A stretch of DNA of 40,733 nucleotides from a virus: the IMG/VR virus record IMGVR_UViG_3300032322_002259, positions 1 to 40,733 of that record, one strand, 5' to 3'. Position 1 is the stretch's first letter. Each line of letters starts with the position of its first letter. The notes beneath the pieces were generated by a model. The model ran no database searches and was not told the origin of the DNA. It saw only the letters and a program-made list of their open reading frames with translations. This document shows positions 1-40,733 of the stretch, piece by piece. Both the position numbers and the translations under genes were made by a program.

Positions 1-68
1 AGCAACTGCTACGCACTGCACAGAAGCAGAAGAACGAGTATTTGGCTAAAGTAATCGCGGAGGCGTAA
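1..68 (+). CDS. 3' end of an unknown protein (partial)
   Basis: An open frame runs from the window edge to a TAA at 66-68 and encodes at least 21 residues ending KVIAEA, rich in Lys, Gln and Ala. The stop overlaps the next gene's ATG as TAATG, the translational-coupling junction common in this genome. That is why I call it coding. Nothing can be said about function because the rest lies outside the window. Confidence 0.5.
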   Translation, partial: QLLRTAQKQKNEYLAKVIAEA

Positions 69-412
69 TGGAGGCTGTGCGTGAAACCACTATTTGGACG
101 GGCGTTGAATATCAGCAACCCAATCACGACTACCTCCTCGACGGGGATAGAGTGGTTGCCTACAGGCCTTGGGGCACAGCAGAGGTCCGTGTCCTCTCAG
201 GAAAGATCAAGATCGATAGGCGCGGACGTAAGTTCGAAAAACTCCAAGACAACCCCTTCCATGAATTCATGCATGCGAAGAGGGAAGAGCCAGTGGTTGT
301 AGAAGTCAAAGGCAGCAAAGGCAACTCCTACTTTGTTAATGTAGAAGAGAAGACCTGTACCTGCCCTGGATTTACATTCCGTGGCAACTGTAAACATTTG
401 GAGACCCTATGA
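68..412 (+). CDS. Small SWIM zinc-finger protein
   Basis: The 114-aa protein ends in C97-x-C99-x8-C108-x-H110, the CxCx(n)CxH signature of the SWIM domain, a zinc-binding fold for nucleic-acid or protein contacts. About 90 residues with no recognised domain come first. SWIM domains occur in transposases, SNF2 ATPases and small phage proteins; here the domain is almost the entire C-terminus, so an adaptor or DNA-binding role is an inference. The start is fixed by the TAATG overlap with the preceding frame, and the end overlaps the next start as ATGA. It reads as part of an early operon. Confidence 0.75.
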   Translation: MEAVRETTIWTGVEYQQPNHDYLLDGDRVVAYRPWGTAEVRVLSGKIKIDRRGRKFEKLQDNPFHEFMHAKREEPVVVEVKGSKGNSYFVNVEEKTCTCPGFTFRGNCKHLETL

Positions 413-633
413 CCCCCGAAGAGTTTGAATACATTCGTCGTGCTGTAGAGGCCTTGGAAGATCCCGAGACCACCCTCATGTCACAGCATAAGATCCTTAA
501 GACGATGAGCCAGATCTGTGGCAAAAATGCCACAGACATCGAGCTGAACCTCATTGGGGAAGTAGATGTTAAGATCTCACGCAACTATCAAGATCTGCAG
601 AACAAGAAATTGGTTGACATTCTGAGCCGTTGA
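409..633 (+). CDS. Unknown 74-aa protein
   Basis: A 74-aa, mostly helical, acidic protein starting at an ATG that overlaps the previous stop (ATGA, 409-412), which supports translational coupling with the SWIM protein. I do not recognise a domain. The -35 box of the next promoter (614-619) lies inside its last codons, so promoter and coding sequence are superimposed. Function unknown. Confidence 0.7.
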   Translation: MTPEEFEYIRRAVEALEDPETTLMSQHKILKTMSQICGKNATDIELNLIGEVDVKISRNYQDLQNKKLVDILSR

Positions 634-642
634 TCGTATAAT
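614..642 (+). promoter_or_regulatory. Consensus sigma-70 promoter
   Basis: TTGACA (614-619), 17 bp, TATAAT (637-642): both hexamers are perfect. It drives the Api92-like gene, whose AAAGGAG ribosome site and ATG (668) follow with a leader of about 20 bases. It overlaps the end of the upstream gene. Host-type promoters like this are what T4-like phages use for early genes. Confidence 0.9.
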
Positions 643-667
643 AGTAATACTGTGAAAGGAGCGACAT

Positions 668-1300
668 ATGCCTAATTGGTGTTCAAATTTCGTAGAAGTA
701 GGACACGAAGATCCTACTAAGATCACTGCACTTGCAGAAGCATTCAATCGCGGTGAGTTCTGTGATCATGTGTGCCCAGTGCCAGAAGATCTTAAGATCG
801 TAGCAGGTTCGGTTGGTGATCCTGTGGCTCAAGCAGAGCTCGAGCGTAAGACCCGTGAGAATCGAGAGAAGTATGGTGCAGGCAACTGGTATGACTTCTG
901 CACAAGCCGTTGGGGAACCAAATGGGATGTAGGCGGTGATGGCTCAGAAGCCGATGTGCATCCAGATGGCAACTTGATGACCGCATCGTTTGATTCAGCC
1001 TGGGCTCCACCTATGGGAGTCTATGATGCTCTGGTTGAGCAAGGCTACACAGTTAGAGCCTACTACTATGAGAGTGGTATGTGCTTCGCTGGCATCTACG
1101 ACAACGGTAGCGATGACTGCTACTCAGACTGGGGTGATAGCCAGGGTGCCAAAGACACACTGCCCGCAGAACTAGATGACTTCTTTGCTATCTCTGAATC
1201 GCAGGCTGAATACGAGGAAGAGAATCGTATGGACGAAGAGCTCTATCGATTCGTCAAAGAGGGCGAAGAGAAGCGTAATCTAGAGTTGAAGACACAATGA
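668..1300 (+). CDS. Api92-like ferredoxin-fold phage protein
   Basis: The N-terminus MPNWCSN followed by a beta-rich segment is the hallmark of the Api92-like (YubB-like) family found in phages and plasmids. The family has a predicted ferredoxin-like fold and no established biochemical role. A Trp/Gly-rich middle (around residues 72-92, 'FCTSRWGTKWDV') and an acidic C-terminal tail are visible. At 210 aa it is a normal length. It has its own perfect promoter and strong ribosome site (AAAGGAGCGACAT before ATG), so it is likely an early, well-expressed protein. Its stop overlaps the next ATG (ATGA). Confidence 0.8.
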   Translation: MPNWCSNFVEVGHEDPTKITALAEAFNRGEFCDHVCPVPEDLKIVAGSVGDPVAQAELERKTRENREKYGAGNWYDFCTSRWGTKWDVGGDGSEADVHPDGNLMTASFDSAWAPPMGVYDALVEQGYTVRAYYYESGMCFAGIYDNGSDDCYSDWGDSQGAKDTLPAELDDFFAISESQAEYEEENRMDEELYRFVKEGEEKRNLELKTQ

Positions 1301-1590
1301 ATGTAGTCAAGCTCAACAGGAACTACAACGGTTATGGCTATTTCAGTCATCGGGTAGAGTTCTACGGTAACTCGGCTACAAGGATCAAGCAATGGATCCG
1401 TGTGCGTAATTGGCTGTGGTCGCAGTTTGGTCCTTCAGCTGAGCAAGCCCTAGCCCGGCCTGACAACTTCGAAGGTCGTCAACCAAAATGGGCCTGGGAT
1501 TCGGAGAAGTCAGCTATATATTTGGCAGAGGAAGCATTCACGATGTTTCAACTCAAGAAGGAGTTTTGGGAAAATGCCCAGAATCTATAA
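1297..1590 (+). CDS. Unknown 97-aa protein
   Basis: A 97-aa basic, aromatic-rich protein (many Trp, Tyr and Phe) whose ATG overlaps the stop of the Api92-like gene, so it is probably translated from the same early mRNA. No domain recognised. Its end overlaps the following gene by 17 bases in another frame. The compact aromatic pattern ('RVRNWLWSQFG', 'KWAWDSEKSAIYLAEEA') looks like a folded protein rather than a chance frame. Confidence 0.7.
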   Translation: MNVVKLNRNYNGYGYFSHRVEFYGNSATRIKQWIRVRNWLWSQFGPSAEQALARPDNFEGRQPKWAWDSEKSAIYLAEEAFTMFQLKKEFWENAQNL

Positions 1591-1768
1591 GTTTCAATTC
1601 GTGATAGAATGCAGTGGTGATGGTCGACCAGATCTAGGTCGAGTAGAAGAGATGATCGATCTCACCATGCAAGAGCTCGTATTCGATGATGAATTCGTTT
1701 CAGCATTGGACGAGAGCCAGGCTGTGAGCATCCAGGTTTTACCGCAATTTGGTAAAACGGATAGTTGA
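1574..1768 (+). CDS. Unknown 64-aa protein
   Basis: A small acidic protein starting inside the end of the previous gene; AAGAAGGAG around 1555-1563 gives a plausible ribosome site. No recognised domain. Its TGA stop (1766-1768) is embedded in the TTGACA -35 box of the next promoter, an arrangement repeated after three other genes in this block. Function unknown. Confidence 0.6.
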   Translation: MPRIYKFQFVIECSGDGRPDLGRVEEMIDLTMQELVFDDEFVSALDESQAVSIQVLPQFGKTDS

Positions 1769-1793
1769 CAGAATGGTTGGGTGGTGTTATTAT
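1765..1793 (+). promoter_or_regulatory. Sigma-70 promoter
   Basis: TTGACA (1765-1770), 17 bp, TATTAT (1788-1793). A perfect TATAAT also lies at 1791-1796 but with a 20-bp spacer. The -35 box contains the stop codon of the preceding gene. It drives the 100-aa protein gene at 1861 after a leader of about 60 bases. Confidence 0.8.
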
Positions 1794-1860
1794 AATGATA
1801 ATGCCACAATAGGCAGAAGCAACTAAGGCAAATTTAACAACTTTGAAAGGCAATTTTAAA

Positions 1861-2163
1861 ATGGCTACTGATAAACGTTTCGCTGTTGCAGGTGTTTCAA
1901 CCCTGGAAGGTAAGACCAAGATCCGATTCGCTAACGATACTATGCGCATCAAGATCCTCGCAAAGAACGGTCATACAGATGTGGAGCTGGTTGAGCTGCC
2001 CTCTGAGATGACCAAAGCAGAAGCTGTACAGCATCTACGTGCTGTGGGCTTTGGCGCAGGCAATCCTGCTGTAGAAGCAGCTATCGCCTACGCTGAGAAG
2101 AAGAATCCTGCGCCAGCAGGTAATAAGGTTACTGCCGCGAAGGTAGAAATCATTGCTGCGTAA
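1861..2163 (+). CDS. Unknown 100-aa protein, monocistronic
   Basis: The ATG at 1861 (MATDKRFAVAG...) follows a GAAAGG ribosome site, so I prefer it to the TTG at 1843. The protein has a beta-rich N-terminal half and an Ala-rich helical half with many Glu and Lys residues; no domain recognised. It is the one gene here with both its own promoter (1765-1793) and an excellent intrinsic terminator (2194-2219), a stand-alone unit probably made in quantity early in infection. Confidence 0.75.
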   Translation: MATDKRFAVAGVSTLEGKTKIRFANDTMRIKILAKNGHTDVELVELPSEMTKAEAVQHLRAVGFGAGNPAVEAAIAYAEKKNPAPAGNKVTAAKVEIIAA

Positions 2164-2193
2164 AGACCGATTCGCTCCCGGTTGCAGCATTTC

Positions 2194-2219
2194 GGCCCTA
2201 GTCCGCTAGGGCCTTTTTT
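2194..2219 (+). terminator. Intrinsic (Rho-independent) terminator
   Basis: GGCCCTAG (2194-2201), a 4-base loop, CTAGGGCC (2206-2213), then six T (2214-2219). The perfect 8-bp GC-rich stem with a U tract is the best terminator in the window. It ends the transcript of the 100-aa gene, and a new promoter starts two bases further on. Confidence 0.95.
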
Positions 2220-2220
2220 A

Positions 2221-2249
2221 TTGACAGTGCCGGGAAAAGGTCATACAAT
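2221..2249 (+). promoter_or_regulatory. Sigma-70 promoter, leaderless geometry
   Basis: TTGACA (2221-2226), 17 bp, TACAAT (2244-2249). The first ATG comes exactly six bases after the -10 box (2256), which is where transcription should begin, so the mRNA is predicted to start with an AUG. That AUG opens an 8-codon frame coupled to the next gene. Confidence 0.85.
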
Positions 2250-2255
2250 ATAGTT

Positions 2256-2282
2256 ATGAAGGTTGATAAATATCCCATATGA
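2256..2282 (+). CDS. Putative leaderless 8-codon leader peptide
   Basis: ATG at 2256 opens the frame MKVDKYPI and stops at TGA 2280-2282, which overlaps the ATG of the next gene (2279) as ATGA. The ATG sits at the predicted transcription start. The downstream gene has no ribosome site within reach (GAAGG ends 16 bases before it). I infer that ribosomes load on the leaderless AUG, read eight codons and restart on the overlapping ATG. The alternative is that the mini-frame is accidental and the downstream start is used directly. Confidence 0.4.
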   Translation: MKVDKYPI

Positions 2283-2605
2283 GCAAACTAGAATATCTTA
2301 TGCGACCCTTGATCGCATTCGATCCCTACAACAAAGATCATAGGCGTTACTACGCAGACTATCTAGAGTACGGTGGTTGGGGTCGTTGTCCAGTTAGGTT
2401 CATCTGCCCGGAAGACTGCGGCATGGACCTGCCCTCAATGATCAAGAATCGATTGATTGAATACTACACAGAGCGAGAGTTCGGTGGCGGCAAACTGGCA
2501 GAAGCCCGTTCTGAAAGCCTGGCTCGTACCGCTGACGACATGTATCGCCGGGCGGGACAACTGCGCAAAGAAGCGCAGGCTCTGCACCAACCCCGTAGGA
2601 CCTAA
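2279..2605 (+). CDS. Unknown 108-aa protein
   Basis: MSKLEYLMRPLIAFDPYNKDHRRYYADYL then a Cys-containing loop ('CPVRFICPEDCG', about residues 38-49) and a charged helical C-terminus. The 'D-x-x-N-x-x-H-R-x-x-Y' opening resembles conserved small proteins of aquatic phages, but I cannot name the family. It lacks a Shine-Dalgarno and probably depends on the overlapping 8-codon frame. One base separates it from the next gene, a membrane protein. Confidence 0.7.
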   Translation: MSKLEYLMRPLIAFDPYNKDHRRYYADYLEYGGWGRCPVRFICPEDCGMDLPSMIKNRLIEYYTEREFGGGKLAEARSESLARTADDMYRRAGQLRKEAQALHQPRRT

Positions 2606-2606
2606 T

Positions 2607-2981
2607 ATGACTGAAACCTTCCTAGCCTTGGCCCTTGGTTTGGCCGTGGGAATCTGGGTCACAGACCGTTTCCATCGTAGGATCATGCGGGATTTCCTCG
2701 AAGCCATGCAGTTCAGCGAGCAGGATCTGGCTCGGCTACAGCAGAGATTACAGCAGAAGTTAGAATCTGTCAACGATCCCGAAGAGCTGCCCACCGTAGA
2801 AGTCAAGATCGAAGAGCACAGCGGAGTCCTGTTCGCGTTCCGCAAAGACACGGATCAGTTCCTAGGCCAAGGTCCGGATCGTGAGGCGCTGATCCTTAGA
2901 CTCAAAGAGAACCTCTCAAATGTGCGCCTGATCATAGACAAAGAAGACGGCGCAGCTCTGTTGCAGAAAAACAACACCTAA
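2607..2981 (+). CDS. Single-pass membrane protein with cytoplasmic domain
   Basis: The start is ATG 2607 (MTETFLALALG), just after the previous stop and the AGGA site. Residues 3-19 form one transmembrane helix ('FLALALGLAVGIWVTD'); a charged helical linker (residues 22-55) and a compact alpha/beta domain of about 65 residues follow ('VEVKIEEHSGVLFAF...'). Such anchored small domains are common in the accessory blocks of marine T4-like phages; the role is unknown. An upstream in-frame extension was rejected because it overlaps the previous gene and lacks a ribosome site. Confidence 0.7.
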   Translation: MTETFLALALGLAVGIWVTDRFHRRIMRDFLEAMQFSEQDLARLQQRLQQKLESVNDPEELPTVEVKIEEHSGVLFAFRKDTDQFLGQGPDREALILRLKENLSNVRLIIDKEDGAALLQKNNT

Positions 2982-2986
2982 TTTGG

Positions 2987-3015
2987 TTGACAGATCGGCT
3001 CGTTGATCGTACAAT
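2987..3015 (+). promoter_or_regulatory. Sigma-70 promoter, leaderless geometry
   Basis: TTGACA (2987-2992), 17 bp, TACAAT (3010-3015), six bases, then the ATG at 3022. The bases around it (TTTGGTTGACAG ... CGTTGATCGTA) closely match the promoter at 614, which suggests duplication. No Shine-Dalgarno fits between the -10 box and the ATG. Confidence 0.88.
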
Positions 3016-3021
3016 AAGATC

Positions 3022-3252
3022 ATGAACAAAGCAAATGAAATCATCCAATGGACAGGCACCGTGTTCGTACTGCTGATGTATGCAGTGATGAACCTGTTTC
3101 CCCAACACTTCGTGTTCATCCAAGTGTTTGGACTGCTGGGTGCAGCCAGCTTCTTCGCATGGACCGTGCGTGTAAAGAACTACCCGCAGATGACTATCAA
3201 TGCGGTGGCGATGACCCTATGCGTCACAGGGTTAATCCGTCATTTTGGTTGA
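3022..3252 (+). CDS. Small polytopic membrane protein
   Basis: A 76-aa hydrophobic protein with two or three transmembrane helices (about residues 10-24, 30-47 and 57-71), joined by a basic loop 'RVKNYPQM'. No family recognised. The ATG lies six bases after the -10 box with no ribosome site, so it should be translated from a leaderless mRNA. Its TGA stop is inside the -35 box of the next promoter. Host-membrane targeting early in infection is an inference from position. Confidence 0.7.
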   Translation: MNKANEIIQWTGTVFVLLMYAVMNLFPQHFVFIQVFGLLGAASFFAWTVRVKNYPQMTINAVAMTLCVTGLIRHFG

Positions 3253-3277
3253 CAGCCCAGGATTTTGGGCATATACT
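3249..3277 (+). promoter_or_regulatory. Sigma-70 promoter
   Basis: TTGACA (3249-3254), 17 bp, TATACT (3272-3277). The -35 box contains the preceding gene's TGA. The leader reads into AGGAGCGAACT just before the ATG at 3309, a leader sequence shared with the promoter at 3653. Confidence 0.88.
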
Positions 3278-3308
3278 GTAGACACTGTAAACAACTTAGG
3301 AGCGAACT

Positions 3309-3656
3309 ATGACTATCACAGCAACCCCCGAGCAGATCCCACAGATCGTCCAAGAAGCCAAGTCAGCTGCGTATGCTGCTGCCGAGAAGTACTTCCGTGA
3401 AGTCCTGGGAGGTCAAGATCGTTTCGCCTGCGGCTTTGCCTGGGTCAACATCTATGGCGTCAAAGGCAACACCCGGATCGGTCGCGCACTGAAAGAGTGC
3501 AACATCCGTCCTTCATACACAGGCGGACTGCAGATGTATAACCCCAGCGGTTTCGGTTGCCAGAACGTGGATACACTTGAGGCCGGTGCTGCTGCGGCTG
3601 CTGCGGTGTTCAAGCGGTATGGTTTCGAAGCCTACGCGGGATCACGTTTGGATTGA
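3309..3656 (+). CDS. Unknown 115-aa phage protein
   Basis: A 115-aa protein: an N-terminal helix rich in Ala ('EAKSAAYAAAEKYFREVLGG'), a Gly/aromatic middle ('CGFAWVNIYGVKGNTRIG', about 41-58) and an Ala-rich helix near the C-terminus. The middle segment looks like a conserved motif of small phage proteins I have seen described only as hypothetical. Strong AGGAGCGAACT ribosome site, own promoter, and a stop inside the next -35 box: a one-gene expression cassette. Confidence 0.75.
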   Translation: MTITATPEQIPQIVQEAKSAAYAAAEKYFREVLGGQDRFACGFAWVNIYGVKGNTRIGRALKECNIRPSYTGGLQMYNPSGFGCQNVDTLEAGAAAAAAVFKRYGFEAYAGSRLD

Positions 3657-3681
3657 CAAATTGGCTGCTTGATCTTATAAT
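3653..3681 (+). promoter_or_regulatory. Consensus sigma-70 promoter
   Basis: TTGACA (3653-3658), 17 bp, TATAAT (3676-3681), both perfect. The preceding gene stops inside the -35 box. AAAGGAGCGAACT precedes the ATG at 3709. Confidence 0.92.
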
Positions 3682-3708
3682 ACAAACATAGTAACAAAGG
3701 AGCGAACT

Positions 3709-3945
3709 ATGAAACTAGGCGAAATGACCATATACAAGACATTCGGTACATACCAATTGGTCACGGACGAAGGCGATCGCTACTACGACTGCCGCCACAT
3801 CCACAGTGGTCAGACCTGCACCGCAGACTCGATCAAAGAAGCTAAGAAGTGCCTAGAGGACATGGACGTGGACCATAGGGACATCCAGGCAGCGATCCGC
3901 AAGCTCTCGATCTACGGCTACAAGGTCTACAAAGAAATTGGTTGA
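3709..3945 (+). CDS. Unknown 78-aa protein
   Basis: A 78-aa protein starting with a beta-like segment ('TYQLVTDEGDRYYDCRHIHSG') followed by two amphipathic helices ('SIKEAKKCLEDMD', 'IQAAIRKLSIYGYKVYKE'). No known domain. It has a perfect promoter and AAAGGAG site, so probably good early expression. Its TGA stop is inside the following -35 box. Confidence 0.75.
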   Translation: MKLGEMTIYKTFGTYQLVTDEGDRYYDCRHIHSGQTCTADSIKEAKKCLEDMDVDHRDIQAAIRKLSIYGYKVYKEIG

Positions 3946-3970
3946 CAGCTGATCCAAACGATCATATACT
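3942..3970 (+). promoter_or_regulatory. Sigma-70 promoter
   Basis: TTGACA (3942-3947), 17 bp, TATACT (3965-3970). It overlaps the preceding stop codon like its siblings. It drives the operon 4000-4584 (membrane protein, 74-aa protein, lipoprotein) through an AAGGAG site. Confidence 0.88.
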
Positions 3971-3999
3971 GTAAACACTTAGACAACAAGGAGCAGACA

Positions 4000-4185
4000 A
4001 TGACTAGATCAGAAACCCGAGTATTCTTCTTCGTAATGATGGGCATCCTGCTGACGATGCTGGGCGTGGGCGGCGTAGAGAACAGCATTACCGACGCTGA
4101 ACTACTGCAGAGCCTAGCAGTGTCAGCAGTGGGTCTGCTGCTGATGTGGGTAGCTACACTGATGATCCGCCAGGGGCAGCAATGA
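4000..4185 (+). CDS. Two-helix small membrane protein
   Basis: A 61-aa protein with two transmembrane helices (about residues 8-23, 'VFFFVMMGILLTMLGV', and 38-56), a short acidic loop between them and a basic tail. First gene of a three-gene unit with a good ribosome site (AAGGAGCAGACA). Its stop overlaps the next ATG as ATGA. Holin-like in size and topology, but nothing specific supports that; no endolysin is nearby. Confidence 0.7.
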   Translation: MTRSETRVFFFVMMGILLTMLGVGGVENSITDAELLQSLAVSAVGLLLMWVATLMIRQGQQ

Positions 4186-4406
4186 CTATCACGCTCGAAG
4201 GACTCTCACAGCAGCAATATCAGATCGCTGATATGCTATGGAGCTGCGAATCGCAAGAGGATGTGCAAAGGCTGTTACGAGCTATGCCCCCGGAGTATCG
4301 TCGGGATGCAGAAACCATACACCAACTCATGATCGCAGCAGTCATGGATCAACACAGGGAGATCACGGAAGATGTTAAAGCTATTATACGCAGCATCTGT
4401 AGTTAG
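4182..4406 (+). CDS. Unknown 74-aa protein
   Basis: The start is ATG 4182 (MTITLEGLSQQQYQIAD), chosen because it overlaps the previous stop as ATGA. Entirely helical and soluble; 'QIADMLWSCESQEDVQRLL' resembles small phage proteins of unknown role. Its last 35 bases overlap, in another frame, the start of the lipoprotein gene, a compact nested arrangement. Confidence 0.7.
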   Translation: MTITLEGLSQQQYQIADMLWSCESQEDVQRLLRAMPPEYRRDAETIHQLMIAAVMDQHREITEDVKAIIRSICS

Positions 4407-4584
4407 CGTACTGCTAGCAACTACAGGCTGCGCGGGCTACAGGGCAGGACAGGTGCCCTGGGACCCTCCTCGGGGACAGGCCATGTTCGAACAGATACCT
4501 CACTGGGATGATGCGGCTCGCAGGCTCTGTGGCGGTCACCTTAGACCTGAGCAGAGGACGGCGATGATGACCGACCGGTGTTGA
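4372..4584 (+). CDS. Small lipoprotein
   Basis: A 70-aa protein with a classic lipoprotein signal: MLKLLYAASVVSVLLATTGC, so the lipidated residue would be Cys20 (T-T-G-C box, slightly off consensus at -3). The mature part is Pro- and Trp-containing and ends in a Cys-rich segment 'CGGHLRPEQR ... TDRC'. Likely exported and anchored in the outer or inner membrane of a Gram-negative host. Rz1-type spanin subunits are also small proline-bearing lipoproteins nested in another gene, but the overlapping partner here lacks the signal anchor of an i-spanin, so I do not call it Rz1. Surface exclusion is another possibility. Confidence 0.75.
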   Translation: MLKLLYAASVVSVLLATTGCAGYRAGQVPWDPPRGQAMFEQIPHWDDAARRLCGGHLRPEQRTAMMTDRC

Positions 4585-4618
4585 TGGTGGTGGTCATGGT
4601 GGGGCGACCGGTTAGTAT

Positions 4619-4646
4619 GTTAGTAGCTGCTAACTAGCTAATTTTT
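4619..4646 (+). terminator. Weak candidate terminator
   Basis: GTTAG (4619-4623), 6-base loop, CTAAC (4630-4634), and a T5 run at 4642-4646 after a 7-base gap. It lies in the 171-base gene-free gap 4585-4755 after the early operon, where a terminator is expected. The stem is short and the U tract not adjacent. The gap also holds a direct repeat CGACCGGT (4572-4579 and 4605-4612); I see nothing else in it except the late-promoter-like element at 4743. Confidence 0.3.
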
Positions 4647-4742
4647 GGTAGGGGTCTAAAATCACCACCCTGAAAAGATAAGTACTTGACCTAAATTTTT
4701 TGCGCGGCCAATTTTTTTATCCTGCAGACCCCATTTCTGCAA

Positions 4743-4750
4743 AATAAATA
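4743..4750 (+). promoter_or_regulatory. Late-promoter-like AATAAATA
   Basis: AATAAATA fits the NATAAATA late consensus of T4-like marine phages and ends five bases before the ATG at 4756, with no ribosome site between. If used, the mRNA would be leaderless. A chance AT-rich match cannot be excluded. Confidence 0.35.
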
Positions 4751-4755
4751 TCATC

Positions 4756-4953
4756 ATGCGTAAACTGTATCTCACACTTAATCTCATCCCCGCACCATTG
4801 TTCTTGATAGGGTTTATTCTCAGTGTAATCAATCCTAGCAGTATATGTGGTTCCTGGCCCTACGAAATGTCAGCAATGTGGTTCATTATGACAGTGGCAC
4901 ATATTACACCGTGGTTGTTATGGTGTCAACAGCGAGACCTTTCCCGGGATTGA
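4756..4953 (+). CDS. Small two-helix membrane protein
   Basis: A 65-aa protein with two hydrophobic helices (about residues 5-25, containing 'PLFLIGFILSVI', and 39-56, 'MWFIMTVAHITPWLLW') and short polar ends. The Pro/Trp-rich second helix and clean helix boundaries look like a real membrane protein. No ribosome site; a NATAAATA element lies five bases upstream. Its end overlaps the opposite-strand gene ending at 4918 by 36 bases, so at least one of the two could be spurious. Confidence 0.55.
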   Translation: MRKLYLTLNLIPAPLFLIGFILSVINPSSICGSWPYEMSAMWFIMTVAHITPWLLWCQQRDLSRD

Positions 4954-5130
4954 AAAACAGCAGTGGTATGCTCCCTGTAACACAGCCCACGATTCCCAAT
5001 AGTATATCTCCAATAGATCTTGTCTATCTCTAGGACACCAAGCTAGATCTTGTATTTTGATCACACCCTTGGGACCTCGTATCACCACAGTGCAGTGGTA
5101 TTCTCCAGTATGGTCAAGCACAGTCAGCAC
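4918..5130 (-). CDS. Unknown 70-aa protein, GTG start
   Basis: Starts at GTG (5128-5130) after a GGGAGAG ribosome site, 15 bases below the stop of the 262-aa membrane protein, so probably the second gene of that operon. The sequence (LTVLDHTGEYHCTVVI... then 'GVIKIQDLAWCPRD') reads like a small beta barrel with several Trp and Cys residues. Codon choice (GAT CTA, AGA, GGA) matches neighbouring genes. Function unknown. It converges on and overlaps the end of the + strand membrane protein. Confidence 0.55.
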   Translation of the reverse strand: MLTVLDHTGEYHCTVVIRGPKGVIKIQDLAWCPRDRQDLLEIYYWESWAVLQGAYHCCFSIPGKVSLLTP

Positions 5131-5145
5131 GTCATACTCTCCCGC

Positions 5146-5934
5146 TTATACGCCGGCCTTGGGTTCACAGTCCACCCAGACTAGATTGTTATACTGCTTA
5201 TACAGTAGACTACCTTTGGGCAGCACACAGACTCCCAGTTCAGGATAGCGTTCTATGCGTATCTGCACAGTGGCCCATACTAACCACCCTAGATACAAGA
5301 TCGCAGTCACGGTTAAGACCGCACACACGATCTTGTACTGTAGTCTACGACGCTGTCTACTTCGCTGTCTAGCCAGTTCTTCGTTTTTGCGCATCTGTAT
5401 CTGTATGGCCCCCGTCTGCTCTTTGCCCACACGCTTCATCATTTCTTCAACTTCAGTCCACAGTGCGCCCAGTTCTGGAGGACTGTTGTAGACCATTATT
5501 TCTCTCAGTTCTGTGCTCATCTGCTCCAGCTGTTTGCGCATCAGCACACGCTGTAGTGCTCTGCGCCCTAGGCTTTCTTCGCCAGTGTAGACTTCAGTCT
5601 TTGATCTGCGTTCTTCTTCATCGAACACTGCTCTGCACTTGTAGTAGTTGTCAAAGTAAGTGCCCAGATGATTACCGATTTCTTGATATATGTTTGTGGT
5701 TTCGCCATCGCGCTTGTTTAGGCCGATGATGCGATTCTTTTCTTCTATGTATTGATTGCGCTCTGCTACCGTGGGCGGTCTGTGCAGGAACTTGTTGTGG
5801 AATTGGTCATCCAGATCTTTCAGCACGTCTTTGACATCGCCCGCAGCACCTTTGATATCTTTGTATAGCTTACAGCCTTCCTTGACTAGCTTTACAGCAC
5901 CGTTGGCCAAGGCAAACAGGGTCACTGGGTCCAC
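5146..5934 (-). CDS. Membrane-anchored coiled-coil protein, GTG start
   Basis: A 262-aa protein starting at GTG (5932-5934) nine bases after AGGAGCGA. Residues 1-45 are an amphipathic helix with Gly/Ala ('VKLVKEGCKLYKDIKGAAGD'); 50-190 are charged helices rich in Arg, Glu and Gln; a strongly basic stretch 'RQRSRQRRRLQYK' precedes one transmembrane helix (about 203-227); about 35 residues follow. The positive-inside rule puts the long N-terminal part in the cytoplasm. Structural proteins with similar layout occur in marine T4-like phages, but I cannot assign it. Two GC-rich hairpin/T7 elements lie directly upstream. Confidence 0.8.
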   Translation of the reverse strand: MDPVTLFALANGAVKLVKEGCKLYKDIKGAAGDVKDVLKDLDDQFHNKFLHRPPTVAERNQYIEEKNRIIGLNKRDGETTNIYQEIGNHLGTYFDNYYKCRAVFDEEERRSKTEVYTGEESLGRRALQRVLMRKQLEQMSTELREIMVYNSPPELGALWTEVEEMMKRVGKEQTGAIQIQMRKNEELARQRSRQRRRLQYKIVCAVLTVTAILYLGWLVWATVQIRIERYPELGVCVLPKGSLLYKQYNNLVWVDCEPKAGV

Positions 5935-5981
5935 TGTAGGTCGCTCCTAAAAAAACCGCTACCGCTTGCGCTTCGCGCTAG

Positions 5982-6003
5982 AAAAAAATCGCGCGGGCTG
6001 CGC
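5982..6003 (-). terminator. GC-rich hairpin with T7 run upstream of a gene
   Basis: On the minus strand: GCGC (6003-6000), AGCCC loop, GCGC (5994-5991), then GA and seven T (5988-5982). A second GC-rich block (5956-5980, with GCGC-GAA-GCGC) is followed by another seven T (5955-5949), immediately before the ribosome site of the 262-aa gene. The pair looks like tandem terminators or an attenuator for minus-strand transcripts arriving from the GNAT gene. Its GC content is far above the surroundings. Inference only. Confidence 0.4.
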
Positions 6004-6052
6004 CTAGAAAATTCGCCCTCACACATATTTACAGCTTTTTGTAAATAACTGT

Positions 6053-6286
6053 ATGTTGATAGTTTATCTAGAACAGTTCCACCTGGCGCAACAGCAGTTG
6101 TTGATATCTTGGCGGGATAGTGTACACTATTGGCCTAGATCTTGGGCGCACACAGACTGCTATAATTCAGCAGTGCCCACGGATTGGTGGCTGCTGTTTT
6201 CCAATCCTCTCTACGCTGATCTGTGGCTGATGCGCTATCCCGAGAATTCTAGGATCATACGCACTCTGTTCGATGACGATAAATAA
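6053..6286 (+). CDS. Unknown 77-aa protein
   Basis: A 77-aa Trp/Tyr/Leu-rich protein ('LISWRDSVHYWPRSWAHTD', 'WWLLFSNPLYADLWLMRYP'). Not a membrane protein by pattern. No ribosome site; TGTAAATA, a near match to the late motif, ends five bases before the ATG, mirroring the next gene. I do not recognise it. The consistent aromatic spacing and the tight join to the next gene (3 bases) support it being real. Confidence 0.5.
   Translation: MLIVYLEQFHLAQQQLLISWRDSVHYWPRSWAHTDCYNSAVPTDWWLLFSNPLYADLWLMRYPENSRIIRTLFDDDK
6278..6285 (+). promoter_or_regulatory. Late-promoter-like GATAAATA
   Basis: GATAAATA overlaps the last codons of the 77-aa gene and ends four bases before the ATG at 6290; no ribosome site is present. 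It matches the NATAAATA late consensus but is also plain coding sequence (Asp-Lys-stop), so it is uncertain. Confidence 0.3.
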
Positions 6287-6289
6287 CTG

Positions 6290-6496
6290 ATGCAACAATA
6301 TCTCATAGCCAAAGCTCGCAACACAGTCACTGGAGAGACTGTGGTCAGCCAGGATCTCACGGGTGCCAGATTCCATCTGCATCAACGCCGACTGGCCGAG
6401 GATCGCGCAGCGCAGTTGGCGCAGGGCCTCACGGATCGTTCGGGTCAGCAGTGGACTGGTTTCGTTGAGCGTTATGTGCCCTCCCAGCGCCGATGA
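6290..6496 (+). CDS. Unknown 68-aa protein
   Basis: A basic 68-aa protein beginning MQQYLIAKARNTVTGETVV, then 'DLTGARFHLHQRRLAEDRAAQLAQGL' and 'GQQWTGFVERYVP'. The strand-helix-strand pattern with 'LTG' and 'GQQWTG' resembles a small hypothetical family of aquatic T4-like phages as I remember it; no function is known to me. It converges on the GNAT gene with no gap (ends 6496, GNAT stop at 6497). Confidence 0.6.
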   Translation: MQQYLIAKARNTVTGETVVSQDLTGARFHLHQRRLAEDRAAQLAQGLTDRSGQQWTGFVERYVPSQRR

Positions 6497-6931
6497 TTAT
6501 CTGTAGAGATAGTTCACTGTAGTGGGATTTTCTCTGTAGACCTCCGCACCGTTTTTCAGGTGGAATCTGCGAGCCATTTCTGTTTTAGGACTCAGCGTCA
6601 CATAAGTGTCAACTTCGGGCCTATTGGCCTGGATGTACTGCTTGGCTTCTTCGATCAATCTACGGCCTGCACCTGCAGCATAGCTCCATATGGTATAGAA
6701 AACCGCGGTGTTGCTGTTCACTGCCAGATCAGTGAGATCTTCCACACTGCTGGGTATGCCGTTCAAGAATTTCACGCAGGTCACGGCCAACGCTGAGCCC
6801 TGATCATCGCGCAGCACGAAAATCCTAGAATTGTCATTGACCCGGAATTCAGGGGCCAATTCGGGCCGTACCGGATCGTCTTTGATCAGTGCCAGCAGGT
6901 CGTCTCGGAGGTCTTCGATGATGTAGAGCAT
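6497..6931 (-). CDS. GNAT-family N-acetyltransferase
   Basis: A 144-aa protein with a GNAT fold. Beta strands bring in 'AVFYTIWSYAAGAGRRLIEEAKQYI' (about residues 75-99), whose A-G-A-G-R-R-L-I resembles the acetyl-CoA pyrophosphate-binding motif A (Q/R-x-x-G-x-G/A) although the first Arg/Gln is not clear. 'ARRFHLKNGAEVYREN' near the C-terminus is the usual final strand of the fold. Substrate unknown. It has its own T4-type late promoter (TATAAATA, 6952-6959) and AGGAAAC ribosome site, so a late, possibly virion-related protein. Confidence 0.75.
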   Translation of the reverse strand: MLYIIEDLRDDLLALIKDDPVRPELAPEFRVNDNSRIFVLRDDQGSALAVTCVKFLNGIPSSVEDLTDLAVNSNTAVFYTIWSYAAGAGRRLIEEAKQYIQANRPEVDTYVTLSPKTEMARRFHLKNGAEVYRENPTTVNYLYR

Positions 6932-6951
6932 TTTGTTTCCTATTATATGCG

Positions 6952-6959
6952 TATTTATA
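6952..6959 (-). promoter_or_regulatory. T4-type late promoter
   Basis: Perfect TATAAATA on the minus strand, 20 bases upstream of the GNAT gene start, leaving room for a short leader with AGGAAAC. In T4 this single element is read by RNA polymerase with gp55 and the gp33/gp45 clamp. Confidence 0.85.
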
Positions 6960-6998
6960 GATTCTCGGAAAAAACCTGATTTTTACACTGTCTAGGTC

Positions 6999-7027
6999 TT
7001 GTCCGAGTAAATATTTTACTGTATAAT
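6999..7027 (+). promoter_or_regulatory. Sigma-70 promoter of the TMBIM gene
   Basis: TTGTCC (6999-7004), 17 bp, TATAAT (7022-7027), with AAGGAG (7046-7051) before the ATG at 7058. Divergent from the late promoter at 6952. Confidence 0.75.
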
Positions 7028-7057
7028 TGTATAACAATCAACAACAAGGAGTCCAAA

Positions 7058-7744
7058 ATGTTTGACACAACACTAGACACAGGTATCAGTCGCTCTGCGA
7101 GCCAGATCAATTCGGCCATGGGGCGTGTCTATGCCAATATGGCCCTGGCAGTCTTAACCAGTATGATCGTCAGTGGGCTAGTGGCCAGCTCACCAGCGGC
7201 CATGGCGTTCTTTTTCACTGGCGCTATGAAATGGGTGGTCATGTTCCTACCATTGGTAGCCATATTGATCGCTGGCTTCGCACTGGATCGTATGGACAAG
7301 AATACACTACAGCTATTCTTGCACGGATTCGCTGCCATAATGGGACTGAGCTTTGCCACCATTTTTGTCGTTTATAATCTGGGCAGTATCGTATCAGCGT
7401 TTATGAGCGCCGCAGTGCTGTTTGGCACTATGAGCTTCTACGGGTACTTTACCAAGAAGGATCTGACCAGCCTCGGACAGTTCATGTTCGTAGGTCTTAT
7501 CGCGATCATCATCGCCAGTGTGATCAACATCTTTATTGGCAGCACTGTGATGCAGATGGTTATCTCAGCTATCGCTGTGATCATCTTCCTAGGGCTAACT
7601 GCCTACGACACACAGAAGATCCGAGAAATGGTCAGCTACGAAAATGATGGACGTATGGAAGTCTGGGGTGCGCTGACACTGTATCTGGACTTTATCAACA
7701 TCTTCCTTAGCCTGCTACAGTTGTTTGGGAATCGCAATGATTGA
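7058..7744 (+). CDS. Bax inhibitor-1 (TMBIM/YbhL-type) membrane protein
   Basis: A 228-aa protein with six to seven transmembrane helices filling residues 25-225. The near-C-terminal signature 'GLTAYDTQKIREM' (about 182-194), containing the conserved Asp of the pH-sensitive calcium-leak centre, then 'ALTLYLDFINIFLSLLQLFG', identifies the BI-1/YccA-YbhL family. Bacterial members are inner-membrane proteins linked to ion leak, and YccA modulates the FtsH protease. In T4-like phages FtsH governs lysis/lysogeny-type proteins in other systems, so a role in protecting phage membrane proteins is only a guess. Own sigma-70 promoter and strong ribosome site indicate early expression. Probably acquired from a host. 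Confidence 0.93.
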   Translation: MFDTTLDTGISRSASQINSAMGRVYANMALAVLTSMIVSGLVASSPAAMAFFFTGAMKWVVMFLPLVAILIAGFALDRMDKNTLQLFLHGFAAIMGLSFATIFVVYNLGSIVSAFMSAAVLFGTMSFYGYFTKKDLTSLGQFMFVGLIAIIIASVINIFIGSTVMQMVISAIAVIIFLGLTAYDTQKIREMVSYENDGRMEVWGALTLYLDFINIFLSLLQLFGNRND

Positions 7745-8297
7745 TTATAAATGGCGCAGTGAAGAATATCTAAACAGCAGACGAGACTGCTATGAATTGG
7801 CTGCGAACTATCTAGGAAGATCCCCTCGGCGTATACTAGACATAGGTGCTGGCTACGCCAGGGTCAGCGAACTGTTCCAACAGAATCACGGCAGTGAACT
7901 TTGGCTGTTAGACGGTGATTTTGCCAGCACAGAAGATAGGTCTCGAAAGGCCAAATACGGCAGCGTAGATGATTTTAAGTTTTATCGTACCAGAGAAGAT
8001 CTAGAACAGCACTATCAAAAACAAGGAATGTCCTATACCTTTGTAGATGCTAACAATCCTCAGATACCCGCGGATGTTAAATTTGATTTGGTATGCAGTT
8101 GGCTCAGCTGCGGATATCATTATCCTGTGAGCACTTACACAGATCTTATACGTAGGCACACAGACGATGATTCAGTGATTATAATGGATTTTAGAAGAAA
8201 GACGCTGAGTCAACAGATGGATCAATTTGAGATCGTTGATTATCTAAATGGTGATCACGTGCAGAAACGCTATACTCTGCACATCAAACTTCGTTAA
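7737..8297 (+). CDS. Class I SAM-dependent methyltransferase
   Basis: The start is ATG 7737, overlapping the end of the TMBIM gene by eight bases; an upstream in-frame TTG is less likely. 186 aa. Motif I is 'RILDIGAGYARVSELF' (about 32-47), the acidic residue after strand 2 is in 'LWLLDGDF', and 'FDLVCSWLSCGYHYP' (motif IV region) follows. Methyl acceptor unknown; small-molecule or sugar substrates are typical for such short Rossmann enzymes. Co-transcribed with TMBIM. It converges on the nucleotidyltransferase-fold gene with a 4-base overlap. Confidence 0.8.
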   Translation: MIDYKWRSEEYLNSRRDCYELAANYLGRSPRRILDIGAGYARVSELFQQNHGSELWLLDGDFASTEDRSRKAKYGSVDDFKFYRTREDLEQHYQKQGMSYTFVDANNPQIPADVKFDLVCSWLSCGYHYPVSTYTDLIRRHTDDDSVIIMDFRRKTLSQQMDQFEIVDYLNGDHVQKRYTLHIKLR

Positions 8298-9007
8298 TCT
8301 AAGAGATTGTTCTGCTGTTCTAGGCTCAGCTGTTGATCTTCTAGTTCGCGGATCTTTTCTGAAATCTGATCGATCAGTCCTAGATTACGCAAGATCTTAA
8401 ACACTAGATTTTCCACAGACCATTCCCCAGCACGAGTTAATCCTGCTTTGCGCATCTGGGTGATTTTGTCTTTGACAGTGCGGAGACGATCTAGGTCTTT
8501 GCTGAGCAGAGCCTGTTGTATCTGTGCCAGTATAGCATCTTTTTTGGCTTCTATAGCTGCATCATCTAGTTTAGGTTTAATTTTTTTAGGTTCTACTAAC
8601 CATTTTTGATCAGTCAGGCTATATACGCCTGTGCTGTGATGTGGTTCGTCTTGTCCTTGAACATAACATTCTACAGGAAGTCCTCGTATGCTGATATCGT
8701 GTTGTTCGCTCCATAGACTTTTTTTAGCGTTGAACAATTCTCTCTGTTCGTCTGTAGGAGTGCCGGGAATGATGAGATGTAGATCCAGATCTGAGTATGC
8801 TGTCCAGGTGTAATTGGCATTAGATCCTGTGATGGTATAATCAGTAATATCAAGATCTACTCCTATGAATTCTTCAAATGCTGAAGCGATTTCGATCAGT
8901 TTATCTCTAACCTCGGGTCTAAGATCATCTCTGTCCCATATCTTAGGATTAAGACGTCGATTTACTGTTACAATGTCTAATTGCTCGTCAAGCTGCCTTA
9001 GTCTCAT
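8294..9007 (-). CDS. Nucleotidyltransferase-fold protein
   Basis: A 237-aa protein with 'GSNANYTW ... SDLDLHLI' (G61-S62 and D73-x-D75), the polymerase-beta-type nucleotidyltransferase signature GS-x(n)-D-x-D. A second acidic residue may come from 'HDISIRGLPVECYVQ'. A helical C-terminal region (about 140-237, Lys/Glu/Leu-rich) follows. Similar proteins recur in T4-like cyanophages; the nucleotide acceptor is not known. GGAG ribosome site six bases before the ATG. Lies after the helicase-83-aa gene unit. Confidence 0.75.
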   Translation of the reverse strand: MRLRQLDEQLDIVTVNRRLNPKIWDRDDLRPEVRDKLIEIASAFEEFIGVDLDITDYTITGSNANYTWTAYSDLDLHLIIPGTPTDEQRELFNAKKSLWSEQHDISIRGLPVECYVQGQDEPHHSTGVYSLTDQKWLVEPKKIKPKLDDAAIEAKKDAILAQIQQALLSKDLDRLRTVKDKITQMRKAGLTRAGEWSVENLVFKILRNLGLIDQISEKIRELEDQQLSLEQQNNLLD

Positions 9008-9034
9008 CTAAACTCCATATTTGCTGCGCATTCA

Positions 9035-9286
9035 TTATTTAGCCCACATTAGGCTATAAACAGTGGCTAATTTATCTGAGTAGATTTCAGCAACAACATA
9101 GTTATAAGAATCGCCGGGACGTCTCTCGATCAGAAGTTGACATTCTGAGCGATGTTGAGATCTCAACCATTGTATATGGTCCAACCCTGCTTGTCGATGT
9201 ATCCTAGGCCAGTCGATAAAGATATCGCCAGTATTGTCTGCTTCGGTAGGCAGGAATCTAGCTATTTCAAAACGGTGAGTCTTCAT
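9035..9286 (-). CDS. Unknown 83-aa protein
   Basis: Starts inside the last codons of the helicase gene (20-base overlap) after a GGCGGGG stretch. Sequence MKTHRFEIARFLPTEADN ... ending 'VAEIYSDKLATVYSLMWAK'; alternating strand and helix, no membrane segment. No family recognised. Translational coupling to the helicase suggests it belongs to the replication operon. Confidence 0.65.
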   Translation of the reverse strand: MKTHRFEIARFLPTEADNTGDIFIDWPRIHRQAGLDHIQWLRSQHRSECQLLIERRPGDSYNYVVAEIYSDKLATVYSLMWAK

Positions 9287-10712
9287 CGTCCCCGCCCATA
9301 CTGTTCAATATCTCTCGTAGTTTTGTTGATTCTACATTAGCTCGAACTTTGCCTATGCTAGCGCCTTGGGTAGGATTAATCTCACCAGTTTCTTGATCTA
9401 CTTTCTGCACTTCTGTTTTACGCTTTATTGAATCAATAATACTACTTGTGCCTCTGCTAGCGCCATTATGACTTTCTTGTTCTTCTTCGGGTAAGTCGCT
9501 GATCTTAAGTGTTTCTAGATTAAATTCTAGATCAACTTTTTGTCCTACGCCTGAGCTAGAACGAGTCTTCATCAATTGTATCTGATAGCGACCACGCTCA
9601 CGCATAGCACGACTAGTAAAGATACCAAACACATTATCTGCTGTTTGAATCTTACTAAGTCCGCCTGAAATATGACTGTGATCAAATTCGACTTCTTCAA
9701 CTGCACCGCGATTTAACTGTGCCGCTGTAACAAAGATACATTGTTTTTCCATCGCTAGATTACGAAGTTCTTCTGATACATATTTGTCTTTGATAAACAG
9801 ATTTTCTGCACTGATCTTACGACTAGCAGGCATCAACAAATCTAAATAATCTACTAACAGAACATCAATTTTAGATCCTGTTTTGATTTCAAACTCTTTC
9901 ATATACGCTCTGAGATCGTTGGCAGTCTTGCCCGATGGCATATATTTGATCTGTAGTTTTCCTGATTTCTTTCCGATGACTCTAACTTTCATTTCAACGT
10001 TTTCGAGATCTTTAAAAATCTCCTTAGTTGAAACGCCAGTGGTCATTGCATCGATACGCATAGCAACTAGATCTTCTGAAAGCTCTAATGTTAGATACAA
10101 CACATTTAATCCTTGCAAACACCAATTTACACCCAAGTTTGCTAAGAACAAAGATTTACCTGCGCCTGATCCGCCAGCAAAGATATTCAATTCGCCTCTG
10201 TTCATACCACCGAACAGTCTGCGATCAAGACTTGGCCATCCTGTGGATATTTGTCCGTTCTTATCTTTAATTCGCATTAGTCGTGCTCGGGGATCTTCAA
10301 AGTAGTCAGTACCAAGATCTTTAGTTAATGAAATCTGTACAGCTTCTTTGATTTTAGATTCAACTTGACCGTAGTCTTTCTTTTCCAAAAGATCTGCTGA
10401 TTCGATAATCGCACGTTCAAGGGCTTTATGTCGAGTAAAGTTTTCGAACTCATCCATAAGCCAGTCTTTGTGTCCTTCTTTAATGTCTTCAGGTTTTTTC
10501 AAGTCCGTTCTACAACTTGCATTGACCATATCAAAGTCTGGCATTACAGAATATTCTTTGGCATAGACATTGATGAATTCTGCGGCATCTTGCAATTTTC
10601 TTTCAAATAGTGTATGATCGAAAATGCCTTGACATCGAACAAATATTTCGGCGTCTGCCAGCATTAGTTCGAGATATAATTTTTGTACTTCGTATCCGTA
10701 ATCTTTAATCAT
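9267..10712 (-). CDS. gp41: Replicative DNA helicase, gp41/DnaB-type
   Basis: The 481-aa protein is the hexameric helicase that unwinds DNA at the fork and works with primase. The RecA-like core has Walker A GGSGAGKS (180-187), 'LYLTLELS' with the catalytic Glu (around 210), Walker B VLLVDYLD (284-291) and 'FVTAAQLNRGA' (motif H3-like). An N-terminal helical domain (1-130) binds primase in relatives. The C-terminus is acidic ('GGDDEDSPF'), as in T4 gp41. It lies downstream of primase and carbamoyltransferase on one strand. TATAAT seven bases before the ATG and no Shine-Dalgarno suggest an additional leaderless promoter. Confidence 0.97.
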   Translation of the reverse strand: MIKDYGYEVQKLYLELMLADAEIFVRCQGIFDHTLFERKLQDAAEFINVYAKEYSVMPDFDMVNASCRTDLKKPEDIKEGHKDWLMDEFENFTRHKALERAIIESADLLEKKDYGQVESKIKEAVQISLTKDLGTDYFEDPRARLMRIKDKNGQISTGWPSLDRRLFGGMNRGELNIFAGGSGAGKSLFLANLGVNWCLQGLNVLYLTLELSEDLVAMRIDAMTTGVSTKEIFKDLENVEMKVRVIGKKSGKLQIKYMPSGKTANDLRAYMKEFEIKTGSKIDVLLVDYLDLLMPASRKISAENLFIKDKYVSEELRNLAMEKQCIFVTAAQLNRGAVEEVEFDHSHISGGLSKIQTADNVFGIFTSRAMRERGRYQIQLMKTRSSSGVGQKVDLEFNLETLKISDLPEEEQESHNGASRGTSSIIDSIKRKTEVQKVDQETGEINPTQGASIGKVRANVESTKLREILNSMGGDDEDSPF

Positions 10713-10719
10713 AGTTAAT

Positions 10720-10748
10720 ATTATACATTCTAATTAAACACAGGTAAA
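10720..10748 (-). promoter_or_regulatory. Possible helicase promoter, leaderless geometry
   Basis: Minus strand TTTACC (10748-10743), 17 bp, TATAAT (10725-10720), seven bases, then the helicase ATG. The -10 box is perfect and the -35 matches 4 of 6. No MotA-box is seen at -30. Confidence 0.5.
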
Positions 10749-12202
10749 CCATAAGTCTTAGACCACTCAAATGAATCAATGATATCATTTACCATGGGCT
10801 GTCCTTTGACATTAAGGCTAGTATTGAGTAACATCGGACATCCGGTCCGTGCATACCAAATTTCTAACAATTTTCTAAATTCTTTATTATCTTCTTTACC
10901 TACAGTCTGCACTCTGCTGGTATTGTCTTTATGAACGATTGCAGGAAATAAATCTGGTCTCCTACATTGAACCGTGAATTGCATAAAAGGCGTTTTTTCT
11001 GTAGGCATTACAAAATAATCATTGGCGTGTTCTTCTAGTATAGCAGGGGCAAATGGTCTAAACTGCTCTCTTTGTTTTATTTCGTTTACTCGTTCTTTAA
11101 TGCCAGGATCTCTAGGATCTGCTAACAAGCTTCGATTACCTAATGCCCTAGGTCCGACTTCTGCCCGACCTCTAGCAACTCCACATATTTTATTTTTCAT
11201 TAGGTAGTCTACAATCTGTTCGTTAGAAGACTTAACAGTTATGTTGGTTCCTAAATAAGGAGTAAAATTTTCGATATGACCTTTTTGATATGCTAGCACT
11301 GCACCGATACTACTGCCATTGTCTCCCGGTGCGGGCGGAATCCATACGTTATCAAAATAATCAAACGCAACGGAATTAGCTGAACAATTCAATGCACAAC
11401 CACCACCTAATACTAGATTATTGCTGTTAGTCAATTCTTTAGCCATCTGTAATATACGAATAAAAGATTGTTCGTAAAGATATTGAGTCGCAGCAGCTAT
11501 ATCAAATTTATCCTGTTCAGATTGAAGATCGGGTTTCCACCATTTACAACCTCTATGAAGATTTTGCTTAAACAGTATTGGATTATATATTTCGCGATGA
11601 GGAAATATTACGAAATTTTCTACCATCTGTTTGTACAATCTTTTTCGATCACCATACGCAGCCATACCCATTAGAATATATTCTTCTTCGTTGGGCTTTA
11701 AACCACACCGTTGTGTCATAGCAGAATAGAATAATCCAAGACTATCGGGATATAGACTGCTATGAATCTTTTTAAGTTTTTTACCTTCTGCCTGCCATAT
11801 AGTCAATGTTTCAAACTCGCCGATAGCATCGATAACAACAACACAGGCAGAATCATACGGGCTAGTATAATAAGCGGCAGCAGCGTGTGTATGATGATGT
11901 TTGAATGTTTTTATAGGAGCATCAATATCATAATTTGATAGATACTGTTTAATATTATTATCTTGCCAGCCCTGTCCTGCAAACAGTTGTCTTATAGTCT
12001 TTAGCCAAGGTTTTTCATACCAGCACACTAAATCTGGATAACCGCCAACCATTCTAGCATATTCTATTAGATCTTCGTTGAGATGAGGATCGTTTTTGAT
12101 TTTGCTAAATCGTTCGGAATCGCTAGCAAATAATAATTTACTATCTTCAAAAACAGCCAACGAAGCGTTGTGGCTGTTAGCTGATATCCCCCAAGTAATC
12201 AT
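10730..12202 (-). CDS. NodU/TobZ-type O-carbamoyltransferase
   Basis: A 490-aa enzyme expected to transfer a carbamoyl group from carbamoyl phosphate via carbamoyl-AMP. The N-terminal Kae1-like domain has 'GISANSHNASLAVF', metal-binding HHHTH (102-106), LGGGCALN (265-272) and PGDNGSSIGA (292-301). The C-terminal YrdC-like part has 'GRAEVGPRALGNRS' (345-358), 'REQFRPFAPA' and 'LNTSLNVKGQPMV'. It is shorter than NodU/TobZ (about 550-600 aa) because the last domain ends early. Substrates in the family are sugars and antibiotics; a phage member carbamoylating 5-hydroxymethylcytosine has been described, as I recall. The position between primase and helicase favours a DNA-linked role; the glycan island downstream favours sugar. 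Confidence 0.9.
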   Translation of the reverse strand: MITWGISANSHNASLAVFEDSKLLFASDSERFSKIKNDPHLNEDLIEYARMVGGYPDLVCWYEKPWLKTIRQLFAGQGWQDNNIKQYLSNYDIDAPIKTFKHHHTHAAAAYYTSPYDSACVVVIDAIGEFETLTIWQAEGKKLKKIHSSLYPDSLGLFYSAMTQRCGLKPNEEEYILMGMAAYGDRKRLYKQMVENFVIFPHREIYNPILFKQNLHRGCKWWKPDLQSEQDKFDIAAATQYLYEQSFIRILQMAKELTNSNNLVLGGGCALNCSANSVAFDYFDNVWIPPAPGDNGSSIGAVLAYQKGHIENFTPYLGTNITVKSSNEQIVDYLMKNKICGVARGRAEVGPRALGNRSLLADPRDPGIKERVNEIKQREQFRPFAPAILEEHANDYFVMPTEKTPFMQFTVQCRRPDLFPAIVHKDNTSRVQTVGKEDNKEFRKLLEIWYARTGCPMLLNTSLNVKGQPMVNDIIDSFEWSKTYGLPVFN

Positions 12203-12318
12203 TTATAAATGAACGGATCTCTCTCTTTTAATTCTTCTATCCGTTTTTTAAACTTTCTTCTTTCGATAAACCAAGTAATAGGCCATAATATTTTTTTTAA
12301 AATTATTTTGAATTTCAT
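12199..12318 (-). CDS. 39-aa basic amphipathic protein between primase and carbamoyltransferase
   Basis: The ATG (12316-12318) overlaps the primase stop as ATGA, and the TGA (12199-12201) overlaps the carbamoyltransferase ATG, again ATGA. Such a double overlap is very unlikely by chance. Sequence: MKFKIILKKILWPITWFIER then a Lys/Arg/Glu helix ending 'ERDPFIYK'. An N-terminal amphipathic or membrane-surface helix and a charged tail suggest a small adaptor or membrane tether. Tiny proteins with a DPFIY-type ending seem to recur in marine T4-like phages, from memory. Confidence 0.75.
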   Translation of the reverse strand: MKFKIILKKILWPITWFIERRKFKKRIEELKERDPFIYK

Positions 12319-13334
12319 CTTTCTATTCTTTGCTCCATCTGTTTTTTAAACATAGTCAACTTTATTTCTCCTTTTTGAGCTGTTTTTATGGCATCAACGA
12401 TAACAAACAGTTTTCCATATCGTTGTACAGCATCTGCACAGTCTTTAACATCATCGCCCCAATTAGGAAAAGCTACTGACCAGTTATAGTGTATCGCTTT
12501 GCTAATTAGTTGAAGACCGGCTTCGTCTTGATCCGGTATAACTATAACCTCTGCTCCGAGGCTGTTAATTATTCTTGCCTGTTGATCCGCTATGTCGTTA
12601 GTCAATAATGCAACACCGTTAATGCTCAGCGCATCAAAAGGACCTTCGCATACAAATATATACTTTTGATCTTCTTTTTGTTGATCAAAATTGAATACAA
12701 AATGCGGGTGTTGGTCTGACAGATATTTAGGTTTACCGTCAGAGATTTTTCTAGCAGTACTACCAACTATACGACCTTGCCAGCGAAATGGTACGATTAC
12801 TCGATCAATATATCCGGGTGTAGGTGACCAATAAAAATCATAATCAAAAGGATTATCGTAACCTCTAGACATAAGATATCTTACCACTTCTATAAACTCT
12901 GATCCGATTTTTTCTTGGATTTCGCCCTCGATAACGCTGCTCCATTCTAGTAAAGACATAGAGTGTTCTGGTAAGGGCTTGTCTTCAAATTCTATCTTAG
13001 GTTGATATTCGGGAGCTTCGTAATCTTCTGATTCGGTTTTTAGTGCTTCAAAGACCATAGTTTTAATATCGTCTTCCCCGGCACCTAACCATCGAGCAAA
13101 ACTTTTCATTTTTTCACCGAACGGTGATCCTGGTTGCCATCCAGTTGAAAACTTACAGTTAAAGCAATTATAGACTATACCGCTACCATCAAATCGAATA
13201 CCTCCCCGTTTACGGGTATCTGGACTATGCCCACGATGCTGGCAACAAGGTGCATTGAAACTAGTCCAACCACTAGGGCTTTGTTTAGCTCGTGGAGGGA
13301 GTAGTGTGCGGAATTTATCTACGACTAGAGTCAT
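12315..13334 (-). CDS. gp61: DNA primase, gp61-type
   Basis: A 339-aa primase that makes RNA primers for the lagging strand with the gp41 helicase. The N-terminal zinc-binding domain has C30, C31, H33, H36, C57 and C60; the catalytic TOPRIM has E230 in 'FVCEGPFDAL' and D268-x-D270 in 'VIPDQDEAG'. Length equals T4 gp61 (342 aa). It heads the operon primase/39-aa/carbamoyltransferase/helicase. Its ATG is exactly six bases after a perfect -10 box and there is no Shine-Dalgarno, so the mRNA is predicted to be leaderless. Confidence 0.95.
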   Translation of the reverse strand: MTLVVDKFRTLLPPRAKQSPSGWTSFNAPCCQHRGHSPDTRKRGGIRFDGSGIVYNCFNCKFSTGWQPGSPFGEKMKSFARWLGAGEDDIKTMVFEALKTESEDYEAPEYQPKIEFEDKPLPEHSMSLLEWSSVIEGEIQEKIGSEFIEVVRYLMSRGYDNPFDYDFYWSPTPGYIDRVIVPFRWQGRIVGSTARKISDGKPKYLSDQHPHFVFNFDQQKEDQKYIFVCEGPFDALSINGVALLTNDIADQQARIINSLGAEVIVIPDQDEAGLQLISKAIHYNWSVAFPNWGDDVKDCADAVQRYGKLFVIVDAIKTAQKGEIKLTMFKKQMEQRIER

Positions 13335-13340
13335 AGATTA

Positions 13341-13369
13341 ATTATACTATCTGTACAATATTTTGTCAA
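13341..13369 (-). promoter_or_regulatory. Consensus sigma-70 promoter of the replication operon, leaderless geometry
   Basis: Minus strand TTGACA (13369-13364), 17 bp, TATAAT (13346-13341), then TAATCT and the primase ATG. Both hexamers are perfect. The predicted start of transcription is the A of the ATG. It sits in the last codons of the structural gene; an early promoter inside a late gene. Confidence 0.9.
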
Positions 13370-14423
13370 CAGTGCCGGAGTTAATATTTTGATTTGGAGA
13401 AAGCGTATAGGTCTTAACACCGTTATAGCTTACCCCAGAGTATGTGATTCCGGTTATCCCGCCTAACGAATCGGTAGCAGTGACGGTGATATTAAGATCG
13501 TTAGCTGGAGATTCACCTCCTAGATTTGATCCTAAAATAGTCAACACCTGTCCTATCGAATAAGATTTTCCTCTGTTACCAATGTTAACAATATAATTTC
13601 CCAGGATAGTTTGTTGTATAGTGAAACTAGCTATTGTGTTAGGAGTAGTGGGTTGATGTTTTATTCTTAGCCAGTTCCATTTTCCTGTTACGTTAATGTA
13701 TTCTAGATTAGATTCGTTGTAATTTTTTATAGATACATCTGACCAAACGTGAGGAACTCCGCCTTCACTTAAACTTCCCTGAACAGTCACAGTTCCGGTA
13801 TAATTTCTCATATATAATTGGAATGTATGTAATGAATTTCCTGTTGTTGTTTCAGGATTAGAATTTATGATGCTACTGATATAATATGCCGGATCTCCAT
13901 ATCCTGTAGTAGCGGGATTAATATAGTCAAACTTGTTAATAACAGTGCTAGACATTAAGTTTCCGTTAATGTCTCCATTTACCTCAATCAGTCCAGACAC
14001 TTCATATTGAGCATCAACATATAAAGGAGATTTTGAAGAAACTGTATAATTGTTATTGTCTATATAGGTTCTAGATTCTTGTGTTAATGAATAGTTATAA
14101 AATCCTAAATCTAGATCTCTAACTTGATTTTCTGTAAGGGTGACATAGACTTTACCCGTCGATGCGGACTGTAAAGTACAATCTTGTTCAATGATTAGTT
14201 CTTGTGTATCAACTGAAACTAGTTTAAAAACTATATAAGAGTTTTCTATACTAGTTGCTTTCTCGTCTGAATTTCTTACCTGGAAATCGATCCTATTATC
14301 TACACTTCTGTATATTTTTAAATTTCTGTTATACACTCTACGATACCTCTCTGTTTTCCAGGTGCCGAGATTTGTAAATACATCAACTTTGTTTGGATAT
14401 AAATAAACTGAGTTAAGTTGCAT
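13347..14423 (-). CDS. Virion structural protein, BppU-like N-terminal domain
   Basis: A 358-aa beta-rich, Asn/Thr/Ser/Tyr-rich protein. Residues 30-120 ('IDFQVRNSDEKA' to 'GFYNYSLTQES') have the length and spacing of the N-terminal domain of BppU-like baseplate proteins. The C-terminal 70 residues carry 'YSIGQVLTILGSNLGG', the 'GxGYxxGDxLxIxGxxLGG' element common in tail and fibre proteins of marine phages. So probably a baseplate or fibre-associated component; the exact site is unknown. It has a late promoter (GATAAATA, 14445-14452) and TAAGG ribosome site. Confidence 0.75.
   Translation of the reverse strand: MQLNSVYLYPNKVDVFTNLGTWKTERYRRVYNRNLKIYRSVDNRIDFQVRNSDEKATSIENSYIVFKLVSVDTQELIIEQDCTLQSASTGKVYVTLTENQVRDLDLGFYNYSLTQESRTYIDNNNYTVSSKSPLYVDAQYEVSGLIEVNGDINGNLMSSTVINKFDYINPATTGYGDPAYYISSIINSNPETTTGNSLHTFQLYMRNYTGTVTVQGSLSEGGVPHVWSDVSIKNYNESNLEYINVTGKWNWLRIKHQPTTPNTIASFTIQQTILGNYIVNIGNRGKSYSIGQVLTILGSNLGGESPANDLNITVTATDSLGGITGITYSGVSYNGVKTYTLSPNQNINSGTVDKILYR
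14398..14405 (+). promoter_or_regulatory. T4-type late promoter (+)
   Basis: Perfect TATAAATA inside the start of the opposite-strand structural gene, 48 bases before the + strand ATG at 14454. It forms an overlapping divergent pair with the minus-strand late element at 14445-14452. Confidence 0.75.
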
Positions 14424-14444
14424 ACCTTAGCGGACCTTTATGCA

Positions 14445-14452
14445 TATTTATC
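14445..14452 (-). promoter_or_regulatory. T4-type late promoter (-)
   Basis: GATAAATA on the minus strand, 21 bases before the structural protein's ATG (14423), the normal distance for late genes of this phage type. Confidence 0.75.
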
Positions 14453-14453
14453 T

Positions 14454-14825
14454 ATGAGAATAACAGAAAACCTACAAGAAAATTTTCCATTTATCAGCGT
14501 AATAACACACGTAAACCAAGAGTATGTGGGCGTTATTATAAATCAGGATCAGCAGATCACCAGTTTCTACGATTATACATCTATCAAGAGCGATTGGGAA
14601 AAATCTAAGTTTTTAGAACTTGGTGAAGCCTGGTGGTGGGAAAGTAATCGTCAAATCCCTATTAATATTTTCTTGCATCGAGAAATCGGGCCTTTTAAAT
14701 ATGCCATTAAAAACTTCAGCACAAAAGACGTTAAAATATTATTAGGACCGTGTACTAGCTTAAATGATATTATAGTTAAAAGAATTAAAAGAAAGTCTAT
14801 AACACTAATTAGAAAAGCAACTTAA
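14454..14825 (+). CDS. Unknown 123-aa protein
   Basis: I start it at ATG 14454 (MRITENLQENFPFISVITH) rather than 14418, because the earlier start lies within the divergent promoter region. Strand-rich N-terminus 'YVGVIINQDQQITSFYDY', a central Trp-rich helix 'GEAWWWESNRQIPINIFL', and 'ILLGPCTSLNDIIVKRIKRKS' at the end. No catalytic motif seen. Conserved-looking small proteins of this shape occur in marine T4-like phages without assigned function. Late-promoter driven; converges on the mini-DnaE gene with a 4-base overlap. Confidence 0.7.
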   Translation: MRITENLQENFPFISVITHVNQEYVGVIINQDQQITSFYDYTSIKSDWEKSKFLELGEAWWWESNRQIPINIFLHREIGPFKYAIKNFSTKDVKILLGPCTSLNDIIVKRIKRKSITLIRKAT

Positions 14826-15403
14826 CTATATCCGTAACTTATTTGTTCACAAATTAAATTCATCTGAACAACAACAGCCATAGCATATGCAGTAGCATGG
14901 CTTTTCTTGAAATAATATTCATCGTTGTTTGGTTTTTGCCAAACCTCGTTCAAGATCCTCGACCAGCTTTCTCCAACTAGATATCTCTTGGCAGGTCGAA
15001 TCATCGCTAGAATCGCTGCCAATTCCTCCACTGTCTTCGGTTTCATTTGTCGTAATATACCACCATGCCCGTTGACGTGAAAGAGCAAGTTGACGAAAGA
15101 GTCGTCTTCTAGAAGATCCCATAATGGCTCCTGATTCATTAGGTATTCTAAATGATTTTCATCTCGAACACCTTTGTATATTCCAACATTTAGAAAATCT
15201 ATTTTAAAAAAACCTTTGTCTTCTGCTTCGTTGTAAGGAACAGCACAGAGGTTTTCTTCTGCGTATACAGGTACCTGATGAAAATACACACCTGTGTTAT
15301 GTTTGATTAGTTTTTCATTTTCTAATCGACTAGCAGGTATTGTCTTAAAAAATTTAAGAGCTTGGTCTCTATCAATAAAATCTATATCAATGTCGGGCAT
15401 CAT
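14822..15403 (-). CDS. Miniature DnaE-like (Pol III alpha-like) protein
   Basis: A 193-aa protein carrying several DnaE landmarks in the right order: PDIDIDF (3-9, cf. PDFDVDF with the two catalytic Asp), TGVY (37-40), KIDFLN (67-72, cf. KFDFLGL with the third catalytic Asp), 'VEELAAILAMIRPAKR' (125-140, cf. the 'ALYRPG' segment) and 'FKKSHATAYA' (165-174, cf. 'F..SHAAAYA'). Cellular DnaE is over 1,000 aa; PHP, most of the fingers, HhH and OB parts are missing. Similar short proteins exist in T4-like cyanophages. Activity unknown; it may be a structural remnant, regulator or transferase. It overlaps the 74-aa gene by 4 bases. Confidence 0.75.
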   Translation of the reverse strand: MMPDIDIDFIDRDQALKFFKTIPASRLENEKLIKHNTGVYFHQVPVYAEENLCAVPYNEAEDKGFFKIDFLNVGIYKGVRDENHLEYLMNQEPLWDLLEDDSFVNLLFHVNGHGGILRQMKPKTVEELAAILAMIRPAKRYLVGESWSRILNEVWQKPNNDEYYFKKSHATAYAMAVVVQMNLICEQISYGYS

Positions 15404-15624
15404 TGTAATCTTGTCGTTTCAAAAAGTAGCAAAGGCAATGTATCTGCCAAAAATTGAGCGTATTCTTCGGCATCTTCGTGATCATCAAAACCGGAAAACT
15501 TCACATATACATCCGGAGCATCTTCTGCTACTACTACTTCTATATCGATATCATCTCTAGAAATAAATTCTTCATTTTCGGATAATTCTTCTACTACGAC
15601 TGGTTCTTGTTTTCGTTTAGGCAT
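15400..15624 (-). CDS. Acidic 74-aa protein
   Basis: MPKRKQEPVVVEELSENEEF then 'VYVKFSGFDDHEDAEEYAQFLADTLPLLL'. Strongly acidic with a basic N-terminus; 'KFSGFDDHEDAEEYAQFL' suggests a strand-helix unit. It starts with a TAATG overlap with the zinc-finger gene and ends over the mini-DnaE start codons, so the three are translationally coupled. Function unknown. Confidence 0.7.
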   Translation of the reverse strand: MPKRKQEPVVVEELSENEEFISRDDIDIEVVVAEDAPDVYVKFSGFDDHEDAEEYAQFLADTLPLLLFETTRLQ

Positions 15625-16307
15625 TATAAAATTTTCGCCTCCTTGACGATATCTCTTACTAACTCGATGTCTGCTGGCAAGGCCTTAAATTTTCTAACCC
15701 AGAACGTTGGATCTATTATTTGAGAAATAATTTCTAACTGTTCGTCGTTCATCTTTTTAAGCATATCTTTGCCAGACTTTGTATTTAACACCAGCCAAGG
15801 GCTCACTAAACCCTCTTTTATATCGTGTGTTGATCTGTTCAAATTTACATACTGAAAGTAGTGTTCCCATACAGAATTATTTTTGTCAGCCCAATCCATC
15901 ATCGTCTTTATTGACCGTTGTACTGCGCTTTCGGCAGGTTCTGTTTTGATGAGATCTGTGATATATGTTTCATACAGTTCGTCTCTACACCAGTGGTCTA
16001 ATTTAACCCCGCTTTTAATTACAAAGTCGATAAACCTTTCTGGATTTATAGGAGCAGTATTAACTAAAAAACTACCAAATTTTATAAATGCAGTGTAGTA
16101 TGGACTAGAGGCGAAATCATCAAACGTTTTTTGTGATTTGCCTTTCTGTGTAATATCATAAAATCGTTGATAGGTCAATAAACCTGCTTGAACGTGCTTT
16201 TCAGTTTTACTTAGATGTCTACGCTTTTGTTCGCAGATATGCACAGCCAAAGTTTTTTCCTTGGCAAAGAATTTCGAACAGTATTCACACTTATAACTTA
16301 ATTCCAT
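15624..16307 (-). CDS. Zinc-finger protein conserved in marine T4-like phages
   Basis: Start chosen at ATG 16307 (MELSYKCEYCSKFFAKEKTL) giving 227 aa; the longer frame overlaps the previous gene by about 100 bases. Residues C7-x2-C10-x12-H23 with C25 or H31 make a C2H2/C2HC finger. The remaining 200 residues are helical ('FDDFASSPYYTAFIKFGSF', 'LVSPWLVLNTKSGKDML', 'IIDPTFWVRKFKALPADIELV') and match no domain I can name. A nucleic-acid role is inferred from the finger and the proximity to replication genes. Confidence 0.7.
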   Translation of the reverse strand: MELSYKCEYCSKFFAKEKTLAVHICEQKRRHLSKTEKHVQAGLLTYQRFYDITQKGKSQKTFDDFASSPYYTAFIKFGSFLVNTAPINPERFIDFVIKSGVKLDHWCRDELYETYITDLIKTEPAESAVQRSIKTMMDWADKNNSVWEHYFQYVNLNRSTHDIKEGLVSPWLVLNTKSGKDMLKKMNDEQLEIISQIIDPTFWVRKFKALPADIELVRDIVKEAKIL

Positions 16308-16800
16308 TGATTGTTTTTTTATCCCAACCAAGGTCCTCGCAGTATTTTTTAATTTCTTTGTCGGTTGTTGTAATTGCAAGTGTTTCAATGTCTGACCTTT
16401 TCATATTAGGAAAAAGTTGAGATAAAAATTCCTCTTTTTTATTTTTTTCTTTCTTAAGAGGTAACCATTCGTGAAAGTATGTCTGCTTTTTTTCGTTACT
16501 GCATACACATAAGCTCACCCATTGTAACTTAGGATGTTTGGATATTTCGTTCCAATTTTTATTATAATATTCATTGACGGTTAAAAGAAAATGTTCTTTT
16601 TCTTCTCTAGAAGGTCGTTTGACTTGAACATAAGGATTTGCAGTCACTGAGACATTACTGATATACCTGTTAAGGTTCCACAGGTCTCCTTTAATCTCTT
16701 TACGCCCATCTTCAGTGGCTGCATCCCAAAGCTCTTTGACCCCCATATCTACAGCAGGGATCATGTCTTTGAATAGATCTACGTGTTTATTTTGTCCCAT
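16291..16800 (-). CDS. Conserved unknown phage protein, 169 aa
   Basis: Opening 'DLFKDMIPAVDMGVKELWDAATEDGRKEI' and 'LNRYISNV', then 'NEYYNKNWNEISKHPKLQWVSLCVCS' and a Lys-rich C-terminus. From memory this matches a conserved hypothetical of T4-like marine phages that neighbours the zinc-finger protein. I considered the clamp-loader small subunit gp62 but the recognisable gp62 motifs are absent. It overlaps both neighbours (14 and 17 bases). Confidence 0.7.
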   Translation of the reverse strand: MGQNKHVDLFKDMIPAVDMGVKELWDAATEDGRKEIKGDLWNLNRYISNVSVTANPYVQVKRPSREEKEHFLLTVNEYYNKNWNEISKHPKLQWVSLCVCSNEKKQTYFHEWLPLKKEKNKKEEFLSQLFPNMKRSDIETLAITTTDKEIKKYCEDLGWDKKTINGIKL

Positions 16801-17062
16801 CTTGTTTGCTCAGTTCGTATATTATTTTAACACGATCTAGAGCATCTTGCAAGAGCTTATTGGTTTTAGATTCCCGATGGATATCGCCCCAAAGTTTGCT
16901 GTCCATTATGTGATCGTGCAAAGGTCGTCCGTCAGATGTCCTAGAATCATAATTCCAGCCAACTTCTACTCTGGTGGCAGGGTCGGCACCGAATTCTCTG
17001 GCATACACAGTACCGCCTACTCGTTCATATATGTAAGTCGCACCCGGTGTCAAATTTCCCAT
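16787..17062 (-). CDS. Conserved unknown 91-aa protein
   Basis: MGNLTPGATYIYERVGGTVYAREFGADP, 'RTSDGRPLHDHIMDSKLWGDIHRES' and 'LLQDALDRVKIIYELSKQDG'. The two-part layout (small beta unit, then helix) looks like a well-conserved phage hypothetical, seen by me in T4-like marine phages without a function. AAAGG ribosome site. First gene after the sugar epimerase on the same strand, one base apart from its stop. Confidence 0.7.
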   Translation of the reverse strand: MGNLTPGATYIYERVGGTVYAREFGADPATRVEVGWNYDSRTSDGRPLHDHIMDSKLWGDIHRESKTNKLLQDALDRVKIIYELSKQDGTK

Positions 17063-17063
17063 A

Positions 17064-17897
17064 TCATACCTTTAATAAATCATCCATTGTGTATAGTTTC
17101 TGCATAAAACTAGAAGGATTATCTAATACACTTCTTTCTAAATCTCCAGCCCTTCTTGGGCATATGTTTACTGCGAAGTCGCAGTTGTTAACACGTTTAT
17201 AAATTTCAACCATTTGCTTTACAGTTGTTCCTACACCGTGGCCGAGATTTTCTATTTGATTAGAAGAATGTTCTATACCTTTAATAACACTATAACATAT
17301 TTCATTGACATGTGTATAGTCTCTCACAGCCGAACCGTCTTCGGTATTATAATCATCCCCAAACAGGTTAAAAACTCCTGTTTTTTGAGCATTCATTAAA
17401 TTCCACATTAAGCCGTCAACATTAGTGGGATCTATGCCGTCGGTACCTGTTACATTATAGAACCTAAAAGTTGTATAGGGAATATTTTTTTCTGTACAAA
17501 ATTGTCTTACTACGTCTTCTGCACCTCGTTTACTAATACCGTAAGGATTATTCATCGGACCTGCTGATCCTGTACTAGCATGAACGAATCTTTTGAATTT
17601 TAAATTTTTTAATACATTTAAGGTTCCTAGAGTATTAGTCAAATAATATAGTGTAGGATTTAAAACACTTCTACCTACAGCAACTTCGGCTGCTAAATGA
17701 ATTACACAATCAAACTCAAGATCTGAGTATATCCATTCATTAGTATTTCTAATATCTTCTATTACAAAGTTTTCAATATCGATTTTTGGAATATCTTTAT
17801 CTAGCCCATATAATTCATAGGTATTTTGTTTTTGTAGGATTTTCGTGAGATGAGATCCTATATATCCGGAGTTTCCGGTGATTAAAATTTTCTTCAT
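17064..17897 (-). CDS. GalE-like NAD-dependent sugar epimerase
   Basis: Start at ATG 17897 (MKKILITGNS), one base after the previous stop; the upstream TTG is less likely. 277 aa extended SDR: GNSGYIGSHL (8-17) binds NAD, Y119-x3-K123 is the catalytic pair, 'EDGSAVRDYTHVNEI' corresponds to the GalE 'DGTxVRDYIHVxDL' substrate motif, and 'RRAGDLERS' the 'RxGDxxxx' end. GalE interconverts UDP-glucose and UDP-galactose (about 340 aa in bacteria), so this is a shortened version. The substrate is not certain. Last gene of the glycan island. Confidence 0.88.
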   Translation of the reverse strand: MKKILITGNSGYIGSHLTKILQKQNTYELYGLDKDIPKIDIENFVIEDIRNTNEWIYSDLEFDCVIHLAAEVAVGRSVLNPTLYYLTNTLGTLNVLKNLKFKRFVHASTGSAGPMNNPYGISKRGAEDVVRQFCTEKNIPYTTFRFYNVTGTDGIDPTNVDGLMWNLMNAQKTGVFNLFGDDYNTEDGSAVRDYTHVNEICYSVIKGIEHSSNQIENLGHGVGTTVKQMVEIYKRVNNCDFAVNICPRRAGDLERSVLDNPSSFMQKLYTMDDLLKV

Positions 17898-17898
17898 A

Positions 17899-18549
17899 TT
17901 ATTTTCCAAGAGGGTAAAGGTGTCTTAGTTTACTTTTATAATGAACAATTTTTACTCCTACCGGTCTAACTTTATCGGCATGTTTTCCTTGTTTATAAAA
18001 ATTGTTGTATATTTCACATTTAAAAACTTTTATTTTAACTCCGTCTCTTACTACTGTTTTATCTCTATCCTGAGTGTTTACCTTGCATAGTTCATTTAGG
18101 GGAGGTTGATCACTGACGCCTTTGTCAGATAATTTTTTCCATCTTTCTACAAAATCTTTTGCAGCCGGTGTTTTCCTAATAAAAACTATACCGGCATTAA
18201 TCGGTAATTGATGTTCGACGGCCTTGGGTGCTCTTACTGTAACACCTATGTCGTAGTCTTGAGCAATGTCATCTATGTTTTGATATATCAACGCATCGGC
18301 ATCTAACCATACAAGATATTCTCCATCTTTAATTGATTCGAGCGCATCTGCTATTATGTGAGGTTTGCAAGGAATCTTGGCATTAACTTCATCACTAACT
18401 CTGCCAGTAAACGGTTTGCCAAAACCTAAATTGCCTAGGTCGTAGGCTATTATAGGATAACCTAGTTTTTCAGTCCATCGTATGCCTTGTTCAACATACG
18501 GTTTAAAATTCGAATCTCCTGCAATCACAACTGTAATATCGTTTCTCAT
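17899..18549 (-). CDS. GT-A glycosyltransferase-like protein
   Basis: A 216-aa protein with strand 'TVVIAGDSNFKPYV' then 'YLVWLDADALIY' (D83-x-D85), the DxD metal/nucleotide-sugar site of GT-A enzymes. 'LPINAGIVFIRKTPAAKDFVERW' and 'SDQPPLNELC' resemble the acceptor-side features of the nucleotide-diphospho-sugar transferase/GT8-like group. Probably adds a sugar in the glycan made by this island. Starts over the stop of the amidotransferase gene. Confidence 0.75.
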   Translation of the reverse strand: MRNDITVVIAGDSNFKPYVEQGIRWTEKLGYPIIAYDLGNLGFGKPFTGRVSDEVNAKIPCKPHIIADALESIKDGEYLVWLDADALIYQNIDDIAQDYDIGVTVRAPKAVEHQLPINAGIVFIRKTPAAKDFVERWKKLSDKGVSDQPPLNELCKVNTQDRDKTVVRDGVKIKVFKCEIYNNFYKQGKHADKVRPVGVKIVHYKSKLRHLYPLGK

Positions 18550-19862
18550 ACTCTTTTACTTTTTCCGCCTTTTTCGGTTACGTGAAATCCTCTTTTTTCA
18601 CCACTTTCATAAGGAAATTGATTTATCCTAAGATATTCGTCTAAACAACTTTTATATTTGCTGTTTTTTAACTTAGGGGATAACCATAAAAATTCCTGGA
18701 CTAAATTATTATCTAAGAAAGGGTAACGAGTTTCTATACCAAAGTGACCAGCTACATATTCTTCTTTGTTGAGATATTGAACCTGGGTACCATCGTAAAA
18801 ACTATGCCACGGCCAAAATCCGTTTAAGTCTTCCGGAAACTGTCCGCCAAAACCACTGTGTTTATATATTTTTCTACCACCAAATCCGTAGTCGCTGATA
18901 ATTTCGTCAGCTCCCTGGCCAGAAAAATAAATTCGTCTATTATCTTGTCTAGCTCGATTACAGATAGCAGATAACCCCATCGAAGCTTGATCACCTTTTA
19001 TATCGTAACCATTATAATTAAAATTTTCGCAGTTAGAGTTTAACTCTTGTTTCCATTTCTGAAATTCTTCAGAGGACAAAGAAAATGCTTCAGTGGTATT
19101 AATTTTTTGTAATCTTGCACTTAATACTTCAGGATTTTCATTATTGATAATTGTGTATGCTTTGAAATTTGCATTTTGTTTTTGCAGTTCACAGGCTATG
19201 GCTCCGCTGTCATATCCTGAGCTCATTCCACAAAACATACGATGCGTAGTGTTAGCTGTTCTTTTCTTAATGCTAGCTGTAAAAGCTTCAATCCATCCGT
19301 CAAAAGATGTTTTAAATTGATTTAAATCGAATTGTCTATTTGTGTATTGATTGATCTTCTCACCAGTGCGAAGATTATAGATCTCCGTGGTATTGCCTTT
19401 TAATTTTTTTCCGTTAGTGAACCCTAAGCCCTGAAGCTGACTATTATAAGAAGCAGCACAAAACTCTGAACGATTAAATTCATACCATAGAGGTTTACAA
19501 GCAAACGTATCTGTGGCAATGATAACTTTATTATTTTTAAAATCAACAAGACAAATAGCAAACTCTCCGTCTAGAGATTTAACAAATTCGTCTCCTTGAT
19601 TTAGATACAGATCAATTAGGCATTCACCGTCACTACGATAAGATCCAAAAGCACTATAGTTATAGATTTCGCCATTAAAAGTACAAACAACATCGCCCTT
19701 AATAAAGGGCTGAGGAGTTACTTCACCGGTAATGTGTAAAAGGTTGTGTAAAAATTCTACACCGTTTACAGTTTTCGAATTAGTTAAATCAGGACCACGT
19801 CTTTGGCAAAATTTGTTTACCTTCGATAACCCCAATCTCGATGTTACACCAAATCCACACAT
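18546..19862 (-). CDS. Asparagine-synthetase-type glutamine amidotransferase
   Basis: A 438-aa AsnB-family protein. Glutaminase domain: Cys2 nucleophile (MCGFG), RRGPD (21-25), NGEIYN (63-68). ATP-pyrophosphatase domain: MSSGYDSG (213-220) equals the 'SGGxDS' loop, later 'FSGQGADEI' and 'ETRYPFLDNNLVQEFLW'. E. coli AsnB is 554 aa, so the C-terminal helices are short. The family makes Asn or amidates other acids such as sugar uronates and peptidoglycan acids. Next to a nucleotide-sugar dehydrogenase, amidation of a uronic acid is the attractive inference. Confidence 0.88.
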   Translation of the reverse strand: MCGFGVTSRLGLSKVNKFCQRRGPDLTNSKTVNGVEFLHNLLHITGEVTPQPFIKGDVVCTFNGEIYNYSAFGSYRSDGECLIDLYLNQGDEFVKSLDGEFAICLVDFKNNKVIIATDTFACKPLWYEFNRSEFCAASYNSQLQGLGFTNGKKLKGNTTEIYNLRTGEKINQYTNRQFDLNQFKTSFDGWIEAFTASIKKRTANTTHRMFCGMSSGYDSGAIACELQKQNANFKAYTIINNENPEVLSARLQKINTTEAFSLSSEEFQKWKQELNSNCENFNYNGYDIKGDQASMGLSAICNRARQDNRRIYFSGQGADEIISDYGFGGRKIYKHSGFGGQFPEDLNGFWPWHSFYDGTQVQYLNKEEYVAGHFGIETRYPFLDNNLVQEFLWLSPKLKNSKYKSCLDEYLRINQFPYESGEKRGFHVTEKGGKSKRV

Positions 19863-19863
19863 A

Positions 19864-20445
19864 TTATACCTTTACAAAAAGCATCCCTGTATCTTTGATA
19901 TGGTGTGCTTTGGTAGATGAAGCAATTCTTTGTAACTCTCGAGAATCCGGTGTCAGTTCTTTGTATCCTCTATCGGCTAATTGATTTAACCAATATTCTG
20001 TAGGTTGACAATTTACGTGGTGATGACCTTCTTGACCCGGAAGTCCGTGAGTCATAAACAGATATTTGCCAGAACAGATAGTATCTAATAAATTATTGAT
20101 ATATTTTTCTTCGATATGTTCGACTACTTCTATGCAATTTACTAAATCTACATCTTTACTATACGAACCTTCAGTTAAATCACACAACACGGTAGGATAA
20201 ACAGAGTTTTTAATGTTATCTTCTAATCCGTCAACCGCTGTTGTTTGCAGACCTTGACTAGCAAACCATTTAGCCGCGTGTCCTCGCCCAGATCCAACAT
20301 CCATTACTGATTTTATATTATATTTTTTAATTATATAAGTCCACACTGCCGGACAGTATGTGCTGGGATTTACTTCGATAAAGTTTCCGCCTAAATGAGG
20401 TTTATTCGGATCTAACGCTTCTGTGTATTTTTTCTTCTTAGCCAT
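19864..20445 (-). CDS. SAM-dependent methyltransferase
   Basis: Start at ATG 20445 (MAKKKKYTEALDPNKPH) after GGATAAAA; the longer frame runs into the upstream gene. 193 aa: motif I 'SVMDVGSGRGHAAKWFAS', 'TTAVDGLED' (post-I), 'DLVNCIEVVEHIEEK' with the HxE-type motif, 'KYLFMTHGLPGQEGHHHVN' at the end of strand 5. This matches methyltransferase domain family 11/23-like enzymes in sugar and lipid modification clusters. Substrate probably a sugar, inferred from context. Confidence 0.8.
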   Translation of the reverse strand: MAKKKKYTEALDPNKPHLGGNFIEVNPSTYCPAVWTYIIKKYNIKSVMDVGSGRGHAAKWFASQGLQTTAVDGLEDNIKNSVYPTVLCDLTEGSYSKDVDLVNCIEVVEHIEEKYINNLLDTICSGKYLFMTHGLPGQEGHHHVNCQPTEYWLNQLADRGYKELTPDSRELQRIASSTKAHHIKDTGMLFVKV

Positions 20446-20447
20446 TT

Positions 20448-21701
20448 TTATCCTAGTTTCGTAATTATGAGAGATCCATCGTCTCCGTCGATACATTTAT
20501 ATGAATCTTTATCTAATTTATCAAAAAAATCATCCACTGCTAATTTTTGTCCTTGCCACAATCTGTAATCATCGATGATTACAATTCCATTAACCGATAG
20601 ACGATCATAAAATTTTTCTAGTTCTATTTTTGTAGATTCATACCAATCGGTATCTAACCTCATGAGTGCAATACTTTTAGGAATATTATTTTCAAACTGC
20701 AATGTGTCTTCTACTTTTCCTATGATTAAATTTGTAAATTTTTCATATTCATTTGACACAAGACTAAGAGTAGACTGTACTATATCAATGGTTGCTTTGC
20801 ACCAATCTGCATAACCAGTCGATTCGTTTTTTGATGCTTGAAAAGTTTGCGAAGCCTTTTCATTTTTAGTACTAATGTCGAGATCGCTAGGTTCTGACAT
20901 ACCTTGAAATGTGTCGTAAACCCATAATTTTTTTTCTAAGTTATTATAAAGGATATTATCTAACATTAATGCAGCTAGTCCTCCTCTATACGTACCGCAT
21001 TCTACATAATCTCCCGGGACATTTTTATCTATGATGTTTTTGAGACTTAGAGATAATTCACTAATCTTTCCTCTGGTAACCATAGTGTTAGGTTTAATTA
21101 TTTCATCGAGCAACGGTTTGTCGTAGTTGATTATACATAAATCTTGTCGGAATATTTCAAGATTGTCTGTGAACTTAACAGGTGATTTTTTTCTGTACGC
21201 TACAGCAATTAAACTATCAATTTTATCTATTGCCAATATCTCATAATGATTTAATTCTGCTAATTTTTTAAAAAAATTTTCATTGTACCAAATTCTACAA
21301 TGTTGTCCCCAACGATTAGTATGCATATTATCAGAATCTGGCAATATATGAAAGGCGATGCCTCCTACTTTAAGACTATCATGAATTATTCTAAAAATAG
21401 TATGTTGATTGTGAATCGGTTCAATATGTTCAGTGACTCCGCAATTCGTAACAATATTAAAATAATCAACATATTCTCGAAATTCGTTGAGATTTCGTAA
21501 ATCTTTTTTGATAGAACCATCTAACCCGTTTCTATCAACAGATGTATGGTCGTACCCATTATTAGTAAAATATTCTTTTCCTGTTTTCTCGGACCTTTTA
21601 ACATGATTCAATGATTGATTGCCTAACTCCAACATTTTTTTACCGTTAGCTTGATCAATAATACTGTTAATAAATTTTAAATAATTTGTTTCTAATCCCA
21701 T
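20448..21701 (-). CDS. Two-domain methyltransferase fusion, C-terminal TylF-type
   Basis: A 417-aa fusion. Residues 15-170 are one methyltransferase-like domain ('KKMLELGNQS', 'DLRNLNEF', 'FNIVTNCGVTEHIE', 'GGIAFHILPDSDN'). Residues 175-417 are a TylF/MycF-like metal-dependent O-methyltransferase: 'DYVECGTYRGGLAALML' (231-247), 'LWVYDTFQGMSEP', 'ALMRLDTDWYEST' with D350 and D352, and 'GIVIIDDYRLWQGQ' with D377/D378. TylF-type enzymes methylate deoxysugar hydroxyls. Two methyl transfers on one sugar chain are implied; the first domain's motif I is weak and could be inactive. Ribosome site GGAGATGAG. Confidence 0.82.
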   Translation of the reverse strand: MGLETNYLKFINSIIDQANGKKMLELGNQSLNHVKRSEKTGKEYFTNNGYDHTSVDRNGLDGSIKKDLRNLNEFREYVDYFNIVTNCGVTEHIEPIHNQHTIFRIIHDSLKVGGIAFHILPDSDNMHTNRWGQHCRIWYNENFFKKLAELNHYEILAIDKIDSLIAVAYRKKSPVKFTDNLEIFRQDLCIINYDKPLLDEIIKPNTMVTRGKISELSLSLKNIIDKNVPGDYVECGTYRGGLAALMLDNILYNNLEKKLWVYDTFQGMSEPSDLDISTKNEKASQTFQASKNESTGYADWCKATIDIVQSTLSLVSNEYEKFTNLIIGKVEDTLQFENNIPKSIALMRLDTDWYESTKIELEKFYDRLSVNGIVIIDDYRLWQGQKLAVDDFFDKLDKDSYKCIDGDDGSLIITKLG

Positions 21702-21702
21702 C

Positions 21703-22416
21703 TCATCTCCAATGTTCTACGATCCACTCTATTTTATTTTTTTCCTGAGAAGGATCGACCTTTCCGGGAAAGAAAATCATTTTTGCGTTATCGGGTAATT
21801 TTCTGTCTGGCATAAAACTGTAATCATAAACACCGTCACTTTCGGTGAACATACATTCTTTTTCGCCAAGGACGATTTGTATCCAAGCTTGGTCCGAACC
21901 TACCAAATTTTTTTCATTTCTTAGTTTATCTAATAAAATTAAAGATTTAACAGGATCGAAATCTTCCCAAACCTGTTGTCTAGAACCTGCATTCATCATA
22001 ATCAAACCGCCGTTATAAATTTGATTATGGCCGCTCTTGCTGATAAACTTGTTTATGATAAAATCTTCTTTTCGTGTTAGAATAGAATCTATATTAGAAA
22101 CGATGACACAATCTAAATCGATGCAGATAAATCTTTCTCCTAATATATCTTTTATTTCTTTACTAAAGATATAGAGTCTATTGTAGCATCCTCCAAGACT
22201 TTTATATTTGTCCCAGAGTTCAATAACCTGTATTTCTTGATTCAATCCTCTTGCATCGTCGGTGACACAGATAAAATTGAAAGGTACTGTAGAATTTCTT
22301 TTGACAGAATTATACAAGGTGTTTACGTGTTCGGCAGAATATTCTACAGGAGATTTAAGTTTATATCCTGAATTAGGTTTTCGCCATTTGAAAGTTACAA
22401 TAGAAATTTCATTCAT
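21703..22416 (-). CDS. GT-A glycosyltransferase-like protein
   Basis: A 237-aa protein: 'SIVTFKWRKP' strand, 'FNFICVTDDARGL', 'RFICIDLDCVIV' (D100-x-D102) giving the DxD site, 'NGGLIMMNAGSRQQVWEDF', 'GSDQAWIQIVLG' and 'MIFFPGKVDPSQ' near the end. This resembles the GT8-like/capsular glycosyltransferases of aquatic bacteria and viruses. Ends one base before the fusion methyltransferase gene starts. Sugar donor unknown. Confidence 0.75.
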   Translation of the reverse strand: MNEISIVTFKWRKPNSGYKLKSPVEYSAEHVNTLYNSVKRNSTVPFNFICVTDDARGLNQEIQVIELWDKYKSLGGCYNRLYIFSKEIKDILGERFICIDLDCVIVSNIDSILTRKEDFIINKFISKSGHNQIYNGGLIMMNAGSRQQVWEDFDPVKSLILLDKLRNEKNLVGSDQAWIQIVLGEKECMFTESDGVYDYSFMPDRKLPDNAKMIFFPGKVDPSQEKNKIEWIVEHWR

Positions 22417-22991
22417 ACATACGCCGCTAAAATATTCTGTGGGCGAGCAGCATCCAAAAGTTCAAATTTGTAATTTGGATTTATTTCTAAGATTTTATTC
22501 TTTACCTGATCTAATGTAATTCTGTCGTGGGCCGGCCTGCCAAAGCAATTTAAATCGTCAATCAACAACGTATGTGTATTAATAAAATGCGATCTTATTG
22601 TTTCCAACTCTTCCATTATCGGGCAATTCTTCGCTAATTTTTTCCCATACTGAGAACTAATATGTGCATCTAGCCAAAATGTAGCAGGATCTGTTAAATC
22701 TCTAACCACTGCTGGTAACAATTTTTCAGAATCTCCTAAATAGGAAATAACACGACCTTCTTTAATTTCTTTTTTAAATCTTTCTTGTGCTTTTTCATAT
22801 AGATGCGGATGTATTTCTATAGTAAGACATTTTTCAAACCCAGCGTCTAGTGCGCATTGTAGTCCGTTACCTAAAAAGGTTCCAGATTCTACGAATAATT
22901 TATTTTTAAATTTTTTAAAATGGTTCAATAAATTGACATAATAGACTTTCACATCACCTTCGAAATTTTCAGTTTTTTCCCAGGGGTTCAT
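22413..22991 (-). CDS. Methyltransferase-like protein
   Basis: A 192-aa Rossmann protein: 'KLFVESGTFLGNGLQCALDAG' (motif I region), 'CLTIEIHPHLYEKAQERF' (acidic post-I residue), 'ATFWLDAHISSQY', 'TLLIDDLNCFG' (acidic loop as in metal-dependent O-methyltransferases), 'YKFELLDAARPQNILAAYV'. Likely an O-methyltransferase of the FkbM/TylF-like superfamily, but no single diagnostic motif is present. Overlaps the next gene in the ATGA manner. Confidence 0.65.
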   Translation of the reverse strand: MNPWEKTENFEGDVKVYYVNLLNHFKKFKNKLFVESGTFLGNGLQCALDAGFEKCLTIEIHPHLYEKAQERFKKEIKEGRVISYLGDSEKLLPAVVRDLTDPATFWLDAHISSQYGKKLAKNCPIMEELETIRSHFINTHTLLIDDLNCFGRPAHDRITLDQVKNKILEINPNYKFELLDAARPQNILAAYV

Positions 22992-23755
22992 AAAGAATTC
23001 TTTTTAATTAAACCTTCGTTGTATTCGAGTAATGATTTAGTAGCTTTTGGATCTAATCCTAAACTCTCTACCCAAGCACACCAAGCATAAACATCTTTAG
23101 GGATACATTTGCTGTTGGCTCCTCTGTTGTCAGGAAATACAAATGTCCACCACAAATTCATTCTAGGATCGTCTCCGTAGACAGCTTCACGAATTGTGTA
23201 ATAATCAACACCAGCAGCTTCACAAGCATCATACAATTCTTGACATTGCATTACTTTATAAAAGATTGCTCGATTTTCACTGAACTTGATAATTTCAGCT
23301 TCGTATCTTGTAACTTGTCTTATTCTGACATTAGCATTGTAGGCTTTTTGATAACATTCTATAACTGTTCTTCGATCTGCAGGTGCTCCACCTAATACCA
23401 TAAACTGTCTAGAGTCCATCTGTAAAAATGGATGATTTGGGGTTTCTCCTAGATATTCTGGTTGGACGACAATTCTTTTATTATATTTTGCCACCATCCT
23501 ATCTGCGAAACCAGGTTGTGTAGCTGAACGTATAACTATAAAATCACAACCACAGTTGGCGATAGCATCTTCAACTGCATCACAATTTAATTCTTTTCCG
23601 CCTTCCCAAGGAGTTGGTACAGCTAAAAATGCAATATCACAATTTTCTAAAGGCTTGCTGTATTCGGGGATAAATTTGTCATAAATTTGTGCATCGGGAA
23701 ATAATTTTTTTGTAGCCTTACCGATCCATCCGTATCCTATAATTCCTACTTTCAT
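22988..23755 (-). CDS. Minimal nucleotide-sugar 6-dehydrogenase
   Basis: A 255-aa protein with N-terminal NAD motif GIIGYGWIG (4-12), 'IAFLAVPTPW' (41-50), 'VVQPEYLGE' (97-105), 'EAEIIKFSENRAIFYK' (152-167) with the conserved Lys and Asn, and 'SKCIPKDVYAW' (215-225) with the catalytic Cys217. These define UDP-glucose/GDP-mannose dehydrogenases that turn a sugar nucleotide into its uronate. The C-terminal nucleotide-binding domain of the usual 400-450 aa enzyme is missing, so activity on a free sugar nucleotide is uncertain. Coupled to the epimerase gene by a 4-base overlap. Confidence 0.85.
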   Translation of the reverse strand: MKVGIIGYGWIGKATKKLFPDAQIYDKFIPEYSKPLENCDIAFLAVPTPWEGGKELNCDAVEDAIANCGCDFIVIRSATQPGFADRMVAKYNKRIVVQPEYLGETPNHPFLQMDSRQFMVLGGAPADRRTVIECYQKAYNANVRIRQVTRYEAEIIKFSENRAIFYKVMQCQELYDACEAAGVDYYTIREAVYGDDPRMNLWWTFVFPDNRGANSKCIPKDVYAWCAWVESLGLDPKATKSLLEYNEGLIKKNSL

Positions 23756-24720
23756 TTGTTCTCCATTTTAATTTGTTCTTGGATCCATTGGTATGTATGT
23801 TTAATACCTGTTTCCAAATCTTCTCCAGGTCTCCAACCTATAGTTTTTTCTATTAATTTGTTATGACTGTTTCTTCCCATCACTCCCATAGGACCCGGAA
23901 CATTTTTAATGTGTACAGTCTTACCAACCACTTCACCGATAAGATAAACTAAATTGTTTATGCTAATCATACGTTCGCTACCTAGGTTTAAAGGAAATTC
24001 GCAATCGCTATTCATTATTTTGTGAATGCCTTCGATACATTCGTCTATATAAAGAAAACTGCGTGTCTGGATTCCTGGACCCCACACCTCGATAGTGCCT
24101 CCATCTTCACACATAGCAACTTTCCTACATAGGGCAGCAGGCGCTTTTTCTTTTCCGTTGTTCCAAGATCCTAATGGTCCGAAAATATTATGAAATCTTG
24201 CTATCCTAGCACGGATCCCATAATTTTTTGCAAATGCCATAAAGACTCTTTCACTGAATAGTTTTTCCCAACCATATTCACTGTCCGGTGCAGCAGGATA
24301 TGCACTGTCTTCACTGAGTAGTGGATTTGAAGGATCTTCTTGATTATAGGCAGGATACATACAAGCACTAGAACTATAAAAAATTCTTTTAACGCCTTTT
24401 TTAGACATTTCGTGAACAACATTAAGATTGATCATCGCAGAGTTATGCATAATGTCGGCATCATTTTCTCCAGTGAAAATATAGCCTGCACCCCCCATAT
24501 CTGCAGCTAATTGATAGATTTCGTAGATATCACTCTTGATCAAATACTCAACGTTCTTTTGATTTCGAAGATCCATTAAATGGAATTCATCAGCATCGGT
24601 TTGACTAAATTCGGGATATTTTAAGTCAGCACCAATGACATAGTGACCTTGCTTTTTTAAGCTAGCGACTAAATGAGTACCGATAAAACCGCCTGCTCCG
24701 CACACTAAAACTTTCTTCAT
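23752..24720 (-). CDS. GDP-mannose 3,5-epimerase-like SDR
   Basis: A 322-aa extended SDR closely resembling plant GDP-mannose 3,5-epimerase: CGAGGFIG (7-14), 'AADMGGAGYI' (72-81), 'SSSACMYP' (116-123) with C120 as the likely acid/base Cys, 'AYPAAPDSEYGWEK' (140-153) with Y149 and K153, 'RFHNIFGPLGSWNNGKEKAPAA' and 'QTRSFLYIDECIEG'. In plants it makes GDP-L-galactose and GDP-L-gulose. It may supply an unusual hexose to the nearby transferases. Late promoter at 24741-24748, ribosome site GGGAAAG. Confidence 0.9.
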   Translation of the reverse strand: MKKVLVCGAGGFIGTHLVASLKKQGHYVIGADLKYPEFSQTDADEFHLMDLRNQKNVEYLIKSDIYEIYQLAADMGGAGYIFTGENDADIMHNSAMINLNVVHEMSKKGVKRIFYSSSACMYPAYNQEDPSNPLLSEDSAYPAAPDSEYGWEKLFSERVFMAFAKNYGIRARIARFHNIFGPLGSWNNGKEKAPAALCRKVAMCEDGGTIEVWGPGIQTRSFLYIDECIEGIHKIMNSDCEFPLNLGSERMISINNLVYLIGEVVGKTVHIKNVPGPMGVMGRNSHNKLIEKTIGWRPGEDLETGIKHTYQWIQEQIKMENK

Positions 24721-24740
24721 AACTTTCCCTATTAACTGGG

Positions 24741-24748
24741 TATTTATT
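24741..24748 (-). promoter_or_regulatory. T4-type late promoter
   Basis: AATAAATA on the minus strand, 20 bases before the ATG of the GDP-mannose-epimerase-like gene, with GGGAAAG between. It can drive the whole island down to 17064. Confidence 0.75.
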
Positions 24749-24751
24749 CCT

Positions 24752-25588
24752 TTAAAACCCTATAGTCGAATACATATGGGCCCAGCTTAAGAATGTGCTT
24801 TTGTTTTTGACTGAAATAGTAGTTTTAGATAGTATCAACATATCCACAAACGCTTCTATGACCGATTGTTTGGGTCGGTCTATATTAAAGTCAAAAATTC
24901 TTCCTACTGTGTCTTTAGTAGGTTGTCGCCATTCCCCATCATTGAGTTTCTGCACATAACTAGTTTTTTCAAAAACGCAGACATTTCGAAGCTTAGAAAA
25001 CTGATCTTCTGTTTCTTTATCGTCCGAGCAAACAAAATATTTTGTATTAATGTCTTTGCTTACATTTTGAAATAACATATCACTGTCTAATTGATTAGGA
25101 AAATCTGTTTTTCTAATATGTAAACCTTTGGTATTTTTATTGATAGAATTTTCTTTTACAAATTCTGTAGCTTTTTTAGCAATACTCGATTTTACCTGTA
25201 ATTGTCTCGAAAATTTAAAAACTTTTTCTTGATTGAGGCTTTTAGGAATCTTATTATGATAATAAACTACATCAATATTTGTATTTTTAATCGATTCAAA
25301 ACCTTGTTCGTTTGGTTCTAGATAATTCTTTAGTTTAATATTATTATCTGTTATGGAAAGAAATAAATTATTTGATTCTTCTTTAAAAAAATAAAAAACA
25401 TCATCTTTGACTACATTAAATTTATTATCAAACAAATCATCAAAAGAACATCCACACCAGTTATTTTCAGGCCAACAAATTACAGGAATGAGATTATAAG
25501 ACTCAGCTACAACCAGTCCACCTATTAAAGAATTTAATCTGTTTCCTAGTCCGCCGTCACAGAAAACAAATATTTTTCTTTCTTTCAT
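24752..25588 (-). CDS. Fucosyltransferase-like glycosyltransferase
   Basis: Start at ATG 25588 (MKERKIFVFCDGGLGNRL), overlapping the cupin stop as ATGA. 278 aa. GGLGNRL (12-18) and HIRKTD (157-162) are the two motifs of GDP-fucose-using transferases (O-FucT/NodZ/alpha-1,2-type, HxRxxD-like). 'VICWPENNWCGCSFDDLF' follows the first. The enzyme is expected to transfer fucose or a related GDP-hexose. A GDP-sugar epimerase next to it fits. About 40 aa shorter than most relatives. Confidence 0.75.
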   Translation of the reverse strand: MKERKIFVFCDGGLGNRLNSLIGGLVVAESYNLIPVICWPENNWCGCSFDDLFDNKFNVVKDDVFYFFKEESNNLFLSITDNNIKLKNYLEPNEQGFESIKNTNIDVVYYHNKIPKSLNQEKVFKFSRQLQVKSSIAKKATEFVKENSINKNTKGLHIRKTDFPNQLDSDMLFQNVSKDINTKYFVCSDDKETEDQFSKLRNVCVFEKTSYVQKLNDGEWRQPTKDTVGRIFDFNIDRPKQSVIEAFVDMLILSKTTISVKNKSTFLSWAHMYSTIGF

Positions 25589-25929
25589 TTTGCAAATCCC
25601 ACAGTTTCTCTTTCGATATCTTCGTGATCGAATTCTGCCCAATACAGTTCAAAAGCCACAGTATCTTCTAGTGCTTCAAATTGATGATATTCACCAGGCG
25701 CCACTTTGGTATACATACCGTCCATTAAAACAGTTTCATCTATTAGGTCATAATTATTCTTCCATACACGGATGACTAATGCACCTTTTTCAACAAAGAA
25801 TCCGTTCCACTTAAATTTGTGTTTGTGCTTAGAACAAACACCACCTTTTTTAATATCAATTCTATGGAATTCTAAAACACCATTAGCTTCAAGGAGCTCA
25901 GTCTGTCCCCATACTTTACCTGCTATCAT
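25585..25929 (-). CDS. Cupin-fold protein
   Basis: A 114-aa single-domain cupin: 'FHRIDIKKGGVCSKHKHKFKWNGFFVEKGALVI' (HxH plus metal-ligand Glu, about 21-53), 'YTKVAPGEYHQFEALEDTVAFELYW' (third His ligand, about 73-97). This is the mannose-6-phosphate-isomerase type II fold. It may isomerise or dimerise a sugar phosphate or act as a sugar sensor. Ribosome site AAAGGAAC; overlaps neighbours by ATGA on both sides. Confidence 0.75.
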   Translation of the reverse strand: MIAGKVWGQTELLEANGVLEFHRIDIKKGGVCSKHKHKFKWNGFFVEKGALVIRVWKNNYDLIDETVLMDGMYTKVAPGEYHQFEALEDTVAFELYWAEFDHEDIERETVGFAK

Positions 25930-26165
25930 ATTGTTCCTTTTATCTTTAAAAATAGGTACTCTTTCCGTTCACACCATCTATCTTCAAATATAGGTTCTCC
26001 GGGACCAGTAAGCATTGATGTACCTTTATATGCTAACTTAAACCAAAGATATTTACCGGTATAAAAACATCTTCTTGGAAAAAAACTAAATTCTAATTTC
26101 CAACCTATGCACCTTCTTTTAAACGCTTGGTCTGGAGTTTCGTACATTAAACTATCTAATGGCAT
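25926..26165 (-). CDS. Unknown 79-aa protein
   Basis: MPLDSLMYETPDQAFKRRCI then aromatic strands 'GWKLEFSFFPRRCFYTGKYLWFKLAYKG' and 'EDRWCERKEYLFLKIKG'. Rich in Trp, Phe, Tyr and Arg; perhaps a beta sheet that packs on a partner. No family recognised. ATG sits over the stop of the 168-aa gene (TAATG) and its stop over the cupin start (ATGA). Appears to be a connector between the core and the glycan island. Confidence 0.65.
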   Translation of the reverse strand: MPLDSLMYETPDQAFKRRCIGWKLEFSFFPRRCFYTGKYLWFKLAYKGTSMLTGPGEPIFEDRWCERKEYLFLKIKGTI

Positions 26166-26671
26166 TAAAGTACCTTGTGTAATTGTAAAACTTCACATTG
26201 TCTGCTTACTTCCTTGACAAAATAAATGCAAGGAGGATTAATGTCATCATGCAGCGGGACCGTAAGAAGTTGACCATTCTTCATTTTAGGAAAATACCAT
26301 TTAACGTCTTGATATATATTCACTATTTCTATTGGCATATATTCTGGTTTAAATCCTTTTACAGGATTGAAAACAAATGCATCAAATCCTCTTTCATTTA
26401 ATGAGGTTAACGGTAGTACCTCAGGATCTAAGCCGCTGTCTTTATCTCCAACGATCATACACCAGTCGAGGGGCATCTGTACTTCATAACCTCCAACATT
26501 GAGTAATATCGCAGGACTGTTAAAGGATTCTAAAAATATCAAAGGCATAAAAAAGAAATCAGGTTCGTACGGATTACTGTTATCTAATACGCTGAATCGA
26601 ACGTCCTCATCGATTTCTTCGGGCAGTTCGTTTAGATCAAATGATCTATTGTTTAATGTTAAAATTTTCAT
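26165..26671 (-). CDS. Conserved unknown protein next to uvsW
   Basis: A 168-aa protein: 'MPLDWCMIVGDKDSGLDPEVLPLTSLNERGFDAFVFNPVKGFKPEYMPIEI' and 'DVKWYFPKMKNGQLLTVPL' and 'CIYFVKEVSRQCE'. The combination matches, from memory, a hypothetical protein that follows UvsW in T4-like marine phages. Predicted mixed alpha/beta with no catalytic motif visible. Overlaps the uvsW gene by 4 bases and has an AAGGTAAC ribosome site. Likely a virion or replication accessory factor, not assigned. Confidence 0.75.
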   Translation of the reverse strand: MKILTLNNRSFDLNELPEEIDEDVRFSVLDNSNPYEPDFFFMPLIFLESFNSPAILLNVGGYEVQMPLDWCMIVGDKDSGLDPEVLPLTSLNERGFDAFVFNPVKGFKPEYMPIEIVNIYQDVKWYFPKMKNGQLLTVPLHDDINPPCIYFVKEVSRQCEVLQLHKVL

Positions 26672-28122
26672 ATTGTTACCTTAGTGATTGTAAAAGGATA
26701 TTTTGCTTCCTTGTAATATTTTTTTCTTTCTGTGAGATGTCTTTTAGCATATTTGCAGGCGCTGGTTATGTCCCAGATTTGTACGAAGTCTTTGTCTTCT
26801 GCCTTTCTAATGCCTCGTCCAATGCTTTGGATAACGCGGACAAAGCTTTTTCCGGGCTCAATAAGAACCAGATTAAAAATCCTTGGAATATTAATACCCA
26901 CAGCGGCCACACCGTAAGTCGCCACAATAATCTTGCCATCACTTGTTTTAATTTCATCATATTCTTCTTTTCGATCTTCTAATTTTACGGCTCCTGAGAT
27001 AAACACTGCGTCTGGAATTTTTTCAATGAGTTTATTGCCTGTGTCGATTCTGTTCACTAATACTAAAGTATTTCCAGTAAGTGAAAACTCTTTTATTTTT
27101 TCAGAAATCCAACTTAATCTTTTTGAATCTGTTACTAACCAAGAATATTCTTCTGCGTAAGTTCTAAAAACTTCGACGTCGTTTGTTTGAAGAATTTGTA
27201 TATCTAATTGAGCCAATACACCTTTCTCTTGTAGATCATGAGCACTTACATTGCCGATTACCGGTCCTATACTAGCAAGTAAACCTTGGAATTCCCACGG
27301 CTCTTTAGGTATGGTACCAGTTAATCCCCACCGGATGGCACAATTACGAAAATTCTGTGTCAATAATCTTGTCAGCACATCTGCCTTTGCTTGATGTACT
27401 TCGTCAACAATGATCGCTACAACACCTTCACAGAATTCAGCCAATGAAAGTGTATCATCGTCATAGCTTTTCTTTTCTAACACATTAAGACTTTGCCAGG
27501 TACAAATTGTATGTGTGCAATTTAATTCTTTTCTGTCTCCGAAATACACACCTACATCAAGTCCTAGGTTGCGATAATCTTCTTCAGTCTGCACTACTAA
27601 AGATTTGTTAGGAACAATGACCATTGTTCTACCATAAGGTTCGCACAAATGACTTAATGTTGCGGTAGTAATAGTTTTACCCGCTCCTGTTGCGACTTCT
27701 TGAAGGCTTTGCGGATTTTTAGTAAATCTATTGATAACATCGTATTGGTAATCTCGAAGTACGATCGGTTGTCCTGCCTGGGGATGTCCCTTAGGCCAAG
27801 TCTTACCTTTGTCAGCCCAGTAATTTTCATCGATTTCATAAAAACTTAATGTCTTATGTTCTCTAAGGTCCTCGACTTCTATGTCATAACCAGCATCCTC
27901 GATGATCGGCAATATCACATCTAAGTGAGCCAAGTACCCCGAACCGCCTATGCCAAAATAGGTTTTAGTTCCATCCCATCTACCTAATTTATAAGCCGGC
28001 ATATGCCTAGCATAAGGAAGATCGAACTTTAATTTGTTGACGATTTTTCGCCTAGTTTCAACACTAAGGCCTTCGACTTTAATATTAACTTCGTCCTTGA
28101 TAATTAGTTTACAGATTGACAA
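26668..28122 (-). CDS. uvsW: UvsW-type RNA-DNA/DNA helicase
   Basis: A 484-aa superfamily 2 helicase. T4 UvsW reverses stalled forks and unwinds R-loops to switch replication to recombination dependence. An N-terminal DNA-binding unit ('YARHMPAYKLGRWDGTKTYF') precedes Walker A ATGAGKT (144-150), DEVH (240-243), 'GLTGT' (266-270, motif III) and QSIGRGIRK (432-440, motif VI). T4 UvsW is about 500 aa. The start is TTG (28120-28122) after AAAAGGA, because the aligned N-terminus begins there. It overlaps the preceding gene by 14 bases. Confidence 0.95.
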   Translation of the reverse strand: MSICKLIIKDEVNIKVEGLSVETRRKIVNKLKFDLPYARHMPAYKLGRWDGTKTYFGIGGSGYLAHLDVILPIIEDAGYDIEVEDLREHKTLSFYEIDENYWADKGKTWPKGHPQAGQPIVLRDYQYDVINRFTKNPQSLQEVATGAGKTITTATLSHLCEPYGRTMVIVPNKSLVVQTEEDYRNLGLDVGVYFGDRKELNCTHTICTWQSLNVLEKKSYDDDTLSLAEFCEGVVAIIVDEVHQAKADVLTRLLTQNFRNCAIRWGLTGTIPKEPWEFQGLLASIGPVIGNVSAHDLQEKGVLAQLDIQILQTNDVEVFRTYAEEYSWLVTDSKRLSWISEKIKEFSLTGNTLVLVNRIDTGNKLIEKIPDAVFISGAVKLEDRKEEYDEIKTSDGKIIVATYGVAAVGINIPRIFNLVLIEPGKSFVRVIQSIGRGIRKAEDKDFVQIWDITSACKYAKRHLTERKKYYKEAKYPFTITKVTI

Positions 28123-29290
28123 TCTTTTTTTCCTTTTGTAATGATGGTTTCACTGGCCCGAGGTAGATAACACAAGGATGATGATTTATCCAATCTCTAA
28201 CAAAGGTTGAAGTATCAGTGTACAAACCGTTAGTAACTATAATTTTAACTGAATTTTCTTCTTGAAACAACCATTTGCTAGGCTTATGATTAAAAATCAA
28301 ATATTTTCCATCGGCAACTTTGCCGCCTAGCGAATTTTCTTTAACCCAGTCGTTGAATTCAGAATTTGCTTGATTAGATTCTCTGTGGCATACTTTTATT
28401 TCTTCTCTCGGCACACCATTTTTGTCCGCAAAAGTAAGAAATTCTTCTAAAAAATCTCGGCGAGATGAAACTCGATCAATCAGTATACATATTTTTCCTT
28501 CTACCTGTTTAGTAACAGAGAAAAATTTATCAAAGTCCGAAATCCAAAAAATATTTTCTTCCGACGACGATATAATTTCAGCGGCTGTAGGATTTTTTGA
28601 TGGTTGTTTTAACAAAAATCCCATAGATTTTGCCAATAGCAAATCGTTTGTTAAAATTTTATTTCTGTTAGAATTCCAAAAATCTAAAATTTCATCTTTT
28701 GCGTTTACTAAACAAACTTCACCGTTGTCAATGATACAAGAATTTTCGATCTCTTCTGACCTATTCCAAATTTCTTCAACTTCGTCCATCGAAGAAAGGA
28801 AACTTTCGTCAATTTCGAAGTCGTTATCTCTACAAAAGTTATAAAACGAAATTATATTGACGCTGTAAAAAGGAATTTTTCTGACTCTTCGATCAGCGTC
28901 CCATTTCGAATGGCTGTCTAATAAAAATTCAGTTTCAAATTTAGATTTAAACGAATAAGGAAATTTAGCTAGTATCCAAATATGATTTTCTTCGTCTTTT
29001 TCCACACTTATTTTCTTAGTGTAGTCTATAACTCTAAAAGGTAATTTCCATTTAGCATTCTCGAGATCGTTTTTATAAGATAATCCAAATTTTTCCGAAA
29101 CGATTTTATATTTGTCTAGGATCTTTAAAAGATACCTAGATTGATTTTCTGTAAGAGCATCCTTATTTGTGATAATTTCGTAAAAATTCGAAGATGCTGA
29201 TCTGTCCTGAGGTTGTAAAGGGAAGCCTCGTGCGATACTAATAGGATAAAAATCTAAAAAGATATCTTCGATGAAATCATACTTTAACAT
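28109..29290 (-). CDS. Conserved unknown protein upstream of uvsW
   Basis: Start at ATG 29290 (MLKYDFIEDIFLDFYP), giving 393 aa; a TTG 12 codons upstream is rejected. Blocks such as 'SIARGFPLQPQDRSAS', 'WILAKFPYSFKSKF', 'LLLAKSMGFLLKQP' and 'SVKIIVTNGLYTDTSTFVRDWINHHPCVIYLGPVKPS' suggest a two-domain alpha/beta protein that I cannot place; a helicase-like C-terminal fold without clear P-loop is possible. It sits directly before uvsW. The ATG is six bases after TATAAT with no Shine-Dalgarno, again a leaderless pattern. Confidence 0.75.
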   Translation of the reverse strand: MLKYDFIEDIFLDFYPISIARGFPLQPQDRSASSNFYEIITNKDALTENQSRYLLKILDKYKIVSEKFGLSYKNDLENAKWKLPFRVIDYTKKISVEKDEENHIWILAKFPYSFKSKFETEFLLDSHSKWDADRRVRKIPFYSVNIISFYNFCRDNDFEIDESFLSSMDEVEEIWNRSEEIENSCIIDNGEVCLVNAKDEILDFWNSNRNKILTNDLLLAKSMGFLLKQPSKNPTAAEIISSSEENIFWISDFDKFFSVTKQVEGKICILIDRVSSRRDFLEEFLTFADKNGVPREEIKVCHRESNQANSEFNDWVKENSLGGKVADGKYLIFNHKPSKWLFQEENSVKIIVTNGLYTDTSTFVRDWINHHPCVIYLGPVKPSLQKEKKIVNL

Positions 29291-29296
29291 ATTAAT

Positions 29297-29326
29297 ATTA
29301 TAGCATGAATTATCACAAAAGATCAA
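29297..29326 (-). promoter_or_regulatory. Possible promoter, leaderless geometry
   Basis: Minus strand TTGATC (29326-29321), 18 bp, TATAAT (29302-29297), six bases, then ATG 29290. Perfect -10, -35 matches 4 of 6. Would drive the 393-aa gene and uvsW. Confidence 0.55.
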
Positions 29327-30152
29327 ACTTTTCTTTCAATCTGGCGAAAGGAATTCCTTTAAATATTTCATCTACAGTCCATTCTGTATGGCATAGACTT
29401 AAAAACCAATCTTGTCTGTCGGGCAGTATTATTTTTTCGATATTCTCAACCTTATCGCTAACCGGAAAGGCCAAACTTGTACTATCGCAGAGAATTGGAG
29501 TACCTTTAATAGCTGCTTGTACAGCCGGACCGCTGTTAAAGTTAACCACACAATGATAATTGTAGTCGATATCGAAGTCGTCGTAAGTGTCTTTTATTTT
29601 TCTAGGTAATTCGATTTCAGCTCCGGCAATATTTCTAACAAACGGTGATCTGGGATGCGGTCTTATAACAATGGGTCTATCGGAAAATTGTCGTATTTCC
29701 TTGATTTTATCGTCGACCCAGTCTTCCATACTTTTTTGCCCCTGCCATTGTAAACTAAGTTTATGTTGGGTCGCAATTAATATTTTATTTTTACGATTCT
29801 CGTTGTAATCATTTAAATGCAACCCTAACTTAGCTGGTCTCGATTCGTCTAGGTTTGTCTTATTAGCAAATTCGCCTAAGTTATTGATATGGTTTAAAGA
29901 AATTCTCCAAGTTTCATTTCTTTTTAAATTTCCTACTTCAATAATTAATACAGGTTTGTTTTTTTGTCGTGCTTGATTATAAACAATCTGGTTGCTTCTC
30001 ATTCTACCTCCCCATAACACTGACCAAATCACAGGAATATCCTCGCCGGCATTACAGATTTGCCAACCTATTTTTTTAATACCAGATTCTACGGCATTAA
30101 AAATAGGTTCGCTATTTAAGGCACCAAATTCTCTATAAAGTTTAAGCTTCAT
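29313..30152 (-). CDS. GT-B-like/KpsC-like family protein A
   Basis: A 279-aa protein sharing the C-terminal module of the four genes at 31396-34988. 'FSDRPIVIRPHPRSP' and 'YHCVVNFNSGPAVQAAIKGTPILCD' are the donor-binding features seen in capsule-polysaccharide/CDP-glycerol-type transferases (R-x-H-P and N-S-x2-x2-A...G-x-P), and 'CHTEWTVDEIFKGIPF' is the family end motif. N-terminus 'IGWQICNAGEDIPVIWSVLWGG' is a Rossmann-like half. Probably transfers or processes a sugar. It ends 22 bases upstream of the 393-aa gene. The minus and + strand genes at 30152/30190 diverge. Confidence 0.7.
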   Translation of the reverse strand: MKLKLYREFGALNSEPIFNAVESGIKKIGWQICNAGEDIPVIWSVLWGGRMRSNQIVYNQARQKNKPVLIIEVGNLKRNETWRISLNHINNLGEFANKTNLDESRPAKLGLHLNDYNENRKNKILIATQHKLSLQWQGQKSMEDWVDDKIKEIRQFSDRPIVIRPHPRSPFVRNIAGAEIELPRKIKDTYDDFDIDYNYHCVVNFNSGPAVQAAIKGTPILCDSTSLAFPVSDKVENIEKIILPDRQDWFLSLCHTEWTVDEIFKGIPFARLKEKFDLL

Positions 30153-30159
30153 AATTAAA

Positions 30160-30167
30160 AATAAATA
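30160..30167 (+). promoter_or_regulatory. T4-type late promoter (+)
   Basis: AATAAATA between the divergent genes, 22 bases before the ATG at 30190. Fits the NATAAATA consensus and standard spacing. Confidence 0.65.
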
Positions 30168-30189
30168 TAGTAGTATTTAATTCTAACAA

Positions 30190-30591
30190 ATGGCAAAATT
30201 TATTAAACGGTTAAAAAAGTCTGGTCTTAAAAATCTAAGAAATATAGCGATTTTAGGCACAGGTTTTGGACATATGGATCAGCTTCTAGAAGAGGCGGAC
30301 AACGTGTTTGTGTTAACTTCGACATTCGGCTCATTAAGAAAACGTAATTTAATTTATAGAGAAAATTTTGACAATATAACAATATATCCCGAAATAGATT
30401 TAGTCTTAGTTGATCGAAAATATATCAATTTTCTAGAATCATTGAGACATATCTTAACAAGATTTAATCCTCCAATTTATATCCAAGGTGAAGAATATCT
30501 CGGCAAGGAAGAATCCCACCCAATAGGACTTATTGGATATAAGTGTGTAGAAATATCCGACGGAAAGCAAATATGGAAACTAGCCCCTTAA
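30190..30591 (+). CDS. Unknown Rossmann-like 133-aa protein
   Basis: 'KNLRNIAILGTGFGHMDQLLEEADNVFVLTS' (about 14-44) has the G-x-G-x2-x shape of a dinucleotide- or SAM-binding start, but the rest is too short for a full methyltransferase. 'IYPEIDLVLVDRKYINFLESLRHILTRFNPPIYIQG' supplies further strands and helix. Perhaps a partner of the GT-A protein that follows, whose start lies within its last codons. No function assigned. Late promoter upstream; weak ribosome site. Confidence 0.65.
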   Translation: MAKFIKRLKKSGLKNLRNIAILGTGFGHMDQLLEEADNVFVLTSTFGSLRKRNLIYRENFDNITIYPEIDLVLVDRKYINFLESLRHILTRFNPPIYIQGEEYLGKEESHPIGLIGYKCVEISDGKQIWKLAP

Positions 30592-31403
30592 AAATCTCAG
30601 TAGTAACTACATTTCACGAAGAAGGTCTAAAAATATATGGTCAGAGGATGATCGATAGTTTTTGTAAAACATGGCCAACTGAAGTAAAATTGTATGTCTA
30701 TCCCGAAAAATGTAACCCTAAAGTTCCTGACCATTCAAGAATTGTATTGACTGACTTGGATTCTGTAAATGAATTGACAGAATTTAAAAATAAGTGGAAA
30801 GGTGTTCCTAAGGCAAACGGTGATGTCACAGGTGACCCTATAAGAAGTAAGAGAAGAGATGCCGGCAAAGGTTTTAAGTGGGATGCTGTTAGATTCGCAC
30901 ATAAAGTTTATGCTATCTTCGACTGTGCAAGAACAACAGACTCTGATATTTTATTTTGGATGGATGCAGATACCTATTGTCATAGCCCTATATCTATAGA
31001 AAACCTTTTAAAGTTATGTCCAACTGATAAAGATCTTTGCTATCTCGGAAGAAAAGGAAAATTTTCAGAATGCGGTCTCTATTCTATGAATTTAAGAACT
31101 GAACAAACCAAGATGTTCTTAATGGAATTTCAAAGAATGTATGACAAAGCCGAAGCTGGCATATTCCTATTAGACGAATGGCATGATAGTTTTGTTTTTG
31201 ATGCTGTTAGAAAAAAGTTTCCGTATCTAAAACAACTAGACTGGAGCGAAGGTCTGATAACCGGTGAAGGGCATCCATTGATAAACAGCGAATGGGGTGC
31301 CTACTTAGATCATCTAAAAGGTTCTAGAAAAAAATTAGGTAAAAGTAAGAGAGAAGACCTAGTTGTTAAAAGAACCGAACCATATTGGCAACAATTTAAG
31401 TAA
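30573..31403 (+). CDS. GT-A glycosyltransferase-like protein
   Basis: Start at ATG 30573 (METSPLKISVVTTFHEEGLK), overlapping the previous gene by 19 bases; the upstream GTG is disfavoured. 276 aa. 'ISVVTTFHEEGL' is the opening strand; 'DILFWMDADTYCH' (D131-x-D133) is the DxD site; 'FSECGLYSMNLRTEQTKMFLMEFQRMYD', 'LLDEWHDSFVFDAVRKKF' and 'GEGHPLINSEWGAYLDH' resemble the acceptor face of GT8-like enzymes. Converges with the B gene, overlapping 8 bases. Sugar unknown. Confidence 0.75.
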   Translation: METSPLKISVVTTFHEEGLKIYGQRMIDSFCKTWPTEVKLYVYPEKCNPKVPDHSRIVLTDLDSVNELTEFKNKWKGVPKANGDVTGDPIRSKRRDAGKGFKWDAVRFAHKVYAIFDCARTTDSDILFWMDADTYCHSPISIENLLKLCPTDKDLCYLGRKGKFSECGLYSMNLRTEQTKMFLMEFQRMYDKAEAGIFLLDEWHDSFVFDAVRKKFPYLKQLDWSEGLITGEGHPLINSEWGAYLDHLKGSRKKLGKSKREDLVVKRTEPYWQQFK

Positions 31404-32325
31404 TATATTGTCTAAAAAACGACCAAGCTTCTCCTGATTTAAGCTCGTCGAAATTCCAATGAGACATTGATAGTTTTTCTATCCACTGCTGTCTTTCTTT
31501 TAAGTCGGGATTTTCTAACATACTTAAATCGGTATTAGCTACTTCATAACTTTGGCTATGCTGTGGATAAGGATCTGTTAAAAATGCAGGAACGCCTTCT
31601 ATCAAACTAGCAACACTAGGACTGCTATTATAAACCACGGTTGCCCACGCACCTCTTAGGTCGTCAACTAACCGTTCGTTGGTACTCAGTGTTACATTTT
31701 TATGATTTATTGTTAAAAATCTTTTGATTTTTTTATCGCCCGGATGCGATCTAACTACGATCGGGCGTTTTCTTGAATACTGTCTTATTTTCAAGATAGT
31801 ATCGTTGAGCCAATCTATTACTGATAAGCCTCGCATACTCCAACCGCCACTTCGCTGAAGACAAATTAAAATATGTTCACCACTAGTTCTATAAGGTTTC
31901 AGATTAAGATTTAATGATTGAGAAATTTTTTGCCATCTTGTAGGATCCACATCTTTGTTAAAATAAAACCCCGTAGTCGGAAACACCCCATCAAAACTAT
32001 ATCGTAGATATCTTTTAGAATTACTAGGATCTGCATAAAGAAATAAATTACTGTCAACAATAAGACTTTTTTTATTATTTTTTCTTTGTAGATCTATAGC
32101 TTGTTGTCTTAGTATCAAATGAGGTAATCTTTTACCGTCGTCATGAACAAATCCTTGTATTAATGCTACATCACAAGGAATAACAGTCATAGTTCTATGA
32201 GCTATAGCTGTATCTCCTGAAGCAATGACACCTTGACAGAAATTATCAAGTATTAAAGGTTTTTCAGGATTATTATTTTTAGAAGGAATTCCTCCATAAT
32301 ATGCAACTGCGGTTAATTTAGACAT
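31396..32325 (-). CDS. GT-B-like/KpsC-like family protein B
   Basis: A 309-aa member of the array. 'SRKRPIVVRSHPGDKK' and 'WATVVYNSSPSVASLIEGVPAFLTDPYPQHSQSYE' are the conserved donor-site module; 'SMSHWNFDELKSGEAWSFFRQY' is the family end motif shared with A, C, D and E. The N-terminal 110 residues ('LTAVAYYGGIPSKNNN...', 'CDVALIQGFVHDDGK') differ from the others. Expected to be a cytosolic sugar transferase. It is the most divergent member together with A. Confidence 0.7.
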   Translation of the reverse strand: MSKLTAVAYYGGIPSKNNNPEKPLILDNFCQGVIASGDTAIAHRTMTVIPCDVALIQGFVHDDGKRLPHLILRQQAIDLQRKNNKKSLIVDSNLFLYADPSNSKRYLRYSFDGVFPTTGFYFNKDVDPTRWQKISQSLNLNLKPYRTSGEHILICLQRSGGWSMRGLSVIDWLNDTILKIRQYSRKRPIVVRSHPGDKKIKRFLTINHKNVTLSTNERLVDDLRGAWATVVYNSSPSVASLIEGVPAFLTDPYPQHSQSYEVANTDLSMLENPDLKERQQWIEKLSMSHWNFDELKSGEAWSFFRQYIT

Positions 32326-33409
32326 GATATTTTTTATAGAACTGAATAGCGGTACCGTTGATTAATTCTTCATAGGTGAACTGACTGTAACTTAACATAC
32401 ATAACCAATTAGCCAAATTTGGTCTATAAAGATCGTTTATATCAGCAATATTTTGTCTAGATACCGGATTCGTTATGTGTTTGTCTAATGTTATTACCGG
32501 AATGCCGGCCCATATAGATTCAGTAGCCGCATTAGAGTTGATATTTACAACACAATAGTAATCATCATCGCATAATTCGTTATAAAGATTAGTTCTAATT
32601 TTTTTATCGGTCTTTTCTCTGAAAATAATTGTCTTATCGGTATGTTTTCTTAATTCTTTTTCAATATCGTACTTCCAAGTTTTTAAATCTATTTTAAAAA
32701 TACTTGCTGCAAATAAACCAGGCTCTATGATTAAAATTTTATCTCCACCTGTTCTCCATTGCTGAGGAAAACTAACAAAATTTCCTAATCTATCCACCGG
32801 AGCTTCGAAAAAGTTGCTGTTGTGCAAATGATTTCTAACGATTCTATGCCATTTTTTATTTTTTTCTAGAAAATTAGTATATCCGCTATCTATAAACCAA
32901 AATGGATATTGATTATCGATTTTTTTTAATAATAATTTTTCATTTCCTACAGTATTTCTAATCAAACAATCATCAGCATAATTAGTAAAATTTTTTCTTC
33001 TGATTAAAATTCCATTCGGATCTATTTTAAAACCGGTGCTCTTTACAAAATTTTCTTTTTTATTTTTTTTGTACAATTCTAATATTGTATCTTCGCCTAG
33101 AGTATCAATAAAATATTCGAGGTTGTTATGGACTAAATTAAAATATTCTTCTCTTCTTTTTTTTAGTTGATCTTCGATTAAAGATTTATAAGTAGATAGA
33201 TCTTTTCTAACCGCTCTATCTATTCGATCTTTAAATTTTTTCTTCATTCTTAGAAGATTAAATTTTCTTTTATTTTTTTCTATTACAATGTAGGTTATAA
33301 CTTCGTTTACTTCGGTATCCGGCATTGAGATATCTTTGACCGCAGGATAATGGTCAATTAAACTCAGTAAAAAATGTGCGATTTCTTTGTTGTTTAATAG
33401 TAGATTCAT
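32318..33409 (-). CDS. GT-B-like/KpsC-like family protein C
   Basis: At 363 aa the longest member. An extra N-terminal region (1-120) is very Lys/Arg-rich and helical ('KNKRKFNLLRMKKKFKDRID'). Shared blocks: 'FWFIDSGYTNF' (IDSGY), 'KWHRIVRNHL', 'TDKTIIFREK', 'DDDYYCVVNINSNAATESIWAGIPVITLD' and 'SYSQFTYEELINGTAIQFYKKY'. The NSNAATES-x2-x-GIP block is nearly identical to E. Overlaps B by eight bases and D by ATGA. Function: glycosyltransferase-like, inferred only from fold features. Confidence 0.72.
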   Translation of the reverse strand: MNLLLNNKEIAHFLLSLIDHYPAVKDISMPDTEVNEVITYIVIEKNKRKFNLLRMKKKFKDRIDRAVRKDLSTYKSLIEDQLKKRREEYFNLVHNNLEYFIDTLGEDTILELYKKNKKENFVKSTGFKIDPNGILIRRKNFTNYADDCLIRNTVGNEKLLLKKIDNQYPFWFIDSGYTNFLEKNKKWHRIVRNHLHNSNFFEAPVDRLGNFVSFPQQWRTGGDKILIIEPGLFAASIFKIDLKTWKYDIEKELRKHTDKTIIFREKTDKKIRTNLYNELCDDDYYCVVNINSNAATESIWAGIPVITLDKHITNPVSRQNIADINDLYRPNLANWLCMLSYSQFTYEELINGTAIQFYKKYHV

Positions 33410-34188
33410 AAATTGTTTATAATTTTGTAAGCAGTTCCATTAGCTATTTCTCCTACAGAAAATTGACCGTAAGCTATGTTATAGCATTGTTTTTGAATCG
33501 TATCGATGGATGGACGAAACGGATTTGTTAGCATTGATAGATCGGTTGATGCCAAAGGAGATGCAGAACAGGGTACAGAAACAAAGGCCGGAATACCATA
33601 TAACACAGATTCTAGTGCTGCAATGCTATTAAAGGCTACTGTAGCGTAAACTCCCGAATCAAATGCATCATAGATCGAATACTCGTGATTCCTATAAGAC
33701 CTAGATCCTTTAGATCTAACTTCTATAGGTAAATTAGAATAGGTTTTAATTTTTTCAGTGGTTTCGTTCACCCATGTGTCACAATCAAATCCATAAAAAT
33801 TTGTAGCTTTAGGATTTGGTAAAACTAATAAAATTTTTTGATTATGATTTTTCCATCCGGTCCAGTTTAAACGAGGATCTTGATTAACTAATATATTCCA
33901 TCGATCTTTTGGTCTATCTTCTATTTTAGTGTGTTGTACATCATTCTTAACTACTCTATGCCAGAGTTTTTTTCCTGATGAGTTGCCTTGGCTGGGAAAA
34001 TTTCCCACATAACCTGTGTCTATATAATAGTAGTCTCGACCTTCTTTTTCGCATTCTTTTATTTCTTTTCTTTTCACGACCCCTCTAACGACAAATGGCT
34101 TAGATTTGTCATCGAAGTTTGTTGTTAAATGCCCTTTAGAGCTATTTGAAAAACTTTCTAAAATATTTTGATCTTCGTCTTTTACCAT
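33406..34188 (-). CDS. GT-B-like/KpsC-like family protein D
   Basis: A 260-aa member, closest to E. Shared blocks: 'YYYIDTGYVGNF', 'LWHRVVKNDVQHTKI', 'DRPKDRWNIL', 'LPIEVRSKGSR', 'YATVAFNSIAALESVLYGIPAFVSVP', 'LASTDLSML' and 'AYGQFSVGEIANGTAYK'. The N-terminus 'GHLTTNFDDKSKPFVVRG' aligns with 'SNDPIVLRG' in E. Replacing NSNAATES with NSIAALES shows divergence without loss of the fold. Overlaps its neighbours by 4-7 bases. Confidence 0.72.
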   Translation of the reverse strand: MVKDEDQNILESFSNSSKGHLTTNFDDKSKPFVVRGVVKRKEIKECEKEGRDYYYIDTGYVGNFPSQGNSSGKKLWHRVVKNDVQHTKIEDRPKDRWNILVNQDPRLNWTGWKNHNQKILLVLPNPKATNFYGFDCDTWVNETTEKIKTYSNLPIEVRSKGSRSYRNHEYSIYDAFDSGVYATVAFNSIAALESVLYGIPAFVSVPCSASPLASTDLSMLTNPFRPSIDTIQKQCYNIAYGQFSVGEIANGTAYKIINNL

Positions 34189-34988
34189 AATTCAACTAGC
34201 ATACGCTGTGCAAGTCCAGATACAAATTCTCCAGTATGAAATTGTCCATATGCCAAATGACAAGCCCAACTAAAAATTTTATCTTTATCTGGATAATACG
34301 GAGTGTCTATTTTAGTAAGGTCTTTAGAGGATACTGGATCAGCAGCATTAATAGGGGCAAGAGTAAAAACTGGAATTCCGTGTAATATCGATTCTGTGGC
34401 TGCATTACTGTTAAATGTAACCAAGGCAAATACATCATCATCTAATGCTTCTTTTAAGGTATTGTGAGAAACTCTGTCAATTCTATTTTTTGCACGTTCC
34501 CTAATTTCTATCGGTCGATCAGTGTGAGACTTAATTGTATCTACAACTTCATTGATCCAATTATCTGCATCCAGACCGTAAAATTTCATTGGTTTTTCGT
34601 CGGGTTTGGCTATCAGTATTTTACGACCGTCTTTTTTCCAAGATTTTATAGGAATGTTAAAACTTTCCCATCTATCGCTAGGACGGTTAACAATCTCTCC
34701 GTGTTGTAAATTATTTTTTACTATTCTGTGCCAATATTTCCAACCGTGAGGATTTTTAGATGATATTTCATTGCCAAAATATCCGGTATCCATGTAGTAA
34801 AAAGTTCGATCTTCATTCCAGCATCTTTTGATAATTTTTTTCTTTAAGATACCTCTTAAAACTATAGGATCATTTGAATCTTCATAAACAAACTTATCAG
34901 AGTCTATAGGTTTAACTCCGCATCCTTGTGCAAATTTTTCAATAAAAGGATCTTCTCCTTCTTTACTCAGGCAGATCCAGTTTTTCAT
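34182..34988 (-). CDS. GT-B-like/KpsC-like family protein E
   Basis: Start at ATG 34988 (MKNWICLSKEGEDPFIEKF), overlapping the GT8-like gene stop as ATGA; 268 aa. Blocks: 'FYYMDTGYFGNE', 'YWHRIVKNNLQHGEI', 'NRPSDRWESF', 'DRPIEIRERAKNR', 'FALVTFNSNAATESILHGIPVFTLAP', 'AYGQFHTGEFVSGLAQ'. It reads as the recent duplicate partner of D. Function: sugar transferase or synthesis step, inferred from the KpsC-like features. Confidence 0.72.
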   Translation of the reverse strand: MKNWICLSKEGEDPFIEKFAQGCGVKPIDSDKFVYEDSNDPIVLRGILKKKIIKRCWNEDRTFYYMDTGYFGNEISSKNPHGWKYWHRIVKNNLQHGEIVNRPSDRWESFNIPIKSWKKDGRKILIAKPDEKPMKFYGLDADNWINEVVDTIKSHTDRPIEIRERAKNRIDRVSHNTLKEALDDDVFALVTFNSNAATESILHGIPVFTLAPINAADPVSSKDLTKIDTPYYPDKDKIFSWACHLAYGQFHTGEFVSGLAQRMLVELW

Positions 34989-35665
34989 AATCCGTGTTGT
35001 TGACAATATTCTGTATAAATTCGTTCTCTGTGCCACTCATCTGAAAAAGATCCTCGATCGGCAAATTCGTGGAAGCAAGGAGTTCCTAGAGTATAATGAA
35101 CTAGTTTAGCGTCCGGACTGTGATCGTATTCTATGTCCAACCAATTCCATTCTTTCGGAAGTTCTCCAATAAGATCATCAGACAACCATGTAAATCTATG
35201 TACCTGTGCTCCTGTAGCTGATTGAACAAATTCCGGTGTTACTCTAGCATTTGCAGAATGACCACAATTCCAAAGAATAACAGAACTCCAATTTTTACGC
35301 GGATAGTCCTCGTTCTTCGCTCCCAGATACTTTTCAGTAAGTCTGGTTCTATAATCGTGTTTGACGACTTGGACTGCTTTTGATTCATCTCTCAATTCCC
35401 ATAATTTTGCAATATCGTCTCTCAGCAACATATCGCCGTCCATAAAGATAGCCCAACCTTGATAATTCATTAGGTGAGGGACTAAAAATCTACTATAGAT
35501 AAAATGATTACTGCCGTCTGTATGAGTTTCGTCGTAATCTTTTAAAATATTGAGTGCTAAGGGACTGATAGTTACTGGTTGAGAGCTATGTCTTATTATA
35601 CTGTTAGAACATACATGATAAGCTATGGCTTCTCTTGGATCGTATCCTATAAAAATCGGAATCAT
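34985..35665 (-). CDS. GT8-like glycosyltransferase
   Basis: A 226-aa GT-A enzyme: 'IFIGYDPREAIAYHVCSNSI' opening, 'GWAIFMDGDMLLRDDI' (D76-x-D78) DxD site, 'NWSSVILWNCGH', 'WLSDDLIGELPKEWNWLD' and 'KLVHYTLGTPCFHEF' (metal-binding His after the acceptor site). The layout is standard for GT8-type glycosyltransferases widespread in aquatic bacteria and their phages. Overlaps the cytidylyltransferase-cupin gene (ATGA). Confidence 0.85.
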   Translation of the reverse strand: MIPIFIGYDPREAIAYHVCSNSIIRHSSQPVTISPLALNILKDYDETHTDGSNHFIYSRFLVPHLMNYQGWAIFMDGDMLLRDDIAKLWELRDESKAVQVVKHDYRTRLTEKYLGAKNEDYPRKNWSSVILWNCGHSANARVTPEFVQSATGAQVHRFTWLSDDLIGELPKEWNWLDIEYDHSPDAKLVHYTLGTPCFHEFADRGSFSDEWHRERIYTEYCQQHGL

Positions 35666-36423
35666 TTTCTTTCGATATCCTCTTCAATACATTTGTCGCC
35701 AAATTGAATTTCGATTACCTTTAACGGTACGTCAGATTCGTTGACTAATTGATGCCAAGAGGTTTTAGGAATCCACATATGACTGTGTTCGATAAATTTT
35801 CCAACTAGCTCAGCATCTGTTGATTTGTTGATTGTATAAAGAGTTGCCTCCCCTTCTGATACAAACCAAAACTCAGAACGATCTGAGTGACGTTGCATAC
35901 TCAAACGTTTTCCGGGATCGACGGTTAGCTCTTTGAGTTTTACTTTTTCATTAGGTTCGTGAAGAACTCTATAATAACCCCAAACTCGTTCTGTTTTAGG
36001 AGCCTTCCAATCTTGCAATATCCAAGAACTAGAATTCTTTTTATCGTCTCCGCCAACTCCGAACTCAAATAAAAGATTGTTATCAATAACATCCATCTCT
36101 GGAATATTTTTTGCTGTGCGATCGCCACCGTTGGCGAAGATTAGTTGAGCATCGGGATAATGTGCTCGAACTTGACGTATAAACGCTTTGGCTGATCCAT
36201 CTGCATCATCGAATGTGTAGACCTCGTCTACCATTGATAAATTATTGATTATACATAGGCGCTCGTTCCAAGGCATAAAGGCTCGACCTTTTTTACGCTC
36301 TAACCATTCATCAGAATTTAATCCGACAATTAGCATATCGCCTAGAGTTTTAGCTGCTTTAAAATAGGCAATGTGCCCGGAATGTATGGGGTCAAAACCC
36401 CCTGTGACTAAGACTATTTTCAT
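35662..36423 (-). CDS. Cytidylyltransferase-cupin fusion
   Basis: A 253-aa two-domain protein. Residues 1-140 are a class I nucleotidyltransferase: 'TGGFDPIHSGHI' (7-18) with H14-x2-H17 and 'GLNSDEWLERKKG', as in RfaE/glycerol-3-phosphate cytidylyltransferases. Residues 145-253 are a mannose-6-phosphate-isomerase type II cupin: 'VWGYYRVLHE', 'KLKELTVDPGKRLSMQRHSDRSEFWFVSEGEATLY', 'HSHMWIPKTSWHQLVN'. Normally the cupin is fused to GDP-mannose pyrophosphorylase; here it is joined to a cytidylyltransferase. Probably makes a CDP- or NDP-activated sugar from a phosphosugar. Late element only five bases before the ATG. Confidence 0.88.
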   Translation of the reverse strand: MKIVLVTGGFDPIHSGHIAYFKAAKTLGDMLIVGLNSDEWLERKKGRAFMPWNERLCIINNLSMVDEVYTFDDADGSAKAFIRQVRAHYPDAQLIFANGGDRTAKNIPEMDVIDNNLLFEFGVGGDDKKNSSSWILQDWKAPKTERVWGYYRVLHEPNEKVKLKELTVDPGKRLSMQRHSDRSEFWFVSEGEATLYTINKSTDAELVGKFIEHSHMWIPKTSWHQLVNESDVPLKVIEIQFGDKCIEEDIERK

Positions 36424-36428
36424 AGTCT

Positions 36429-36436
36429 TATTTATA
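36429..36436 (-). promoter_or_regulatory. T4-type late promoter next to start codon
   Basis: Perfect TATAAATA on the minus strand; five bases (AGACT) then the ATG of the cytidylyltransferase-cupin gene. There is no Shine-Dalgarno. T4 late transcription starts a few bases after this element, so the mRNA would be leaderless or nearly so. Confidence 0.75.
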
Positions 36437-36455
36437 TGGTCAGTTTACTGAAAAA

Positions 36456-37073
36456 TTATTTTTCAATAAGATATGTTAAGCTGTTCCACCCAATGATAGG
36501 GTCGCCTAACGCTCTCGAGGCATCTCTGACATTATTTGGAATAAATTTGATATTTGTTTTTATAAAAATTCTACCGCCGGGCAGTAGAAAATCCATTAAA
36601 TTTTCTTTCAAAAAGATCCAGTCGCTTGATTTCCAATTTGAATCAAAGACAGTCCTTGATGATTTTATAAGATCATACTTTTTAGATAACTTAATTTCTT
36701 TTTGTTTTTCGATATAAAGCGGAAAGATATCAAGATTATAATGTTCGTATAATGGTCTTAATAGGTTTATGGATTCTGGTATCTCTGTACCTTGACAGTT
36801 ATGACCGAGTGATTGAGCTAAAACTAAAAAGTGTCCACAACCTGTACTGATATCTAATATTTCTAAATTTTTTTGTTTTTTTAAATCTAAAAAATTTATA
36901 CTTGCAATTTTTTCATTTAATTTTTTTTCGTGCGGCGGAAAATATTGAAGATAATGGGCATCTAATGTGTTTTTGAATTCTAAAGAATCAGCCCCAAAGA
37001 CAAGGCCGTTTGCCCATTGTTGATCTTCTGTAGATACTATCATGCAAGAAGTATCTACATTGTGTTTTTTCAT
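36456..37073 (-). CDS. SAM-dependent methyltransferase
   Basis: A 205-aa methyltransferase with a long N-terminal extension (1-68). 'LEILDISTGCGHFLVLAQSLGHNCQGTEIPESI' (motif I and post-I) is clear; 'YDLIKSSRTVF' (motif IV region) and 'LLPGGRIFIKTNIKF' follow. Resembles methyltransferases that accompany glycosyltransferases. Its start is over the UvsY stop (ATGA), linking it to the recombination operon. Confidence 0.8.
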   Translation of the reverse strand: MKKHNVDTSCMIVSTEDQQWANGLVFGADSLEFKNTLDAHYLQYFPPHEKKLNEKIASINFLDLKKQKNLEILDISTGCGHFLVLAQSLGHNCQGTEIPESINLLRPLYEHYNLDIFPLYIEKQKEIKLSKKYDLIKSSRTVFDSNWKSSDWIFLKENLMDFLLPGGRIFIKTNIKFIPNNVRDASRALGDPIIGWNSLTYLIEK

Positions 37074-37525
37074 AGTGTAGCGTCCTCTAGCCCAGCAGTT
37101 CGAAGTTTAACAATATTTGATAATTGCCACTGTTTAATATCAAGAGCTTTGATAATGCCTAGCCATTTATTTCTAAGCAAGGCAAAGTCGTTGATGATCT
37201 TTTCAAAGTCTACAACGTCAGCTTCGCCTTCTACAAACTTTTCACAGTCTCTAGAAGACAAGCTGCGTTGATAATTTTCAAGATATTTTCGAAAGTGCTG
37301 ACTACGAAGGCGTCTTAGTTCAATATTCAAATATTCTAAAATGCCTTCGATTTCTTGAAGTTGATTGAATCGATTTTCTACGATACCTGGCATATTGGCA
37401 GCGGCTTTTTCTATGTTTCCCGCTATGCGAGCATCTTGTTTTGCTGCCAACAATTCAGCCTCATAATATGCCACTGCATCTGGTATCTGAGAGATATCTT
37501 TCGAAACTCGATCATACCAATTCAT
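37070..37525 (-). CDS. uvsY: UvsY-type recombination mediator
   Basis: A 151-aa helical protein. The diagnostic end 'FALLRNKWLGIIKALDIKQWQLSNIVKLRTAG' (about 113-145) equals the C-terminal region of UvsY proteins of marine T4-like phages ('...LDxxxWQIxNIxKxR'). UvsY loads UvsX onto ssDNA covered with gp32. T4 UvsY is 137 aa. It lies two genes below uvsX, supporting the call. Starts two bases after the acidic gene's stop. Confidence 0.85.
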   Translation of the reverse strand: MNWYDRVSKDISQIPDAVAYYEAELLAAKQDARIAGNIEKAAANMPGIVENRFNQLQEIEGILEYLNIELRRLRSQHFRKYLENYQRSLSSRDCEKFVEGEADVVDFEKIINDFALLRNKWLGIIKALDIKQWQLSNIVKLRTAGLEDATL

Positions 37526-37759
37526 TTATTCCTCATCTTCGTAATAGTCTTCATTGTCTTCGATTTCGTCACCGTCAATAGCGTACTCAATAGCGTCGTC
37601 TAGATAAGGATCTATTCCTTGTAGACTTTCTAGTACTGTGTCTTTAATTCCGTGATCAACTAATGTGTTCACAAAATCGAAAGCAACGTCAGTCCTATGC
37701 TTTTCTGGAATATGCTCGACTACTAGTGTCCAGATATCTGCAATTAAATCATCTTTCAT
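37526..37759 (-). CDS. Acidic 77-aa protein between uvsX and uvsY
   Basis: A 77-aa protein: helical 'LIADIWTLVVEHIPEKHRTDVAFDFVNTLVDHGI', 'YLDDAIEYAI' and a very acidic tail (GDEIEDNEDYYEDEE). The acidic C-terminus resembles the tails that T4 replication proteins use to contact DNA-binding partners; a regulator or partner of UvsX/UvsY is inferred from position only. Proteins of this shape recur at this spot in T4-like marine phages, from memory. Confidence 0.75.
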   Translation of the reverse strand: MKDDLIADIWTLVVEHIPEKHRTDVAFDFVNTLVDHGIKDTVLESLQGIDPYLDDAIEYAIDGDEIEDNEDYYEDEE

Positions 37760-38836
37760 TTAGGCGGTCTCCGTTTCGGGTTCAACTTTATTAGTTATCT
37801 CGGAAACGGTTTTTTCGCCATGATTTGAAATGTCGTTCATGACTTGATCAAGGCAACCATTCTCATTACGCTCCCATTCCTTGCGATAGAATTTAAGAAT
37901 TTCACCATCGCTGGTAGTATATGAAAGACGGTTACCATCTTTCTTAAGCATTCCTTTAGCTTCAGCAAGATCAGTTAATCCACTATAAGGGTTCATACCT
38001 GTCTCATAGGGAATCTTAACCTGCACTGATTCAAAAGGTTTTGCATAACGAGTTTTCATCACCTTACAGGCAGCACGGATGCCTTTGACTTCTGAAATCT
38101 TGTTGCCATCTTCATCTTCTTTGAGTTTGAGCTTACGCATAGCAACAACGATGCTTGATGCGTAGATAAAGCCTTGACCGCCGCTGATCTTATCATCTGG
38201 ATCAAACATATCCTGACTAGCATATGTGTGGTTAGTTGCAACTAGACCGATGTTCAGTGAACCAAACATATTAACACAGTTACGAACTAATGCGGTAAGT
38301 GCTTTAGGCTTACGACCCATATCACCTTTTAGATCGCCTGCTTCAAACTGATTGACATCGGTATGGGTCAATAACATACCTAAAGAATCCAGAACAAACA
38401 ATACTTTAGGACGTGACTCTTCTGGCATAGCTTTGTACTCTGCAACAAACTCTGTAATAGTTTTTGCTACGTCATCAATCATAGCCATATTAAGTTTTAA
38501 CAACTTATCTTCGCTAGTATCAACTCCTAAGGCTTTAAGCCAATCTTCGTCGAGTGCGTTTTCTGTATCGATTAAAATTGGATAAATGTCTTGTGCTTGG
38601 GCCGCCTTGATAAGATTGCCGGAACAGATGTAGGATTTACCTGCACCTGATTCTCCTGCGAATACAGTGACTTTACCTAGCGGAACTCCTTTGTGGAAAT
38701 CTCCAGAGATAAGATAGTTCAAGGCATAGTTGCCAGTTGAAACCCAATCTGTAGGGTCGTTAAAGCCAATACTAAGTCCTTCAATGCTCTTAGTAATCGA
38801 CTTTCTAAATTTACTTACATCAAATGCTTTTGCCAT
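37760..38836 (-). CDS. uvsX: UvsX RecA-like recombinase
   Basis: A 358-aa recombinase that forms filaments on ssDNA for strand exchange and recombination-dependent replication. Walker A GESGAGKS (61-68), Walker B VLFVLDS (145-151), 'LNIGLVATNHTYASQ' (catalytic region) and 'ISGGQGFIYASSIVV'. T4 UvsX is about 390 aa. The C-terminus is acidic (ETETA). The ATG overlaps the preceding stop as TAATG. Confidence 0.97.
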   Translation of the reverse strand: MAKAFDVSKFRKSITKSIEGLSIGFNDPTDWVSTGNYALNYLISGDFHKGVPLGKVTVFAGESGAGKSYICSGNLIKAAQAQDIYPILIDTENALDEDWLKALGVDTSEDKLLKLNMAMIDDVAKTITEFVAEYKAMPEESRPKVLFVLDSLGMLLTHTDVNQFEAGDLKGDMGRKPKALTALVRNCVNMFGSLNIGLVATNHTYASQDMFDPDDKISGGQGFIYASSIVVAMRKLKLKEDEDGNKISEVKGIRAACKVMKTRYAKPFESVQVKIPYETGMNPYSGLTDLAEAKGMLKKDGNRLSYTTSDGEILKFYRKEWERNENGCLDQVMNDISNHGEKTVSEITNKVEPETETA

Positions 38837-39027
38837 TATTGATCCAACTCCATAGTGTTATATTCTTTAATTAGCTGAAGCAGTTCTTCTTCAGTGTTAC
38901 AAAGAGTTTTAGTGTTGGTCCAATCTTCTTTTTTATTTCTACCGCCTATTTCAACCATCCAACCGTTGTCGTAACGATTGATAGTGATAGACTCGTTTAC
39001 TTTTGTTAGTTTAGATAACTTTGCCAA
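38836..39027 (-). CDS. Unknown 63-aa protein, TTG start
   Basis: Starts at TTG (39025-39027) with a strong AGGAGA ribosome site 7 bases upstream, inside the last codons of the oxygenase gene. Sequence MAKLSKLTKVNESITINRYD then 'NGWMVEIGGRNKKEDW' and a helix 'NTEEELLQLIKEYN'. A small domain of one sheet and one helix; conserved small proteins like this lie upstream of uvsX in T4-like marine phages, from memory. Function unknown. Confidence 0.75.
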   Translation of the reverse strand: MAKLSKLTKVNESITINRYDNGWMVEIGGRNKKEDWTNTKTLCNTEEELLQLIKEYNTMELDQ

Positions 39028-39634
39028 TTTTTTCTCCTAAAATTAATTGAGATGATTCCGATTCGTCTCCTATTTCTCCCTTAATAAAGGTATTAAACGA
39101 TAGACTCACTCTAGTTTTGCCTTTTTCTACAACTTTAACTTCGTGTTCGATATACGACGGAAACAGTAACAATAAATTGTTTTCTACCGGTAACCACCAA
39201 AAATCGCTATTCAACGGAGTATACGATCTTGATACAATTTTTATTTGAGGTAGATCTTTGCGATAAAAATATATTTTATCTCTTTCAGAATCAACGTCTG
39301 CATAAAAAACTCCAGAAATAATAGAATTTGGATGATGATGCTTATGATGACTTTGGTTTTGATCCGTGTAATTGGACCACGACTGAGTAATATATAAATT
39401 ACAATCAGTTGCCGGATTAATTATCTCTTCAAGATATCTATCAACAGAATTAGAAAAAAAGTTTTTTAATCTGGATAGATTTGGTATATCTAAAATCTTG
39501 TCACTGTCGCTACTAACATTAGAAAAATTATTTTTTCTTTTTAAATGTAAGATTGCATCCTTTTCTTCTTTACTCAAAGGAGGATCGAGAACAAAACTAG
39601 CAATAGTCGTAGGAAACAATGTATATATATTCAT
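39011..39634 (-). CDS. 2OG-Fe(II) oxygenase-like protein
   Basis: A 207-aa protein. 'ITQSWSNYTDQNQSHHKHHHPNSIISGVFYADV' (about 82-114) is the HxH-containing core of the marine-phage 2OG-Fe(II) oxygenase family, with the third ligand in 'LLLFPSYIEHEV' (His164) and the 2OG-binding Arg175 in 'KTRVSLSFNTF'. Family proteins hydroxylate unknown substrates (protein, DNA base or metabolite). The gene sits between gp32 and uvsX. Overlaps the 63-aa gene by 17 bases. Preceded by a long hairpin. Confidence 0.82.
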   Translation of the reverse strand: MNIYTLFPTTIASFVLDPPLSKEEKDAILHLKRKNNFSNVSSDSDKILDIPNLSRLKNFFSNSVDRYLEEIINPATDCNLYITQSWSNYTDQNQSHHKHHHPNSIISGVFYADVDSERDKIYFYRKDLPQIKIVSRSYTPLNSDFWWLPVENNLLLLFPSYIEHEVKVVEKGKTRVSLSFNTFIKGEIGDESESSQLILGEKIGKVI

Positions 39635-39656
39635 GATACCAGAATAAAGGGTATGT

Positions 39657-39691
39657 CCCGGACGATGAGAACTGTGTCTCAGAGGTCCGGG
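39657..39691 (-). terminator. Long nested hairpin after gp32 (terminator or processing site)
   Basis: CCCGGAC (39657-39663) pairs with GTCCGGG (39685-39691); inside it TGAGA (39666-39670) pairs with TCTCA (39677-39681) around a 6-base loop. On the transcribed strand no good T run follows (ACATACCCTTTATTCT), so it is more likely a weak terminator, RNA-stability element or RNase site controlling the ratio of gp32 to downstream products. Confidence 0.6.
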
Positions 39692-39700
39692 CCGTGTTAA

Positions 39701-40672
39701 TTACTGCTTACGATTTCGAATCATTGCAAGGATGTCTTGCGCACGACTTGAATTATCACTGTTAGTGGCAGGTGCTGCGGTAGCGGGTGCTGATTTCACA
39801 ACTGGAGCCGGCTCGTCATCGATATCCACATCAACTTGTGTCCTAGCAACAGATTTGTTTGGATCACCTGTAGCAGCACTCATACCTGCTGGTTTGAAAT
39901 ATTGACCCCAGCGATCCATATCATAAGCTTCGCCATTGACTGATGCTTCAAACATTTCTTTCATAACCTTAAGCTCAACATCGGTTGGCTTTTTAGGTAA
40001 AAAATCTGAAAGATTAAAAAGTCCGTGTGACTCAACTGCTGCTTTTTCTTGATCAGTTAGTGAACGCTCACGACGGCTCCACTTTGAAGTAGAGTAGTCT
40101 GCGAAACCGCCTTTGCTGGTTTTAGCAATACGGAAGTCAACACCACGGAGGTAGTCGGTTGGCAACTCTTCCAACTCTGGGTCCATCAGGGCTGAACGGA
40201 TGATTTGATAAATTTGAGGACCAATGATAAACCTACGGATAGGATTATCTGGTGTGGTATCTTCTTTCAAAGGATCTTCAACAACGAAACCTTGGAAGAT
40301 GTATGAACGCTTCTTCCAATACTTGCGACCCATTTCTTCTAGCGACTTGTCCTTGAACCAACCACGCACTTCTGAAAGAATCGGGCAAACAGTTCCGTCG
40401 TTGTACATTTCAACGCAGGGGACCTGCACTTGAACTGCACGACTGTCTGTTTCACCTTTGACTCCTGCGAACGGCAATTTGATCATTGCACGTTCTACCC
40501 AGAAAAATGTGTTGTTGGAGTTACCGTCAGGTAAGAAACGTACTACGGCTTCTTTGCCTTCCTGCATATTCCAATGTGGGTAAATTGCGTTGTCGCCACC
40601 GCCGGTGGCGTTTCCTGAAGATTTGTTTTGTGCTTCTTGAAGTTTAGCACGAATTTCTGCTAGTGTTGCCAT
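39701..40672 (-). CDS. gp32: Single-stranded DNA-binding protein, gp32-type
   Basis: A 323-aa protein coating ssDNA in replication and recombination. Basic/helical N-terminus (LAST-like 'MATLAEIRAKLQEAQNK'), OB core ('HWNMQEGKEAVVRFLPDG' to 'FQGFVVEDP'), and an acidic/Ala tail ('DVDIDDEPAP'). The T4 zinc site H64/C77/C87/C90 is reduced here to C86-x9-C96 followed by Pro, so zinc binding is probably altered. 'GRKYWKKRSYIFQGFVV' and 'RRFIIGPQIYQIIRSALMDP' match marine T4-like gp32. GGAGG ribosome site before the ATG. Confidence 0.96.
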   Translation of the reverse strand: MATLAEIRAKLQEAQNKSSGNATGGGDNAIYPHWNMQEGKEAVVRFLPDGNSNNTFFWVERAMIKLPFAGVKGETDSRAVQVQVPCVEMYNDGTVCPILSEVRGWFKDKSLEEMGRKYWKKRSYIFQGFVVEDPLKEDTTPDNPIRRFIIGPQIYQIIRSALMDPELEELPTDYLRGVDFRIAKTSKGGFADYSTSKWSRRERSLTDQEKAAVESHGLFNLSDFLPKKPTDVELKVMKEMFEASVNGEAYDMDRWGQYFKPAGMSAATGDPNKSVARTQVDVDIDDEPAPVVKSAPATAAPATNSDNSSRAQDILAMIRNRKQ

Positions 40673-40733
40673 TTTATAGCCTCCTTATGCCTTAATGTAA
40701 ATGACTTTTTATATGCCTTTCGCATAACAACTA
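40673..40733 (-). promoter_or_regulatory. gp32 leader and ribosome site
   Basis: The minus-strand leader ends AAGGAGG-CTATAAA-ATG, a strong ribosome site with ideal spacing, in keeping with the high expression gp32 needs. Further upstream the leader is AT-rich with CATATAAAAAG; no convincing -35 or MotA box is seen within the 61 bases available. Confidence 0.6.

Follow-up and report, generated by a model that had tools for sequence, protein, structure and literature searches.

The product of a minus-strand gene in a genome fragment of an uncultivated phage (IMG/VR record IMGVR_UViG_3300032322_002259; "the window" hereafter denotes the whole 40.7-kb stretch analysed) probably makes up the second half of a minimal polymerase core of the C family (Pol III alpha) that is split between two genes; it would join a separately encoded first half non-covalently, and the pair would serve as a second polymerase beside a family-B enzyme. 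We refer to this half as B and to its partner as A. The reading draws on sequences and predicted models, which show homology, complementary halves, co-occurrence, invariant catalytic residues, purifying selection, and linkage to replication genes. The split arrangement itself was already published in 2021, and the window gene is an additional member: the available parts of Iyer et al. 2021 (Viruses 13:63, PMC7824862) describe a split minimal DNA polymerase III alpha in group 2.2 jumbo phages, propose that the halves reconstitute one enzyme for strand synthesis or repair, and view the split as ancient, with ancestral separate subunits. We reached the split independently, and our results agree with that account: genomes of relatives show the same two-gene split (PHROG 11778 for B, 11127 for A), the family-B companion, and the lack of PHP. 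Relative to those parts of the paper, the window adds a gene from an uncultivated phage, and two 141-kb Alishewanella phages and a metagenomic gene cluster (contig L268) widen the range. No experimental test of a split Pol III alpha was found in the papers searched, and papers on Atu_ph07, AP-J-162, and marine jumbo phages mention Pol III genes or domains as annotation only.

Gene B is a reduced relative of C-family polymerases, not a standard DnaE. A preliminary description of the sequence had reported a reduced DnaE-like protein with PDIDIDF, TGVY, KIDFLN, AILAMIRPAKR, and FKKSHATAYA, and every motif is indeed there, in the order stated (PDIDIDF at residues 3-9, HNTGVY at 35-40, FKIDFLN at 66-72, AILAMIRPAKR at 130-140, and FKKSHATAYA at 165-174). 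The gene and its key residues are located as follows:

14822-15403, minus strand: gene B, probable C-terminal half of a split minimal Pol III alpha (palm part 2 and reduced fingers), 193 aa plus stop.
15380-15394, minus strand: codons of D4-x-D6-x-D8, invariant in 41 proteins.
15197-15205, minus strand: K67-I-D69, with K67 and D69 invariant.
14987-15001, minus strand: IRPAK, residues 135-139, counterpart of FRPGP in the DnaE fingers, with R136, P137, and K139 invariant.
14894-14911, minus strand: FKKSHA, residues 165-170, counterpart of FNKSHS in DnaE, with H169 invariant.

D4 and D6 align with D401 and D403 of E. coli DnaE, a numbering based on the PDB alignment ending at L392 and on the E. 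coli sequence NPERVSMPDFDVDF, and D69 aligns with D555 (KFDFLG), where the E. coli number follows the literature. Gene B matched PHROG 11778 'DNA polymerase' (E=1e-67) and phrog_405, a phage DNA polymerase family of 1190 positions (2.5e-8), while the Pfam domain DNA_pol3_finger was barely detected (E=0.007, under the cut-off) and a weak PF07733 match in the window proved to be gene B itself. Relatives were found by tblastn in 63 phage records, with at least 80% coverage in all and 34-54% identity among the matches listed, the nearest cultured relatives among these being 52-54% identical. Carriers are mostly jumbo phages of the RaK2/121Q/PA5oct/Atu_ph07/SCTP-2 type, plus the two Alishewanella phages, and IMG/VR yielded 289 further candidate relatives.

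Gene B opens with the catalytic Asp-x-Asp motif, at residue 400 of E. coli DnaE. Its alignment with full-length DnaE skips the thumb region, and the PHP, thumb, (HhH)2, and clamp-binding motif that standard DnaE and PolC carry in one chain are absent. The preliminary description had correctly listed PHP, thumb, and OB parts as missing, but had not mentioned that the palm, too, lacks its first half and with it the GS motif. Large internal deletions relative to full-length DnaE are what a degenerate remnant of a host-acquired dnaE heading for loss might display, yet the ORF is intact in the 63 phage records and at the 289 IMG/VR loci and dN/dS is low, so that this explanation is largely refuted and barely credible. 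Across 41 diverse B proteins, down to 30% identity with the window protein, D4, D6, D8, H35, G38, K67, and D69 were invariant, as were R136, P137, K139, H169, and Y173. The proposal of a C-family palm keeping all three candidate aspartates, for which their conservation in homologues had been set as a test, is thus supported: D4, D6, and D69 are fixed in all 41 proteins, with no free variation, and the predicted structure could be aligned to the corresponding region of E. coli DnaE. The median dN/dS of B was 0.086 across 154 close pairs with dS between 0.1 and 1, and this low ratio, together with the invariant catalytic residues, indicates that B is not decaying.

The other half of the palm was recovered as a separate gene. 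A search of 17 relatives with PF07733 (DnaE palm) revealed a second small gene in 15 of them, matching positions 13-98 except in Munch, where the match was longer (21-125); two further weak matches fell in a deaminase-like gene and were dismissed as chance. This gene A (~155-215 aa) lies elsewhere in the genome and holds the first half of the palm, with a helix pair and the GxGRGSS loop, in which GxGRGS is invariant, and its product ends at EFLK or EFFK, the counterpart of E. coli RFLN. In the PDB alignment, this end corresponds to E. coli DnaE residue 392, and B starts with (M)PDIDIDF; its start in remoter relatives precedes the equivalent motif by a few residues. This leaves at the A/B joint a gap of about seven residues (E. 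coli DnaE 393-399). A split intein at this joint was considered and rejected, since B carries no intein C-part at its start and A no intein N-part after EFLK/EFFK. The active site of the nucleotidyltransferase fold is formed by the GS loop and the aspartates together, and neither A nor B should therefore be complete alone; the GS motif, DxD, and third Asp of the pol-beta-like palm are found complete only when A and B are taken together. A sensitive profile search of the 40.7-kb window did not detect A, and because the window is a genome fragment, we infer the presence of A in this phage from its relatives.

These results bear on the earlier suggestion that B by itself is a small enzyme, i.e., a nucleotidyl transferase or translesion helper, or else a decoy. 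All three aspartates do lie in B, but the fold also requires the GS half, which is coded by a separate gene in the same genomes and co-occurs with B, and a decoy would be at odds with the invariant catalytic residues and with the strong purifying selection (dN/dS ~0.09). We consider activity of B alone very improbable, a minimal nucleotidyl transferase made of B only being disfavored by the separate GS half and a decoy role unlikely. Translesion or accessory synthesis is possible.

Predicted structures place the two proteins on complementary parts of the same fold. AlphaFold2 models were obtained with pLDDT 90.0 for B and 88.7 for the A protein of a close relative (G001), and the top Foldseek matches of both were C-family polymerases, with E-values against the PDB of 0.0025 at best, as expected for a reduced domain. 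By VIA-align, A was superimposed on residues 279-395 of E. coli DnaE (2HNH) with a Z-score of 9.9 (95 residues, 2.3 A), its first ~53-57 residues falling outside these structural matches. The overlay of B on the same structure, called for in the preliminary description, aligned it to residues 400-781 (Z 8.8, 184 residues, 4.8 A), so that the two ranges have zero overlap, and the same complementary ranges were obtained on the Pol III of T. aquaticus and M. tuberculosis. In the B model, strands 5-8 and 67-71 carry D6/D8 and K67/D69, respectively, and D4 sits just ahead of the first strand.

A and B also occur together. A was detected by tblastn in 60 of the 63 B-bearing phage records, the misses being one 109-kb partial record and the two Alishewanella phages; the latter reflect a sensitivity artefact, as a profile run on one of them, Slicko01, detected A there, bringing the count to 61/63. 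A was likewise present in four relatives (G001, G002, G004, and G007) and in 13 of 13 phage records examined, and was not found by profile in three contigs of 188-280 kb, which are possibly fragments and were left out of the count. Where the pair was checked, both genes share a strand, at distances of 4 to >200 kb. B is usually followed by a small convergent gene (phrog_11637), a structural gene, a primase, and a DnaB-type helicase, an order that differs downstream of B in XacN1 and RAS14. The corresponding neighbors in the window are:

15400-15624, minus strand: 74-aa ORF overlapping the start of gene B, with no family matches above cut-off.
15624-16388, minus strand: 254-aa upstream neighbor (phrog_11058) with a weak match to C2H2 zinc fingers; RaK2 and L268 have homologous genes upstream of B.
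16291-16800, minus strand: phrog_11758-like upstream neighbor, homologous to the gene between the clamp loader and the zinc-finger gene in L268.
14418-14825, plus strand: convergent 135-aa gene (phrog_11637) that overlaps the 3' end of B and is conserved in synteny among relatives.
12315-13334, minus strand: DNA primase (T4 gp61-like), by family match.
9267-10712, minus strand: DnaB-like replicative helicase (T4 gp41-like), by family match.

The phrog_11637 gene, which sits beside B in most of the group, is possibly a partner or regulator of B. As for A, its neighbors in RaK2 are a GroES-like gene and the gp44 clamp loader; in Phosso, they are GroES and an AAA-ATPase. In contig L268 (3537-8573), A, a small gene, a GroES-like gene, a 354-aa ORF, a clamp loader, a phrog_11758-like gene, a zinc-finger gene, and B are all encoded within 5 kb, and the two genes directly upstream of B are homologous to the neighbors of B in the window. 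Taken with RaK2, Phosso, and the contexts of B, this cluster indicates that A and B both belong to a replication neighborhood.

Other features of the window were noted in passing. A carbamoyltransferase-like gene (NodU-type, by eye; 10730-12202, minus strand) lies between the primase and the replicative helicase, a position from which it is absent in RaK2, 121Q, and Phosso. The replication genes are interspersed, at 17064-25929 and 29313-36423, with large blocks of genes judged by eye to be nucleotide-sugar, glycosyltransferase, methyltransferase, and asparagine-synthase-like, and a 237-aa protein with GSNANYTWTAYSDLDLHL (8294-9007, minus strand) had a weak nucleotidyltransferase match under the cut-off (NTP_transf_2, E=0.007).

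The preliminary description had placed B in a phage group that replicates with a B-family polymerase. For the relatives this holds: of 17 related genomes or contigs, all but one, a 199-kb contig, encode such an enzyme (16 of 17), and Slicko01 does too. No family-B polymerase was found within the window fragment itself. The SLYP and YGDTDS-type motifs of this polymerase are intact in most relatives inspected. PHP and HHH_6 were detected in none of 15 related genomes tested, and the only finger-domain matches above cut-off in these 15 were in gene B.

We infer that A and B form a heterodimer and that it is catalytic. Protein A would provide the GxGRGSS loop, which binds the nucleotide, within the first half of a pol-beta-like palm; the strands bearing the catalytic aspartates D4, D6, and D69 would come from protein B, as would shortened fingers (IRPAK, KKSHA), and the two proteins would meet non-covalently at the joint. 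The resulting core of ~350-400 aa would be devoid of PHP, HhH, clamp-binding, and OB domains and of most of the thumb. Gene context suggests a role in replication or repair, in which this core may work together with the clamp loader and primase-helicase of the phage, next to the family-B enzyme, and it could fill gaps, extend primers, or take part in repair. Its grip on DNA would be weak, as would its processivity, because it lacks the thumb and, in the fingers, the YQEQ/RRAMGKK part, and the need for a second polymerase is questionable, since relatives have an intact family-B enzyme. Both the loss of thumb, HhH, and clamp-binding parts and the presence of that polymerase, along with the location among replisome genes, would also suit a non-catalytic replisome subunit, in which the palm serves as a scaffold for binding of DNA, nucleotide, or clamp loader and does not polymerise. 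Such a scaffold is unlikely in our judgment, as neither the three aspartates nor the GxGRGS loop varies among proteins with 30-40% overall identity, in contrast to typical dead polymerase homologues.

Compared with bacterial DnaE and PolC (E. coli DnaE 2HNH, T. aquaticus 3E0D, and G. kaustophilus PolC 3F2B), the phage proteins share the GS loop, DxD, third Asp, and RP and KSH fingers motifs, and in the fold alignment almost the whole of B is covered, as are the C-terminal two thirds of A. However, the bacterial enzymes exceed 900 aa in a single chain that includes PHP, thumb, HhH, clamp-binding, and OB domains, whereas the phage version comprises two short proteins without these. In DnaE3 and PolC of Thermotogae, the thumb is naturally reduced, as in A and B, and PHP is reduced as well, yet each is still a single large chain, a far smaller reduction than that of the phage proteins (Timinskas et al. 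2013, PMC3919608).

Broken-up dnaE genes of other phages bear on the origin of the split. Contig L275 (3200-6326) encodes a full-length phage dnaE, with 93-96% DNA identity to L276 (4255-6096), that is interrupted by a ~1.3 kb insert with a LAGLIDADG endonuclease ORF (4514-5503). An Rfam search of the insert returned no intron family. It lies between SRF and SLPDIDVDF, the same linker that parts A and B in jumbo phages. In contigs L270-L274 and L276, dnaE is divided into two ORFs after KFDILG or its equivalent, which is a different joint, and the fingers ORF of L276 is interrupted at IIRPG|C by an intein-like insert; between the dnaE ORF pairs inspected in L270-L276, a DnaQ-like exonuclease gene was seen by eye. 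The DnaE of contigs L270-L276 is C-family and broken up too, but retains PHP and full fingers, unlike A and B. Together, the L275 insert at the A/B joint and the other broken dnaE genes make fracture of a single ancestral gene by a mobile element a concrete alternative to the ancestral-subunit view. The rooted tree of A and B decides neither between these two origins nor whether A near B is ancestral, because its deep order is unsettled (support 22-76). The fuller scenario, in which the A and B mini-core cooperates with the clamp loader and primase-helicase beside the family-B polymerase and the split derives from a homing-endonuclease break of dnaE, not from ancestral subunits, is offered as a tentative and rather doubtful one.

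What is new here is the exact A/B joint, the co-occurrence count, the 141-kb carriers, a contig that groups A, B, and the clamp loader within 5 kb, and a full-length phage dnaE with a homing-endonuclease insert at the same joint, which bears on whether the split is ancient or derived. If active, A and B would count as one of the smallest known cores among C-family polymerases, formed by two proteins that meet mid-palm, and bacterial-type and family-B replicases would be at work in one phage. The pair would also offer a compact, genetically separable system for the minimal needs of the Pol III active site.
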